Of a DNA stretch of 64,000 bases, positions 1 through 64,000 are shown piece by piece (the first letter of the stretch is position 1; each line of letters begins with the position of its first letter). The notes under the pieces were generated by a model, which saw nothing but the letters and a program-made list of their open reading frames with translations, was not told the DNA's origin and did not search any database. Origin of the DNA: Coffea arabica. Taxonomy: Eukaryota > Streptophyta > Magnoliopsida > Gentianales > Rubiaceae. The stretch is from assembly GCF_036785885.1 (NCBI RefSeq), contig NC_092324.1:31361001-31425000 (forward strand). Direction: 5' to 3'. Both the position numbers and the translations under genes were made by a program.

Positions 1-592
1 AGAAAAAAAAAGTAAAAAAAAAAAGAAAAAAAAAAGAGAAAAGAAAAGAAAGTAAATAAAAATTGTTCTACTCCAATGATTCTCGTACCGAGTAACCGGG
101 GGTTGGCATCTACAAATGTCGACATTCGCGTAAAAAGGTACTTGAATTAAGAGTATGCATTAGCAACTTGAATAAGTGAAATGTTGAGTAACCGGGGATC
201 TTCACCTAAAAGTGTCGATTTTCGCGTAAAAAGGCATTTTCACTATTTAAGTAAAATTAGTATGAATAAATCCCTCTTAGTTATAGAATTTTGAGAAAAA
301 GATGATTATAGGAGGAGGAAGGCTATAAATCGACTATGTGGGTTGCTTATTTGTGAAATTAGGTTAGGGTAAAAGATTAAGTTTAACTTGTTGAATTTAG
401 GGTATAATTATCTTTCCTTTACTTGATATTATGAGTATTTAGTGTAAATTGAATAATTATATAATAATTATTTTCCAAGTCTTGAGGAATTAAATTGGAC
501 AAAGTGCATATATTGTTTCACCTCTTGAATCATTGTATTTGATTATGTGTGAATTGCTTGAGGACAAGCAATGATTTAAGTGTGGGGGAGTT
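1..592 (+). mobile_element. 3' internal end of an upstream tandem copy of LTR element A
   Basis: This stretch is nearly identical to 5087-5663, the end of the internal region of element A, and runs directly into the LTR at 593. It holds an A-rich tract (1-60), two GAGTAACCGGGG motifs 96 bp apart (90 and 186), the hairpin ATTGCTTG/CAAGCAAT with loop AGGA (553-572), and the polypurine tract GTGTGGGGGAG just before the LTR. The base before the LTR is therefore not host DNA: another element copy lies to the left, sharing this LTR. A few substitutions separate it from the downstream copy, for example TCGCGTAAAA here against TCGCATAAAA there. Confidence 0.9.
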
Positions 593-2410
593 TGATAAGT
601 GACTAATTTACGTAATAATTATATGACATTTTATATTATTTTTAGTCACTTTGGTTATATTATTGGAAGAATATGAATCATTTTGGCTATAATTGGTGAA
701 TAAATGTTTTTAAGTGATTAAATGAGGTTTTTATCACTTTTTACTTGGATTTTGTGTATTTTGACAGTTTTGACACATTTTCGTATTTCGGCTATAACTT
801 GAGTTACAATGATCGGATTGGGATGATTCTTGAACCCATTTGAAGATAAGAGATAGATCTACAACTTTGGTGAAGACATCTAAATCCAGTTTGAAGGTTT
901 TCCAGGTCAAAATGCCGAATTACAATAGCAAATTTCTACTGGTCGAAGCTGGAACAGGGCAATGAGCAGGCAAGGGTATTTCAGTCATATCTCAGCCTAC
1001 ACAGATCCAAATGAGGTGATTCTTAATGCATTAGAAAGATAACTCAAAAGGCTACAACTTTCGTGTTTTAGACATGAGCTGGTTCAGCCTCTAACATCAA
1101 GAAAAGATTGGTTGAAGTTGGGCCAAAAACAGAGCAAGTGATCCACACTCGGATCCACTATTCATCCGAACCCTCGGTTGTTTCTGGGTTAGTGGAACCG
1201 AGCTCGGATCCATACGGATCCGAGGTACTGTAGCAGATCGGATCACTGGTCAGAAAAGGCTGCTCTGTACGCGTAAAACTCAATTTCACCTCCACCAACT
1301 CACATTGGATGCTAGACATGTGAGAAACATTCCCAGCTGTAAAAGGGAGATGTAATCCTCATTTCTTGACCACCTTTCATCATAAAAGAGCAAAATTCAT
1401 TGCAAAAAAGGAGATTGGAGTCCATAGCAGAAAATAGGGGGAAATATACGGGAGAAGCTTGAAGAGTGCAGAAATGTAGTTCTTCCATTTCCTTAGTGTA
1501 GGATAGTGTAGTAAGTGTAGTTCATCCATTCTTGTATAATGGCTAGATTAGGATGAAAATGGAGATGAAGAAAGAGAAGTTGAAGCTCAAGTGACATGGG
1601 TTATCTCTTCTCCAACTCTTTATCTTTTGTATTGGATTCTTAAATATAGTTAATATGCAAGTTCTGGAATTTATGTCTATTATGTGTTTCTAAAGTTTAT
1701 GCCTTGGGTTTGGTTGAACTTTCTATGATTGTTAGTGTTTATCATTTGGCTATTTAACTGCTATGATTTGAGCAAGTTATTTAGCACTTTGACTCTTTAA
1801 ATCATGATTAATCTGGTACCATTAATTGTGATTATCTAAGGTGTTATTTCTGCAATGAAAATTGAGATTTAACATTAGTTCAAGAAGTACTAAACATAAG
1901 GAGTACACTCACGAAAGTAGAGGTGCACCTATGTGGTTTTTAGTGATTCATTTCATGTAATTTCACTGAAGAAATGAACTTGTAGCTAATTTCATAACCA
2001 TGAGAATAGGTATGGATTAGTTATAAGTATAATTGATTCACTACGAAAGTAGGATTCAAATGCATAAGGAAATTACACCATAACTAGCCTAGATGTAGTA
2101 ATTAATGATCCAAATATAGCACTTGCATGAGTAGTTAGGGATACCACAACCCAAGGAGCTTTTATTTGCTATTTTCTTGCATAATTTCAGTAGGTTTTAA
2201 TTTGTTATAATTCATTGATAGTCTAAATAATAGAGAAGCTTAAGTAGTACCGGTAATTGCAATCTTCCTTGTGGGATCGACCCTTAATACCCTATACTAG
2301 CTCACGATTCGTATACTTGCGATAAATCGCGTGTGGGGTATTTAGGAGTTTATAAATGTAAAACTTGATTAGGATGAGCTTAATTGTATATGTATACTCC
2401 GCGCACGTCA
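593..2410 (+). repeat. LTR of element A (shared between tandem copies)
   Basis: 1818 bp, TG...CA ends, matching 5664-7481. About 550-660 bp in, it carries GGATCC/CGGATCCGAG motifs, including a perfect hairpin at 1203-1224 (stem CTCGGATCC, loop ATAC). Two diverged copies of a roughly 45-bp segment (near 783 and 977; TATTTCGGCTATAAC and TATTTCAGTCATATC) lie in its first half, a duplication also seen in the LTRs of B and D. Its second half, from about 1437, is closely similar to the second half of the D LTR. Promoter and polyadenylation sites are expected here for the family but I could not place them. Confidence 0.92.
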
Positions 2411-2416
2411 AGTTTT

Positions 2417-2434
2417 TGGCGCCGTTGCCGGGGA
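2417..2434 (+). promoter_or_regulatory. Primer binding site, tRNA-Asp type (element A)
   Basis: TGGCGCCGTTGCCGGGGA lies six bases after the LTR end and is complementary to the 3' end of plant tRNA-Asp(GTC), the usual primer for Athila-type elements. Confidence 0.9.
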
Positions 2435-2593
2435 AGATTTGGCAATATCGGTGTGAAGAGTAACTTTATTAGTTTAGACATATTATTAGTTATACTGTGA
2501 ATGTTATTTTCTGTGTTTTATATGTGTATGTGTTTTATCACCTATTCTTCTTACTAATTTTGCTCTTAAGTTGTTTAAAAGCAATTTTAGGTG

Positions 2594-3676
2594 ATGAGAA
2601 GGGTAGGACAATTTGGAGGACAATGCTTGAGAAATGGAAGATTGGTAATGGATGGTTACCAAGTGCAAAGCTCCTTTAATAGAGGTAACCAAGAATTTAC
2701 TGAATGTATGTCTTTTGAAGATGGTTTAAGGTGCTTAAAGGCAAAATTTGATGTAATTAAGTTACAAGTTCAAATGGACACCATGATGCATGAAATTGAG
2801 CAAAGGAGGAATGTTAATGCTTTTAATTCTTATCATGTGATTTGTGACTTGTGTGGAGGTTATCATGCTACTAATACATGTATGCAAGCACAAAATGTGG
2901 ATTATTATGATAAATTAGAGCATTACAATCCTTGTTTTGATCAATACAGTGCTAATTGGAGCAATTCTCCTGCTTATGGTTGGCAAAATCAATGTGCATA
3001 TAGTGATTATCCGTATTTTTATGATTACCAACCTGAATGTGTCCAATATGAATCAAAATCATCTTGGGAGTTGGCAATTGAAATGGTAGCTAATGATTCT
3101 AAGCCACCTTGGGAGTTAGCTATAGAAAAATTAGCTAATGTGACTTCTGACCGTTTTGATAGGATTGAGGAAAGAATAGATGAATTAGCTTCTCACTTTG
3201 GTAGAATACATGAGCAATTGAATGCATTGTGTGAAGTTATTTCCTCTAATAATTTGCAAAATGATCCTAGCATGAATGGTAGGAATGTTGTATGTGAAAA
3301 TGGATTGCATTTGGATGAAAATGATGAATTTCAATGGTGTTTTAATGAGCAAATATCCATTTCACATGATAATATCTTTGGAACTAACTTTGAGCCTCAA
3401 GAGGTGAGTTTTAATGACTCATTTTTCACCCCTCTTGAGGAGTGCAGTGAAAGTATAGGTTCTAAAGGTATTCCTGCTCAAGATACTCTCATGACATTTC
3501 CTTTGGTAAGTTCTCAAGTGGTGCATATTCAAGGTAATATCTATGAAACACTTGGAATAGGTAAGTCACTTCCATTTCTCACATCATTAGTTCATGTGGC
3601 TTTTTCTATTAAGTCACCTTACAATGATCCACCAAGGCCTAAAATGGTGGATTATTCGTTAACTAAGCCTCCTTGA
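2594..3676 (+). CDS. Gag-derived protein of element A (nucleocapsid-like remnant)
   Basis: An uninterrupted frame of about 360 codons; I use the ATG at 2594 because the same ATG (39704) starts the homologous frame in D. It contains a variant zinc knuckle C-x2-C-x3-H-x4-C (CDLCGGYHATNTC, near residue 90), then a tandem duplication of a short motif (WELAIEMVAN, WELAIEKLAN), then a predicted helical stretch (RFDRIEERIDELASHFGRI) that matches the region after the zinc knuckle in the Gag of B and C (RFERVEGRLDQL). The capsid-like N-terminal domain of normal Gag and the protease are missing. It ends in VDYSLTKPP. The function is not known. An RNA-binding helper role is inference from the zinc knuckle. 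Confidence 0.75.
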   Translation: MRRVGQFGGQCLRNGRLVMDGYQVQSSFNRGNQEFTECMSFEDGLRCLKAKFDVIKLQVQMDTMMHEIEQRRNVNAFNSYHVICDLCGGYHATNTCMQAQNVDYYDKLEHYNPCFDQYSANWSNSPAYGWQNQCAYSDYPYFYDYQPECVQYESKSSWELAIEMVANDSKPPWELAIEKLANVTSDRFDRIEERIDELASHFGRIHEQLNALCEVISSNNLQNDPSMNGRNVVCENGLHLDENDEFQWCFNEQISISHDNIFGTNFEPQEVSFNDSFFTPLEECSESIGSKGIPAQDTLMTFPLVSSQVVHIQGNIYETLGIGKSLPFLTSLVHVAFSIKSPYNDPPRPKMVDYSLTKPP

Positions 3677-3691
3677 AAAATGAGGTGATAT

Positions 3692-3739
3692 AGTCAAGCT
3701 ATTGACTTTAAAGAAGCGCTTATTGGGAGGCAACCCAAT
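3692..3739 (+). other. Double hairpin after the gag stop (element A)
   Basis: Two adjacent perfect hairpins: AGTCAAGCTATTGACT (3692-3707, 6-bp stem) and ATTGGGAGGCAACCCAAT (3722-3739, 6-bp stem, loop AGGCAA). The same pair, with the same spacing to within two bases, follows the gag or pol stop in B, C and D. Confidence 0.8.
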
Positions 3740-4068
3740 GCTTGTTTAAGTTGGTGTTACTTTGGAGTGATTTTATGTTTAAAGTATGAGTTTGAGTTAT
3801 TTTGTTATTTTTTCATTTGTAGGTTTTGGAAAAAGATGCAAAAGTGACCAAATGAGGTGAAAAAGGCGAAGTTTGATCAAAGATCTCAATACCTCAAATT
3901 CAGTAATTGTGATTTTTGATGCATTAAAGAGGTTTAGAATGCATGTTTAGATCATTTTACATGTGCGTGAACGATTTATTTTGACATAGAAATGATCTAG
4001 GGTGTATTTTGAAGAATTGGGGTCAAACTGAAAATTGCAAAAATTCTGCAATAAGTGCAGATTCAATG

Positions 4069-4226
4069 GATCCAAGGCCTCGGATCCATATGGATCCAAG
4101 GCCTCGGATCCACTTCTGCAATTAGAAAAAAATTCGAACTTCTTGATCCGAGCTCACTCACAATGAACCGACCTCGGATCCTTTCAAAAACGACCTCGGA
4201 TCCTTTTAAAAACGAAGGCTTGGATC
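4069..4226 (+). repeat. GGATCC palindrome cluster (element A)
   Basis: About 160 bp with repeated GGATCC, CTCGGATCC and AAGGCCT motifs, including a perfect 16-bp palindrome GGATCCATATGGATCC. It occupies the position held by the CGCG clusters in B, C and D: the flanking bases (GATTGGGGT... then TTCTGCA) are homologous, but the repeated word is different. Confidence 0.8.
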
Positions 4227-4477
4227 ACTTTTCAACTCCACTTTTCTTCATGTTGGCTTGTTTTTAGTAAGTTTTAGTTGTTCGATTAATGTTTTTGTGT
4301 GTTTTGTAGGTGGCAATGGCAAGAGTTCATGCAAATGATCTCAATTGCAAAGGGTGCAATAAGTGAACTTCCATTCTTTCTCAAATACGGTTGGAAATTC
4401 ATCACTTGGACATGGATTCGGATTGCACAAGTCATAAGGGGAGTATTTTCTTTTACTCTTTCTTTATTTTCCTTTTC
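4227..4477 (+). other. Non-coding internal region of element A
   Basis: AT-rich, without a convincing gene. It includes TTTTGTGTGTTTTGTAG at 4293-4309, a pyrimidine-rich stretch ending in AG that resembles a 3' splice site. Short open frames here are not shared with D. Confidence 0.5.
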
Positions 4478-4515
4478 TCACATTGAGGACAATGTGAAGT
4501 TTAAGTGTGGGGGAG
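4478..4515 (+). promoter_or_regulatory. Internal hairpin plus purine tract module (element A)
   Basis: Perfect hairpin TCACATTG / CAATGTGA with loop AGGA (4478-4497), followed by AAGTGTGGGGGAG (4503-4515). The layout copies the module next to the 3' LTR (5624-5663) but with a different stem sequence. C (48727-48766) and D (52096-52133) have the same internal module. It could be a second, central polypurine tract; that is inference. Confidence 0.75.
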
Positions 4516-5623
4516 GAAATATGTGAACTTGCATTCTAATGCTATGTGATGATATTTTGTGGATTTAAATGCTTAGAAATATTGGAATTGTGTTTGAATT
4601 ATTTGCCATGTGGATAATTTGCTTGAAATTGGGTTTGTTGGCAGGGAGTTTTCATCCATTTATAAGGAGAAACTCTGTAAAATTTTTTCTAAAATCTTTT
4701 CCAATATTTCACTATGGCCCAAAAGTTCTTCAAATTTTTGCATTTTCATTCAAAAAGGGCAAAGTATTCCAACCTTAAGTGTTTTATTCTTCCAATTGTT
4801 GAAACTTTATGTGTATTTTGGAAGGTTTAGTCCTCATTTAACTTGGAAATAGTTATTATGCAATTAGAATTTTTACATTTTAGAAAGTATATTTGGTAAA
4901 GTGAGGAAAATTATGCCTATAATTTTACATGTTTAATGAGATTTCTTCTCTTTATTTAATTTTGCAAGTAAGTGATTGATATAGTCGATAAAGGTTATAC
5001 TCCTCCTTTGATTAGTCTTATATATTTTCTAAGAGGGAATATCTATTTATTGTCCTTTATTTCTGAAAAAGAAAAAAAAAGTAAAAAAAAAAAAAGAAAA
5101 AAAAAAGAGAAAAGAAAAGAAAGTAAATAAAAATTGTTCTACTCCAATGATTCTCGTACCGAGTAACCGGGGGTTGGCATCTACAAATGTCGACATTCGC
5201 GTAAAAAGGTACTTGAATTAAGAGTATGCATTAGCAACTTGAATAAGTGAAATGTTGAGTAACCGGGGATCTTCACCTAAAAGTGTCGATTTTCGCATAA
5301 AAAGGCATTTTCACTATTTAAGTAAAATTAGTATGAATAAATCCCTCTTAGTTATAGAATTTTGAGAAAAAGATGATTATAGGAGGAGGAAGGCTATAAA
5401 TCGACTATGTGGGTTGCTTATTTGTGAAATTAGGTTAGGGTAAGAGATTAAGTTTAACTTGTTGAATTTAGGGTATAATTATCTTTCCTTTACTTGATAT
5501 TATGAGTATTTAGTGTAAATTGAATAATTATATAATAATTATTTTCCAAGTCTTGAGGAATTAAATTGGACAAAGTGCATATATTGTTTCACCTCTTGAA
5601 TCATTGTATTTGATTATGTGTGA
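4516..5623 (+). other. Non-coding 3' region of element A
   Basis: AT-rich sequence with an A-rich tract (5067-5130) and two GAGTAACCGGGG motifs at 5161 and 5257 (spacing 96 bp), each followed about 25-30 bp later by a TGTCGA...TTCGC motif. This dual motif is also present in C and D. No gene seen; short frames at 4569-4852 are not conserved. Confidence 0.7.
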
Positions 5624-5663
5624 ATTGCTTGAGGACAAGCAATGATTTAAGTGTGGGGGAGTT
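5624..5663 (+). promoter_or_regulatory. Terminal hairpin and polypurine tract (element A)
   Basis: ATTGCTTG / CAAGCAAT hairpin with loop AGGA (5624-5643), then AAGTGTGGGGGAGTT up to the 3' LTR. The G-rich run adjoining the LTR is the expected plus-strand primer. Confidence 0.88.
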
Positions 5664-7481
5664 TGATAAGTGACTAATTTACGTAATAATTATATGACAT
5701 TTTATATTATTTTTAGTCACTTTGGTTATATTATTGGAAGAATATAAATCATTTTGGCTATAATTGGTGAATAAATGTTTTTAAGTGATTAAATGAGGTT
5801 TTTATCACTTTTTACTTGGATTTTGTGTATTTTGACAGTTTTGACACATTTTCGTATTTCGGCTATAACTTGAGTTACAATGATCGGATTGGGATGATTC
5901 TTGAACCCATTTGAAGATAAGAGATAGATCTACAACTTTGGTGAAGACATCTAAATCCAGTTTGAAGGTTTTCCAGGTCAAAATGCCGAATTACAATAGC
6001 AAATTTCTACTGGTCGAAGCTGGAACAGGGCAATGAGCAGGCAAGGGTATTTCAGTCATATCTCAGCCTACACAGATCCAAATGAGGTGATTCTTAATGC
6101 ATTAGAAAGATAACTCAAAAGGCTAAAACTTTCATGTTTTAGACATGAGCTGGTTCAGCCCCTAACATCAAGAAAAGATTGGTTGAAGTTGGGCCAAAAA
6201 CAGAGCAAGTGATCCACACTCGGATCCACTATTCATCCGAACCCTTGGTTGTTTCTGGGTTAGTGGAACCGAGCTCGGATCCATACGGATCCGAGGTACT
6301 GTAGCAGATCGGATCACTGGTCAGAAAAGGCTGCTCTGTACGCGTAAAACTCAATTTCACCTCCACCAACTCACATTGGATGCTAGACATGTGAGAAACA
6401 TTCCCAGCTGTAAAAGGGAGATGTAATCCTCATTTCTTGACCACCTTTCATCATAAAAGAGCAAAATTCATTGCAAAAAAGGAGATTGGAGTCCATAGCA
6501 GAAAATAGGGGGAAATATACGGGAGAAGCTTGAAGAGTGCAGAAATGTAGTTCTTCCATTTCCTTAGTGTAGGATAGTGTAGTAAGTGTAGTTCATCCAT
6601 TCTTGTATAATGGCTAGATTAGGATGAAAATGGAGATGAAGAAAGAGAAGTTGAAGCTCAAGTGACATGGGTTATCTCTTCTCCAACTCTTTATCTTTTG
6701 TATTGGATTCTTAAATATAGTTAATATGCAAGTTCTGGAATTTATGTCTATTATGTGTTTCTAAAGTTTATGCCTTGGGTTTGGTTGAACTTTCTATGAT
6801 TGTTAGTGTTTATCATTTGGCTATTTAACTGCTATGATTTGAGCAAGTTATTTAGCACTTTGACTCTTTAAATCATGATTAATCTGGTACCATTAATTGT
6901 GATTATCTAAGGTGTTATTTCTGCAATGAAAATTGAGATTTAACATTAGTTCAAGAAGTACTAAACATAAGGAGTACACTCACGAAAGTAGAGGTGCACC
7001 TATGTGGTTTTTAGTGATTCATTTCATGTAATTTCACTGAAGAAATGAACTTGTAGCTAATTTCATAACCATGAGAATAGGTATGGATTAGTTATAAGTA
7101 TAATTGATTCACTACGAAAGTAGGATTCAAATGCATAAGGAAATTACACCATAACTAGCCTAGATGTAGTAATTAATGATCCAAATATAGCACTTGCATG
7201 AGTAGTTAGGGATACCACAACCCAAGGAGCTTTTATTTGCTATTTTCTTGCATAATTTCAGTAGGTTTTAATTTGTTATAATTCATTGATAGTCTAAATA
7301 ATAGAGAAGCTTAAGTAGTACCGGTAATTGCAATCTTCCTTGTGGGATCGACCCTTAATACCCTATACTAGCTCACGATTCGTATACTTGCGATAAATCG
7401 CGTGTGGGGTATTTAGGAGTTTATAAATGTAAAACTTGATTAGGATGAGCTTAATTGTATATGTATACTCCGCGCACGTCA
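5664..7481 (+). repeat. 3' LTR of element A
   Basis: 1818 bp, same length and ends as 593-2410, with only scattered substitutions (for example GAATATAAATC against GAATATGAATC, and ACCCTTGG against ACCCTCGG). The hairpin CTCGGATCC/GGATCCGAG is kept. The bases after it (GCTAT, 7482-7486) should be the right copy of the target duplication of the whole tandem array. Confidence 0.93.
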
Positions 7482-7865
7482 GCTATCAATAACTTTTTTT
7501 CCAATTTTGACAAAAACTCACATCATAGAATACAATTAAAGCCACATAAGACACTGACAGCAGCGACCTAAACTAGTCACATGACAATTGATTAGTATTT
7601 ATCCAACATAAGAACCATCCAAATCAACTAAGGTAACTCTAGTCATCCTAAATAATCTTTAACAACAATCTAGAAGAAATAAATATATAGTCTTTATCCA
7701 AAAATAACAATTATCGAAAGGCATACAGGACATAAAAGTAACAAATAAAAAAATTAGTTATTGGCATATGTTCTTTATCAATAGGATGACCTCATCCTCC
7801 TCATTTTTCAGGAGCAAAAGATATTCTTCTTATTTGTATTTGCTACTCCTGAAATATTGATCTTT
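7482..7865. other. Host-like spacer between elements A and B
   Basis: 384 bp of AT-rich sequence without a recognisable gene or repeat. It is the left flank of element B; the matching right flank resumes at 18105. Confidence 0.6.
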
Positions 7866-7870
7866 TTTCC

Positions 7871-9772
7871 TGATAAGAGTTTATTTTACGTATTTTTAAG
7901 TGCATTTTATTAGTTAATTTTGAGTTGATTATTTAGTTTTATAATTAAAATAAAGAGGTTTTTGGTAAAATTATATATTTTTGGTAAAAGTGGATAATAT
8001 TGCATTTTTAGTGATTTTACTGGTAAAAACTTCATTTTTATGCAGGAATGATGATTCAATCACCAATGGATGTCAAATGAGGTGAAAAGTAGATAATTGG
8101 TGATGAATTCAAGTGGTAACAAGAAGAATGAAGAGAAAAACGTTCAAGTGAGGAAATGCAATACAAGTCAGTTTTGACACTCTTCGGTATTTCGACCATA
8201 TCTAGAGCTACACTTATCGGATTGAGGTGATCTTTATACCATTTTAAATCTAAGAAAGAGATCTACAATTCTTATGAAGACATCGAAATCCAATTCTGCC
8301 ATTTTCAAGGACAAAAAGTCAGAATACAGAAGCTGCATTCTGTGGTCGGAAGTTAAAACAGAGGTTTGACCAGGTGATAGTATTTCGATCATATCTTAGG
8401 CTACAAAGCTCCGATTTGGATGATTCTAGAAGCTAACTCAAAGGGCTACAACTTTTGTGTTTTGCACAAAAGCCAGTTCGGTCTTCATCATAGAGAAAAT
8501 CGCAGTTGAAATAAGGCCAGAGTGAAAACGCGAGTATACAAAACGCGAGTTTATGCCGCGTTTTGTGTAGGCGCGTTTTGTAGCCGAAAATCTGCAATTT
8601 GCTCAGCCATTCCTCTTGTGTTCAGACTACTTTCCAGCTATAAGTTGCAAGGGAATTCGGTGCACATGCTTCAGAAGACCAAAGGACAAGAAAGGGGGCT
8701 TATTTTCAAGTCAAAAATATTGGTTATTGACTATGCTAACAAAGTGGGGATTTGGGAATCAAAGATTAGAATTTGACTTGGAAAAATGGAGCCTTTGAGT
8801 AGTTTTTATGCAGAGACATTGAGGGAGGTCTGGACATCCATACGTAGCCAGATTGTCTGATAGCAAACACTCTCTAGCTAGTAAATTTTGCAGGAACACT
8901 TGGAGGTTTCATCTTGTACTCACCTAGTACAAGACTTAGGAGATTCTTGGAGAGTTTCACCATTACTTGGCTAAGCTTTTCTTTATCTTTCTTGTACTTT
9001 TGAACTGAGATGCTTTCCATTAATGAAGTTATGAGTGTTTAATCATTCATGAGTAGCTAATTTCCTTTATCTAGGGAGTAGATGAAGCTTATGGCCAAGT
9101 GATATGAAGTGATTGTGATTTATACTTGTTATATCTTGTATTAACTTATCTACTTGTGTATGTTGGATTACTTGTTGTTATTTGATCACCAATAGCAGGT
9201 TTATAGTTGTTTTTACTCATTGAGAAATGGTAAAAATAATGGAATGACATAAGTAGAGCTTGAGTAGTATATTCATGAAAATAGAAATACATTCAAGTGG
9301 ATGAAATCTACATTTCCTATATGCACAAAACAGATTTAGTATTTACCAAGAGATTAGGAAAAACTAATATGTTTTAACCCATTATTATCATGAGAATGTG
9401 ATTTTGGTATTGTTGGAAATGAATCCTTGGTTAAACAAGAGTAGTAACAAGTGTTAAATTCATTCGTTTTAGATCTTTTGTGTTATATGTGGAATCTACA
9501 TCCCTAGATCTTAATATTTAGTGAATTCTACTCCTATTGTGAAATTGCATTTATCTAGTTAAGAATTTTTGTAGTTGAATTAAATTCTGAATTTTCTGCT
9601 CAAATTTATTGTGAGTCTAAACAATAGAGTAAATTAGTATCTAATAATTGTTTTAATTGCTCCTCGTAGGATCGACCCGATACATACCCAATATTACGAT
9701 TTTGGCCTGTATACTTGCAGTAAAACGGGTATAATTCGGAATTAAACTTGCACTTAAAGTAAAAACCTGTCA
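7871..9772 (+). repeat. 5' LTR of element B
   Basis: 1902 bp, TGATAAGAG...TGTCA. It contains a hairpin at 8538-8566 (ACAAAACGCG / CGCGTTTTGT, 9-base loop) inside a small group of CGCG motifs. It keeps both copies of an internal duplication around TATTTCGACCATATC (about 8187) and TATTTCGATCATATC (about 8380); in C the sequence between the two copies has been lost. Confidence 0.93.
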
Positions 9773-9778
9773 AGTTTT

Positions 9779-9796
9779 TGGCACCGTTGCTGGGGA
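9779..9796 (+). promoter_or_regulatory. Degenerate tRNA-Asp primer binding site (element B)
   Basis: TGGCACCGTTGCTGGGGA; two transitions away from the site in A and D, in line with the age of this copy. Confidence 0.85.
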
Positions 9797-9938
9797 GCGG
9801 CAATATTAAAGCCTAATCAACTCTATTAATTTAGACAGATTTATTTTTATTAGTTGAGCTGATTATATTTAATCTTATATTGTAATCAGTTTTTGACAAT
9901 TGAAATTGCATAATATGTCTTATTTCTGTTTGTAGTGT

Positions 9939-12315
9939 ATGCACCGGGCGTCTCGGGAAGTTACACCTTTCGATCCAAAAATTGAGAGGACACTACGCAG
10001 ACAAAGGAGGCATCCACCACAGTAAGAGGAACAAGAGATTTGGCAACCTATAGAGGAAATCTCAATAGATCTACCATTTGAGGAAGAGATGGCCGAAAAT
10101 GAAGCAAATAGGCGAGTTCTACGAGATTTTGCTCTACCGGGAACACAAGGATCTCAAACAAGTATAGTAAGGCCTACGGTAAATGCTAACAATTTTGAGA
10201 TTAAACCATCACTTATCCAAATGATTCAACAATCTCAATTTGGAGGTAATGCAGTAGAAGATCCTAATTCACACTTAGCTACATTTTTGAAAATTTGTGA
10301 TACAATTAAAATGAATGGAGTTAGTGATGATGCTATAAGGCTAAGATTGTTCCCATTTTCATTGAGAGATAAGGCCAAACTTTGGCTACACTCTCATGCT
10401 CCTAATACTTTCACCGGATGGGATGATTTATCAAGAGCATTCTTGAATAAGTATTTTCTACCAGCTAAGAATGGATATCACTAGTTTTAGCCAATTGGAA
10501 GGTGAATCATTATATGAGGCATGGGAAAGGTTTAGAGATTTGCTTCGGAAATGTCCACATCATGGACTACCGGAGTGGTTAATCATACAAACCTTCTATA
10601 ATGGTTTAGTTTTTTCTACTAAAACTATGATCGATGCAGCTGCAGATGGAGCTTTAATGGGTAAATCACCCCAAGAAGCTCAGAATTTGATAGAAGAAAT
10701 GGCTGCAAATAACTACCAATGGGCCAATGAGAGAGATAATACAAGACGTCACGCAGGTATGATAGAAATGGACACTCTCAATATGTTGAGTGCTCAAATG
10801 AATAATGTGATGAAGTTGCTAAGTAGACAAAGTGGAGTTGGTCCAAGTTCATCTAATGCACATGTAGCGTGTTGTTCTATATGTGGAGGTGAACATGATA
10901 CTAATGAGTGTGTTGATTCTGAGCAGGTACAATTCGTCAATAATTACAATCGTAATGCTCAAAATAACCCCTACTCGAATACTTACAATTCAGGGTGGAG
11001 AAATCATCCAAACTTTGGATGGAAGGACCAAGGAAATCAACCAAGGCCAACCAATCCACCGGGGTTCCAATCAAGGCAACCACAAGCTGAAACTAAACCG
11101 GGTTGGGAGATTGCAGTGGAAAAACTTGCTAAGGTTACCTCGGACAGATTTGAACGAGTAGAAGGGAGACTGGATCAACTCACTACAATGTACAGGAATG
11201 TAGAGGTCCAAATTGGTCAAATTGCTAGTTATTTGAATAATCGAAATCAAGGAGAATTACCTAGCAAAACAGAGGTCAATCCTAAGGAGCATGTGAAAGC
11301 CATTACTCTTCGTAGTGGTAGACAATTAGAAGATCCTCCAGTGGTGGAAGTTGAGAAAGATGAGAACGAAAAACAAGAAGAAAAGCAGAGGAACCAAGAG
11401 GCAATTGTGGAGGAAAATAGTCGGGAGAATCCAAGAGAAAAGCAACCATCATCTTCCACTACCATTCCAATACCTCCTGCGGTTCCATTTCCACAAAGAT
11501 TAAAGCAAAATAAGTTTGATAAAGATTTTGAAAAATTTGTTAAACTTTTCAAACAATTGCACATTAACATTCCTTTTGCCGATGCTATTTTGCAGATTCC
11601 GTCTTATGCGAAATTTCTCAAGGAAATCATGACTAGAAAAAGAAAGTTGGAAGACTGCGAAACAATAGCATTAACGGAGGAATGTAGTGCAATTATTCAA
11701 AATAAGCTACCACCGAAGTTGAAGGATCCAGGGAGTTTTTCTATACCTTGCACCATAGGTAACGTTGATTTTTCTAAGACATTGTGTGATCTTGGTGCTA
11801 GTGTATCATTAATACCTTTAACGGTGGCTAGACAATTGGGTTTGTATGAGTTTAAACGCACTAATATTACTTTGCAACTAGCGGATCGGTCTATTAGATA
11901 TCTATTGGGAGTGTTGGAGAATGTATTGATAAAAGTTCAAAAATTTATCATTCCAGTGAATTTTGTGGTATTAGATATGGAAGAAGATATATCTATGCCA
12001 ATTATTCTAGGTAGACCATTTCTAGCTACTGCAGGTACTATTATTGATGTCAAAAATAGCAAGCTTAAGTTTCAAGTAGGTGAAGAAGAGGTAGAATTTA
12101 ATTTGAATGAAATGGAAAAATACCCTTCTTTTACCGATCATGCTTATTCTATTGGCACAATTGATAAACTAACCCAAGAGATGAGTCAAGTCAACTTTGA
12201 CTTAGATCCTCTTGAGTATTGTTTAATGAGTTTAGGTAAGCAAGAAGATGTTTGTGAAGAAATTGAAGAATTGGCCAAGTACTTGGATTTTCAAGCACCT
12301 TATAAAAAGGGGTAA
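9939..12315 (+). pseudogene. Gag-protease pseudogene of element B
   Basis: Homologous to the intact Gag-protease of C (43063-45615). The original ATG is at 9939, but a TAA at 10023-10025 replaces the CAA codon of C after 28 codons. A second break near 10465 is a 14-base deletion that shifts the frame; the remainder is open to 12315. Visible parts: the Gag core (LRDKAKLWLHSHAPNTFTGW, before the shift), a zinc knuckle CSICGGEHDTNEC near 10875-10910, a helical stretch after it, and an aspartic protease site DLGAS at 11788-11802 followed by ILGRPFLAT. In the parent it would have formed virus-like particles and cut the polyprotein. The frame ends TAA at 12313; the pol frame resumes in the same phase. 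Confidence 0.92.
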
Positions 12316-15276
12316 TTTGTATGAAAGTCTTGGCCAAGGAAAGTGTTTTCACAACCTTCAGAAATTGAACCTCCAAAGTTAGAGCTCAAGCCACTTCCAA
12401 CTCATCTAAGGTATGAATTTCTTGGAGAAAATAGCACTTTACCTGTAATTGTTAGTGCTGACCTTGATGATGAGCAGTGTGCAAAGCTGTTAAGAGTTCT
12501 AAGAAGGCGTAAGAAGGCAATTGGATGGACAATTTCAGACATTAAAGGTATAAGTCCTTCTATATGCATGCATCGAATTTTATTGGAGAACGGTTGCAAA
12601 CCAGTGGTGGAAACACAAAGAAGACTCAATCCAAACATGAAAGATGTGGTAAGAAATGAAATTCTTAAGTGGCTTGAGGCAGGTATAGTTTTTCCTATCT
12701 CCGATAGTGTTTGGATTAGTCCAATTCATGTGGTACCAAAGAAAGGTGGAATGACTACAATCATGGGTAAAAATGATGAATTAATTCCATCTAGACTTGT
12801 GGTAGGGTGGAGAGTGTGTATTGATTATCGTAAGTTAAATACAGTAACAAGAAAAGATCATTTTGCCCTACCATTTCTTGATCAATTATTGGAGCGAATA
12901 GCTGGATATGAATTTTACTATTTTCTTGATGGTTTTTCAGGATATAATCAAATAGCTATAGCTCCAGAGGATCAAGAGAAGACCACATTTACATGTCCTT
13001 ATGGCACTTTTGCCTTTAGAAGAATGCCATTTGGTTTATGCAATGCTCCTGCAACTTTTCAACGATGCATGATGGCTATTTTTTCTGATTATATTGAGAA
13101 AATTATGGAGATATTTATGGATGATTTTTCTGTGTATGGTTCATCTTTTGATCATTGTCTTCATAATTTGGAATTGATTTTGCAGAGATGCGAGGAAACA
13201 AATCTTGTACTGAATTGAGAGAAATGCCATTTTATGGTAAAAGAAGGAATTGTCTTAGGACACAAGATTTCCTCCAAAGGAATTGAGGTGGATCAAGCCA
13301 AAATAGAAGTCATCGAAAAATTGCCACCCCCAAGCAATGTCAAGGGGATAAGGAGTTTTTTAGGACATGCTGGCTTTTATAGACGTTCTATTAAAGATTT
13401 TTCTAAAATAGTAAAGCCATTATGTGATTTATTATGTAAAGATACCCCTTTTCAATTTGATGACAATTGTTTGGTTGCATTTGAAAGGTTGAAGAAGGAA
13501 TTGATTTCGGCCCCAATTATAACTTCGCTCGATTGGTCACTACCATTTGAATTGATGTGTGATGCAAGTGATTATGCGGTTGGAGCAGTTTTGGGACAAA
13601 AGAAAGAAGGACGGTTGCACGTCATTTACTATGCTAGCAAGTTGCTAAATGAGGCACAACTCAATTATGCAACTACAGAAAAAGAGCTATTGGCAGTGAT
13701 ATTTGCTTTGGATAAATTTAGATCTTATTTAGTAGGATCTAAAGTTATTATATATATGGACCATGCGGCTCTTAAATATTTGTTACATAAAAAAGATGCA
13801 AAACCAAGACTAATTCGGTGGATTCTTTTATTGCAGGAATTTGATGTGGAGATAAAAGACAAAAAGGGAACGGAGAATCTAGTAGCGGATCATCTATCAC
13901 GCCTAGAATATATTCCAGTCAAGGATCAAGTTCCTATTCAAGAGAATTTCCCGGATGAGTTTGTCCTAGCAATTATCAATTCTCCATGGTATGCTGATAT
14001 TGCTAATTTTTTGGTAAGTGGAGAGATTCCAAGGGGATTTAATTACCATCAAAAGAAGAAATTCTTACATGATGTCAAAAGTTACTTTTGGGAGGAACCA
14101 TTGCTGTATAAACATTGTGCCGATCGTATGGTACGTAGATGTATTCTCGAAAATGAGGTACATAATATTTTATATCATTGTCATAACCTTAAAATAGGTG
14201 GTCATTTTAGCACTTCAAAGACTGTGGCAAAGGTATGGCAATCAGGGTTTTATTGGCCAACCATGTATCGAGATGTTCGGGAATATGTTAAAAGTTGTGA
14301 TGCATGCCAAAGAATTGGAAATATATCTCGAAAGAATGAAATGCCCCTAACTACCTTCTTAGAAGTTGAATTATTTGATATATGGGATATAGACTTTATG
14401 GGACCATTTCCAAGTTCTTTTAATAATAAGTACATCTTAGTAGCAGTGGCTTATGTTTCTATATGGGTAGAAGCAATCGCTTCACCTACTAATGACTCTA
14501 AGGTTGTACTCTGATTCCTTAAAAAGAATATTTTTTGTAGATTTGGTATACCTAAGGCCATAATAAGTGATGTAGGAAAACATTTTTGTAACAAACAACT
14601 GGATTCCTTATTGTTTAAATATGGCTGTAGGCACAAGATATCACTCCCGTACCATCCTCAAGCCAATGGACAAGCGGAGCTAGCTAATCGTGAGATAAAG
14701 CTCATTTTGGAGAAAACTGTGAATAAATCACGCAAGGATTGGGCTACAAAGCTAGATGACACACTATGGGCTTACCGAACGGCATTTAAGACTCCCTTAA
14801 GGATGTCGCCGTATCGTTTAGTCTATAGAAAAACTTGTCACTTACCTGTAGAGATTGAACATAAAGCTTATTGGGCTATTAAAGCAATTAATATGGATTT
14901 TAATCTTGCAGGTGGAAGGAGATTACTTGAGCTGAGTGAATTGGAGGAACACCGGTTACATGCATACGAAAATGCCAAAATTTATAAAGAAAAGATCAAA
15001 TATTGGCATGACAAGCACATTATTCCTAAACAATTTCAGGTAGGGCAAAAAGTGCTTTTATTCAATTCACGCCTGAAGTTATTTCCAGGAAAATTGAAGT
15101 CAAGGTGATCTGGACCATTTGAAGTCACTCAAGTATTTCCCTATGGAGCGGTTGAAGTGGCAAATTCAAGAAATGAAAGGTTTAAGGTCAATGGACAACG
15201 ATTGAAACCCTACTTGGCAGGTGAAATCGTACCCAAGGGGCTTATATGTCTTTTGGGCGAGCCCTCTTCAATTTAA
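12316..15276 (+). pseudogene. Pol pseudogene of element B (RT, RNase H, integrase)
   Basis: Domains in order: reverse transcriptase (CIDYRKLN, PFGLCNAPATFQ, catalytic FMDD at 13114-13125), RNase H ([17 protein letters not shown] ... [12 protein letters not shown] ... [11 protein letters not shown] ... ADHLSRLE), integrase with its HHCC zinc-binding N-terminus (CDACQRIGN) and a core containing [15 protein letters not shown] and [10 protein letters not shown], then a C-terminal tail ending TAA at 15274. In-frame stops sit at 12322 (TGA), 13216 (TGA, tryptophan expected), 14512 (TGA) and 15106 (TGA, tryptophan expected). The integrase SDVG carries V where the family usually has G. The gag-pol junction near 12313-12330 is also eroded. 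Not functional. Confidence 0.93.
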
Positions 15277-15291
15277 GAACCCTAATATGTG

Positions 15292-15341
15292 AGTCGAGCC
15301 AACGACTATAAACAAGAGCGCTAATTGGGAGGCAATCCAAT
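15292..15341 (+). other. Double hairpin after the pol stop (element B)
   Basis: AGTCGAGCCAACGACT (15292-15307; 5-bp stem) and ATTGGGAGGCAATCCAAT (15324-15341). Compared with A, the fifth stem pair has changed from A-T to G-C on both sides, and in the second hairpin a C-to-T change still allows G-U pairing in RNA. Confidence 0.78.
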
Positions 15342-15674
15342 GTTTATGTTATATGTGTTAATTTGGTGTGATTTTGTGGTTTGAATAAGTGTTTTAGTTA
15401 AGTTGTTATTTTTGTGTTATAGGGTTGACAATTGGAAGCAAGAATGACCATTTAAGGTAAAAAAGGCGAACTTTGATCAATCCACTCAACCCCTTGATTT
15501 GCGTTAAAGGTGTATTTGATCCGTCGAAAAGGGGTAAAATGCATGTTGTTATCATTTTACATGTGCGTACATTGATAAATTTTGCAAACAAATGATCCAT
15601 GATGCATTTTGAGTGATTGGGGTACCAATGGTAATTTTTCAAAGTTCATTTTTTGCAAAAAAATTGCAGAATAA

Positions 15675-16031
15675 AACGCGCCTGGCATAAAAACGCGCTT
15701 CTTTGTCACGTTTTCATCAAAACGCGTTCCTAATTCTGCAACCACAATGAAGAAAACGCGCTTAAAAACACGACATAGAGTCGCGTTTCTCAGATAAATC
15801 GCGTTTTCAAGCCTGGATCATAATCCAAAAACGCGACTTCAAATACGCGACTCAAAGTCGCGTTTTCAAACACAGCCGCGTTTTTACTCCTGCAAGATTT
15901 GTGCATAAAACGCGACTTTAGAAACGCGAGTTGAAGGCGCGTTTCTAGTCGCGTTTTCTGTGTCCCAATATAGGCTTCAGAAACGCGATTTCAGGTTCAT
16001 TTCTTCCACTCTTCTTAATTTTCCAGGCGCG
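15675..16031 (+). repeat. CGCG motif cluster (element B)
   Basis: About 16 CGCG words, mostly as AAACGCGACT or AGTCGCGTTT in either orientation, in 357 bp of otherwise AT-rich DNA. They form potential hairpins, for example ACGCGACT / AGTCGCGT with loop CAA at 15845-15863. Several words are damaged to CACG or similar, as expected for decayed CpG sites. Confidence 0.85.
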
Positions 16032-16962
16032 TTTTTCTTCTTCTCTTCTACCGAACCCACAAATCTTCAATTTTGTTCCATAATCTTGCTAGAAAACATC
16101 AACCCAACACCTTTTGAGCTTCATACAACCTTTTTAACTGATTAAAATCCAAGAAAAACACCTCAAATTCAGTTTTTGAAGGATTGAAGGTTAGGGTTCT
16201 TCAACTCTAATTTCTTCAGTTGGAGGTCAATTGGAGGTTGTTTCATAGGGTTTTTTGCATTTTTAGCATCACCAAACATCCTTCTACGTGATTGAGGTAA
16301 GTTTCTTCATCAAATCTTTTGATTTTAGAAAGTCATATTTTTTATCCTGAGCTATCTGACATCTTTTAATGTCGAAAATTTGATGATGTATTTGACTATT
16401 TTTGAATTTATTCATGCTTATTGAGATTGTTTAAGTATGTTTATGAGTTTAAATGTAGCAATTTGTTGGTCATTATTGCTTTATAAATTCATAATTGCTA
16501 TATTTGAAGGAAATCGGAAAATGAAGTTAGGATGTTTTTGAGCCATTGGTGATGTTTAATTATGGTTAAGAATGGTTAGTTGATGATGTTTGAGCATGTG
16601 CATTGTGTATAGTGAGTAATTTGGTTGATTTGGTGAGTTAATTGGTTTAATTTTTGCTTAAACATGATTATAGCTAAAAGCATATTTTTATTGTTAAGTT
16701 TAAATAGTTATAATCATAATTGTTGTTAATTTCACTGATTGGGTTATAATTATTCAATATCTTGTTTCAATTGGTGATTTTGAGCAATTTTTGGCATAAA
16801 TTATGGCTCTTCTTGATTCGGTCTTTTACATTAGTTATTAGACGAATTATCATTTGCAAGGACACATTAGAGATTATTTGGATCATTTTAGGATATTCAT
16901 TGCCAAATTGTGCATTGTGTCTAAATACATGTGGTTAATTGCAACATTTTCTTTTAAGTACT
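16032..16962 (+). other. Non-coding leader of ORF3 (element B)
   Basis: AT-rich and alignable with C 46373-47276 by eye. It ends in CATTTTCTTTTAAG, a pyrimidine-rich stretch immediately before ORF3 that could be a 3' splice site. The open frame at 15960-16145 is shared with C (46301-46486) but lies inside the CGCG cluster and looks like chance. Confidence 0.55.
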
Positions 16963-17964
16963 ATGCCAAGGGGAAGAAGAGCGGTACTTTCATCCTCTAG
17001 TAGTGAGGAGAGGGAGGTTAATGAGGAGATGGAGGTGACTGAGGAGGAGAATTCACCTTCTCCTCCACCAGTTAACCGACAGCCTGGTAAGGGCACCTCC
17101 CATGGAGCGGGTAGATCGGCATTTGACAGTGTTAGGTTCAATACTCGCAGGAATCAAGAGTGGCATGAGGCGCGTGCTAATTTGGAGTTTTTGTTTGAGA
17201 TGCACGTCAGTCCACCAGTTGAGATGATGTACAACATCTCAGATGCTTTTGCTCAGCTAGGATGGGCTCCGATTCTCACCCTTCCAAACTATTACTACCC
17301 CAACTTGGTGCGCGAGTTTTACGCCAACATTGAGAGTAAGGCGCGCCATAGTGGAGAAATGGTTGAGTCCTGGGTGCGTGGAAGACGAATCACCTTGTCA
17401 CGTCAGGATTTGGCCGCTATTTTGGGGTGTATGGATGACGGCCGTCCAATAGATTTGAAGAAGGAGTTTGTTCCCCCGAATAGGAGGTGGGATCCCTCGC
17501 TGGCCATGGCTAGGTTTGGTCTTGAGTACCAACCTTTTCGCTCTACAAGGAAGGAGACCATTTTGGCGAATGTCTTCGAATCTCGTCATCGGCTTATCAT
17601 TTACATGATGGCTCACAATGTCATCCCAAAGAAGACGGAGCACACGGAAGTTCGCAAGAGCAATATTTACTTCCTTAATTACATGTTCCACAACCGAACT
17701 TCCCCGTATGCTCGAATTTCATTGCCGAACATCATCATCAGCCACATTAGATCTACGGCGAGGCGTAAGACAACTTCTTTCAAATTATCATTTCCTCGTC
17801 TATTGACTTTAATCTTCCCCCGTTTTGAGGTTCGCTTGGAAGGCATGCGGCGGGAGTATGTTCCACCACGGGCTGAGATGACTATCACTACTCTCCGCCG
17901 GCTTGGTATTGGTACGGGGGACATTCCACGCCCTGTTCAGTTTGTGTTTTCTCCGCCGGCTTAG
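16963..17964 (+). pseudogene. ORF3 of element B, C-terminally truncated
   Basis: Same protein as ORF3 of C (47277-48482): MPRGRRAVLSSSSSEE start, acidic N-terminus, then a globular region with REFYANIESKARHSGE, WVRGRRITLSRQDL and LGCMDDGRP. This central region resembles the plant transposon protein domain often found downstream of pol in Athila-type elements; its function is unknown and it is not a recognisable envelope. The frame is open, but after RPVQ it runs through 20 bp of filler and stops inside the LTR remnant (TAG 17962-17964), losing about 75 C-terminal residues present in C. Confidence 0.8.
17941..17960 (+). other. Filler DNA at a deletion junction in element B
   Basis: Twenty bases between the ORF3 sequence (ending GTTCAG) and the LTR remnant that match neither partner at this point. 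The last part, CTCCGCCGGCTT, is a copy of 17893-17904, about 58 bp upstream. This is the signature of a double-strand break repaired with templated filler. Confidence 0.75.
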
Positions 17965-18099
17965 TATCTAATAATTGTTTTAATTGCTCCTCGTGGGATC
18001 GACCCGATACATATCCAATATTACGATTTTGGCCTGTATACTTGCAGTAAAACGGGTATAATTCGGAATTAAACTTGCACTTAAAGTAAAAACCCGTCA
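17961..18099 (+). repeat. 3' LTR remnant of element B (139 bp)
   Basis: Matches the last 139 bp of the 5' LTR (9634-9772) at equal length with three substitutions seen, ending CGTCA just before the TSD TTTCC. The first roughly 1760 bp of this LTR, the polypurine tract and the end of ORF3 are deleted. Confidence 0.93.
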
Positions 18100-18104
18100 T
18101 TTCC

Positions 18105-18383
18105 CATCTTTGTTAACTTATGATATCAACTACCTGTAAGCATTTAGGGCAACCCAAAATATTTCTATTAGTAAAAAGTTATGATGATATCATACATTTT
18201 CTCAAATGGTAAGGATCAAAGGACAGATTGATTAAACTTTAATGAAGCGTTTACTATGAAAAGTTTATAGGACTAAAGCTAGAATTGGTAGACACTTTTT
18301 GGTCAAAAATATCTCTCAATGCATCAAAAGCAAAGCAATTTATCAAGAATTAGTAGTAGTTGAGATGGTGTAAGTGATGGTAA
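18105..18383. other. Host-like spacer right of element B
   Basis: Continues the sequence interrupted at 7865. No gene or repeat recognised. Confidence 0.55.
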
Positions 18384-18855
18384 TAGAGGTGGATATGGGT
18401 CGGGTACCAATCCCATGTATCATTTCGCTGACTCGACTTGCACCTTGCAAGTTAGTGATTTTCTAACCCTTACCCATCCCGCATATCAGTGGGTATCCGG
18501 TTATCGAATAGCTACTAAGATAGGTCAGATCAATGGATACTCGTCTCGCTCCACTTATTATTTATTTTTTTAAAAAAAGTGTAATTTAATTATGTATCTT
18601 ACATATTCATCTAAAACATAACAAAGATTTTTTCTCAAAAATAGTCTTTTGCCAAGAAACAAATATGCAAAGAGAATACAAGAAGAAGGCAAAAAATTAA
18701 AAGAATTCAAAATCAATTAAAATTTGAAATAACTAGTACCTTTTTTAAAAAATATATATACACTCCATTTCAATTAAAATATTGCCTACAAAACATATGA
18801 TTTTGACCTCTACAAATGAATCTTGTAAACAAACTATAGTCACTCATATTTGTAT
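18384..18855 (+). mobile_element. Truncated hAT-type MITE, E family (E2)
   Basis: Begins TAGAGGTGG and follows MITE E (36814-37300) through GGTCGGGTACC, the AT-rich middle and AAATGAATCTTGTAAA. It then breaks off into U1 sequence at about 18855, so the right end and target duplication are missing. Much more diverged than E. Confidence 0.75.
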
Positions 18856-18900
18856 GATATGCATACACAAAAAAAAAGGTTTTTGTAGAGACAGATCCAT

Positions 18901-18910
18901 TATATATAAA
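18901..18910 (+). promoter_or_regulatory. Conserved TATA box of unit U1
   Basis: TATATATAAA about 150 bp before the ATG of U1, preceded by ACAGATCCAT. The same layout appears before most units (near 20133, 22749, 25191, 36072, 56710 and 58938), followed by a purine-rich leader. Inference: the ancestral gene's promoter and 5' UTR are part of the repeated unit. Confidence 0.6.
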
Positions 18911-19061
18911 GTCAGAATGAGATCCCACAAATAGAGCTTAAGGTTTTAATGAGAGAAAATAGAAGACAACTGAGAAGAAATGAGAGAAAGCGAAGAAAAA
19001 AAAAAGGTGAGAGGAGATAGAGAGAAAGAAAAGGAAAAAAAAAAAGAGAGGAAAAAAATCA

Positions 19062-19580
19062 ATGGCTCTTTCCCTCTGGCAAACATTCTTTGCAATTTCC
19101 ATTTTTGTCTCTGTGGTGGTTCAGCTATCTACTAATCATGGATAAAGCATTATCGAATCTGATTGGTATGAAAGTTATCTTATTGAGATCATTGGAATCT
19201 CAAGCTCATTAAATATCCCTTATGTAGTGATAACTTATCATGCCAATCAAAATTATAGCACTCTGTTGGGAAGAAATTGGACTATCTTGCCTATCCATCT
19301 TGGGAGGTTCCCTTGTGGAATTGCCATCTTTCCAAAACATTTTAGGAAAGAATCCATTGAAGCAATAGTTATGTTTTATGGGTTTGCCGTTTCTCTCTTT
19401 CCATTTGAGAGGACATTCTCTAAGGTTTTGGATCTTGCCATTTTCAATTATATCTATAACATCTATTTGAATTCTCTGGTCTTGATTTTCTATCTTTATT
19501 TGGATTTTGGGATTATTTAGAGCTTTTTCCTCCTATCTATGACTCTCTTTATAGTTGAATATTCGTTCCTGACTCACCAG
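19062..19580 (+). pseudogene. U1: membrane-protein-like exon, decayed
   Basis: Best-preserved copy of the repeated gene. Starts MALSLWQTFFAISIF; about five hydrophobic segments follow (near residues 8-22, 38-58, 75-95, 105-125 and 135-170). The frame is interrupted only by TAA at 19143 (CAA in U2, U4 and U7) and TAG at 19518 (a tryptophan codon in U2, U4 and U7). The exon ends CACCAG|GTAAAACT, a good splice donor kept in most units. I do not recognise the family; it looks like a small multi-pass membrane protein. Both stops are explained by C-to-T or G-to-A transitions. Confidence 0.65.
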
Positions 19581-20283
19581 GTAAAACTAGTGCTAGTTTG
19601 TCTCTCATCTAACCTACCACTCCGCCTGCTAATACTATCCAGCCAACCCCTACTTCCACATCCCCTCCTTCATTGTCCATGGCCATTACTGCTACTAACC
19701 TACAAACTCTCACAATTATTACCCTTTATTGTATTTATGTACTTTTCGTATTTAATTTTACCTGCCATCTTCTATATTTATCTACTTTCCCTAAACAATC
19801 TTACATTTTTAACCTGTGTTGTCTAAAAATATTTTAATAGGTTCAAAAATATAACACCCAAAAAATATCTAAACAAGTGTCCATTGGATACAAGAAAGTT
19901 CAAATTGGTTGTACACTTAATGCCACTATATAAAGACAATATCATTTTTAAAAATAATATTCTAAAGAGTCCATAAGTAGAGAGATTGCCAACGGCCTAT
20001 TTTTTTGTTCCAACAAGATTTTGAAGTGAACACATTTAAATCATTTCAAATAAAGGTAGCAAAACTATTAATTAAATTTGTAAAATGTTGTAGGATATGC
20101 ATACAAAAAAAAAATTTATATAGACAGATCTATTGTATAGAGGTCAAAATGAGATCCCGCAAGCAAATCTTAAAATTTTACAGAAAGAAAATAGAGGACC
20201 ACCAAGAAGGAATGAGAGAAAAGAGAAATAGCGAGTAAAGATAGAGAGAAAGATAAGGAAAAAGAAGAGATAAAAAAAAATCA
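19581..20283. other. Shortened spacer between U1 and U2
   Basis: Intron-like and intergenic sequence with P/S/T-rich coding potential just after the donor site, then the ATGACACC/CCATTGGATAC segment and the promoter of U2. U1 and U2 start only 1222 bp apart, against about 2.2-2.5 kb for other units, so the 3' half of U1 with its antisense frame is deleted. Confidence 0.55.
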
Positions 20284-20790
20284 ATGGCTCTTTCCCTCAA
20301 ATTCTAGCAAGCTATTTTTGCAATCTCCATTTTTGTCTCTGTGATGCTACTGTTATCTACAAATTATGGACAAAATCTAGTCGAATCCGACAAGTATAAA
20401 CGTTATCTTGTTGGGATAATTGGAGTCGCAGTCTCCTTAGCTATTCTTTACATCGTGATAGTTTATCATACCTACGTAAAATAGAACGCTCTGTTAGGCA
20501 GAGAATAAGCTATCTTGCCGTATCTCTCTTGGGAGGTTTCTCCATAGAATTGGAAATCATTCCTAAACATTTTTGGAATAGCCAAGTTCTATGGGTTTGT
20601 TGTTTCTCTCTTTCCGTTTAAGAGGACGTTTTCTGATGCTTTAGAATTTATCATTTTGAATGGTGTCTATAACATCTTTCCGAGTTCTCCAATCATGAGT
20701 TCTTATATTTGTTTGGATTTTGGAGCCGCTTGGAGTTTTTTCTTCTTATCTATGACCCTCTTGATAGTTAGAAATTGAATCATGACTCAT
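20284..20790 (+). pseudogene. U2: membrane-protein-like exon, decayed
   Basis: ATG at 20284 and the same hydrophobic pattern as U1, but with frameshifts, in-frame stops and a deletion near 20570 that removes the segment around FPKHFRKES. The donor motif CATCAAGTAAAAC (20787-20799) is weakened. No function expected. Confidence 0.6.
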
Positions 20791-21553
20791 CAAGTAAAAC
20801 ATAGCACTGGTCTATCTATCATTCAGCCTAACATATCCATCTACTAGTACTATCCAATCACTCTGTACTTTCACATTACCTCCTCCATTGCTCTTGATTA
20901 TTACCACCATTGATCCACAATCTCTCACTGTTCTTACCCCTCTCGACATGACAGTGGAAATGATTTTCAACAGATTAATTTCATGAATTAATCCAAACAA
21001 ACAAGCAGGGGATGAATCACATTCAACCCTCAAAGAAAATTGGTTTAAAATCAGAATCCAAAACGAGTTTGAAAAGAATCTTCACTTGAGCGCACATAAG
21101 ATTAAGAATTAATCCAAATACAACCGTGTGAAGTTTGATAAAATATGCCAAGAGCCTAATAAAAAAAGTCTACGTACATCCCTATTTACAGACTAAAAAA
21201 TTCTAAACCTAATAGAAAACGAAGTTGCCTAAAAAATAGGAAAGAAACACACAACTCGTTCTACATCAGTCCCCTTCACATCAAAAAAGTCAACCTCAAG
21301 TTATCAAAAAAACTTTTACTCACATAGTAGTAACCCCACAATTATTCCTCAAAGTTGAAATAGTTTCTAAACTATCAACACGAACTGAAATGTAAAGAAG
21401 ACCCGTAAGTTTATTGTCAACAACTCATACAAAACTTTAAAAGTAATGACTACGCCAATTTCATGGTTAAGATAAACTTAGTCTGCAGTTATCAAATAAT
21501 AAAAATCTTCCATCCATCAGGATTCACCTTGACAACCACTGCTTTTAGTGTCA
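20791..21553. other. Middle part of unit U2
   Basis: Repeated-unit sequence with no intact gene. It includes a plus-strand reading rich in P, T and S directly after the donor, and a conserved block around CACATCAGTCCCCTTCACATC. Confidence 0.5.
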
Positions 21554-21760
21554 CTAAGTTGGATAAAAAAAATATCCAATCCCTACTATTACTAACTCTT
21601 TTATAGGCAAATCGAAAGGCTTGTCAGGATGCACTATGTTCTTCCCAAATGAAAATATCGTGTCGGCTATTTTATCTAGAAGAATAAATTCATCCTCTTT
21701 AATTTCACCTAGCATGCTACTTGCATTAACATCATAAACTGTAGGTAAAATATTTAACAA
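21554..21760 (-). pseudogene. Antisense frame of unit U2
   Basis: Open frame of 68 codons with a recurring pattern (LNILPTVYD, MLGEIKEDE, DKIADTIFSF) that is also found on the minus strand of U3, U4, U5 and U6 at the same place, about 1.2-1.5 kb after the plus-strand start. The repeated protein-like pattern suggests an exon of a second, convergent gene, now decayed. The family is not recognised. Confidence 0.45.
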
Positions 21761-21776
21761 ATTGGTGCATCAGATA

Positions 21777-22682
21777 TAGAGGTGGCAATTTGTCCCAAGT
21801 CCCAATGGGTTACCCATGCCCATGGGGATTTTGGGCGGGATGGGTATTGGATTTTGATATTGGGTTTAAAATGGGACAAATCCCAATTGTACCCATTAAT
21901 TGATGGGAATACATGGGAAATACTTGGGCACCCATTGGGCTCAAATAACAAGGGCTCTGTTTGGTTTAGTTATTTTTGGGGAGTATTTTTGAAATATTTT
22001 ATTATAGCAGTGTATATGAAAAATTTTTACTATAAAATTTTTTTGAAATATTTGATATACTAATATGAATGGGATGTTTTTTGAGTTATTGTATATTACT
22101 GTAACATTGTATTTGAAAAACTTATTTTTTGAAAAAATAGCCAATCCAAACGGAGTCTTAGATTCAAAAATTATCTTTAATAATTTTTATAGTCATACTA
22201 GAGAATATAATCTAGTAGTTTTCCTAGTCATTATCCACAAGAATTTTCAACATTTCAGTCAATTTAGACCTGTCATCTTTGGACAATGATGAGAATAAAT
22301 ATTCAACACCTTAAGTACCTTGGCCATCTTGATATATATTGGAATATGACTGTATATCTATTTTTTCTTTTATTTGTTAATCCAATTTTTGATGGGAATC
22401 TTGAGTATAAAGCACTTGCATGTTTATTTAATAAAACTAAAAAAAAATTAATAAATCAAAAATATTAAAATTATATAAAAAATAAAAATGAATTAAAGGA
22501 AAAAAAATATGTAGAAAATAGATTTGGGTATTGGGCGGGATCAATCTAAACCCATCCCAAAGTGATCCCGCCCAAGTTAGTCCCAAACCACATATGGGTA
22601 AGGTTGGGCCCAAACCCATATGACTCGGTTCCATCACAAACCCAAGCAAATCCCGCCCATCCCGCCCATTTTGCCACCTCTA
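21777..22682 (+). mobile_element. MITE G, hAT-type, with 8-bp TSD
   Basis: 906 bp with perfect 12-bp terminal inverted repeats TAGAGGTGGCAA / TTGCCACCTCTA and a perfect 8-bp target duplication ATCAGATA (21769-21776, 22683-22690). The ends are rich in CCCAT and GGGCGGGAT words, probably subterminal repeats. No transposase frame. It sits in unit U2 just after the antisense frame and contains a second MITE (21953-22157). Confidence 0.92.
21953..22157 (+). mobile_element. MITE H nested in MITE G
   Basis: About 205 bp with imperfect inverted ends of about 25 bp: GGCTCTGTTTGGTTTAG on the left and GCCAATCCAAACGGAGTC on the right. The interior is AT-rich. I could not find a clear target duplication, so the superfamily is left open. 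Confidence 0.7.
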
Positions 22683-22915
22683 ATCAGATATCATCGATCT
22701 TGTAGGATACACATACACAAAAAAAATATTTTTATGGAGACAGATTCATTATATATAGATTAGGATGAGATCCCACGAGCAGAACTTAGTGTTCTAAAGA
22801 AAAAAAAAAAGAAAACAATTGGGAAGTAGTGAGAGAAAGAAAAGCGAGAAAAGGAAAAAAAAATGCGAGAAGATAGAGAGAAAGAAAAGAAAAAAGAAGA
22901 GAGGAAAAAAAATCA

Positions 22916-23434
22916 ATGGCTCTTTCCTCTAATTCTGACAAGCAATCTTTGTAATCTCCATTTTTGCCCTTGTGATGCTTCTCTAATAAATTAATCATGG
23001 ATAAACCCCAGTTAAATTCGATTGGTATGAAAGTTATCTTATTGGGGTCATTAGAATCGCAGCCTCCTTAGCTATTCCTTACGTAGTAATGATTTATCAT
23101 ATCAATCTAAAACAAAGCACTCGCTTCAGAAAAAAAATGAGCTATCTTACCCTATTTCTCTTGGGAGGTTCCCCCATGGGATTTGCCATCTTTCCTATAC
23201 ATTTTTGGAATGAATCTGTGGAATCAATATTCATGATTTATGAGTTTGTTGTTTCTCTCTTACTCTTTGAGAGGACATTTTCTGATATTTTAGACGTTCC
23301 CATTTTTTATGGTGTCTACAACATCTTTTTGAGTTCTCCATTCATGATGTTCTACCTTTACTTGGGTTTTGGAGTTTTTTTCCTCTTATTTATGACCTTT
23401 TTCATGATTAGTAATTGATTCCCGACTCATCAGG
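22916..23434 (+). pseudogene. U3: membrane-protein-like exon, decayed
   Basis: Unit start at ATG 22916, but a one-base loss soon after shifts the frame. From 23089 to 23418 the frame is open and shows the typical pattern (GGSPMGFAIFP, FERTFSDIL, GVYNIFLSS). The donor CATCAGGTAAAAC is kept (CAG ends at 23434). Preceded by TATATA at 22750 and a GAGAGA-rich leader. Confidence 0.6.
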
Positions 23435-25190
23435 TAAAACTTAGCACTTGCTTATCTTTCAATCAACTTACCACCCCACCTACTAGTATTACTCAGCCAC
23501 AACTTACTTCCATTTCTCCTCTATTGCCCTTGATCATTACCACCGCTAACCTATAAGTTTTCACTATTGTTATCCCTTTAAACAAAACGACGTAAGCGAT
23601 TTTCAACAAATTAATTTCACAAATCAACCCGAACAAACAAGCAAGGGGTGAATCACGTTCAACCCTAAAAAAAATTCAATTCAAATTAGAAGTCAAAATA
23701 AGAATCTTCACTTGAGTGTATTCAATATCAAAAATTAATTCAAATACAACCTTGTTATATTTGATAAAATATGCTAGAAGCCTGATAAAATAACCTGAGG
23801 TATGTCCTTATTTATAAACTCGAAGTTCTAAACCAAATAAAAAACAAAATTGTCTAAAAACTAGGAAAAAATATGCAACTCGTTCCACATTAGTTCCCTT
23901 CACATCAAAAGAACTCGACCTTGAGTTATCTTAAAAATTTGCAAGTACCCACAAACCAGTAACCCTACAATTCTTCTTCAAAGTTGAAAGAGTCTTTGAA
24001 CTATCAATATGAAATAAAATGTAAAGAAGACCCATAACTTTATTGTCACGAATCCAAACAAAAATTCAAAAGCAATGACCATACCATACTTATTGTCCAG
24101 ATAAATTTAGACTGCAGTTCTCAAATAATAAAAATCTCCACTTTATCAGGTTTTACTTTGACAACCGCTACTTTTAGCATCACCACGATTGGATAAAGAA
24201 AATATTCACTTCTTGTTGTTACCAACTACTCTATAGATGAATTGGAAGATTTGCTAGAATGCATCTTGTTCTCCTCAAATGAAAATTTCGTGTCTGCAAC
24301 TTTATTTGGAGGAATAATTTCATCCTCTCTAGCATTACCTAACATTTCACATGCAATAATATCATAAATTGTAATCAAAATATTTAATAAATTATAGCAG
24401 ATTAAGTGAATAATCCACAATGTATAAACACTTCAAATACTTATTAACTCACTTAAAATTCACCTCTCTTGTATTTAACATCAGAATGATTTTAATCCAT
24501 AATGTGCATTAACATCATCTGATTTAACATCTTTGTGACGTTAATTCACAATGTGCATTAACATTCTTATTAATATATTTAAAATTCATCTAACCTATCA
24601 TGCATAAACACATGCTAACAATTATTACCCTTTGTTACATTTGTATACTTTTTCTATTTAATTTTACTCTTGTATTTATTTACTTTTCTTAAATAATCTT
24701 ATGTTGCCAAACATATGACACCTAAAATATCTTATTGAGTGCCCATTGGGTACAAAAATATGACACCCAAAAAATATCTTCACGAGTTTCCATTGGATAT
24801 GAGTAAAGTTCAAATTGATCACATATTTAATGCCACTATACAAAGATAATATCACTTATAAAGATAAGATTCTAAAGAGTCTATAAGCAGAGAGATTGCA
24901 AATTACTTTTTTTTTGTTTCAACAAGATTTTGGAATGGCCATACTTAAGCCATTCCAAATAATAACAGCCAAACTATTGACTAGATTTGTGTAAGAGATC
25001 ATACATTAGTAGTAATCAATGTCAACAATTAGACCTATTTTATATAGGTCAAAGTTGTTTGGGATTAAGTAAGTGGACAGGGAAGGAAGGCTTAATGTTA
25101 ATCATTTAATTGGTGTATCAAATGTTCACGATTTTGTAGAATATGCATACACACAAAAAAAAAAAAAGATTTTTGTAGGGACAGATCCAT
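23435..25190. other. Spacer of unit U3 with antisense frame remnant
   Basis: No intact gene. It contains the minus-strand frame at 24226-24420 (MLGNAREDE, KVADTKFSFEEN), the paired AATGTGCATTAACAT repeats (24500-24570), the ATGACACCCAAAAAATATC segment, and the TATA/leader of U4, part of which is duplicated (GAGCAAACCTTA at 25217 and 25272). Confidence 0.55.
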
Positions 25191-25413
25191 TATATATGGA
25201 TGAGGATGAGATCCTGTGAGCAAACCTTAAAATTTTAAATCCATTATATATAGGTCATGATGAGATCCCGTGAGCAAACCTTAGAATTTTAAAGAGAGAA
25301 AATATAAGATAACCAGGAAGAAATGAGAGAAAAAGAAGGTAAAAAATGAAAAAAATGATAGAAGATAGAGAGAAAGAAAAAGAAAAAGAAAAATAAGAGA
25401 GTAAAAAAAATCA

Positions 25414-25940
25414 TTGGCTTTTTCTCTCCAATTCTTACAAGTAATCTTTGCAATCTCTACTTTTGCCTCTATAGTATTTTTGTTATTTATTAATCATGGA
25501 CAAAATTTAGTCGAATACAGTTGACATGAAAGTTATCTTATTGAAGTTATTGGCATCTCAGTCTCCTTGACTATCTCTTACATAGTGATGACTTATCATG
25601 GCAATTTAAAATAAGACATTCTGTTGGGAAGAAAATGGGCTATCTTGCCCTCTCTCTCTTGGATGCTTCTCCCATGAGATTTATCATCTTTTCTAAGTAT
25701 CTGTGGAAAGAATCCGTGGAAGCAATAGTCATATTTTATGGATTTTTCATTTCTCTCATTCCATTTGGGAGGACGTTCTCTGATATTTTCGACTTTGTCA
25801 TTTTTAATGGTGTCTATAATATCTTCTTGAGTTCTTCAGTCGTGATTTTCTATCTTTGTTTGAATTTTGGGACTGTTTGGAGTTTTTTCTCGTATCTACT
25901 ACTCTCTACATAGTTCGAAATTATTTCCTAATTCATTAGG
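25414..25940 (+). pseudogene. U4: membrane-protein-like exon, decayed
   Basis: The start codon is TTG where other units have ATG. The hydrophobic N-terminus is readable but ends in TGA where other units have TGG (tryptophan). From 25635 to 25913 the frame is open (GRTFSDIFDFVIFNGVYNIF). Donor-like TTAGGTAAAACC at 25937-25948. Confidence 0.58.
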
Positions 25941-26613
25941 TAAAACCTAGTATTGATCTACCTCTCATTCAGCCTACGTTTCTATTTATATAATAAAAGT
26001 TCTAAATTAAATAGGAAACGGGTTTATATAAAAAAATAGGAAAGAAACATGTAACTCGTTCCACATCAGTCCCCATCTAGTTTGAAAGAATTTGACCTCG
26101 AGTTTTCTTGAAAAACTTCAAGAAACAACCAACCAGCGACCTCACAATTTCTTCTCAAAAATGGAAAGGACCTTAGAACTATAACACAAAACTCCCAACA
26201 CATCAGTCCCCTCCATATTTAAAAAAATTTGACCTCGAGTAATTCTAAAAAACCTTCAAGCAGTCCCCTCCATATAAAAAAAATCGACCTCGAATAATTC
26301 TAAAAATCTTCAAACACACACAAACCATAATCCCAACAACTCTTTTCTCAAAGTTGAAAGAGTTTTTAATCTATCAACATGAACTAGAAGGCAAAGAAAA
26401 CCCATAACTTTACTGTCATGAATTCAGACAAAATTTCAAAAGTGATGATCATGCCATCTTTTTTGTCAAGATAAATTTAGATTGCAGTTCTCAAATAATA
26501 AAAGTCTCCACTTTATTAGGCTTCACTATGACAATTGCTGCTTTTAGCATCACCAACTTTGGATAAAGAAAATATTCATTTCCTACTATTACTAGCACGT
26601 TTATAGACAAATC
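25941..26613. other. Spacer of unit U4
   Basis: Repeated-unit sequence with a local duplication: CAGTCCCCTCCATAT occurs twice around 26205 and 26255, and three related CAGTCCCC blocks lie within 250 bp. It leads into the minus-strand frame, which the retrocopy interrupts at 26625. Confidence 0.5.
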
Positions 26614-26624
26614 GAAAGATTTGC

Positions 26625-28072
26625 TCTCTTACTTCTCCCCATTTTCATTATTTATTCATCCATGAAAAAAAGCCGCCGATTTCCCAAAAAGCCGTCTGCA
26701 AAACTCTTGATCAATGAATCCCATGGCGGCTGCTTCTGCTGCTGTTGATCAAAGTTAGTAGTAATAGTGACTAATTATTTCTCGCCGGTCAATCAAAGTC
26801 ACCGCCGCCGTCACTGTTTAGTCAAGATTGATTGGTTGATTGATCTCGTAGCATTAACATCTTTCACTCACTATGACTGACTCCCGAACTTCCACATCTT
26901 CTTCCTCCGACTCCTCCGGCACCCTCCCCGTCCCTCCGCCGACTTCCATTTACCATGCTTGTTTTACGAAGAGCTGTCAAGACGGTATGGAGTCTACCTG
27001 AAGTTATGGGGGTTTCATGTGGGTTTATGCTAGTTATGCTTCTTTGGTTGGCACTGTGGTCCTTTGGAGTAGCTGGTGTTGTAGCTTTAAGCTTAGGTGA
27101 CAGTGGGCGCTGGTGGCTTCTTTTGGTTTTCTCTATCAGTTTGTTCTGGACTGGAGCGGTTCTTTGTAACATCGTTCATGTTATAGTATCAGGAATGGTT
27201 TTTCTTGTTCTTATTCATGGTGGTCGAGATGTAGAATCAATGCCTTCCACGCCACTTGTGAATTCGTTGCAGTTTGCTATGACAAAATCTTTTGGCAGCA
27301 TTTGCTATGGATCACTGTTTACAGCTGCTATTCGGACATTGCGCTGGGAGATTAGGGGAATCAGGTCAAAGATTGGAAATAACGAGTGTTTACTCTGCCT
27401 TGTGGATTTCCTGTTTCATTTGGTGGAGACTTTAGTTCGATTTTTCAACACGTATGCTTATGTCCAGATTGCAGTTTATGGTAAAAACTTCAATCACTCA
27501 GCTAGAGATGCCTGGGAGTTATTTCAATCAACAGGTGTCGAAGCACTTGTTGCCTACGATTGTTCTGGTGCTGTTCTACTAATGGGCACTGTCTTGGGTG
27601 GGCTCGTGGTTGGAACTTGTTCCGGAGTTTGGACAAGGATTCACCATCCAGACAGGGTGATAATGGTGGGATCTACAGCCATGTTAATAGGAATGATCTT
27701 GAAGATCCGTTGTTGATACACAGGTGGGATGCAGATTTTTTCCACCAGATGTCAGAGACGCTTCACCAACGCCTTCAACACAGGAGTGCAAGGGCAAGGG
27801 AAGTGCTGCGTAGATTCGACGGTCAAACACAGCAAACACTAGCTGCTTGAGGCTTCCATTTTGTACTAGCTGCATAGGCTAACTGTTTATAGCTAGTGAC
27901 CCATACAGTTATAAATGCACCCTTACCAATTTCCGTCTTACCAATTTTATTTTGATCATCATTGTCTGCATGCTAGGCTTCTTCAGCTTAATCTTCCAAG
28001 AATTTTGAGATTTGGAGCAGGTATCTTTTTGAAACAGACACGCAGAGACTCTAAAAAAAAAAAAAAAAGAAA
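26625..28072 (+). pseudogene. Processed retrocopy of a choline-transporter-like gene
   Basis: A reverse-transcribed mRNA: no introns, a 5' UTR of about 250 bp, a coding-like part from ATG 26873 to TGA 27850, a 3' UTR and a poly(A) run (28053-28068), flanked by the 11-bp duplication GAAAGATTTGC (26614-26624, 28073-28083). The body 26955-27700 is the C-terminal half of a plant choline-transporter-like (CTL) multi-pass protein: SFGSICYGSLFTAAIR, KIGNNECLLCLVDF, FNHSARDAWELFQSTGVEAL. Two internal losses break the frame: near 26954 (most of the N-terminal half) and near 27700 (one membrane segment); the true end (RWDADFFHQM) follows in another frame. No product expected. Confidence 0.9.
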
Positions 28073-28083
28073 GAAAGATTTGC

Positions 28084-28272
28084 CAGAATGCACCTTGTTC
28101 TCCTCAAGTGAAATATTGTGTCGACAACTTTCTCTGAAGGAATAATTTTAGTCTCTTTAACATCACCTAGCATGTCACCTGCAGTAACACCATAAACTAC
28201 AGAAAAAATATTTAACAAATTATTATGGATTAAGTGACTAATCCACAATAAATAAACACTTAAAATCCTCAT
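28084..28272 (-). pseudogene. Antisense frame of unit U4, cut by the retrocopy
   Basis: Minus-strand frame with the recurring MLGDVKETKI and KVVDTIFHL patterns. Its 3' part is on the other side of the retrocopy, before 26614. The retrocopy's target duplication lies inside this frame. Confidence 0.45.
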
Positions 28273-28570
28273 TAATACATTTAAAATTCACATCCATTGT
28301 ATTTAATATCATAATGATGTTAAATCCACAATGTGCATTAACATCAACTATATAAGCATCTTAACAATGTTAATCTACAATGTGCATTAACATTTTCAAT
28401 AATACAATTAAAATTTACCTAATCTACCATGCATAAACATATAAAAATAATTATTATATTTCCTTGCGTTTACATACTTTTCGTATTTAATTTTACATAC
28501 TATATCTTGTATTTATTTTTTCCTAACTAATCTTACGTTTTCAAACATATGATACTGAAAAAATATTTTA

Positions 28571-28645
28571 ATGGGTTTTTTTCCTCCTATATATGGTTTT
28601 CTTCATAATTAGAAATTGATTCCTAATATATCCGGTAAAATCAAG
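28571..28645 (+). pseudogene. U5: 3' end of a membrane-protein-like exon
   Basis: Only the last part of the exon survives (TTTTTCCTCCTATATATGG ... ATATATCCGGTAAAATC, with the donor altered). It is fused at its left side to the tail of the preceding unit, so about 450 bp and the promoter were deleted. Confidence 0.5.
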
Positions 28646-29940
28646 CACTAGCCTATCTTTCATTCAACCTACCACTAAATTAGTTGGTACAATTCAACCA
28701 CTCTCTAATTTCGCATTCCCTCCTCCATTACTCTTGATCATTACCATCACTAACTCACAATCTCTCACTGTTGTTACCCCTCTTGACACGATGATGAAAA
28801 TGATTTTTAATGGATTAATTTCATGAATTAACCCGGACAAACAAGGGGTGAATCACGTTCATCCTTCAAAGAAACTTGGATTTATATTGGAATCCAAAAC
28901 AAGTTTGAAAAGAATCTTCAGTTCAGTGCACTCAAGTTCAGGAATTAACCCAAACATAATCGCATTAAACTTAATAAAATATGCCAAAATTTTGATTAAA
29001 AAAAATCCTAGGTGCACCCTATTTATAAAGTAGAAGTTCTAAACCACATATCAATCTCAATTTCCTAAAAAATAGGAAAGAAACGCGCAATTCATTCCAC
29101 AACAGTCCTCTTCACAACAACAAAAATTTGATTTCAAGTTATATTAAAAACCTTCAAGCACTCACAAACCAATAATGCTGCAATTTCTTCTCAAAATTGA
29201 AAGAATTTTGAATTATCAACATTAACTAAAATGTAAAGAAAATCCATCATAACTTTATTGCTACAGACAAAATTTTGACAGACAAAATTGTCAAAATAAA
29301 TTTAGACTACAATTCTTGAAAAATAAGTCTTAATTTTATTAGACTTCACCATGCAACCGCTGTTTTTTGCATCACTAAATCTGGATAAAAAAAATTCATT
29401 TACCTCTATTACCGTCACAGGTGAATTAAAGGATTGGACAGAATGCATCTCATTTTCCTCAAGTGAAAATATCGTGTCTGCAACTTTATCCAGAAGAATA
29501 ATTTCATCATTTTTAACATCACCTAACATGTCACTGGCTTTAGTATCATAAACTGCAAGTAAAATATTTATCAAATTAATGGGGATTAAGTGAGTAATTC
29601 GAAATGCATAAACATTTAAAATTCTCGTTAAATTTAAAATTCACATGTCTTATATTTATCATCATAATGATGTTAATCCACAATGTACATTAATATTCTC
29701 ATCAACATAATTAAAATTTGCCTAATCTATCATGCATAAACACATACTAACAATTATTATCCTTTCTTGCATCTATATATATTTCATATTTAATTTTATC
29801 TACCATCTCTTGTATTTATTTATTATCCCTCACTAATATTACATTTTCAACCAATGACACCTAAAAAATATTTTAATGAATATAAAAATATGACACCCTA
29901 AAAATATTTTAACGAGTATCCATTTGGCATAAGAAATGTC
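28646..29940. other. Remainder of unit U5 with antisense frame
   Basis: Contains the longest antisense frame of the array at 29302-29574 on the minus strand (90 codons: INILLAVYDTKASDMLGD, DKVADTIFSLEEN). The rest is AT-rich spacer with AATGTGCATTAACAT-like words. It ends at the left target duplication of the LINE. Confidence 0.5.
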
Positions 29941-30061
29941 CAAATTAGTTGTATTTTTTTTTTTTTTTAAAAGAAGACAAGCGCCCCAAATTTTATTGAA
30001 AGCAAAAGATCGAAATGGGAAAACACCCTTCCCTATTACAGACTCCAATAATTATACTACT

Positions 30062-33000
30062 CTAACCTCCTTCATTTATCCAACGCACACCCGGCACCCC
30101 ACGTGAGTCAAGGAGAATAGCAGCCCTAACCATCGCCGACAGCTGGTGGTCATGCTCATAAACCTTAGCGCCAGTTGCCCCAACCGCTGCTAACCTGTCT
30201 GCAGGTACGTTGGCCTCACGGAAAATATGCGAAATGGAAGCCGAGAAGTCCTTCAGGAGACCTCTAACTTTCCTCAAGCTGTTACACAGAGGCCACTTAG
30301 CAATCGCCCCAGACACAACCAACTGTACCAAAGCCTTGGAGTCCACCTCTACCAACGAAGGACGCATCCCCTTTTTTAAACACAACTGCAGCCCAAACAG
30401 TAATGCCATACACTCCGCCCCTAACACATCCTGTTCCCCGAACTCCTTGTAGAAAGCAAAAATCAATTTCCCCTGACCATCACGCAGCAGACCTCCACCC
30501 GTGGCCCGACCTTGAACCACACTGGCGTCCGAGTTAAATTTCAGCACACCAAGTGGCGGTCTGACCCAGGCAATCGCACACGGGGCCCTTCTCCTAGAAG
30601 GAGACTTGATCCATTGTACCAACTCACAATCCACATCCCCCACGAAATGCGACCGACGAAGCTTATTTGCCCTCCCAAGCTGCTCCCAAAAATAATCCAC
30701 ATCACGGATTATCTTGTCAACCTCCCACCGCACTCCCTGACAGCGCTCCTGGTTCCTAGCTACCCAAAGAAACCAGCACACCACTATTGGCATAAAAACC
30801 CGAATATGATTTTTCGCCGCTGAAGCTGAAGTGAAGTACCAAGAGATAAAAACCGACGCCATACTCGAGCAATTACGCAACTGAAAACCAAACCGGGAAG
30901 AGATTCTCCTCCAAACTTGCGAAGCTACCGGGCCCGACAGAAAAACATGCAAGAGCGTCTCCTCCTCCCGGTAACAACACCCACATCTCGAGGGAAAAGA
31001 CAACCCCCGAGACCTTAACACCACATCCAAAGGGAGGAAATTACGCACTAACCTCCAAGCAAAAAATGACATTTTTGCTGGCAAAACCGACGGCCACAGT
31101 AAGGAGTCGACCAAGGAGTGATGCTTCCGTTGTCGAAGCAACTCCCACGCCGACTTAACCGAGAAAGTCCCCGAAGGCGAAAGCAACCAAACCAACCTGT
31201 CCTCCTGAGACAGCTCAAAGGGTATGTCCTTGATTGCACGGATGACGAAACCCGGAACCCACTTGGCAAGACGAACTTCATCCCAGCCTTCCTCAGTAAT
31301 AAACTCCGCCACCAGAAAATGAGGCCTCACCGCTCGACCCACAACCACCTCTAACGGGTCATGAAGAACCCATCTATCCTTCCAAAAATCTACCAGGCCT
31401 TTACCTAAACACTTAATGTTCGGTTCAACCAAAGTACGTATCGCCTCCAGACGCCGCCAAGTAGCTGAAGGCCGAACTGATGAAACTTCCGATGGATGGC
31501 TCCCACTACTGTATTTGGCGTGCATGAACTCCGCCCACTTTGAATCTCCACTCCTGAAACGCCACCAAAGTTTAGCCGCAAACGCCCTAGCCATGTCCTT
31601 AAAAGACCTAAACCCCAGACCCCCTTCCTCAAGTGGAAAGCACAACTTGTCCCAGGATGACCAATGTATGCGCCTCTCTCCCATTCGATCCCACAGAAAG
31701 GCGTTGCAAATGACCCCCAAACGTGTCAGCACCGCCTTTGGAGGATTAACCACCTGAAGTAAGTACATAGGCAGCGACGCCAAGACATGCCTCGCTAAGA
31801 CCAGCTTACCCCCAAAAGAGAGCAGCTTAGTACTCCAATGGCCAAGGTGAGCCTGCATTTTAGCCACAATCCCATCAAACAGCACATTACGCCGCCGCCC
31901 CTTATAAATAGGGGCACCTAGATAAGTGAACGGGAAAAATTGCCTGTGAAATCCTAGGACCCTAGTCACCATCTGCTCCTGCCCCGAAGTAGCCCCCGAA
32001 GATAAAAAGAATGAACTCTTGTCGACATTCACCCTCTAGCCTGATGCCTCTTGATATTCTGCTAAAAAAGCCTTGATTGCGTTCAGACACTCCTCTGAAC
32101 ATCTTGTAAAGACAAGCATGTCATCCGCGAAGGCTAGGTATGGCACCTGGGTCCCGGCTGAAACAAAATACCTGCCCGGTTGCCTCCCTAAAAGGTGATG
32201 CAACCCACGGCCTAAAAATTCTGCAACTAACACAAAAAGGCCAGGGGAGACCGGGTACCCCTGCCTAACACCCTGTGAAGACTTAAAAAATCCAGCAGCC
32301 TCACCATTCACCAAAACTGAAAACCAATTATTGGACACCAGACGAAAGACTATATCAACCACATGTTCCGCAAAACCAAAATGCCGAAGTATAAACAACA
32401 GAAATGGCCACTCTACCCTGTCATACGCCTTTTCCATATCCAATTTTAACATGAGGTTCGGGTGACTCAACCGCCTGTCTAAATCAACCACCAGCTCCTG
32501 CGTGAGAAGGATGTTGTCCGTTATCCCCCGTCCAGGTACAAAACCTGTTTGCCATGGTGAAACTAAGGCAGGTAGGACTCTCCCCAACCGATTAGCCACC
32601 ATCTTAGAGATAATTTTTGAACAAGTGTTGCAAAGACTAATAGGCCGAAAGTCCTTCCAGCGCATGGCACCTGCAAGCTTAGGCAGTAGAAGAATAGAAG
32701 TACTAGTAAAACTCCTAGGCAAGCGCATACCCTGGAAAAAAGCCTGAACCGCCTCCAGTAGATCCGCCTTGATAATATCCCAGCAAGCTTGGTAAAAACC
32801 TGCCCCAAACCCATCTGGTCCAGGAGCACTATCAGCATCCAACCCATGCACCACCTCCTGTAACTCAGCCATGCCTGGAACAGCAGATAGCATATCATTA
32901 TCCGCAGCAGACAGCTTAGGCATCGTAAAGGGAATGTCAGGCGACTGCCACCCATGCTGTTCCGAAGTGAACAAAGAGGACACGAACTCCACTGCAGACC

Positions 33001-34165
33001 TCCTGATATCCTGAATATCCTCCAACCATGGGCCTGCCGGATCCTTAATGCGAGCCACAAAATTGACATTTCGGCGCTGACGGTAACGAGAGTGGAAATA
33101 AGCCGAATTAGCATCCCCAACCTGTAACCATTTGATGCCCGCCTTCTGTCTCCAGTACTCACATTCCACTGCCAAGCTCCTTGCATAAACCGCCTTTGCC
33201 TCCTCCAACGCTGCCCTGGAAACAGAACCTCGCCCATTGTCAAACTCCTCCTCACGTTGTTTCATAATTGCCTCAGCCTCCTTCACCTTGCTAAAAATGT
33301 TTCCGAAAACCTGGACGTTCCATACTTGCAGCCCACCCTTCACCGCCCGTAATTTATTATAAAACCTCGTCATACCCTCACCCTCCGCCGGCTTCTCCCA
33401 ACTCTTCTGCACCACATCCCTGAAACCTGTGTGATGCCGCCAAATGTTTAGAAATTTGAATGACCGTTTGCTGGGATTCCCATTCTGACAACAAATCAGC
33501 AGCGGAGCATGATCCGAACGTCCCCTGGCCAAATGTGAGACATGCGAGAGGTCATACCCATCCGCCCACTCCCGGTTCATTAAGGCCCTATCCAAACGCT
33601 GCCACATCCTCCCATTCGTCCATGTAAATTCAGCGCCATCAAAAGGGACCTCTGCCAAACCACAATTACCAATTGACTCATTGAATTCTACCATATTTGT
33701 TTCATTAGCCGGGGCTCCTCCCACACGCTCCTCTCTACAAGAGATTACATTAAAATCCCCTGCCAGTAACCAAGGCCCCTGCACTTCGCCCGCTAAACTT
33801 TCCATTGCTGACCACAGCTCGCGTCGCCCCACCCTCGAACACCGAGCATAGACTGCCGAGAACTGCACCGAACATCCAGAAGAGAAAGCGATGTTCATGT
33901 GAAGCAGTTGGTCCGCCATTTCCCTGAAGCTCAATGACATCTCATTAAACCACAAAACCCACACCTTGTTATTCAATGCTCCCAAAGCCCTATCAAACCC
34001 AAGAAACCGACGTACCACCTCAAGTTGTGGGGAATCCGACAATGGTTCCAGGAGAACCAGCAACCGTATCTTATTAGTTTTGCATATCTTATTTAAATAT
34101 CGCAGTGAATCTTTACGTGAAGCCCCACGAATATTCCACACAACCAACTTAATGGGATTTAACAT
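30062..34165 (-). pseudogene. LINE ORF2: endonuclease, reverse transcriptase, RNase H
   Basis: Starts at ATG 34165 and ends TAG at 30062, about 1367 codons, with a single in-frame stop (TAG, plus-strand 32036-32038) after EYQEASG. An AP-type endonuclease comes first (VVWNIRGASRKDSLRYL, GDFNVISC, GRSDHAPLLI), then RT (KLDMEKAYDRVEW, GVRQGYPVSPGLF, catalytic FADDMLVF shortly before the stop), a zinc-binding domain of RT-associated type (CGCCYREEETLLHVF), and a C-terminal RNase H with all four acidic residues visible (FNSDASV, GAECMALL, EVDSKALV, VPADRLA). The stop is explained by one C-to-T change in CAG. Without it the product would be complete, so this is a recently inactivated copy. Confidence 0.93.
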
Positions 34166-35734
34166 GAGACCTCAAAGAATAATGAGTTTGGGGTTGGGAT
34201 TGAAACTTACCCTGATTGGAAAATGCTTTAGCCTGCCGACCACCCTTGTGTCTAGCTCCTAACGGACCACGCTCCGCGGACACTGGCCGCTCCAACCCTT
34301 CCAAACTCTCCGTTGTCGGAGCCGCGGACAGCCTTTGATGCAACACTCTCTGAAATTGTTTTAATTGCTCCCACGGCACTGCCTCCCCGGTATGTCCCCG
34401 TCAGAACATTGTCGTCTATGTCTCTGCTTAGCATTCCTACCCTGACACGCCGAACTGGATGGAAGGCGCTCGACATCCTGAAACTCCATATCTGATAGAG
34501 ATTGTAGGACAGCAAAGTTATTCCCGCACTCCACCCTCTCCCAGCCATGCACCTCCTCCGACGTCACCCTCGACGGTGACTCAGTTGAAGCATCAACTCC
34601 GGCCGAATTTGTCAAAATTCCAGCAAACCCAGCACCAGCAAGCGCATCAACAGCTACCGACGGAATAGTAGGCTCCACCAAAATAGGGGCCACCTCCGGA
34701 TCCTGTGGTTCCAACGCTGGGTTAGGCGCCGACCGATGCATTGCAGTTTCCATCCCCTCCAGTTCAGAGTGTGCAGTCCTCCCAGGGCCAAAATTAACGA
34801 CAAGCTTCCCCTCACTGCTTTGACCAGCATCCACGGCACCCTCAGGATGCAGATGACACTCCCCACTCTGTAGGAGCCCTAAACCAGGCCCATTGGTGCC
34901 ACTGATACCCTTAGGCCAGTAAACCTCCTTGGACTTTCCTTTCGCCGTAACCATCCTGTTTACAGGTTTGAGATCTGGATGTTGCCTAAAACATTCTCCG
35001 TCGTCATGTCCAAAACGAATACAAAATCCACAAAACTTCGGCCAAGATTCATATTCCACATCCTGCCAGAACCCCTCCTGGTCCTCCCCAATCCAGATGC
35101 GATGAGGGGGTTGCTTTGACACGTCCATCTCAATCAGAACCCTCGCAACCGAAGGCCGTTTGAGCTTCACTGTCGCCGAGTCAATCTTCAGACATCGACC
35201 CAGCAAACCTGCTAGTTTGGCAATATACACCGAATTAAATAACGGCAAAGGGAGCGCTGGCATGGAAACCCACACAGGCGCGAAAGTCGAATCCTGATGG
35301 GCTTTGAAGTCCAATGTCCATTTTGATACCAACATCTGTGCGCCCTTCACGAACCAAGAACGGCGCACGAACAGCCGTGTAAAATCCTCCTCCGTTGATG
35401 GCCTGATCAGAACGTGATTCAAATCCAGAAGGCCGACATCACAATCTCCCTTGAGACCCAGAGAAACAAAAAATCCCCGAATGACCTCCATTGGAGGCCG
35501 ACGAAACGGGAACCGTCCAACCAATGCATTTCTGAATGGTGTCGAAAGCAGGTGCAGATCATTCTGAGATAACAGCAGCGCTGGTTCTCCTCGATGTGTC
35601 GCACAACGCCCCAGATCTGGAACAGTTGGCTCCAACCGACATGCACCCGAAAGCACGTCGGCAAAGGACTTGGACGCTGCTGCTCCTCCAGATGTGCCCC
35701 CTGTGGCCGGCGGTGGCCACGGAGGACCCTCCAT
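34149..35734 (-). pseudogene. LINE ORF1 (RNA-binding, DUF4283-like), frameshifted near its end
   Basis: ATG at 35734. The first roughly 430 codons follow LINE 2 ORF1 closely: ADVLSGA, HRGEPALLLSQND, LVGRFPFRRPPMEVIRGFF, RPSVARVLIEMDVS, and a zinc knuckle CGFCIRFGHDDGECFRQH. The frame stops at 34361 while the expected C-terminal motif (HYSLRS, matching RYALRS of LINE 2) lies in another frame that ends at 34149, so a frameshift occurred around 34380-34450. ORF1 proteins of this type bind the LINE RNA. The restored end would overlap the ORF2 start by 17 nt, as in LINE 2. Confidence 0.85.
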
Positions 35735-35858
35735 GCAGGCCGGACAAAACCCTTATTGTAACCCTAGTATTACCTTAGTATTCTATATACAGGTTTATGC
35801 CAAAGATATGCACCTAGGTGTCTTCACTTTGCAGAAACAATTTTTCAAATTAGTTGTA

Positions 35859-36227
35859 TACTTAATGCTATTATATAAAGACAATACTACTTTTAAAAAT
35901 AAGATTCTAAAGAGTCTATGAATACAGAGATTGCCAATGACTTTTTTTGTTACAACAAAATTTTGGAGTGGACACATTTAAGTCATTCCAAGTAAAGGTA
36001 ACAAAACTATTAATTAGGTTCACAAAATGTTGTAGAATGCGCGTAAAAAAAAAATTTTTTTTATAGAGATGGATCCATTATCTATAAGTTAAGATAAGAT
36101 CTTGCGAGCAAATCTTGAGATTTTATAGAGAGAAAATAGAAGACGACTGCGAACGAATGAGAGAAAAAAAAAGAAGTGAATGAAAATAGAGGAAAAGAAA
36201 AGGAAAAAAGAAGAGAGAAAAAAAACA
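35859..36227. other. Promoter region and leader of unit U6
   Basis: Continues the array after the LINE: ACTTAATGC...TATAAAGACAATA, GAGATTGCCAATGAC, then CCATTATCTATAAG and a purine-rich leader before the ATG at 36228. Confidence 0.55.
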
Positions 36228-36750
36228 ATGGTTCTTTGTCTCTAATTCCAGCAAGCAGTTTTTGCAATCTCGATTTTTGCCTTTATGGTCTACTATAATC
36301 TACTAATTATGGACAAAATCTAATTGAATTCGGGTTGATATGAAAGTTATCTTGATTGGATCATTGGAATCGCAGCCTTCTTAGCTATCCCTTACCTAGT
36401 AGTAATTTATCATACCAATCTAAAATAAAGGGTTCTATTTAGGAGAAAATGGGATGTCTTGCCATATCTCTTTTGGGAGGTTCGTCCATGAAATTTGTAG
36501 TATTTTCTAAACATCTTTAAAAAGAATCTGTGGAAGCAATAGTCAAGTTTTATGGGATTATGGTTTCTCTCTTTTCCTTTGAGAGGATTTTTTTTATTTT
36601 TAGACTTTATCATTTTTAATGGTGTCTATAATATCTTCCCCAATTCTCCAGTCATGAGTTCCTATCTTTGTTTGGATTTTGGTGTTGATTCAAATTTTTT
36701 CTCCAATATTTGATCCTTTTCATAGTTAGATATTAGTTCCTCTAATCCAA
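36228..36750 (+). pseudogene. U6: membrane-protein-like exon, decayed
   Basis: Start ATGGTTCTTTG with the same order of hydrophobic segments, but several frameshifts and a stop directly after YESYLD. No open frame longer than about 60 codons. The unit then continues to 36813 and resumes at 55152, after the nested insertions. Confidence 0.55.
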
Positions 36751-36813
36751 ATATAACTGTGTTAAGTTTGATAAAACGTATCAAAAGTCTGATCAAATAA
36801 CTTTAGGTACATC

Positions 36814-37563
36814 TAGGGGTGGGCGCGGGTCGGGTACCCGCCCCATTCACCATTTAGCTGACCCGACCCGTACATTGCGGGTCAACCATTTTTTGACCCT
36901 TACCCGCCCCGTATATCAGCGGGTACCCTATAATCGGGTATCCGCTGAGATAGGGTCGGGTCAACGGGTACCCGTCCCGCTCCGCCCCATTTATTATTTA
37001 ATTTTTAAAAAAATAATTTATACCAATTTAATTTTATATTTTACACATTCATCTAAGATTTAAGAAATTTTTTTTTCTAAAAAAAGGTTTCCCACCAAGA
37101 AACAAGCATGTGAAGAAAATATAAGATAAAGGAAAAAAATTAAAAGAATTCGAAATCAATAAAAGTTTGAAATTAAGTAGCACATTTTTTAATATATATG
37201 TTCCACATTAATTAAACTTTTTTCTATAAAATATAAGATCATGGCCTCTACAAATGAATCTTGTAAATAAACTATAGTCTCTTATATTTGTAATACAATT
37301 TATTCAATAAAATTACTTATTTAGTTCTTATTATTTTATAGTGTGTGTATAAAAATAAAAATAAAATAACAAATATATATGCGGGGCGGATCGGGTACCC
37401 GCGGGTTTTTAATTATGTGATCCTAACCCGCCCCGCATCTTAGCGGGTACCCGACCCTCTTTTGACCCGATCAAATAATAAAAATCGGATATCCTAATTT
37501 TCGGATTGGATCGGATCGGATATGACGGGTTTTCGGGTTAGCGGATAATTTTGCCCACCCCTA
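36814..37563 (+). mobile_element. MITE E, hAT-type, 750 bp
   Basis: Terminal inverted repeats TAGGGGTGGGC / GCCCACCCCTA (11 bp, perfect) and an 8-bp target duplication GGTACATC at 36806-36813 and 55152-55159; the right copy is now 17.6 kb away because element D inserted at the MITE's right edge. Both ends carry several GGGTACCC words (subterminal repeats, possible transposase sites), while the middle is AT-rich. No coding capacity. Confidence 0.93.
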
Positions 37564-37564
37564 G

Positions 37565-39510
37565 TGACAAGGGTTTATTTTACGTATTTTTAGTGTGTTT
37601 TATTAGTTAATTTTGGTTTGATTATTTAGTTTTATAACTAAAATAACTAAGGTTTTGGTAAAAAACTACATTTTATGTTAAAGTGGCTAAATATTGCATT
37701 TTATGGATTTTTATGGGAAAAACTTCATATTTTGTAGGTTTAATGATTCAATCATCAAATGAAGTGCATTGAGAAGATATTTGGATGATTGAAGATGGAT
37801 TAAAGTGAGGAAAATAAAATATGAAGTGTAAAAGGAAGAAATGCAATTTGAGGACAAAAATCAAGAAAAGTCAGCTTTGACAACTCAGACATATTTTCGT
37901 ATTTTGACTATATCAGGAGCTACAATGATCGGATCAAGGTGATCTTGGTACCATTTTGAAGCTAAGAGATATATCTACATTTGGTATGAAGACATCAAAG
38001 TCCAATTCATCCGTTTTCATAGTCCAAAAGTTGAAATACCGAAATTCAACTCAGCTGTCCAAAGTGGAAAACAGAGTTCCGACCAGTGTTTAGTATTTTG
38101 ATCATATCTCAGTCTACAAAGCTCCGATTTGGATGATTCTTGAAGCATTGGAAAGCTAACTCAAAGATCTACAACTTTGGTGTTTTGCACAAAAGCCAGT
38201 TCGGCCTGCATCATGGAGAAAATGGCAGTTGAAGTAAGGACAAAGTGAAAACGCGAGTGCACAAAACGCGAGTTGTAGACGCGTTTTGTAAAGGCGCGTT
38301 TTCTGGCCGAAATTCTGCAATTTGCTCAGTCAATTCTCTTGTGTTCATACCACTTTCCAGCTATAAGTTGCAAGAGAATTCGGTGCACATGCTTCAGAAG
38401 ACAAAAGGGCAGACAAGGTGGCTTATTTTCAAGTCAAAAACATTTGTTATTGACTATCCTAACAAAGTTGAGATTTGGGAATCAAAATGTGGAATTTGAC
38501 TTGGAAAAATGGAGCTCTTAAGCAGTTTATATGCAGAGACATTTTGGGTGGTCTAAAAAGGGGGAAATATACGGGAGAAGCTTGGAAGTGCAGAAATGTA
38601 GTTTTTCCATTCTCTTAGTATTAGATTAGTGTAGTATAGTTTAGCTAGTTAGTTCATCCACTCTTGTATATTATCTAGATTAGGATGAAAATGGAGGATG
38701 AAGAAGGCAAGGAAGAAAGCTCATGTGACAAGGGTTGTATTCCTTCCAAACTCTTTATCTTTTGTATTTGATTCCAAGTTTAGTTAATATACAAGTTCTG
38801 GATTTTGTGTTCATTATGTGTTTCTAAAGTTTATGCCTTGGGTTTGGTTGAACTTTCTATGATTGTTAGTGTTTATCATTTGGCTATTTAACTGCTATGT
38901 TTTGAGCAAGTTATTTAGCACTTTGGCTCTTTAAATCATGATTAATCTGGTACCATTAATTCTGATTATCTAAGGTGTTATTTCTGCAATGAAAATTGAG
39001 ATTTAACATTAGTTCAAGAAGTGCTAAACATAGGGAGTACACTCACGAAAGTAGAGGTGCACCTATGTGGTTTTTAGTGATTCATTTCATGTAATTTCAC
39101 TGAAGAAATGAACTTGTAGCTAATTTCATAACCATGAGAATAGGTATGGATTAGTTATAAGTATAATTGATTCACTACGAAAGTAGGATTCAAATGCATA
39201 AGGAAATTACACCATAATTAGCCTAGATGTAGTAATTAATGATCCAAATATAGCACTTGCATGAGTAGTTAGGGATACCACAACCTAAGGAGCTTTCATT
39301 TGTTATTTTGTATAATTTCAGTAGGTTAAATTTGTTATAATTCATTGATAGTCTAAATAATAGAGAAACTTTAGTAATACCGGTAATTGTTCACTCTTCC
39401 CTGTGGGATCGACCCGATATATACCCTAAACTACTAGTTGATCTGTATACTTGCAGTGAACGGGTGTAATTCGGTATTTTTTAGCTTGCACGTATGTAAA
39501 ATACCCGTCA
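37565..39510 (+). repeat. 5' LTR of element D (chimeric)
   Basis: TGACAAGGG...CCGTCA, 1946 bp. Up to about 38554 it follows the B/C LTR, including the CGCG hairpin at 38261-38289 (ACAAAACGCG / CGCGTTTTGT). From about 38560 (GGGGGAAATATACGGG) it follows the A LTR to near its end. The last about 100 bp (GATCTGTATACTTGCAGTGAACGGG) again resembles B/C. Confidence 0.92.
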
Positions 39511-39516
39511 AGTTTT

Positions 39517-39534
39517 TGGCGCCGTTGCCGGGGA
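39517..39534 (+). promoter_or_regulatory. Primer binding site, tRNA-Asp type (element D)
   Basis: TGGCGCCGTTGCCGGGGA, identical to the site in A. Confidence 0.9.
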
Positions 39535-39703
39535 AGATTTGGCAATATTGGTGTGAAGAGCAACTTTATTAGTTTAGACATAATATTAGTTATAGTGTGA
39601 ATGTTATTTTCTGTTATTTTTGTGTTTTATTTGTGTATGTGTTTCATTACCTATTTTTCTTACTAATTTTGCCTTTGAGGTTGTTTAAAAGCAATTTTAG
39701 GTG

Positions 39704-40753
39704 ATGAGAAGAGTAGGACAATTTGGAGGACAATGCTTGAGAAATGGAAGATTGGCAATGGATGGTTATCAAGTGCAAAGCTCCTTCAACAGAGGTAACT
39801 AAGAAATTACTGAAGGTATGTCTTTTGAAGATGGTATGCTACAAGTTCAAATGGACAAAATTGTGCAGGAAATTGAACAAAGGAGGAATGCAAATGTTTT
39901 TAATTCTTATCATGTGATTTGTGACTTGTGTGGAGATTATCATGCTACTAATACATGTATACAAGTACAAAATGTGGATTATTATGATGAATTAGAGCAT
40001 TACAATCCTTGTTTTGATCAATATAGTGCTAATTGGAACAATTCTCCTGTGTATGGTTGGGATAATCAATGTACTTATAATAATTCCTCATATTTTTACG
40101 ATTACCAACCTGAAAGTGTCCAATATGAATCAAAACCATCTTGGGAGTTGGCAATTGAAATGGTAGCTAATGATTCTAAGCCATCTTGGGAATTAGCTAT
40201 AGAAAAATTAGCTAATGTGACTTTCGACCGTTTTGATAGGATTGAGGAAAGGATAGATGAATTGGCTTCTCACTTTGGTAGAATACAAGATCAATTACAT
40301 GTATTGTGTGAAGTTATTTCTTCTAATAATTTGCAAAATGATCCTAGCATGAATGGTGGGAATGTTGTATGTGAAAATGGGTTACATTTTGATGAAAATG
40401 ATGAATTTCAATTGTGTTTCAATGAGCAAATGTCCATTTCACATGATAATATCTTTGGAACTAACTTTGAATCTCAAGAGGTAAGTTTTAATGACTCATT
40501 TTTCACCCCTCTTGAGGAGTGTATAAAAAGTATATGTTTTAAAGGTATTGCTGTCCAAGATACTCTCATGACATTTTCTTTGGTAAGTTCTCAAGTGGTG
40601 TATTTTCAAGGTAATATTCATGAAACACTTGGAATAGGTAAGCCACTTCCATTTCTCACATCATTAGAACATGTGGCTTTCGCGATAAAGCCACCTTTTA
40701 ATGATCCACCACGGCCTAAAATGGTGGATTATTCGCTAACAAAGCCTCCTTGA
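39704..40753 (+). pseudogene. Gag-derived frame of element D, one early stop
   Basis: Homologous to the frame in A (2594-3676). ATG at 39704; TAA at 39800-39802 replaces the CAA seen in A after 32 codons, then the frame is open to 40753. Relative to A, a short in-frame segment after MSFEDG is lost. Zinc knuckle CDLCGDYHATNTC and the duplicated WELAIE motif are kept. It may produce nothing, or an internally started protein from the ATG at 39818. Confidence 0.75.
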
Positions 40754-40769
40754 AAAAATGAGGTGAAAT

Positions 40770-40817
40770 AGTCAAGCTATTGACTTTAAAGAAGCGCTTA
40801 TTGGGAGGCAACCCAAT
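40770..40817 (+). other. Double hairpin after the gag stop (element D)
   Basis: AGTCAAGCTATTGACT (40770-40785) and ATTGGGAGGCAACCCAAT (40800-40817); same sequence and spacing as in A. Confidence 0.8.
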
Positions 40818-41170
40818 GTTTGTTTAAGTTTATGTTATTTTGGGGTGATTTTATGTTTAAAGTATATGTTTGAGTTATTTTTGTTATTTTTCATTTGTAG
40901 GTATTGGAAATGGAAGCAAAAGTGACCAAATGAGGTGAAAAAAGCGAAATTTGATCAAGGAACTCAACCCCTCAATTTGAGTAATTGTTGTTTTTGATTT
41001 GTTAGAAGGGGTTAAAATGCATATTTTGATCATTTTACATGTGCATGCATTGAGAATTTTAGCAAACAAATGATCTATGATGCATTTCGTGTGATTGGGG
41101 TACAAATGGTAATTTTTCAAAATTGGCTTTCTGCAAAAATTTCGCAGAAGAAAACGCACTTGGGCTGAAA
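40818..41170 (+). other. Non-coding internal region of element D, left part
   Basis: AT-rich. It contains TTTTTCATTTGTAG at 40887-40900, a splice-acceptor-like stretch shared with A, and the left edge of the CGCG cluster (from about 41152). No gene seen; the minus-strand frame at 40884-41210 runs into the LTR of C and is not real. Confidence 0.55.
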
Positions 41171-41175
41171 ACGCG

Positions 41176-42901
41176 TGATAAGAGTTTATTTTACGTATTT
41201 TTAAGTGCATTTTATTAGTTAATTTTGAGTTGATTATTTAGTTTTATAATTAAAATAAAGAGGTTTTTGGTAAAATTATATATTTTTGGTAAAAGTGGAT
41301 AATATTGCATTTCTATTGATTTTAATGGTAAAAACTTCATTTTTATGCAGGAATGATGATTCAATCACCAAAGGATGTCAAATGAGGTAAAAAAATAGAG
41401 ATTTGGTGATAAATTCAAGTGGCAACAAGAAGAATGAAGTGAAAAACGTTCAAGTGAGGAAATGCAATACAAGTCAGTTTTGACACTCTTCAGTATTTCG
41501 ATCATATCTCAGGCTACAAAGCTCCGATTTGGATGATTCTTGAAGCATTGGAAAGCTAACTCAAAGGGATACAACTTTTGTGTTTTGCACAAAAGCTAGT
41601 TCGGCCTTTATGATAGAGAAAATCGCAGATGAAGTAAGGCCAAAGTGAATACGCGAGTACACAAAACGTGACTTGTAACCGCGTTTTGTGTAGGCGCGTT
41701 TTATAGCCGAAATTCTGCAATTTGACTCAGCCAATTCTCTTGTGTTCATACCACTTTCCAGCTATAAGATGCAAGGGAATTCGGTGCACATGCTTCAGAA
41801 GACAAAAGGGCAAGAAAAGTGGCTTATTTTCAAGTCAAAAATATTGGTTTTTGACTATGCTAACAAAGTGGAGATTTGGGAATCAAAGGATAGAATTTGA
41901 CTTGGAAAAATGGAGCTTTTGAGTAGTTTTTATGCAGAGATAGAGGGAGAGGTCTGGACAACCATTCGTAGCTTAGCTTCTTACAGAAAAACATATTCTC
42001 TCTACCTAGGACTTGCAAGGGGCAATTGGGATTTCATCTTGTAATCATCTAAGTTCAAGACAAAGGAGATTTTTGGAAGGCTTCACCATATCTTGGCTAA
42101 GACTTTCTTTACTCTGTTTGTATTTGTAATTCATGATGATTTACATTAATGAAGTTATGAGTGTTTCATCATTCATGAGTAACTAATTTCCTTTATCTAG
42201 GGAGTAGATGAAGCTTATGGCCAAATGATATGAAGTGATTGTGATTTATGCTTGTTATGTCTTGTATTAACTTATCTACTTGTGTATGTTGGATTACTTG
42301 TTGTTGCTTGATCACCAATAGCAGGTTTATAGTTGTTTTTACTCATTGAGAAATGGTAAAAATAATGGAATGACATAAGTAGAGCTTGAGTAGTATATTC
42401 ATGAGAATAGAAATACATTCAAGTGGATGAAATCTGCATTTCATGTGTGAATAAGAACAGATTTAGTATTTACCAAGAGATTAGGAAAAACTAATCTGTT
42501 TTAACCCATTATTATCATGAGAATGTGATTTTGGTATTTCTGGAAATGAATCCTTGGTTAAACAAGAGCAGTAACAAGTGTTGAATTAATTCATTTTAGA
42601 TCTTTTGTGTCATAAGTGGAATCTACATCCCTAAATCTTAATATTTAGTGAATTCTACTCCTATTGTGAAATTGCATTTATCTATTTAAGAATTTTTGTA
42701 GTTGAATTAAAATCTGAAGTTTCTGCTCAAATTAATTGTAAGTCTAAATAATAGAGTAAATTAGTATCTAATAATTGTTTTAAATTGCTCCTCGTGGGAT
42801 CGACCCGATACACATCTCGTACTACAATTGCGACCTGTATACTTGCAGTCCAACGGGTGTAAATTCGGAATTAAACTTGCACTTAAAGTAAAAACCCGTC
42901 A
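41176..42901 (+). repeat. 5' LTR of element C
   Basis: TGATAAGAG...CCGTCA. Like the B LTR, but lacking about 180 bp between the two TATTTCGAYCATATC copies; both C LTRs share this loss. Hairpin at 41659-41691: ACACAAAACGTG / CGCGTTTTGTGT, a 12-bp stem if one G-U pair is counted. Confidence 0.93.
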
Positions 42902-42907
42902 AGTTTT

Positions 42908-42925
42908 TGGCGCCGCTGCCGGGGA
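42908..42925 (+). promoter_or_regulatory. Primer binding site, tRNA-Asp type (element C)
   Basis: TGGCGCCGCTGCCGGGGA; one base differs from the site in A and D. Confidence 0.88.
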
Positions 42926-43062
42926 GCGGCAATATTAGAGCCTAATCATTTTTATTAATTTAGACAGCTTTATTTTTTAGATTATATTTAATCTTGTATG
43001 GTAATCAGTTTTTTTTTTTACCATTGAAGTTGCATAATATCCCTTATTTCTGTTTGTAGTGT

Positions 43063-45615
43063 ATGCACCGGGAGTCTCGAGAAGTCGCACCTTTCAATCC
43101 AGAAATTGAGAGGACACTACGTAGACAAAGGAGGCATCCACCACAGCAAGAGGAACAAGAGATTTGGCAACCTATAGAGGAAATCTCAATAGATCTACCA
43201 TTTGAGGAAGAGATGGCCGAAAATGAAGCAAATAGGCGAGTTCTACGAGATTTTGCTCTACCGGGAACACAAGGATCTCAAACGAGCATAGCAAGGCCTA
43301 CGGTAAATGCTAACAACTTTGAGATTAAACCATCACTTATCCAAATGGTTCAACAATCTCAATTTGGAGGTAATGCAGTAGAAGATCCTAATACACACTT
43401 AGCTACATTCTTGGAAATTTGTGATACAATTAAAATGAATGGAGTTAGTGATGATGCTATAAGGCTAAGATTGTTCCCATTTTCATTGAGAGATAAGGCC
43501 AAACTTTGGCTACACTCTCATGCTCCTAATACTTTCACCGGATGGGATGATTTATCAAGAGCATTCTTAAATAAGTATTTTCCACCAGGAAAGACTGCTA
43601 AGCTTAGAATGGATATCACTAGTTTTAGTCAATTGGAGGGAGAATCATTATATGAGGCATGGGAAAGGTTTAGAGATTTGCTTCGGAAATGTCCACATCA
43701 TGGACTACCTGAATGGTTAATCATACAAACCTTTTATAATGGTTTATCTTTCTCCACTAAAACTATTATTGATGCAGCCGCAGGTGGAGCTTTAATGGGT
43801 AAATCACCCCAAGAACCTCAGAATTTGATAGAAGAAATGGCCGCAAATAACTACCAATGGGCCAATGAAAGAGGTAATACGAGACGTCACGCAGGTATGA
43901 TAGAAATGGACCCTCTCAATATGCTGAGTGCTCAAATGAATAATGTGATGAAATTGCTAAGTAGACAAGGTGGAGTTGGTCCAAGTTCATCTAATGCACA
44001 CGTAGCTTGTTGCTCTTTCTGTGGAGGTGAACATGATATTAATGAGTGTGTTGATTCTGAGCAGGTACAATTTGTCAATAATTACAACCGAAATGCCCCA
44101 AATAATCCCTACTCGAATACTTACAATCCGGGGTGGAGAAATCATCCAAACTTTGGATGGAAAGATCAAGGCAATCAACAAAGGCCAACCAATCCGCCGG
44201 GATTTCAACCAAGGCAACCACAGGCTGAAACTAAACCAAGTTGGGAGATCGCGGTGGAAAAACTTGCTAAGGTGACTTCGGATAGATTCGAGCGAGTTGA
44301 GGGGCGGTTGGACCAATTTGCTGGGATGTACAGAAACTTGGAGGTTCAAATTGGTCAAATTGCCAATGTGATCAACAATAGAAACCCTGGTGAATTACCA
44401 AGTAAAACCGAAGTGAATCCGAGAGAGCATGTCAATGCAATCATTCTTAGAAGCGGTAAAACGGTTGAGGGATTCGATTTTGAAAATTCAGGTGGTGAAA
44501 AAGACAAGAAGCAAGCAATTGAAGGGGAGCAAGAAAGTCAAAATGATCATGTTATCATTGATATTGATGCACTTCATCCCAAATTAAATTCTAATGTGAT
44601 ACCTTTTCCTCACAGGTTGAAGAAAGATGGACAGGATCGGGAGTTTGAAAAGTTCTTCAAAATGTTTAAACAATTGCACATTAACATTCCTTTCATTGAT
44701 GCTATAACACAGATTCCCTCTTATGCACGTTTCTTGAAAGACATCATGTCAAAGAAGAGGAAAATTGTAGATAATGAGATGATAGCATTAACGGAAGAGT
44801 GTAGTGCATTGATTAAGAATAAACTCCCTCCTAAATTGAAAGATCCGGGAAGTTTTTCTATTCCTTGCACTATTGGTCAATTGCATTTTTCTAATGCTTT
44901 ATGTGATTTAGGTGCAAGTGTGTCACTTATGCCGTTATCGGTTGCCCGGAGATTGGGACTTCAAGAGCTAAAAGCTACCAATATTACATTGCAATTGGCG
45001 GATCGGTCAATCACACGTCCCATGGGTATTTTGGAAAATGTGCTCATAAAGGTAAGACAATCTATAATACCTGTGGATTTTGTTGTCTTAGATATTGAAG
45101 AAGATGTGAGAATGCCAATTATTCTAGGACGACCGTTTTTAGCCACTGCACGAACTATAATTGATGTAGAAAAAGGTAAGCTTATATTACGGGTTAATGG
45201 TGAGGAATTGGAATTCAATTTGGATAATAAAGAAGGGAGTATAGAGCCTACTGCTCTTGTGTCTAATATGCCATATGATGAAAAGGTTAACCAAGAAAGG
45301 ACCGAAGAAGTTAAATTTATAAATGTCCTTGGTACTAACTTTCATGGTGTAGGAACAAAGGAGGAGAAGATAAGGATGGAAGTTGGCTTAATAAATTCTC
45401 CATTCCATGAAGAAAATGGTGAAAAGTTGAGCCAATTCAGAAAAGACAAGCAAAATCCACTCCAAGGTGAAGTTGAGCCTCTCTATGACAAGTCTAATAT
45501 TCCTCCTTGGCATTTGAGGAAATTGGACTATGAAGATCAATGCATGGTTCACCACATGGTGGATTGGTTCGGGAGTTTCGACCCATGGGGAGAAAATCGC
45601 TCTCTAATGCTCTAA
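43063..45615 (+). CDS. Gag-protease polyprotein of element C, intact
   Basis: 850 codons without a stop, start at the ATG shared with B. Gag core (about residues 118-180: DKAKLWLHSHAPNTFTGWDD), zinc knuckle CSFCGGEHDINEC near residue 318, a helical stretch (SWEIAVEKLAKVTSDRFERV), and a retroviral-type aspartic protease with DLGAS at about residue 615 and ILGRPFLAT about 70 residues later. About 125 residues follow the protease and end in DPWGENRSLML. In B the same frame continues into RT; here the frame ends at TAA/TAG-rich non-coding DNA. The product should form particles and process itself. Directly before the ATG, CTTATTTCTGTTTGTAG resembles a splice acceptor. Confidence 0.93.
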   Translation: MHRESREVAPFNPEIERTLRRQRRHPPQQEEQEIWQPIEEISIDLPFEEEMAENEANRRVLRDFALPGTQGSQTSIARPTVNANNFEIKPSLIQMVQQSQFGGNAVEDPNTHLATFLEICDTIKMNGVSDDAIRLRLFPFSLRDKAKLWLHSHAPNTFTGWDDLSRAFLNKYFPPGKTAKLRMDITSFSQLEGESLYEAWERFRDLLRKCPHHGLPEWLIIQTFYNGLSFSTKTIIDAAAGGALMGKSPQEPQNLIEEMAANNYQWANERGNTRRHAGMIEMDPLNMLSAQMNNVMKLLSRQGGVGPSSSNAHVACCSFCGGEHDINECVDSEQVQFVNNYNRNAPNNPYSNTYNPGWRNHPNFGWKDQGNQQRPTNPPGFQPRQPQAETKPSWEIAVEKLAKVTSDRFERVEGRLDQFAGMYRNLEVQIGQIANVINNRNPGELPSKTEVNPREHVNAIILRSGKTVEGFDFENSGGEKDKKQAIEGEQESQNDHVIIDIDALHPKLNSNVIPFPHRLKKDGQDREFEKFFKMFKQLHINIPFIDAITQIPSYARFLKDIMSKKRKIVDNEMIALTEECSALIKNKLPPKLKDPGSFSIPCTIGQLHFSNALCDLGASVSLMPLSVARRLGLQELKATNITLQLADRSITRPMGILENVLIKVRQSIIPVDFVVLDIEEDVRMPIILGRPFLATARTIIDVEKGKLILRVNGEELEFNLDNKEGSIEPTALVSNMPYDEKVNQERTEEVKFINVLGTNFHGVGTKEEKIRMEVGLINSPFHEENGEKLSQFRKDKQNPLQGEVEPLYDKSNIPPWHLRKLDYEDQCMVHHMVDWFGSFDPWGENRSLML

Positions 45616-45632
45616 AGTGATTCAACTTTTTC

Positions 45633-45682
45633 AGTCGAGCCAACGACTATAAACAAAAGCGCTAATTGGGAGGCAACCCAAT
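45633..45682 (+). other. Double hairpin after the gag stop (element C)
   Basis: AGTCGAGCCAACGACT (45633-45648) and ATTGGGAGGCAACCCAAT (45665-45682). The first stem has the G-C pair seen in B instead of the A-T pair in A and D. Confidence 0.8.
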
Positions 45683-46016
45683 ATTTAGGTTATATTTGTT
45701 AACTTGGTGTGATTTTGTGGTTTGAATCAATGTTTTAGCTAAATTGTTGTTTTTGTAATGTAGGGTTGGCAATTGAAGGCAAGGATGACCAATTGAGTAC
45801 AAAAAAGGCGAACTTTGATCAAACAACTCAACCCCTCGATTTGCGTTAAAGGTGTTTTTGATTCATTATAAAGGGGTAAAATGCATGTTTTTAATGTTTT
45901 ACATTTGTTCCAGTAATTAAAATTGGCAAACAAATGATCTATGATGAATTCTGAGTCATTGGGGTACCTTTTGTAATTTTTCAAAAGTTGAAATTCTGCT
46001 AAAAATCGAAGCAGAA

Positions 46017-46375
46017 AACGCGTTTTCAAAGAAAACGCGACTACAAGTCGCGTTTCTCAGAATCGCGTTTTCAATTCTGCAACTGCAGAAAAGAAAACGC
46101 GCCTTCAAAACGCGACCCAAAGTCGCGTTTTAATGGAAATCGCGTTTTCAAGCCTGGATCAAGACTCAAAAACGCGACTTATGAAACGCGACTCTAAGTC
46201 GCGTTTTCAAACACAGTCGCGTTTTAAGTGCTGCAAGATTTGGGAAGAAAACGCGATTTTAGAAACGCGAGTTGAAGGCGCGTTTTGAGTCGCGTTTTGT
46301 GTGTCTGAATATAGCCTTCAGAAACGCGATTTCAGCTTCATTTTTTCCTCTCTTTTTAATTTTTCAGGCGCGTTT
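46017..46375 (+). repeat. CGCG motif cluster (element C)
   Basis: About 18 CGCG words in 359 bp. Two perfect 10-bp hairpins AAACGCGACT / AGTCGCGTTT with 3-base loops at 46033-46055 (loop ACA) and 46184-46206 (loop CTA). Less eroded than in B. Confidence 0.87.
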
Positions 46376-47276
46376 TTCTTCTTCTCTTCTACCCACCTCA
46401 CAAATCTTCATTTTTACTCCATAATCTTGCTAGAAATCATCACCCCAACACCTTTTGAGCTTCATACAACCTTTTTAACCGATTAAAATTCAAGAAAAAC
46501 ACTTAAAATCAGGTTTTTGAAGCATTGAAGGTTAGGGTTCTTAAACTCCAATTTCTTCAATTGGAGGTCAATTGGAGGTTGTTTCATAGGGCTTTTTGCA
46601 TTTTTAGCATCACCAAACATCCTTCTACGTGATTGAGGTAAGTTTCTTCATCAAATCTTTTGATTTTAGAAGTTCATATTTTTTATCCTGAGCTATCTGA
46701 CATCTTTTAATTTCGAAAATTTGATGAGGTTCATGGCTATTTTTGATTTTATTCATGATTATTATGATTGTTTAAGCATGTTTAAATGTTTAAATGTAGC
46801 AATTTATTGGTTTTCAAGTACTTTAAAATTCACAATTGCTATATTTAGATGAAATTGGAAAAAGGAACTAGGATGTTTTTGAGCCATTGGTGATGTTAAA
46901 TTATGGTTAAAAAGGGTTAGTTGATGATGTTTAAGCATGTGCATTGTGTATAGTGAGTAATTTGGTTGATTTGGTGAGTTAGTTAGTTTAATTTTTGCCT
47001 AAACATGATTATAGCTAAAAGCATATTATTATTGTTAATTCTAAATAGTTATAATCATAATTGCTCCTATTTTCACTAATTGAATTATAATTGATACATA
47101 TCTTGTGTAATTTGGTGATTTTGGGCAACTTTAGGCAGAAAATATGTCTTGTACGATCATTGAATGATTAGAACTTAAGCAATTGTATTTGAGGTTATTT
47201 GGATTAATGTTGAACTTTTGTTGCCAAAAAAATGAGTTGTAGTACATGTGAATAATTGAAATATTTTTTAGGTACT
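46376..47276 (+). other. Non-coding leader of ORF3 (element C)
   Basis: AT-rich, alignable with B 16032-16962. It ends with AATATTTTTTAG just before GGTACTATG, a strong splice-acceptor-like stretch, which fits expression of ORF3 from a spliced transcript. Confidence 0.6.
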
Positions 47277-48482
47277 ATGCCAAGAGGAAGAAGAGCGGTA
47301 CTTTCATCCTCTAGTAGTGAGGAGAGGGAGGTTAATGAAGAGATGGAGGTGACTGAAGAGGAGAATTCACCTTCTCCTCCACCAATTAACCGTCGACCTG
47401 GTGAGGGCACCTCCCGTGGAGCGGGAAGATCGGTATTTGACAGTGCTAGGTTCAACACTCGCAGGAATCAGGAGTGGCATGAGGCGCGTGCTAATTTGGA
47501 GTTTTTATTTGAGATGCACGTCAGTCCACCAGTTGAGATGATGTACAACATCTCAGAAGCTTTTGCTCAGCTAGGATGGGCTCCGATTCTCACCCTTCCA
47601 AACCATTACTACCCAGACCTGGTGCGCGAGTTTTACGCCAACATTGAAAGTAAGGCGCGCCATAGTGGAGAAATAATTGAGTCCTGGGTGCGTGGAAGAC
47701 GAATCACCTTGTCACGGCAAGATTTGGCTGCTATTTTGGGGTGTATGGATGACGGACGTCCAGTAGATTTGAAGAAGGAGTTTGTTCCCCCGAATAGGAG
47801 GTGGGATCCATCATTGGCCATGGCCAGATTTGGTCTCGAGTACCAGCCTTTTCGCTCAACAAGGAAGGAGACCATTTTGGCGAATGTCTTCGAACCTCGT
47901 CATCGGCTTATTATTTACATGATGGCTCACAATGTCATCCCAAAGAAGACGGGGCACACGGAGGTTCGCAAGAGCGATATTTACTTCCTTGATTACATGT
48001 TCCACAACCGAACTTCCCCGTATGCTCGAATTTCATTGCCGAACATCATCATCAGCCACATTAGGTCTACGGCGAGGCGTAAGACAACTTCTTTCAAACT
48101 TTCATTTCCTCGTCTACTGACTTTAATCTTCCCCCGTTTTGAAGTTCCCTTGGAAGGCATGCGGCGGGAGTATGTTCCACCACGTGCTGAGATGACTATC
48201 ACTACTCTTCGCCGCCTTGGTATTGGCACGGGAGACATTCCACGCCCTGTTCAGGAGCGGAGACAAAAGGCTAGACATGGTCGCGATGGAGCTGGACCAT
48301 CTACTGCAGCACCACCTCCTCCTCCGCCACAGACCAACTGGCAGCGGCTTTTCGGTCGCTTGGACGACATCGACCATCATTTAGCCAGAATGGATACTCG
48401 CCTGGACCGAATTGAAGATCATTTAGGCACACGCCCACCTCCCATCGATGACGATGAAGATGACGATGAAGAGGATGATTGA
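47277..48482 (+). CDS. ORF3 of element C, intact, unknown function
   Basis: About 401 codons from MPRGRRAV; this ATG is chosen because B uses the same one and the upstream extension is not shared. Ser/Glu-rich acidic N-terminus (SSSSSEEREVNEEMEVTEE), a Pro/Arg-rich linker, a globular centre (WHEARANLEFLFEMHVSPP, REFYANIE, WVRGRRITLSRQDLAAILG), a Pro-rich hinge (PPPPPP), a short coiled-coil (LDDIDHHLARMDTRLDRIE) and an acidic tail of Asp and Glu. No signal peptide or membrane segment, so it is not an envelope protein. The centre resembles the plant transposon protein domain common in Athila-type elements. Role unknown; the coiled coil suggests oligomers. Confidence 0.85.
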   Translation: MPRGRRAVLSSSSSEEREVNEEMEVTEEENSPSPPPINRRPGEGTSRGAGRSVFDSARFNTRRNQEWHEARANLEFLFEMHVSPPVEMMYNISEAFAQLGWAPILTLPNHYYPDLVREFYANIESKARHSGEIIESWVRGRRITLSRQDLAAILGCMDDGRPVDLKKEFVPPNRRWDPSLAMARFGLEYQPFRSTRKETILANVFEPRHRLIIYMMAHNVIPKKTGHTEVRKSDIYFLDYMFHNRTSPYARISLPNIIISHIRSTARRKTTSFKLSFPRLLTLIFPRFEVPLEGMRREYVPPRAEMTITTLRRLGIGTGDIPRPVQERRQKARHGRDGAGPSTAAPPPPPPQTNWQRLFGRLDDIDHHLARMDTRLDRIEDHLGTRPPPIDDDEDDDEEDD

Positions 48483-48726
48483 GGCTGCCCTTTGGCTGGC
48501 TTTTCTTTTGTTTGCTTGTTTGCGTGTTATTTTTTATCTTTTGTTTTAAAAAGGTTAACTTACATTCCTTATTTTGAATTTTGGAACTTGTGGCAGTAAC
48601 TAGTAGATCGTTGACTGTAGATGGTTGAGCGGTCGATGGCTCATGATTCAAGGCTTCACTGGACCGCAGCCATATCACTTGGGGAGTCACTTGTTCCTTT
48701 CTTTTGTTTCTTTTCTTTTCTTTCCC
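48483..48726 (+). other. Region after ORF3 (element C)
   Basis: Pyrimidine-rich stretch (TTTTCTTTTGTTTGCTTG) and no gene. The minus-strand frame overlapping it is a shadow of ORF3. Confidence 0.5.
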
Positions 48727-48766
48727 TACACATTGAGGACAATGTGTATTCTAAGTGTGGGGGAAG
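48727..48766 (+). promoter_or_regulatory. Internal hairpin plus purine tract module (element C)
   Basis: TACACATTG / CAATGTGTA, 9-bp stem, loop AGGA (48727-48748), then AAGTGTGGGGGAAG (48753-48766). It lies about 1.0 kb before the 3' LTR. Confidence 0.77.
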
Positions 48767-49739
48767 AAATGTGTGGTACTTGTGATTTTAGTTGTGTTTG
48801 ATATAATTCTTGTGCTTAAATGGTGTTTCTTGTGGTTGCTGGCAGGGAGTTTTAGTCCACTTTTAAGGGGAGACTCTGTCAAAATTTTTCCAAAACCTTA
48901 TACATATATATGTTATTAACTATAATAAATAAATAAAATTTTGTCACTTATCCTTTTGAAATAAATATATGCGGTTTTGATACTTCTTTTCTCATGAAAT
49001 TTGGAAATGATTTTTATGTGATTATAATTTTTACATCTATAGGAAAGTATATCTAGTAAAGTGGAGAAAATTATGCCTACATTTTGTATATTTGATGAAA
49101 ATTCTTCTTTTTATCTAATTTTATAAGATAAGAAATTAATATGGTTAATAAGTGTCATACTCTTCTCATGATTACTCTTAGAGGGAATTTTATTATATAT
49201 TGTTAAAAAAAAGAAAAAAAAATGGTTATTCTACTCCAATGATTCTCGTACCGAGTAACCGGGGGTTGCCATCTACAAATGTCGACATTCGCGTAAAAAG
49301 GTACTTGAATTAAGAGTATGCAAAGCAACTTGAGTATGTGAAATGTTGAGTAACCGGGGATCTGCATCTAAAAATGTTGATCTTCGCGTCAAAAGGCATT
49401 TTTCACAACTTAAGCAATATTTAACCCTTAAAATATCAAAAAAAAAAAAAAGAAGTAAATTAAATCCCTCTTTAAGAAAAATAAGAAGTTGATCATGAGA
49501 TTAGTTAGCATCTTTATTGACTATAGGAGTTGCTTGCTTGCGAAATTAGATAAAAATAAGAAGTTGAGTTGAATTGGTAAAATTATGGTATACTTGGCTC
49601 TTCTTTGCTTGATATTATGAGTACTTGAACTTAATGGAAAGATCACATAAGGGTTATTTACCTTGATTCAAGGAAATGGAGTTGAAATACTACATATGTT
49701 TATTTTCAATTTTTGGATCATTGATGGTTGGAATTTTAT
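48767..49739 (+). other. Non-coding 3' region of element C
   Basis: AT-rich. GGCAGGGAGTTTTAG (near 48841) is shared with A. Two GAGTAACCGGGG motifs at 49253 and 49348 (95 bp apart), each followed by a TCGCGT word. A-rich tract at 49436-49452. No gene. Confidence 0.65.
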
Positions 49740-49779
49740 ATTGCTTGAGGACAAGCAATGATTCAAGTGTGGGGGTATT
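49740..49779 (+). promoter_or_regulatory. Terminal hairpin and polypurine tract (element C)
   Basis: ATTGCTTG / CAAGCAAT with loop AGGA (49740-49759), then CAAGTGTGGGGGTATT up to the LTR. Confidence 0.87.
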
Positions 49780-51505
49780 TGATAAGAGTTTATTTTACGT
49801 ATTTTTAAGTGCATTTTATTAGTTAATTTTGAGTTGATTATTTAGTTTTATAATTAAAATAAAGAGGTTTTTGGTAAAATTATATATTTTTGGTAAAAGT
49901 GGATAATATTGCATTTCTATTGATTTTAATGGTAAAAACTTCATTTTTATGCAGGAATGATGATTCAATCACCAAAGGATGTCAAATGAGGTAAAAAAAT
50001 AGAGATTTGGTGATAAATTCAAGTGGCAACAAGAAGAATGAAGTGAAAAACGTTCAAGTGAGGAAATGCAATACAAGTCAGTTTTGACACTCTTCAGTAT
50101 TTCGATCATATCTCAGGCTACAAAGCTCCGATTTGGATGATTCTTGAAGCATTGGAAAGCTAACTCAAAGGGCTACAACTTTTGTGTTTTGCACAAAAGC
50201 TAGTTCGGCCTTTATGATAGAGAAAATCGCAGATGAAGTAAGGCCAAAGTGAATACGCGAGTACACAAAACGTGACTTGTAACCGCGTTTTGTGTAGGCG
50301 CGTTTTATAGCCGAAATTCTGCAATTTGACTCAGCCAATTCTCTTGTGTTCATACCACTTTCCAGCTATAAGATGCAAGGGAATTCGGTGCACATGCTTC
50401 AGAAGACAAAAGGGCAAGAAAAGTGGCTTATTTTCAAGTCAAAAATATTGGTTTTTGACTATGCTAACAAAGTGGAGATTTGGGAATCAAAGGATAGAAT
50501 TTGACTTGGAAAAATGGAGCTTTTGAGTAGTTTTTATGCAGAGATAGAGGGAGAGGTCTGGACAACCATTCGTAGCTTAGCTTCTTACAGAAAAACATAT
50601 TCTCTCTACCTAGGACTTGCAAGGGGCAATTGGGATTTCATCTTGTAATCATCTAAGTTCAAGACAAAGGAGATTTTTGGAAGGCTTCACCATATCTTGG
50701 CTAAGACTTTCTTTACTCTGTTTGTATTTGTAATTCATGATGATTTACATTAATGAAGTTATGAGTGTTTCATCATTCATGAGTAGCTAATTTCCTTTAT
50801 CTAGGGAGTAGATGAAGCTTATGGCCAAATGATATGAAGTGATTGTGATTTATGCTTGTTATGTCTTGTATTAACTTATCTACTTGTGTATGTTGGATTA
50901 CTTGTTGTTGCTTGATCACCAATAGCAGGTTTATAGTTGTTTTTACTCATTGAGAAATGGTAAAAATAATGGAATGACATAAGTAGAGCTTGAGTAGTAT
51001 ATTCATGAGAATAGAAATACATTCAAGTGGATGAAATCTGCATTTCATGTGTGAATAAGAACAGATTTAGTATTTACCAAGAGATTAGGAAAAACTAATC
51101 TGTTTTAACCCATTATTATCATGAGAATGTGATTTTGGTATTTCTGGAAATGAATCCTTGGTTAAACAAGAGCAGTAACAAGTGTTGAATTAATTCATTT
51201 TAGATCTTTTGTGTCATAAGTGGAATCTACATCCCTAGATCTTAATATTTAGTGAATTCTACTCCTATTGTGAAATTGCATTTATCTATTTAAGAATTTT
51301 TGTAGTTGAATTAAAATCTGAAGTTTCTGCTCAAATTAATTGTAAGTCTAAATAATAGAGTAAATTAGTATCTAATAATTGTTTTAAATTGCTCCTCGTG
51401 GGATCGACCCGATACACATCTCGTACTACAATTGCGACCTGTATACTTGCAGTCCAACGGGTGTAAATTCGGAATTAAACTTGCACTTAAAGTAAAAACC
51501 CGTCA
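49780..51505 (+). repeat. 3' LTR of element C
   Basis: 1726 bp, same ends as 41176-42901. Differences noticed: GGGCTAC for GGGATAC (about 50170), GAGTAGCT for GAGTAACT, and CCTAGATC for CCTAAATC. Followed by the TSD ACGCG. Confidence 0.95.
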
Positions 51506-51775
51506 ACGCGCCTTATAATCGCGTTTTCCATAATCGCGTTTTCAATTCTGCGCCTATACTGAAGAAAACGCGCCTCAAAACGCGACAGGAAGCCGCGTTT
51601 TCTACCAAGTCGCGTTTTCCAGCCTGATCAAAAATTGAAAACGCGCCTTCAAATACGCGACTCCAAGTCGCGTTTTATAACACAGTCGCGTTTTCGATCC
51701 TGCAAGATATGTGAAGAAACGCGACTTCACAAAACGCGGCTTGGTGGCGTGTTTTGATGAGTCGCGTTTTCGGAG
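51506..51775 (+). repeat. CGCG motif cluster (element D, right part)
   Basis: About 13 CGCG words; the left edge of the cluster is at 41152-41175, before element C. Hairpin ACGCGACT / AGTCGCGT with loop CCA at 51655-51673. Confidence 0.85.
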
Positions 51776-52095
51776 GAAAAAAAAAAATTGCAGATTCCTT
51801 GATTCTCTTTTTTCTTCTTTTCCTCACATATATTTTCTTGTACCTTGAGTTGCTTATTGTGTATTTTTTTTAGGTACATCACGAAAACAAAGAATTGAAG
51901 TTACGGATCATCATTTTGTTTATTAAACCTTTGTTTTCACTTTTGTTTCTCATTTTTCATTTTTAGGATTACATCACTAATGGTTATCCAATGAAACTCA
52001 TGAAGCGTTGGAGATACACGGATAATGGATTTTGAAGCTTCATATTCAATCACATCATAGGGGAGTATTACTTTCTTTATCTTGATTTTCCTTTT
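51776..52095 (+). other. Non-coding internal region of element D, after the CGCG cluster
   Basis: AT-rich, no ORF3. GGGGAGTATTACTTTC near 52061 is shared with A, showing an A-like stretch here. Confidence 0.5.
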
Positions 52096-52133
52096 TACAC
52101 ATTGAGGACAATGTGTATGTTAAGTGTGGGGGG
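52096..52133 (+). promoter_or_regulatory. Internal hairpin plus purine tract module (element D)
   Basis: TACACATTG / CAATGTGTA, loop AGGA (52096-52117), then AAGTGTGGGGGG (52122-52133). Confidence 0.77.
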
Positions 52134-53161
52134 AGAATTGAGATTATATATATTGTATGTGATTGAATTATTAGTTGCAAATATTGGACTTGTGTTAAAA
52201 TTCAAAATTTTTCTAAAATCTTGTCCAAAATTGCAAACTTGCCCCAAAAAGTTTCATATTTTTTCGATTTTATCCAAGGGGTAACAAGTTTCATACCATT
52301 AGTAATTCAAATTCCTTCTACATTTGAGATAAATATATATGATTTGGAAACTTCTTTTCTCATTTAACTTGGAAATGACTATTATGTGATTATAATTTTG
52401 CATTTGTAGGAAAATATATCTTGTGAAGTGGAGAAAATTATGCCTATATTTTTTTGCATATTTGATGAAATTTCTTCTCTTTATTGGATTTTATAAGTTA
52501 AGTGATAAATATGGTCAATAAGTGCAATACTCTTCTCATGATTATTTTTTTAGAAAATTATTATTCCCTTTGCTATTAAAAAAAAAAAAAAGAAAAAAAT
52601 GATGAAAAATGAAAAAAATGAAGAAAAAGAGAAAAACAAAAAACAAAAGAAAAAAGAAAATAAATAAAAATTCTTCTACTCCAATGATTCTTGTACTTAG
52701 TAACCGGGAGTCTTCATCTACAAATGTCGACTTTCGCGTAAAACGGTACTTGAATTAAGAGTATGCAAAGCAACTTGAGTATGTGAAGTGTTGAGTAACC
52801 GGTGATCTTCATCTAAAAATGTCGATCTTCGCGTCAAAAGGCATTCTCACGTCTTAAGTAATATTTAGATATGTAATATTAATAAATATCTTTTTAAACA
52901 GAATTAAAAGATGATCATGAGTTTAGGAAGCATTATTATTGACCATATGAGTTACTTACTTGTAAGATTGGGTAAGGATGAAAAATTGATTTGAATTTGT
53001 TATAATGACGGTATAATTGGCTCTCCTTTACTTGATATTATGAGTACTTGAACTTAATTGAATAATTGCATAATGGTTATTTACTTTGTTTTGAGGAAAT
53101 GAAGTTGAAATGCTACATATGTTTATTTTCAAATTTTGGATCATTGTTGGTTTGTATTTTT
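52134..53161 (+). other. Non-coding 3' region of element D
   Basis: AT-rich with an A-rich tract (52577-52672) and the dual AGTAACCGG motif (about 52699 and 52795). From about 52900 the sequence follows C (GATATTATGAGTACTTGAAC) rather than A. No gene. Confidence 0.6.
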
Positions 53162-53201
53162 ATTGCTTGAGGACAAGCAATGGTTCAAGTGTGGGGGTAT
53201 T
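53162..53201 (+). promoter_or_regulatory. Terminal hairpin and polypurine tract (element D)
   Basis: ATTGCTTG / CAAGCAAT with loop AGGA (53162-53181), then CAAGTGTGGGGGTATT up to the LTR. Confidence 0.87.
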
Positions 53202-55147
53202 TGACAAGGGTTTATTTTACGTATTTTTAGTGTGTTTTATTAGTTAATTTTGGTTTGATTATTTAGTTTTATAACTAAAATAACTAAGGTTTTGGTAAAA
53301 AACTATATTTTATGTTAAAGTGGCTAAATATTGCATTTTATGGATTTTTATGGGAAAAACTTCATATTTTGTAGGTTTAATGATTCAATCATCAAATGAA
53401 GTGCATTGAGAAGATATTTGGATGATTGAAGATGGATTAAAGTGAGGAAAATAAAATATGAAGTGTAAAAGGAAGAAATGCAATTTGAGGACAAAAATCA
53501 AGAAAAGTCAGCTTTGACAACTCAGACATATTTTCGTATTTTGACTATATCAGGAGCTACAATGATCGGATCAAGGTGATCTTGGTACCATTTTGAAGCT
53601 AAGAGATATATCTACATTTGGTATGAAGACATCAAAGTCCAATTCATCCGTTTTCATAGTCCAAAAGTTGAAATACCGAAATTCAACTCAGCTGTCCAAA
53701 GTGGAAAACAGAGTTCCGACCAGTGTTTAGTATTTTGATCATATCTCAGTCTACAAAGCTCCGATTTGGATGATTCTTGAAGCATTGGAAAGCTAACTCA
53801 AAGATCTACAACTTTGGTGTTTTGCACAAAAGCCAGTTCGGCCTGCATCATGGAGAAAATGGCAGTTGAAGTAAGGACAAAGTGAAAACGCGAGTGCACA
53901 AAACGCGAGTTGTAGACGCGTTTTGTAAAGGCGCGTTTTCTGGCCGAAATTCTGCAATTTGCTCAGTCAATTCTCTTGTGTTCATACCACTTTCCAGCTA
54001 TAAGTTGCAAGAGAATTCGGTGCACATGCTTCAGAAGACAAAAGGGCAGACAAGGTGGCTTATTTTCAAGTCAAAAACATTTGTTATTGACTATCCTAAC
54101 AAAGTTGAGATTTGGGAATCAAAATGTGGAATTTGACTTGGAAAAATGGAGCTCTTAAGCAGTTTATATGCAGAGACATTTTGGGTGGTCTAAAAAGGGG
54201 GAAATATACGGGAGAAGCTTGGAAGTGCAGAAATGTAGTTTTTCCATTCTCTTAGTATTAGATTAGTGTAGTATAGTTTAGCTAGTTAGTTCATCCACTC
54301 TTGTATATTATCTAGATTAGGATGAAAATGGAGGATGAAGAAGGCAAGGAAGAAAGCTCATGTGACAAGGGTTGTATTCCTTCCAAACTCTTTATCTTTT
54401 GTATTTGATTCCAAGTTTAGTTAATATACAAGTTCTGGATTTTGTGTTCATTATGTGTTTCTAAAGTTTATGCCTTGGGTTTGGTTGAACTTTCTATGAT
54501 TGTTAGTGTTTATCATTTGGCTATTTAACTGCTATGTTTTGAGCAAGTTATTTAGCACTTTGGCTCTTTAAATCATGATTAATCTGGTACCATTAATTCT
54601 GATTATCTAAGGTGTTATTTCTGCAATGAAAATTGAGATTTAACATTAGTTCAAGAAGTGCTAAACATAGGGAGTACACTCACGAAAGTAGAGGTGCACC
54701 TATGTGGTTTTTAGTGATTCATTTCATGTAATTTCACTGAAGAAATGAACTTGTAGCTAATTTCATAACCATGAGAATAGGTATGGATTAGTTATAAGTA
54801 TAATTGATTCACTACGAAAGTAGGATTCAAATGCATAAGGAAATTACACCATAATTAGCCTAGATGTAGTAATTAATGATCCAAATATAGCACTTGCATG
54901 AGTAGTTAGGGATACCACAACCTAAGGAGCTTTCATTTGTTATTTTGTATAATTTCAGTAGGTTAAATTTGTTATAATTCATTGATAGTCTAAATAATAG
55001 AGAAACTTTAGTAATACCGGTAATTGTTCACTCTTCCCTGTGGGATCGACCCGATATATACCCTAAACTACTAGTTGATCTGTATACTTGCAGTGAACGG
55101 GTGTAATTCGGTATTTTTTAGCTTGCACGTATGTAAAATACCCGTCA
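53202..55147 (+). repeat. 3' LTR of element D
   Basis: 1946 bp, matching 37565-39510 almost base for base, including the CGCG hairpin (53898-53926) and the chimeric junction (about 54191-54197). Followed by CCTAG, the right target duplication. Confidence 0.95.
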
Positions 55148-55159
55148 CCTAGGTACATC

Positions 55160-56863
55160 CCTATTTATACACTAGAAGTTCTAAACTAAATAGGAAATGA
55201 AAGTGCGTAAAAAATAGGAAAAAAGCATGCAACTCATTCCACATCAGTCCCTTCCATATCAAAAAATTCGATCTTAAATTATCTTAGAAACTTTCAAACA
55301 CCCACAAACTAGAAACCCCATAAATCTTTCTCAACATTGAAATAGCTTTTGAACTATCAACACAAATTGGAATGTAAAGAAGACCCATAATTTTGTTGTC
55401 ACGAATTCAAACAATACTTCAAAAGCGATAATCATGCCATTTTCATTATCAAGATAACTTTAGATTGCGGTTCTCAAATAATAAAAGTCTTCACATTATC
55501 AGATTTCACCATGGTAACTGTTACTTTTAGCATAATTAAATTTGGATAAATAAAATATTCATTTTCTACTATTATCAATTCCTTTATAGGCAAATTGAGA
55601 ATGCACTTTGTTCTTCTCAAGTGAAAATATCGTGTCTGCAACTTTATTTGGAGAAATAATTTCTTGTTCTTTAACGTCACCTAGCATGTCACCTACATTA
55701 ACATCATAAACTATAGGCGAAATATTTAATAAATTATTGTGGATTAAATGAGCAATTCACAATGTATAACGTTAAAATTCGCATGAACGCATTTAAAATT
55801 TACATCTCTTATATTTAACATCATAACGGTGTTAATCTTCAATGTGCATTAATATCATCGGTATTAAAATCTTTATGATGTTAATCCATAATATGCATTA
55901 ATATCCTCATTAATACAATTAAAATTCAAATAATCTATCATGTATAAACACATACTGACAATTATTATCATTCCTTGCATTTATATACTTTTTTAATTTA
56001 ATTTCACCTACCATCTTTTGTATTTATTTATTTTTCTAATTAATCTTAAGTTTTCATACATATGACATCAAAAAATTCTTAATGATTGCCCTTTAGTCAC
56101 AAAAATTTGACACCCAAAATATCATAACAAGTGCCCATTGGATACAAATTCAAATAAGAAATTCGTTTTGTTTGCCTAATTTGAAGAATTCAATCTTTTT
56201 TTTTAATAGTGAAATATCTTGAAATTTATGTCGAATTGGTAGGTGTACATATAAGTGAACTTTATTTTGGTGGGAATCGCTTCATTCTCGAATAATAAAA
56301 TGTATTTACTTAGCAAGTCTAGGGTAAAATGCAATGGATTGTTTCAAGACCGAACCTCATTGTTAATACCACTTGTAAAGATAAAATTCTAGAAAGTCCA
56401 GATCAGGGAGATTGCAAACGACTTTTTTTTGTTCCAACAAGATTTTAGAGTGGGCGCATTTAAACTATTTCAGATAATGGTAGCCAAACTACTAACTAGA
56501 ATTGAAAATGTGTGAGAAATCATGCATTTGTAGTAATCACTGTCAACACTTTGACCTTTTTATATAGGTCAAAATTATCTAGGATAATGTAAGTAGATAT
56601 GGAAGGAAGGTTTAATGTTAATTTTTTTGTTAGTCATTTAATTGGCGTGTTAAATGTTCCCGATCTTGTATGATATGCCTGCACAAAAAAAATTGTAGAG
56701 ATAGATCTATTGTATATGAGTCAGGATGAAATCCTATAAGCAGACCTTAAAGTTCTAATGAGAGAAAATAGAAAACAATTGAGAAGAAATGAGTGAAAGA
56801 GAAGAGAGAAAAGAGAGAAGGCGAGAGAAGATGGAGGAAAAGAAAGATAAAAAAAAAACATCA
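55160..56863. other. Rest of unit U6 and promoter of U7
   Basis: Resumes the array after the nested insertions. It contains the minus-strand frame remnant 55474-55680 (LPIKELIIVENEYFIYPN), AATGTGCATTAATAT words, a stretch near 56170-56330 not seen in other units, and the TATA/leader of U7. No intact gene. Confidence 0.5.
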
Positions 56864-57376
56864 ATGGCACGTTTCCTTTTGGCAAATAGTCATTGCAATC
56901 TTCATTTTTATCTCTATGATGCTTTGGATATCTACTAATCACGGACAAAACATTATCGAATCTGATTGCTATGAAAGTTATCTTGCTGAGGTCATTGGAA
57001 TTTCAACCTCCTTAACTATCCCTTGCATAGTGATAGTTTATCATGTCATTTTAAAACAAAGTACTATGTTGGGAAGAAAATGAGTTATCTTGCGATATCC
57101 CTCTTGGAAGGTTCTCCAGTGGGATTTGCTATCTTTTCTAAGTATCTTTTGAAAGAATTCGAGAAAGCAATAGCTATGTTTTATGAGTTTGCCGTTTCTC
57201 TCTTTCTGTTTGAAAGGATGTTTTAAACATTGTCATTCTCAGTTGTGTCTACGACATCATCCTAAATTATCCAGTCATGATTTTCTTATTTTACTTGGAT
57301 TTTGGGGCTGTTTGGAGTTTTTTTTCCCTATCTATCACCCTCTTCATAGTTAGATATTGGTTCCTAATTTATCAGG
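56864..57376 (+). pseudogene. U7: membrane-protein-like exon, decayed
   Basis: An extra base after ATGGCACG moves the start out of frame. The body reads in two overlapping frames: NHGQNIIESD...MLGRK, then SYLAISLLEGSPVGFAIF...FERMF. Donor TATCAGGTAAACTT is kept (CAG ends at 57376). Confidence 0.58.
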
Positions 57377-59104
57377 TAAACTTAGCATTGATTTATCTCT
57401 CATTCAACCTACCACTCCACTTGCTAGTATTATCCAAACACTCCCTACTTCTATATCTCCTTCTCCATTATCCTTGACCATTAGCACCACTAATCCATAA
57501 ACTTTTATAGTTGTTATCGCTCTGGACACGACGGCGAAACTTATTTCCAATGGATTAATTTTACGAATTAATCCGGATAAACAAACAAAAGGTGAATCAC
57601 GTTCAACTCTCAAAGAAAATTAGATTCAAATTAGAATCCAAAATATGTTTGAAAAGAATCTTCACTTGATCGTACTTAGGATCAAGAATTAATTCAAATA
57701 CAACTATATTAAATTTGATAAAATATGCCCAAAACCTAATAAAATAACCTTATGTACATCTCTATTTATAGACTAAAAGTACTAAACCAAATAAAAAAAA
57801 TGAAATTGCTTAAAAATTAGGAAAGAAACACGCAATTTGTTACACATATGTCTCCTCCATAACAAAAAAAAAAATTTAACCTCAAATTATTATAAAAACC
57901 TTCAAGTACCCATAAATCAATGACTGCATAGTTCTTCCTCAAAATTGAAAGAACTTTTGAACTATCAATACAAACTAAAATATAAAGAAAACGCATAATT
58001 TCATTGTCACGACTTCACACAAAACTTCAAAAGTGATGACAATGTCATCTTTATTGTCAAGATAAATTTAGACTATAATTCTCAAATAATAAAAATCTCC
58101 ACTTTATCAAATTTTACTGTGATAACCGCTACTTTTAGCATCACCATGTTTGGATAAAAAAAAATGTTCATTCACTATTGTTACTAATTCCTTTATATGC
58201 GAATCGAAAGATTTGTTAGAATGCACCTTGTTCACCTCAAATAAAAAATATTGTGTCTGTAACTTTATCTAAAGAAATAATTTCAATCTCTTTAATATCA
58301 CATAGCATGCCACTTATATTAATATTATAAACTGTAAGCAAAATATATAACAAATTATTGTGAGTTAAACGAGTAATTCGGAATGCATAATCACTTAAAA
58401 TCCTCGTTAACACATTTAAAATTTATATCTCTTGTATTTATCATCATAATGATGTTAATTCATAATGTGCATTAACATCCTCGTTAACACAATTTAAATT
58501 CTCCAAATCCACAAGAATAAATACATACAAACAATTATTACCATTCCTTACATTTATATATTTTTCTATTTAATTTTACCTATCATCTCTTGTATTTATT
58601 TACTTTCCCTAAATAATCTTATGTTTTCAACCTACGACACCTAAAAGATATTTAAAAAATATATATATAATATCTTAATGAATACCCATTGGGTATAAGA
58701 AAAATCCAATTTCGTTGTACCCTTAATGCCACTATACAAAGAGAATACCACATTTAAAAATAAAATTCTATTAAGTCCATGAGTAGAGAGATTGCCAACG
58801 GCCTTTTTTTTGTTCCAATAAAATTTTGGAGTGGGCACATTTAAGTCATTCGAAATAAATGTAACAAAACTATAAACTAGGTTTGCAAAATGTTGTAAGA
58901 TATGCCTACAGAATTTTTTTTTTTTGGTGGAAACAGATTCTTTATAGATATATGTCAGGATAAAATCTCGCGAGCAAATCTTAGAGCTTTACAATGTAAA
59001 AATAGAAGACGACCGTGAAGAAATGCGAAGAAAAAAAAAGAAAAAGCAAGTGAAGATAGAGAGAGAGAGAGAGAAAAAAAAAAAAAAGAAGAGAGCAAAA
59101 ACTC
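57377..59104. other. Spacer of U7 and promoter of U8
   Basis: Repeated-unit sequence. A minus-strand reading at 57404-57613 (RESPFVCL-like region) also exists in U2 but is opposite the P/S/T-rich plus-strand tail and is probably not coding. The antisense frame around 58150-58330 is broken. The TATA-like region is near 58938, with a GAGAGAGAGAGA run at 59058. Confidence 0.5.
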
Positions 59105-59622
59105 AATGGCTTTTTTTCTCCAATTCTGCCAAGCGATTTTTGCAATATCTTTTTCTGCCTTTGTGGTACTACTGCTATCTACTAATCATGAAAAAAATTT
59201 ATTCGAATTCGGCTGGTATGAAAGTTATCTTGATTGAATCATTAGAATTGTAGCCTCCTTAATTATTTCTTATGTAGTGATAGCTTATCATACAAATCTA
59301 AAATAAAGCGCTCTATGGGGGAGAAAAAAAGTTATTTTGTCCAGTCTCTGTTGAGAGGTTCCCTCGTGAAATTGACAATCTTTCCTAAACATCTTCGCAA
59401 AGAATCCATGGAAAAAATAGTCAAATTTTATGGATTTGTTGTATCTCTCTTTCCTTTTGAGAGGATGTTTTCTGATGTTTTAGATTTTGCCATTTTCAAT
59501 GGTATAACAACATTTTTCTGAAATCTTCAATCACGAGTTCCTATCTTTGTTTGGATTTTGGGGTTGATTGAAATTTTTTCCTCCTATTCCATAGTTAGAT
59601 ATTAATTATTAACTCATCAGGT
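59105..59622 (+). pseudogene. U8: membrane-protein-like exon, decayed
   Basis: ATGGCTTTTTTTCTC start; the N-terminus (LQFCQAIFAISFSAF) is readable for about 44 codons, then a one-base loss gives a stop. A second open part is 59315-59521 (PFERMFSDVLDFAIFNG). Donor CATCAGGTAAAATC is kept (CAG ends at 59622). Confidence 0.58.
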
Positions 59623-60690
59623 AAAATCTAACACCGACTTACTTCTCATTTAACCTACCACTTAATCAGCTGTTAGTACTATTCAACCACTGCCTACTCC
59701 CGCACTCTCTCCTCCATTGCTCTTGATCATTACTAGTATTAATTCACAACCTCTCACAATTGTTACCCTTCCTAACAAGACAACGGAAGCGATTTTTGAC
59801 GGATTAATTTCACGAATTAATCTAGACAAATAAGCAAGGGGTAACTCATGTTCAACTCAAGTTTAGAAATTAACCCGAACACAATCGCATTAAATTTGAT
59901 AAAATATGCCAAAAGTCTAATAAAACATCCCTAAATTTGTCCCTATTTATAAACTAGAAATTCGAAACCAAACAACAATCGAAATTGCCTAAAAAATAGG
60001 AAAGAATGGCGCAACCTTTTCCATATTAGTCCCCTCCACATCAAAACAAATTGGATCTCGAATTATCTTGAAAACCTTCAAGTACCCACAAACCAATAAT
60101 TTTACAATTCTTCCTCAAAATTGAAAGAACTTTTGAAAATCAACACGAACTAGAATGTAAAGAAGACCTATCATAAATTTATTGCCACGAATTCAGACTA
60201 AACTTCAAAAGCGATGATCACGCCATCTTCATTGTCAAGATGACTTTAGACTGTAATTATCAAAAAATAAAATTCTGTACTTTATCAGAACTCACCGCGA
60301 CAACTGCTACTTTTAGCATCATCAAGTTTAGATAAAAAATATATATTCATTCACTACTGTTACCAACTCTTGTATAGATGAATCAAAAGACTTACTAGGA
60401 TGCACATTGTTCTCCTTAAATGAAAAATTTTGTCTACAATTTTATCTTGAGAAATAATTTTATTCTCTTTAACATTACCTAGCATGTCGCCTGCGTTAAA
60501 ATTATTAATTATAAACAAAATATTTAACAAATTATTGAAAATTAAGTGAGTAATCCTGAATGGTTAAACACTTAAAATCCTTGTTAACATTTTTAAAATT
60601 CATATTTCTTGTATTTATCATCATAATGATGTTAATCCACAATATGCATTAACATCATATGTATTGACATCTTTATGATGTTAATTCACA
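59623..60690. other. Spacer of unit U8
   Basis: Repeated-unit sequence with a decayed antisense frame (about 60290-60530) and AATGATGTTAATCCACAATATGC words. No intact gene. Confidence 0.5.
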
Positions 60691-60695
60691 ATATG

Positions 60696-61143
60696 TGTGA
60701 TGATCCTACATCGGCTAAGGAAGGAAGTCCTGGGCTGCTTTAATAACCTATTGTGGTGTCACCCATCTGGTCGAGACCTTTTGGTGAGGCATTAGCCTGT
60801 TGTGTTGTCCAGCACTTCCAGGAACAAAACCCACAGCCCCACGGGGGCGGCTAACTGTGGGACAATATCGGCCAAGGTGTTAGAGTTGGTATCAAAACTG
60901 ACTCCCGACCCCGGTGTACTAGCGAGGACGCTGGATCCCCTAAGGGGGGTGGATTGTAATGATCCCACATTGGCTAAGGGAGGAAGTCCTGGGGTACTTT
61001 AATAACCTATTGTAGTGTCCCCCACCCAGTCGAGGCCTTTTGGTGAGGCATTAGCCTGTTGTGTTGTCCAACGCCGTTAGGAACAAAACCCACGATCCCA
61101 CGGGGTGGTTAACTGTGGAACAATATCGGTTAGGAGTGTTAGA
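60696..61143 (+). mobile_element. TRIM (terminal-repeat retrotransposon in miniature)
   Basis: Two 189-bp direct repeats (60696-60884 and 60955-61143) starting TGTGATGATCC / TGTAATGATCC and ending GTGTTAGA. Between them, only 70 bp: a primer site resembling initiator tRNA-Met (TGGTATCAAAAC against the expected TGGTATCAGAGC) directly after the first repeat, and a purine tract AAGGGGGGTGGAT directly before the second. Target duplication ATATG (60691-60695, 61144-61148). No coding capacity. The repeats differ at many sites, so it is old. It is inserted in the U8 spacer. Confidence 0.88.
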
Positions 61144-61351
61144 ATATGCATTAACATTCTCGTCGACACAATTAAAATTCGTCTAATCTATTATGCATGA
61201 ATACATACAATTATTACCTTCCTTGTATTTATGTATTTTTCATACTTAAAAAAATAAATTGCTAGCTAATAATAGTCCATATTTCTTTAGGTAGTTTTTC
61301 TCTCTCGGCTTTGGACAAATAAGGAAAGTTAGGGTTGGAGGCAGATCTGCC

Positions 61352-62875
61352 ATGGCGGCTTTTCCGCCGCCGGCAGGACTTATGGAGGGTGCGCAGCCTC
61401 TGAGGAGTTTTGCGGCTGTGGTAGCAGATGCAGGGAGCGAGGAGGGATTTAATCCTGGGTCAATATCTACGTATAGAGGGGAGCCTGCCCTCAGAATAGC
61501 GAAAAAAGATATCATGCAATTGGCTTTGCCGTTTCAGCATGCACTTGTGGGCAGATTCTCGTACAGCAGGCCCCCAATGGAGACTGTGCGGAAGTTCTTT
61601 CTTTCACTGGGTCTGAAGGGGGAGTGTGCGGTGGCTCTTTTAGATGATGACCACGTTCTCATCAGACCAACATTAGAGGAGGATTATACTCGACTTTTTG
61701 TCCGCCGTACGTGGTTCATAAGAAGCTCGCCTATGTCGGTATCAAAGTGGTCCTTGGATTTCACAGCCAACAAGGAAATGTCAATTGCACCGGTGTGGGT
61801 CAGTTTTCCTGGCTTACCCATACCCTTTTTTGGCCGACAGGTTCTGAAAAAGCTGTCCTCTGTTTTGGGTCGCCTACTGAAGATTGATGCAGCAACGGGA
61901 GATCTGCGGCGGCCATCGGTAGCACGGGTACTGGTGGAGATGGATGTTACGCAAGAGCCTGTGTCACGGATCTGGATCGGGGAGGAAGAGTATGGCTTCT
62001 GGCAGAAGGTTGAGTATGAGAATTGGCCTGAGTTTTGTTCTTTCTGTGAAAGATTTGGCCACGAAGAGCAACAGTGTTTTAAGAAGCACCCGACGTTGAA
62101 ACCTACCAAGATTTCGCAACCACAGCAGACACTTTCTCGGCCAACATGGGTAAGGCGGCAGGGGGATGCTGTGCGGGACATTCGGAAGTCAGGAATGGAG
62201 GGAGGAGATGGAGGGGCTGAGGCAGGCATTACGGTTTCTGGGCAGCCTGAGGTGCGGAAGGATGCAGGGACGACTGTGGATGAGGGATGGACGGCAGCGG
62301 GGGAGGGCTCCGCACGACGGCAGATAGATATGGGGGACTTGGATGGAAATGCATTGGCAGTGGTTAACGGTGTGGGGCAGGAGCAGGAGGGGCGCAGCGA
62401 GTCGTCGACGGATGATGTAGGAGGGGAGGCAGTGGATTCAGGGGGGCTACTGGCGTTGGGGGTTGCACAGGAAGGAGGTGTGGTGGTTACCCAGGAGACA
62501 GAGGCAGCGTCGGTAGAGATCAGAAACTCTTTTGGGATCCTTGAGAAAGTGGGTGATGAGGGTGCTGGGGTTCCAGTTGTCAATCTGAGAAGTACTCGAT
62601 CGCTCAGTCCAGTGCGTGGGACATCGGAGAGAGCATTGTGTTGTCAGGACTGGCAGGCCATGCAAGTGGAATTGACGCAGCGGCTGGACCTATCGCGCCG
62701 GCAACAGCAGAATTGGAAGGACTCAGCAGTGGGAGAATCGAGCAAGGAGCAGAGTTTGCCCCATTCGGATAGCGTGGGAGGGAAGGCAAATATGGACAGG
62801 CTCCCAAGATCATCCGTAAGGGGAGGAGAAGCTCACGTTAGGTATGCTCTGCGTTCTAATGCTAGGATCAATTAA
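61352..62875 (+). CDS. LINE ORF1 (RNA-binding, DUF4283-like), intact
   Basis: 507 codons, start MAAFPPPAGL. An N-terminal conserved domain (about residues 45-200: YRGEPALRIAKKDIM, LVGRFSYSRPPMETVRKFF, RPTLEEDYTRLFVRRTWF, RPSVARVLVEMDVTQE), then a zinc knuckle CSFCERFGHEEQQCFKKH near residue 232, then a long Gly/Glu-rich low-complexity region, ending RYALRSNARIN. In this family ORF1 binds the element RNA to form the retrotransposition particle. The stop overlaps the ORF2 start by 17 nt. No damage seen. Confidence 0.9.
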   Translation: MAAFPPPAGLMEGAQPLRSFAAVVADAGSEEGFNPGSISTYRGEPALRIAKKDIMQLALPFQHALVGRFSYSRPPMETVRKFFLSLGLKGECAVALLDDDHVLIRPTLEEDYTRLFVRRTWFIRSSPMSVSKWSLDFTANKEMSIAPVWVSFPGLPIPFFGRQVLKKLSSVLGRLLKIDAATGDLRRPSVARVLVEMDVTQEPVSRIWIGEEEYGFWQKVEYENWPEFCSFCERFGHEEQQCFKKHPTLKPTKISQPQQTLSRPTWVRRQGDAVRDIRKSGMEGGDGGAEAGITVSGQPEVRKDAGTTVDEGWTAAGEGSARRQIDMGDLDGNALAVVNGVGQEQEGRSESSTDDVGGEAVDSGGLLALGVAQEGGVVVTQETEAASVEIRNSFGILEKVGDEGAGVPVVNLRSTRSLSPVRGTSERALCCQDWQAMQVELTQRLDLSRRQQQNWKDSAVGESSKEQSLPHSDSVGGKANMDRLPRSSVRGGEAHVRYALRSNARIN

Positions 62876-64000
62876 TTTTCTGGTATGGAATATACGGGGT
62901 GCGTCTAAGATGGATTCACTTCGTTATTTAAAAAAACTGAAGTTTGATTTTAACGTGAAAATCTTGATTTTATTGGAGCCTATGTCGGAGGACGTCCAGT
63001 TAGATTATGTCAAACGATTGCTGGGTTTCCACTCGGCAGCATCCTTTGTGGAGGGGAAGATTTGGGTGATGTGGGACCTTGTATTTAACATCTCTTTTAG
63101 CTCACTAGCTGATCAGCTAGTGGACATGGTGATTAGCTCTTCTGCTGGTTCATTTTTCCTCTCTGCAATATATGCCCGCTGCACCAGAGTTGCTAGACGT
63201 CCACTCTGGGGGGCCATGGAGAATTTGGCCGCGTCAAGACTGGGGCCCTGGATGGTGGCTGGGGATTTTAATATCATCGCGGAGGCCTCAGAGCGGCTTG
63301 GGGGCGCACCACCAAATGCACGAAACATGGAGGAGTTTAACCACACTCTGTTTAAGTGTGAGCTTACCTCGGTGGAATTTGACGGCCCTCAATACACATG
63401 GACAAACGGGAGGGTGTGGCAGCGCTTAGATCGGGCGTTGGTTAACAGGGATTGGGCTGAACAGTTTGCAGTTTCTCGAGTGGTACATTTGGCGCGGGGC
63501 CGGTCTGATCATGCTCCCCTATTAATCCAGTGTGGGTCAGGAAGGAAAGGGACATCATCATTCAGGTTTCTCAATGTGTGGCCTCGACATAGTTCCTTTC
63601 TCGGGATTGTTCAGGAAGCATGGGGAAGGGGAGATACTTCGCATACCATGTCAGGGTTCTATAGAAAGTTGTTAGGGGTGCGAGACAAGCTGAGGGTATG
63701 GAATAAGGAAGTTTTTAGACATATTGGAAACCGAGTGGCGGACCTAGAGAAGGAAATGCGGACCGCGGAATTGCAGTATGATACGGAGAGGACGGTGGAA
63801 TCAAAGATTGCATATCATGAGGCTCGGGCGACGTATATGCATCAATTGGCCGTTGAGTGTGGCTTTTGGCGTCAAAAATCGAGGATCAAATGGATTCAGG
63901 AGGGGGACGCAAATACGGCTTTCTTCCATGCGGTGGTTCGGCAACGGAGGGCCTCTAATTACATCTCTAGGATTCGGGGTCCGTCGGGGCAATGGCTTAC
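62859..64000 (+). CDS. LINE ORF2 (endonuclease part), open to the window end
   Basis: Starts at ATG 62859 inside the end of ORF1, in another frame, and stays open for 380 codons to the end of the window. The AP-type endonuclease is complete: FLVWNIRGASKMDSLRYL, LILLEPMSED, GDFNIIAEASERLGG, TWTNGRVWQRLDRALVNRD and GRSDHAPLLIQ, matching the catalytic segments of the other LINE. The linker to RT (RIKWIQEGDANTAFFHAVV) has begun. The RT and RNase H are expected beyond the window. The start is supported by the equal 17-nt overlap in the other LINE. Confidence 0.9.
   Translation, partial: MLGSINFLVWNIRGASKMDSLRYLKKLKFDFNVKILILLEPMSEDVQLDYVKRLLGFHSAASFVEGKIWVMWDLVFNISFSSLADQLVDMVISSSAGSFFLSAIYARCTRVARRPLWGAMENLAASRLGPWMVAGDFNIIAEASERLGGAPPNARNMEEFNHTLFKCELTSVEFDGPQYTWTNGRVWQRLDRALVNRDWAEQFAVSRVVHLARGRSDHAPLLIQCGSGRKGTSSFRFLNVWPRHSSFLGIVQEAWGRGDTSHTMSGFYRKLLGVRDKLRVWNKEVFRHIGNRVADLEKEMRTAELQYDTERTVESKIAYHEARATYMHQLAVECGFWRQKSRIKWIQEGDANTAFFHAVVRQRRASNYISRIRGPSGQWL

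Follow-up and report, generated by a model that had tools for sequence, protein, structure and literature searches.

The question raised by this locus is whether a short palindromic word, repeated in the LTR of a retrotransposon and again in its internal region, forms a pair between the two places and, if so, what reads it. The window, i.e., the entire 64,000-nucleotide stretch of Coffea arabica DNA that was analyzed, spans G000:C15:31361001-31425000 and carries four such elements, A to D (Table 1). An earlier note had assigned GGATCC to A and CGCG to B, C and D, and these words were indeed found at both places far above chance. GGATCC (the G word) occurs 20 times in the whole window compared to 10.6 expected, and nine times in one A unit, where 500 Markov sequences average 0.6 and never exceed 4. 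AAACGCG (the C word) occurs 64 times compared to 2.2 expected, with 9 in the largest shuffle, and only one stray copy in the window (29081) lies outside the LTRs and internal clusters of B, C and D. The three GGATCC copies of A's LTR are at 1151, 1206 and 1216, with those of the second LTR within 6222-6292; AAACGCG copies lie within 41680-41701 in the 5' LTR of D and at 41169-41175 plus 51520-51769 inside C. The observed/expected ratio of CpG, about 0.5 for whole LTRs, rises to about 1 in the arrays of A and to about 2 in the C-word arrays. The flanks proved homologous, as had been claimed, both upstream of the internal cluster (4/4 elements) and in the LTR region before the word.

Table 1. 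Elements, word arrays and ORFs in the window
Feature	Position	Strand	Related positions and remarks	Basis
A tandem-unit LTR	593..2410	+	other copy 5664-7481; repeated stretch 99.6% identical	self-comparison and reading
A LTR U3 G-word array (CTCGGATCC / GGATCCGAG)	1148..1224	+	matching site in next LTR 6219-6295	
A 361-aa ORF, stop to stop	2591..3676	+	zinc-knuckle-like stretch; same in B's gag	by eye
A internal G-word array, six GGATCC	4068..4203	+		
B 5' LTR	7871-9772		3' LTR shortened to 17961-18099	self-comparison and reading
B LTR U3 C-word tetrad, ++--	8526..8578	+		
B internal C-word array	15674..16034	+		
B env-like ORF	16939..17964	+	PF20167; stops at truncated 3' LTR	
C LTRs	37565-39510 and 53202-55147			self-comparison and reading
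C 5' LTR U3 C-word tetrad	38249..38301	+	3' LTR copy 53886-53938	
C internal C-word array, right part	51506..51771	+	left end ~41151-41175; split by D insertion	
D LTRs	41176-42901 and 49780-51505			self-comparison and reading
D 5' LTR U3 C-word tetrad	41649..41701	+	3' LTR copy 50253-50305	
D internal C-word array, repeated ++-- tetrads	46016..46375	+		
D env-like ORF, 401 aa	47277..48479	+	PF20167; predicted model resembles VANC21 (9lnj_A)	

The ORFs of B matched, in Pfam, Retrotrans_gag, Asp_protease, RVT_1, RT_RNaseH and Integrase_H2C2, followed by PF20167 in the last ORF. RT, RNase H and then integrase is the Ty3/gypsy order, and the full series from gag to a PF20167 env-like ORF is that of Athila elements with an additional 3' ORF; on gene content, the window elements are probably Athila (Ty3/gypsy). 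D retains gag, protease and PF20167, with the pol part missing, and a Pfam search of A's 361-aa ORF gave no match. Self-comparison and reading placed A in a tandem of 5071-bp units, part of an array on contig C15 similar to the long arrays of LTR-internal units at G000:C1:41944655-42076744 and C1:1212124-1283228 (periods of ~5118 and 8888 bp). D sits inside the word cluster of C, with the target duplication ACGCG at 41171-41175 and 51506-51510, and at L068 a C-type cluster is interrupted by an A-type LTR; word clusters may be attractors of insertions. Pyrimidine-rich leader-like sequence adjoins the internal arrays on their 3' side (16020-16060 and 46370-46410 of the window; L021, L133 and L141). 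Long ORFs on the minus strand at 30062-34171 are, by eye, LINE-type reverse transcriptase-like.

The sequence chosen as an anchor, which lies upstream of the cluster, matches the 1.198-Gb genome exactly at 882 places; clusters were read at 70 of the first 100 (contigs C1-C3), and env-protein hits were added afterwards. Besides the C and G words, the anchor loci carry AATCCGGCC (P) and AAACGTGG (T). P appeared first in L021, whose LTR has P words at the place of A's G words, and long A-type elements have G then P inside and, with the order kept, G then P in the LTR. T forms the internal arrays of L023, L032 and L060. The "only two states" of the earlier note thus arose from looking at the window alone: genome-wide there are at least three words, many A-type relatives have G and P together, and a simple two-state code is ruled out by P and T. 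T, a CGTG word, looks as if the C word had undergone, throughout the whole array, a transition that keeps the palindrome; the LTRs of L023 and L060 retain CGCG, and in L032 the word is gone. P (AATCCGGCC..GGCCGGATT) is closely like the Citrus Sirevirus RM AATCCGGCTWRCCGGATT of an unrelated copia lineage (PMC2829016 Table 3). Several copies of an inverted-repeat-like word, AAATGCGAG / CTCGCATTT, lie downstream of P0007-type ORFs in L138, L139 and L140.

The words at the two sites were tabulated for 49 elements, with a word called at two or more copies. The LTR/internal states were G/G in 12, C/C in 11, GP/GP in 6, P/P in 5, GP/G in 3, P/GP and C/T in 2 each, and G/GP and GP/P in 1 each; six LTRs had no call (C inside in five, T in one). 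The two sites tend to go together: 41 of the 43 callable elements have a word in common at both sites (10,000 shuffles: mean 20.0, maximum 30) and 34 of the 43 have the identical state (mean 10.9, maximum 21), counts which are a description and not a probability, because the elements are related. One-site differences in the G/P family (L034, L029, L152, L153 and L159) make the pairing a tendency rather than a strict code, and they look like steps between paired states. Of the three GP/G rows, L108 and L112 have an internal stretch that stops before or at the P site; the stretches of these two and of L057, L065, L067 and L095 end 850 bp past the anchor, so they do not establish that P is absent there.

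Two loci outside the table run against pairing: L009, whose 5' place is other sequence and whose 3' LTR (L115) has one P word, would score no LTR word with GP inside, and L094 has G in its LTR (L121) and, like L061, L074 and L075, no cluster within the stretch read. The remaining loci left out were L058 (inverted LTR hit, L088); L064, L068 and L076 (no assessable LTR); L099, L096-L098, L100-L107, L109, L111 and L113 (cluster read, LTR not fetched), where GGATCC also occurs in C clusters, twice in L106 and once in L100 and in L105; L110/L114 (no LTR found; a broken env ORF that by eye is P0007-like); L122 and L124 (LTR only); the array or neighbor mates L011-L018, L020, L030 and L035-L038; L117 and L118 (the second LTRs of L029 and L024, whose first LTRs have the same P state); L125-L136 and L137-L140 (stretch without LTR); L150 (a duplicate of L021); and L157 and L158 (LTR word not fetched).

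The half-sites of the C arrays are ordered ++--. Among 136 adjacent +- pairs in 29 internal C clusters, which like all clusters scored for spacing are related by descent, the spacer is 9 in 93, 8 in one and 13 in one, while 13 pairs overlap (-4 or -2) and the remaining 28 have spacers of 21 or more; in the LTRs it is 9 in 12 of 13 pairs and 8 in the other. For P, the +- spacer is 7 in 20 of 21 internal pairs (8 clusters) and in all 11 LTR pairs, and the internal -- spacer is 4 in 9 of 16. G is looser: 14 of its 18 internal +- pairs have a spacer of 4, as do 7 of the 13 in LTRs. A spacer of fixed length and changing sequence indicates that a protein touches the DNA. The earlier note had suggested that LTR and internal site could be tied by a paired recognition system, acting through RNA-RNA contact, packaging specificity or a DNA-binding protein. 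Such a system still fits best, short of a strict code, and the third option is favored because half-site spacing is fixed while spacers vary and because protein models resemble VANC21.

We consider it somewhat probable (roughly 0.55) that the arrays are operators read by a multimeric protein, likely the element's own PF20167 VANC-like protein, which shields the promoters of its family from silencing. First, the protein would read the operator clusters as double-stranded DNA, with one word per family (two in some), whose inverted half-sites keep the same fixed geometry in U3 and inside. Second, the cluster in the LTR U3 would lie upstream of the genomic-RNA promoter, and the other, located between pol and the env-like ORF and followed by the pyrimidine-rich leader-like sequence, would probably belong to an internal promoter of that ORF. 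Third, the most likely reader, the env-like PF20167 protein, is predicted to be a VANC-like DNA binder and would protect the promoters of its family from silencing. Elements such as A and C have no env-like ORF but retain their arrays, and the protein would have to be supplied to them in trans; several have putative operators for two words. The arrays, their words and spacing, the association of word and env type and the likeness of the models to VANC21 are observed, whereas DNA binding, promoter function and anti-silencing are what we infer for these arrays and this protein.

The word follows the env-like clade, three env clades having three words, an association that physical linkage could also produce. 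The VANC21-DNA structure is the best match of the predicted PF20167 models, so that their fold may be that of VANC. D's model resembles VANC21 (9lnj_A); a Foldseek search of the PDB with it found nothing at E<=0.001, and VANC21 was absent from the 22 rows listed. Searching PDB sequences with a profile produced no match. For the three env-like proteins, Pfam at E<=10 found PF20167 and did not list DUF1985; a weak poxvirus hit on one of them (E 0.042) was taken as chance. The sunflower Athila PF20167 ORF has an NLS and a nuclear prediction, with no function assigned in the passages of PMC11728184 that treat it. A tentative extension, to which we give slightly less than an even chance, is that Athila PF20167 is a VANC homologue acting as a nuclear, sequence-specific anti-silencing factor in private systems with swappable U3/env-promoter word cassettes; non-autonomous copies would then hedge via operators for two factors (G and P).

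The closest parallel is the VANC/VANDAL system of Arabidopsis Mu-like transposons, in which, according to extracts of PMC5735166 and PMC10398659, a short motif peculiar to each family is densely repeated in the non-coding DNA of the element itself, and motif and protein diverge together. The coffee arrays likewise consist of a short family-specific motif in non-coding element DNA, and motif and element-encoded protein diverge together, with the same caveat of linkage. However, the carriers are LTR retrotransposons, the protein hits PF20167 rather than DUF1985, and the half-sites stand in inverted ++-- tetrads, whereas VANC motifs share one orientation; the likeness is known from sequences and models.

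Host transcription factors could instead bind the words and drive the LTR and internal promoters, different families having recruited different factors and the env-like ORF being irrelevant. Any dimeric factor fits a fixed spacing, and the repeats of Sireviruses (RMs) were proposed to act in this way: in the sections of PMC2829016 that describe them, RMs are palindromic CpG-rich words located in the LTR and upstream of ENV, the same within an element and differing between elements. The coffee repeats share the palindromes, both places and the common word, and P resembles the Citrus RM. Compared to Sireviruses (Ty1/copia), however, the coffee backbone has Ty3/gypsy gene order, and the CGG-CCG core of 12/13 RMs (PMC2829016, same sections) fits P and not C or G; those sections describe no element-encoded reader and no swapping of cassettes between near-identical backbones. 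Host factors alone predict neither that the word follows the env-like clade nor the VANC21 match, and we regard them as an unlikely explanation.

The pairing might also reflect transfer and copying, with no functional link: a single template switch would move the contiguous cluster, env ORF, PPT and U3, and within this module the two arrays would owe their common word to the copying of one from the other. C is A-like from R to the cluster (87-91%, self-comparison) and D-like in part of the U3 (90% over 38089-38539; C and D agree at 78% in their internal clusters), as one switch predicts, and the LTR and internal G arrays of A-type elements have longer stretches around CTCGGATCCATAYGGATCC in common. 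Since the RNA runs directly from the cluster through the PPT into U3, a single switch near the cluster suffices for A versus C, and the joint change of both words need not mean two events there. However, L021 and A are 90.8% identical over the 1.8 kb between the sites and differ at both, although at the internal site of L021 a 3-kb segment (cluster plus env ORF) replaces A's 0.5 kb; furthermore, directly downstream of the differing U3 words, L148/L170 (G) match L055 (C) at 94-98% identity across 216 and 160 bp. One template switch does not easily account for either case, and fixed spacing under changing spacers suggests selection. A single linked transfer was thus rejected as the general explanation, retained for A versus C, and as a full account it is distinctly improbable.

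RNA-level hairpins, whether they serve dimerisation, packaging or primer placement or feed small-RNA silencing, are very improbable: inner pairs such as AAACGCGACT-AGTCGCGTTT are able to form stems, but the spacer stays 9 though several spacers are non-complementary, and the U3 copy is not present at the 5' end of element RNA. Maize Sirevirus palindromes have been linked to small RNAs (as cited in a passage of PMC10760457).

The passages on Athila in PMC11728184 mention no word arrays, two-site pairing or VANC-like model ('VANC' occurs 0 times in the text), and among the open-access papers listed on Athila, on VANC with retrotransposons and Athila (10 of 16) and on DUF1985 with retrotransposons, no title or abstract start reports such a paired-word system. 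Because the word goes with the type of env-like protein, whose predicted shape is VANC21-like, Athila-type elements of coffee may be running private anti-silencing systems. An ORF type is tied to a DNA word and its geometry, which makes the proposal directly testable in vitro. If true, sequence-specific anti-silencing would extend beyond Mu-like transposons, and in their swappable words the elements would preserve traces of an arms race with silencing.
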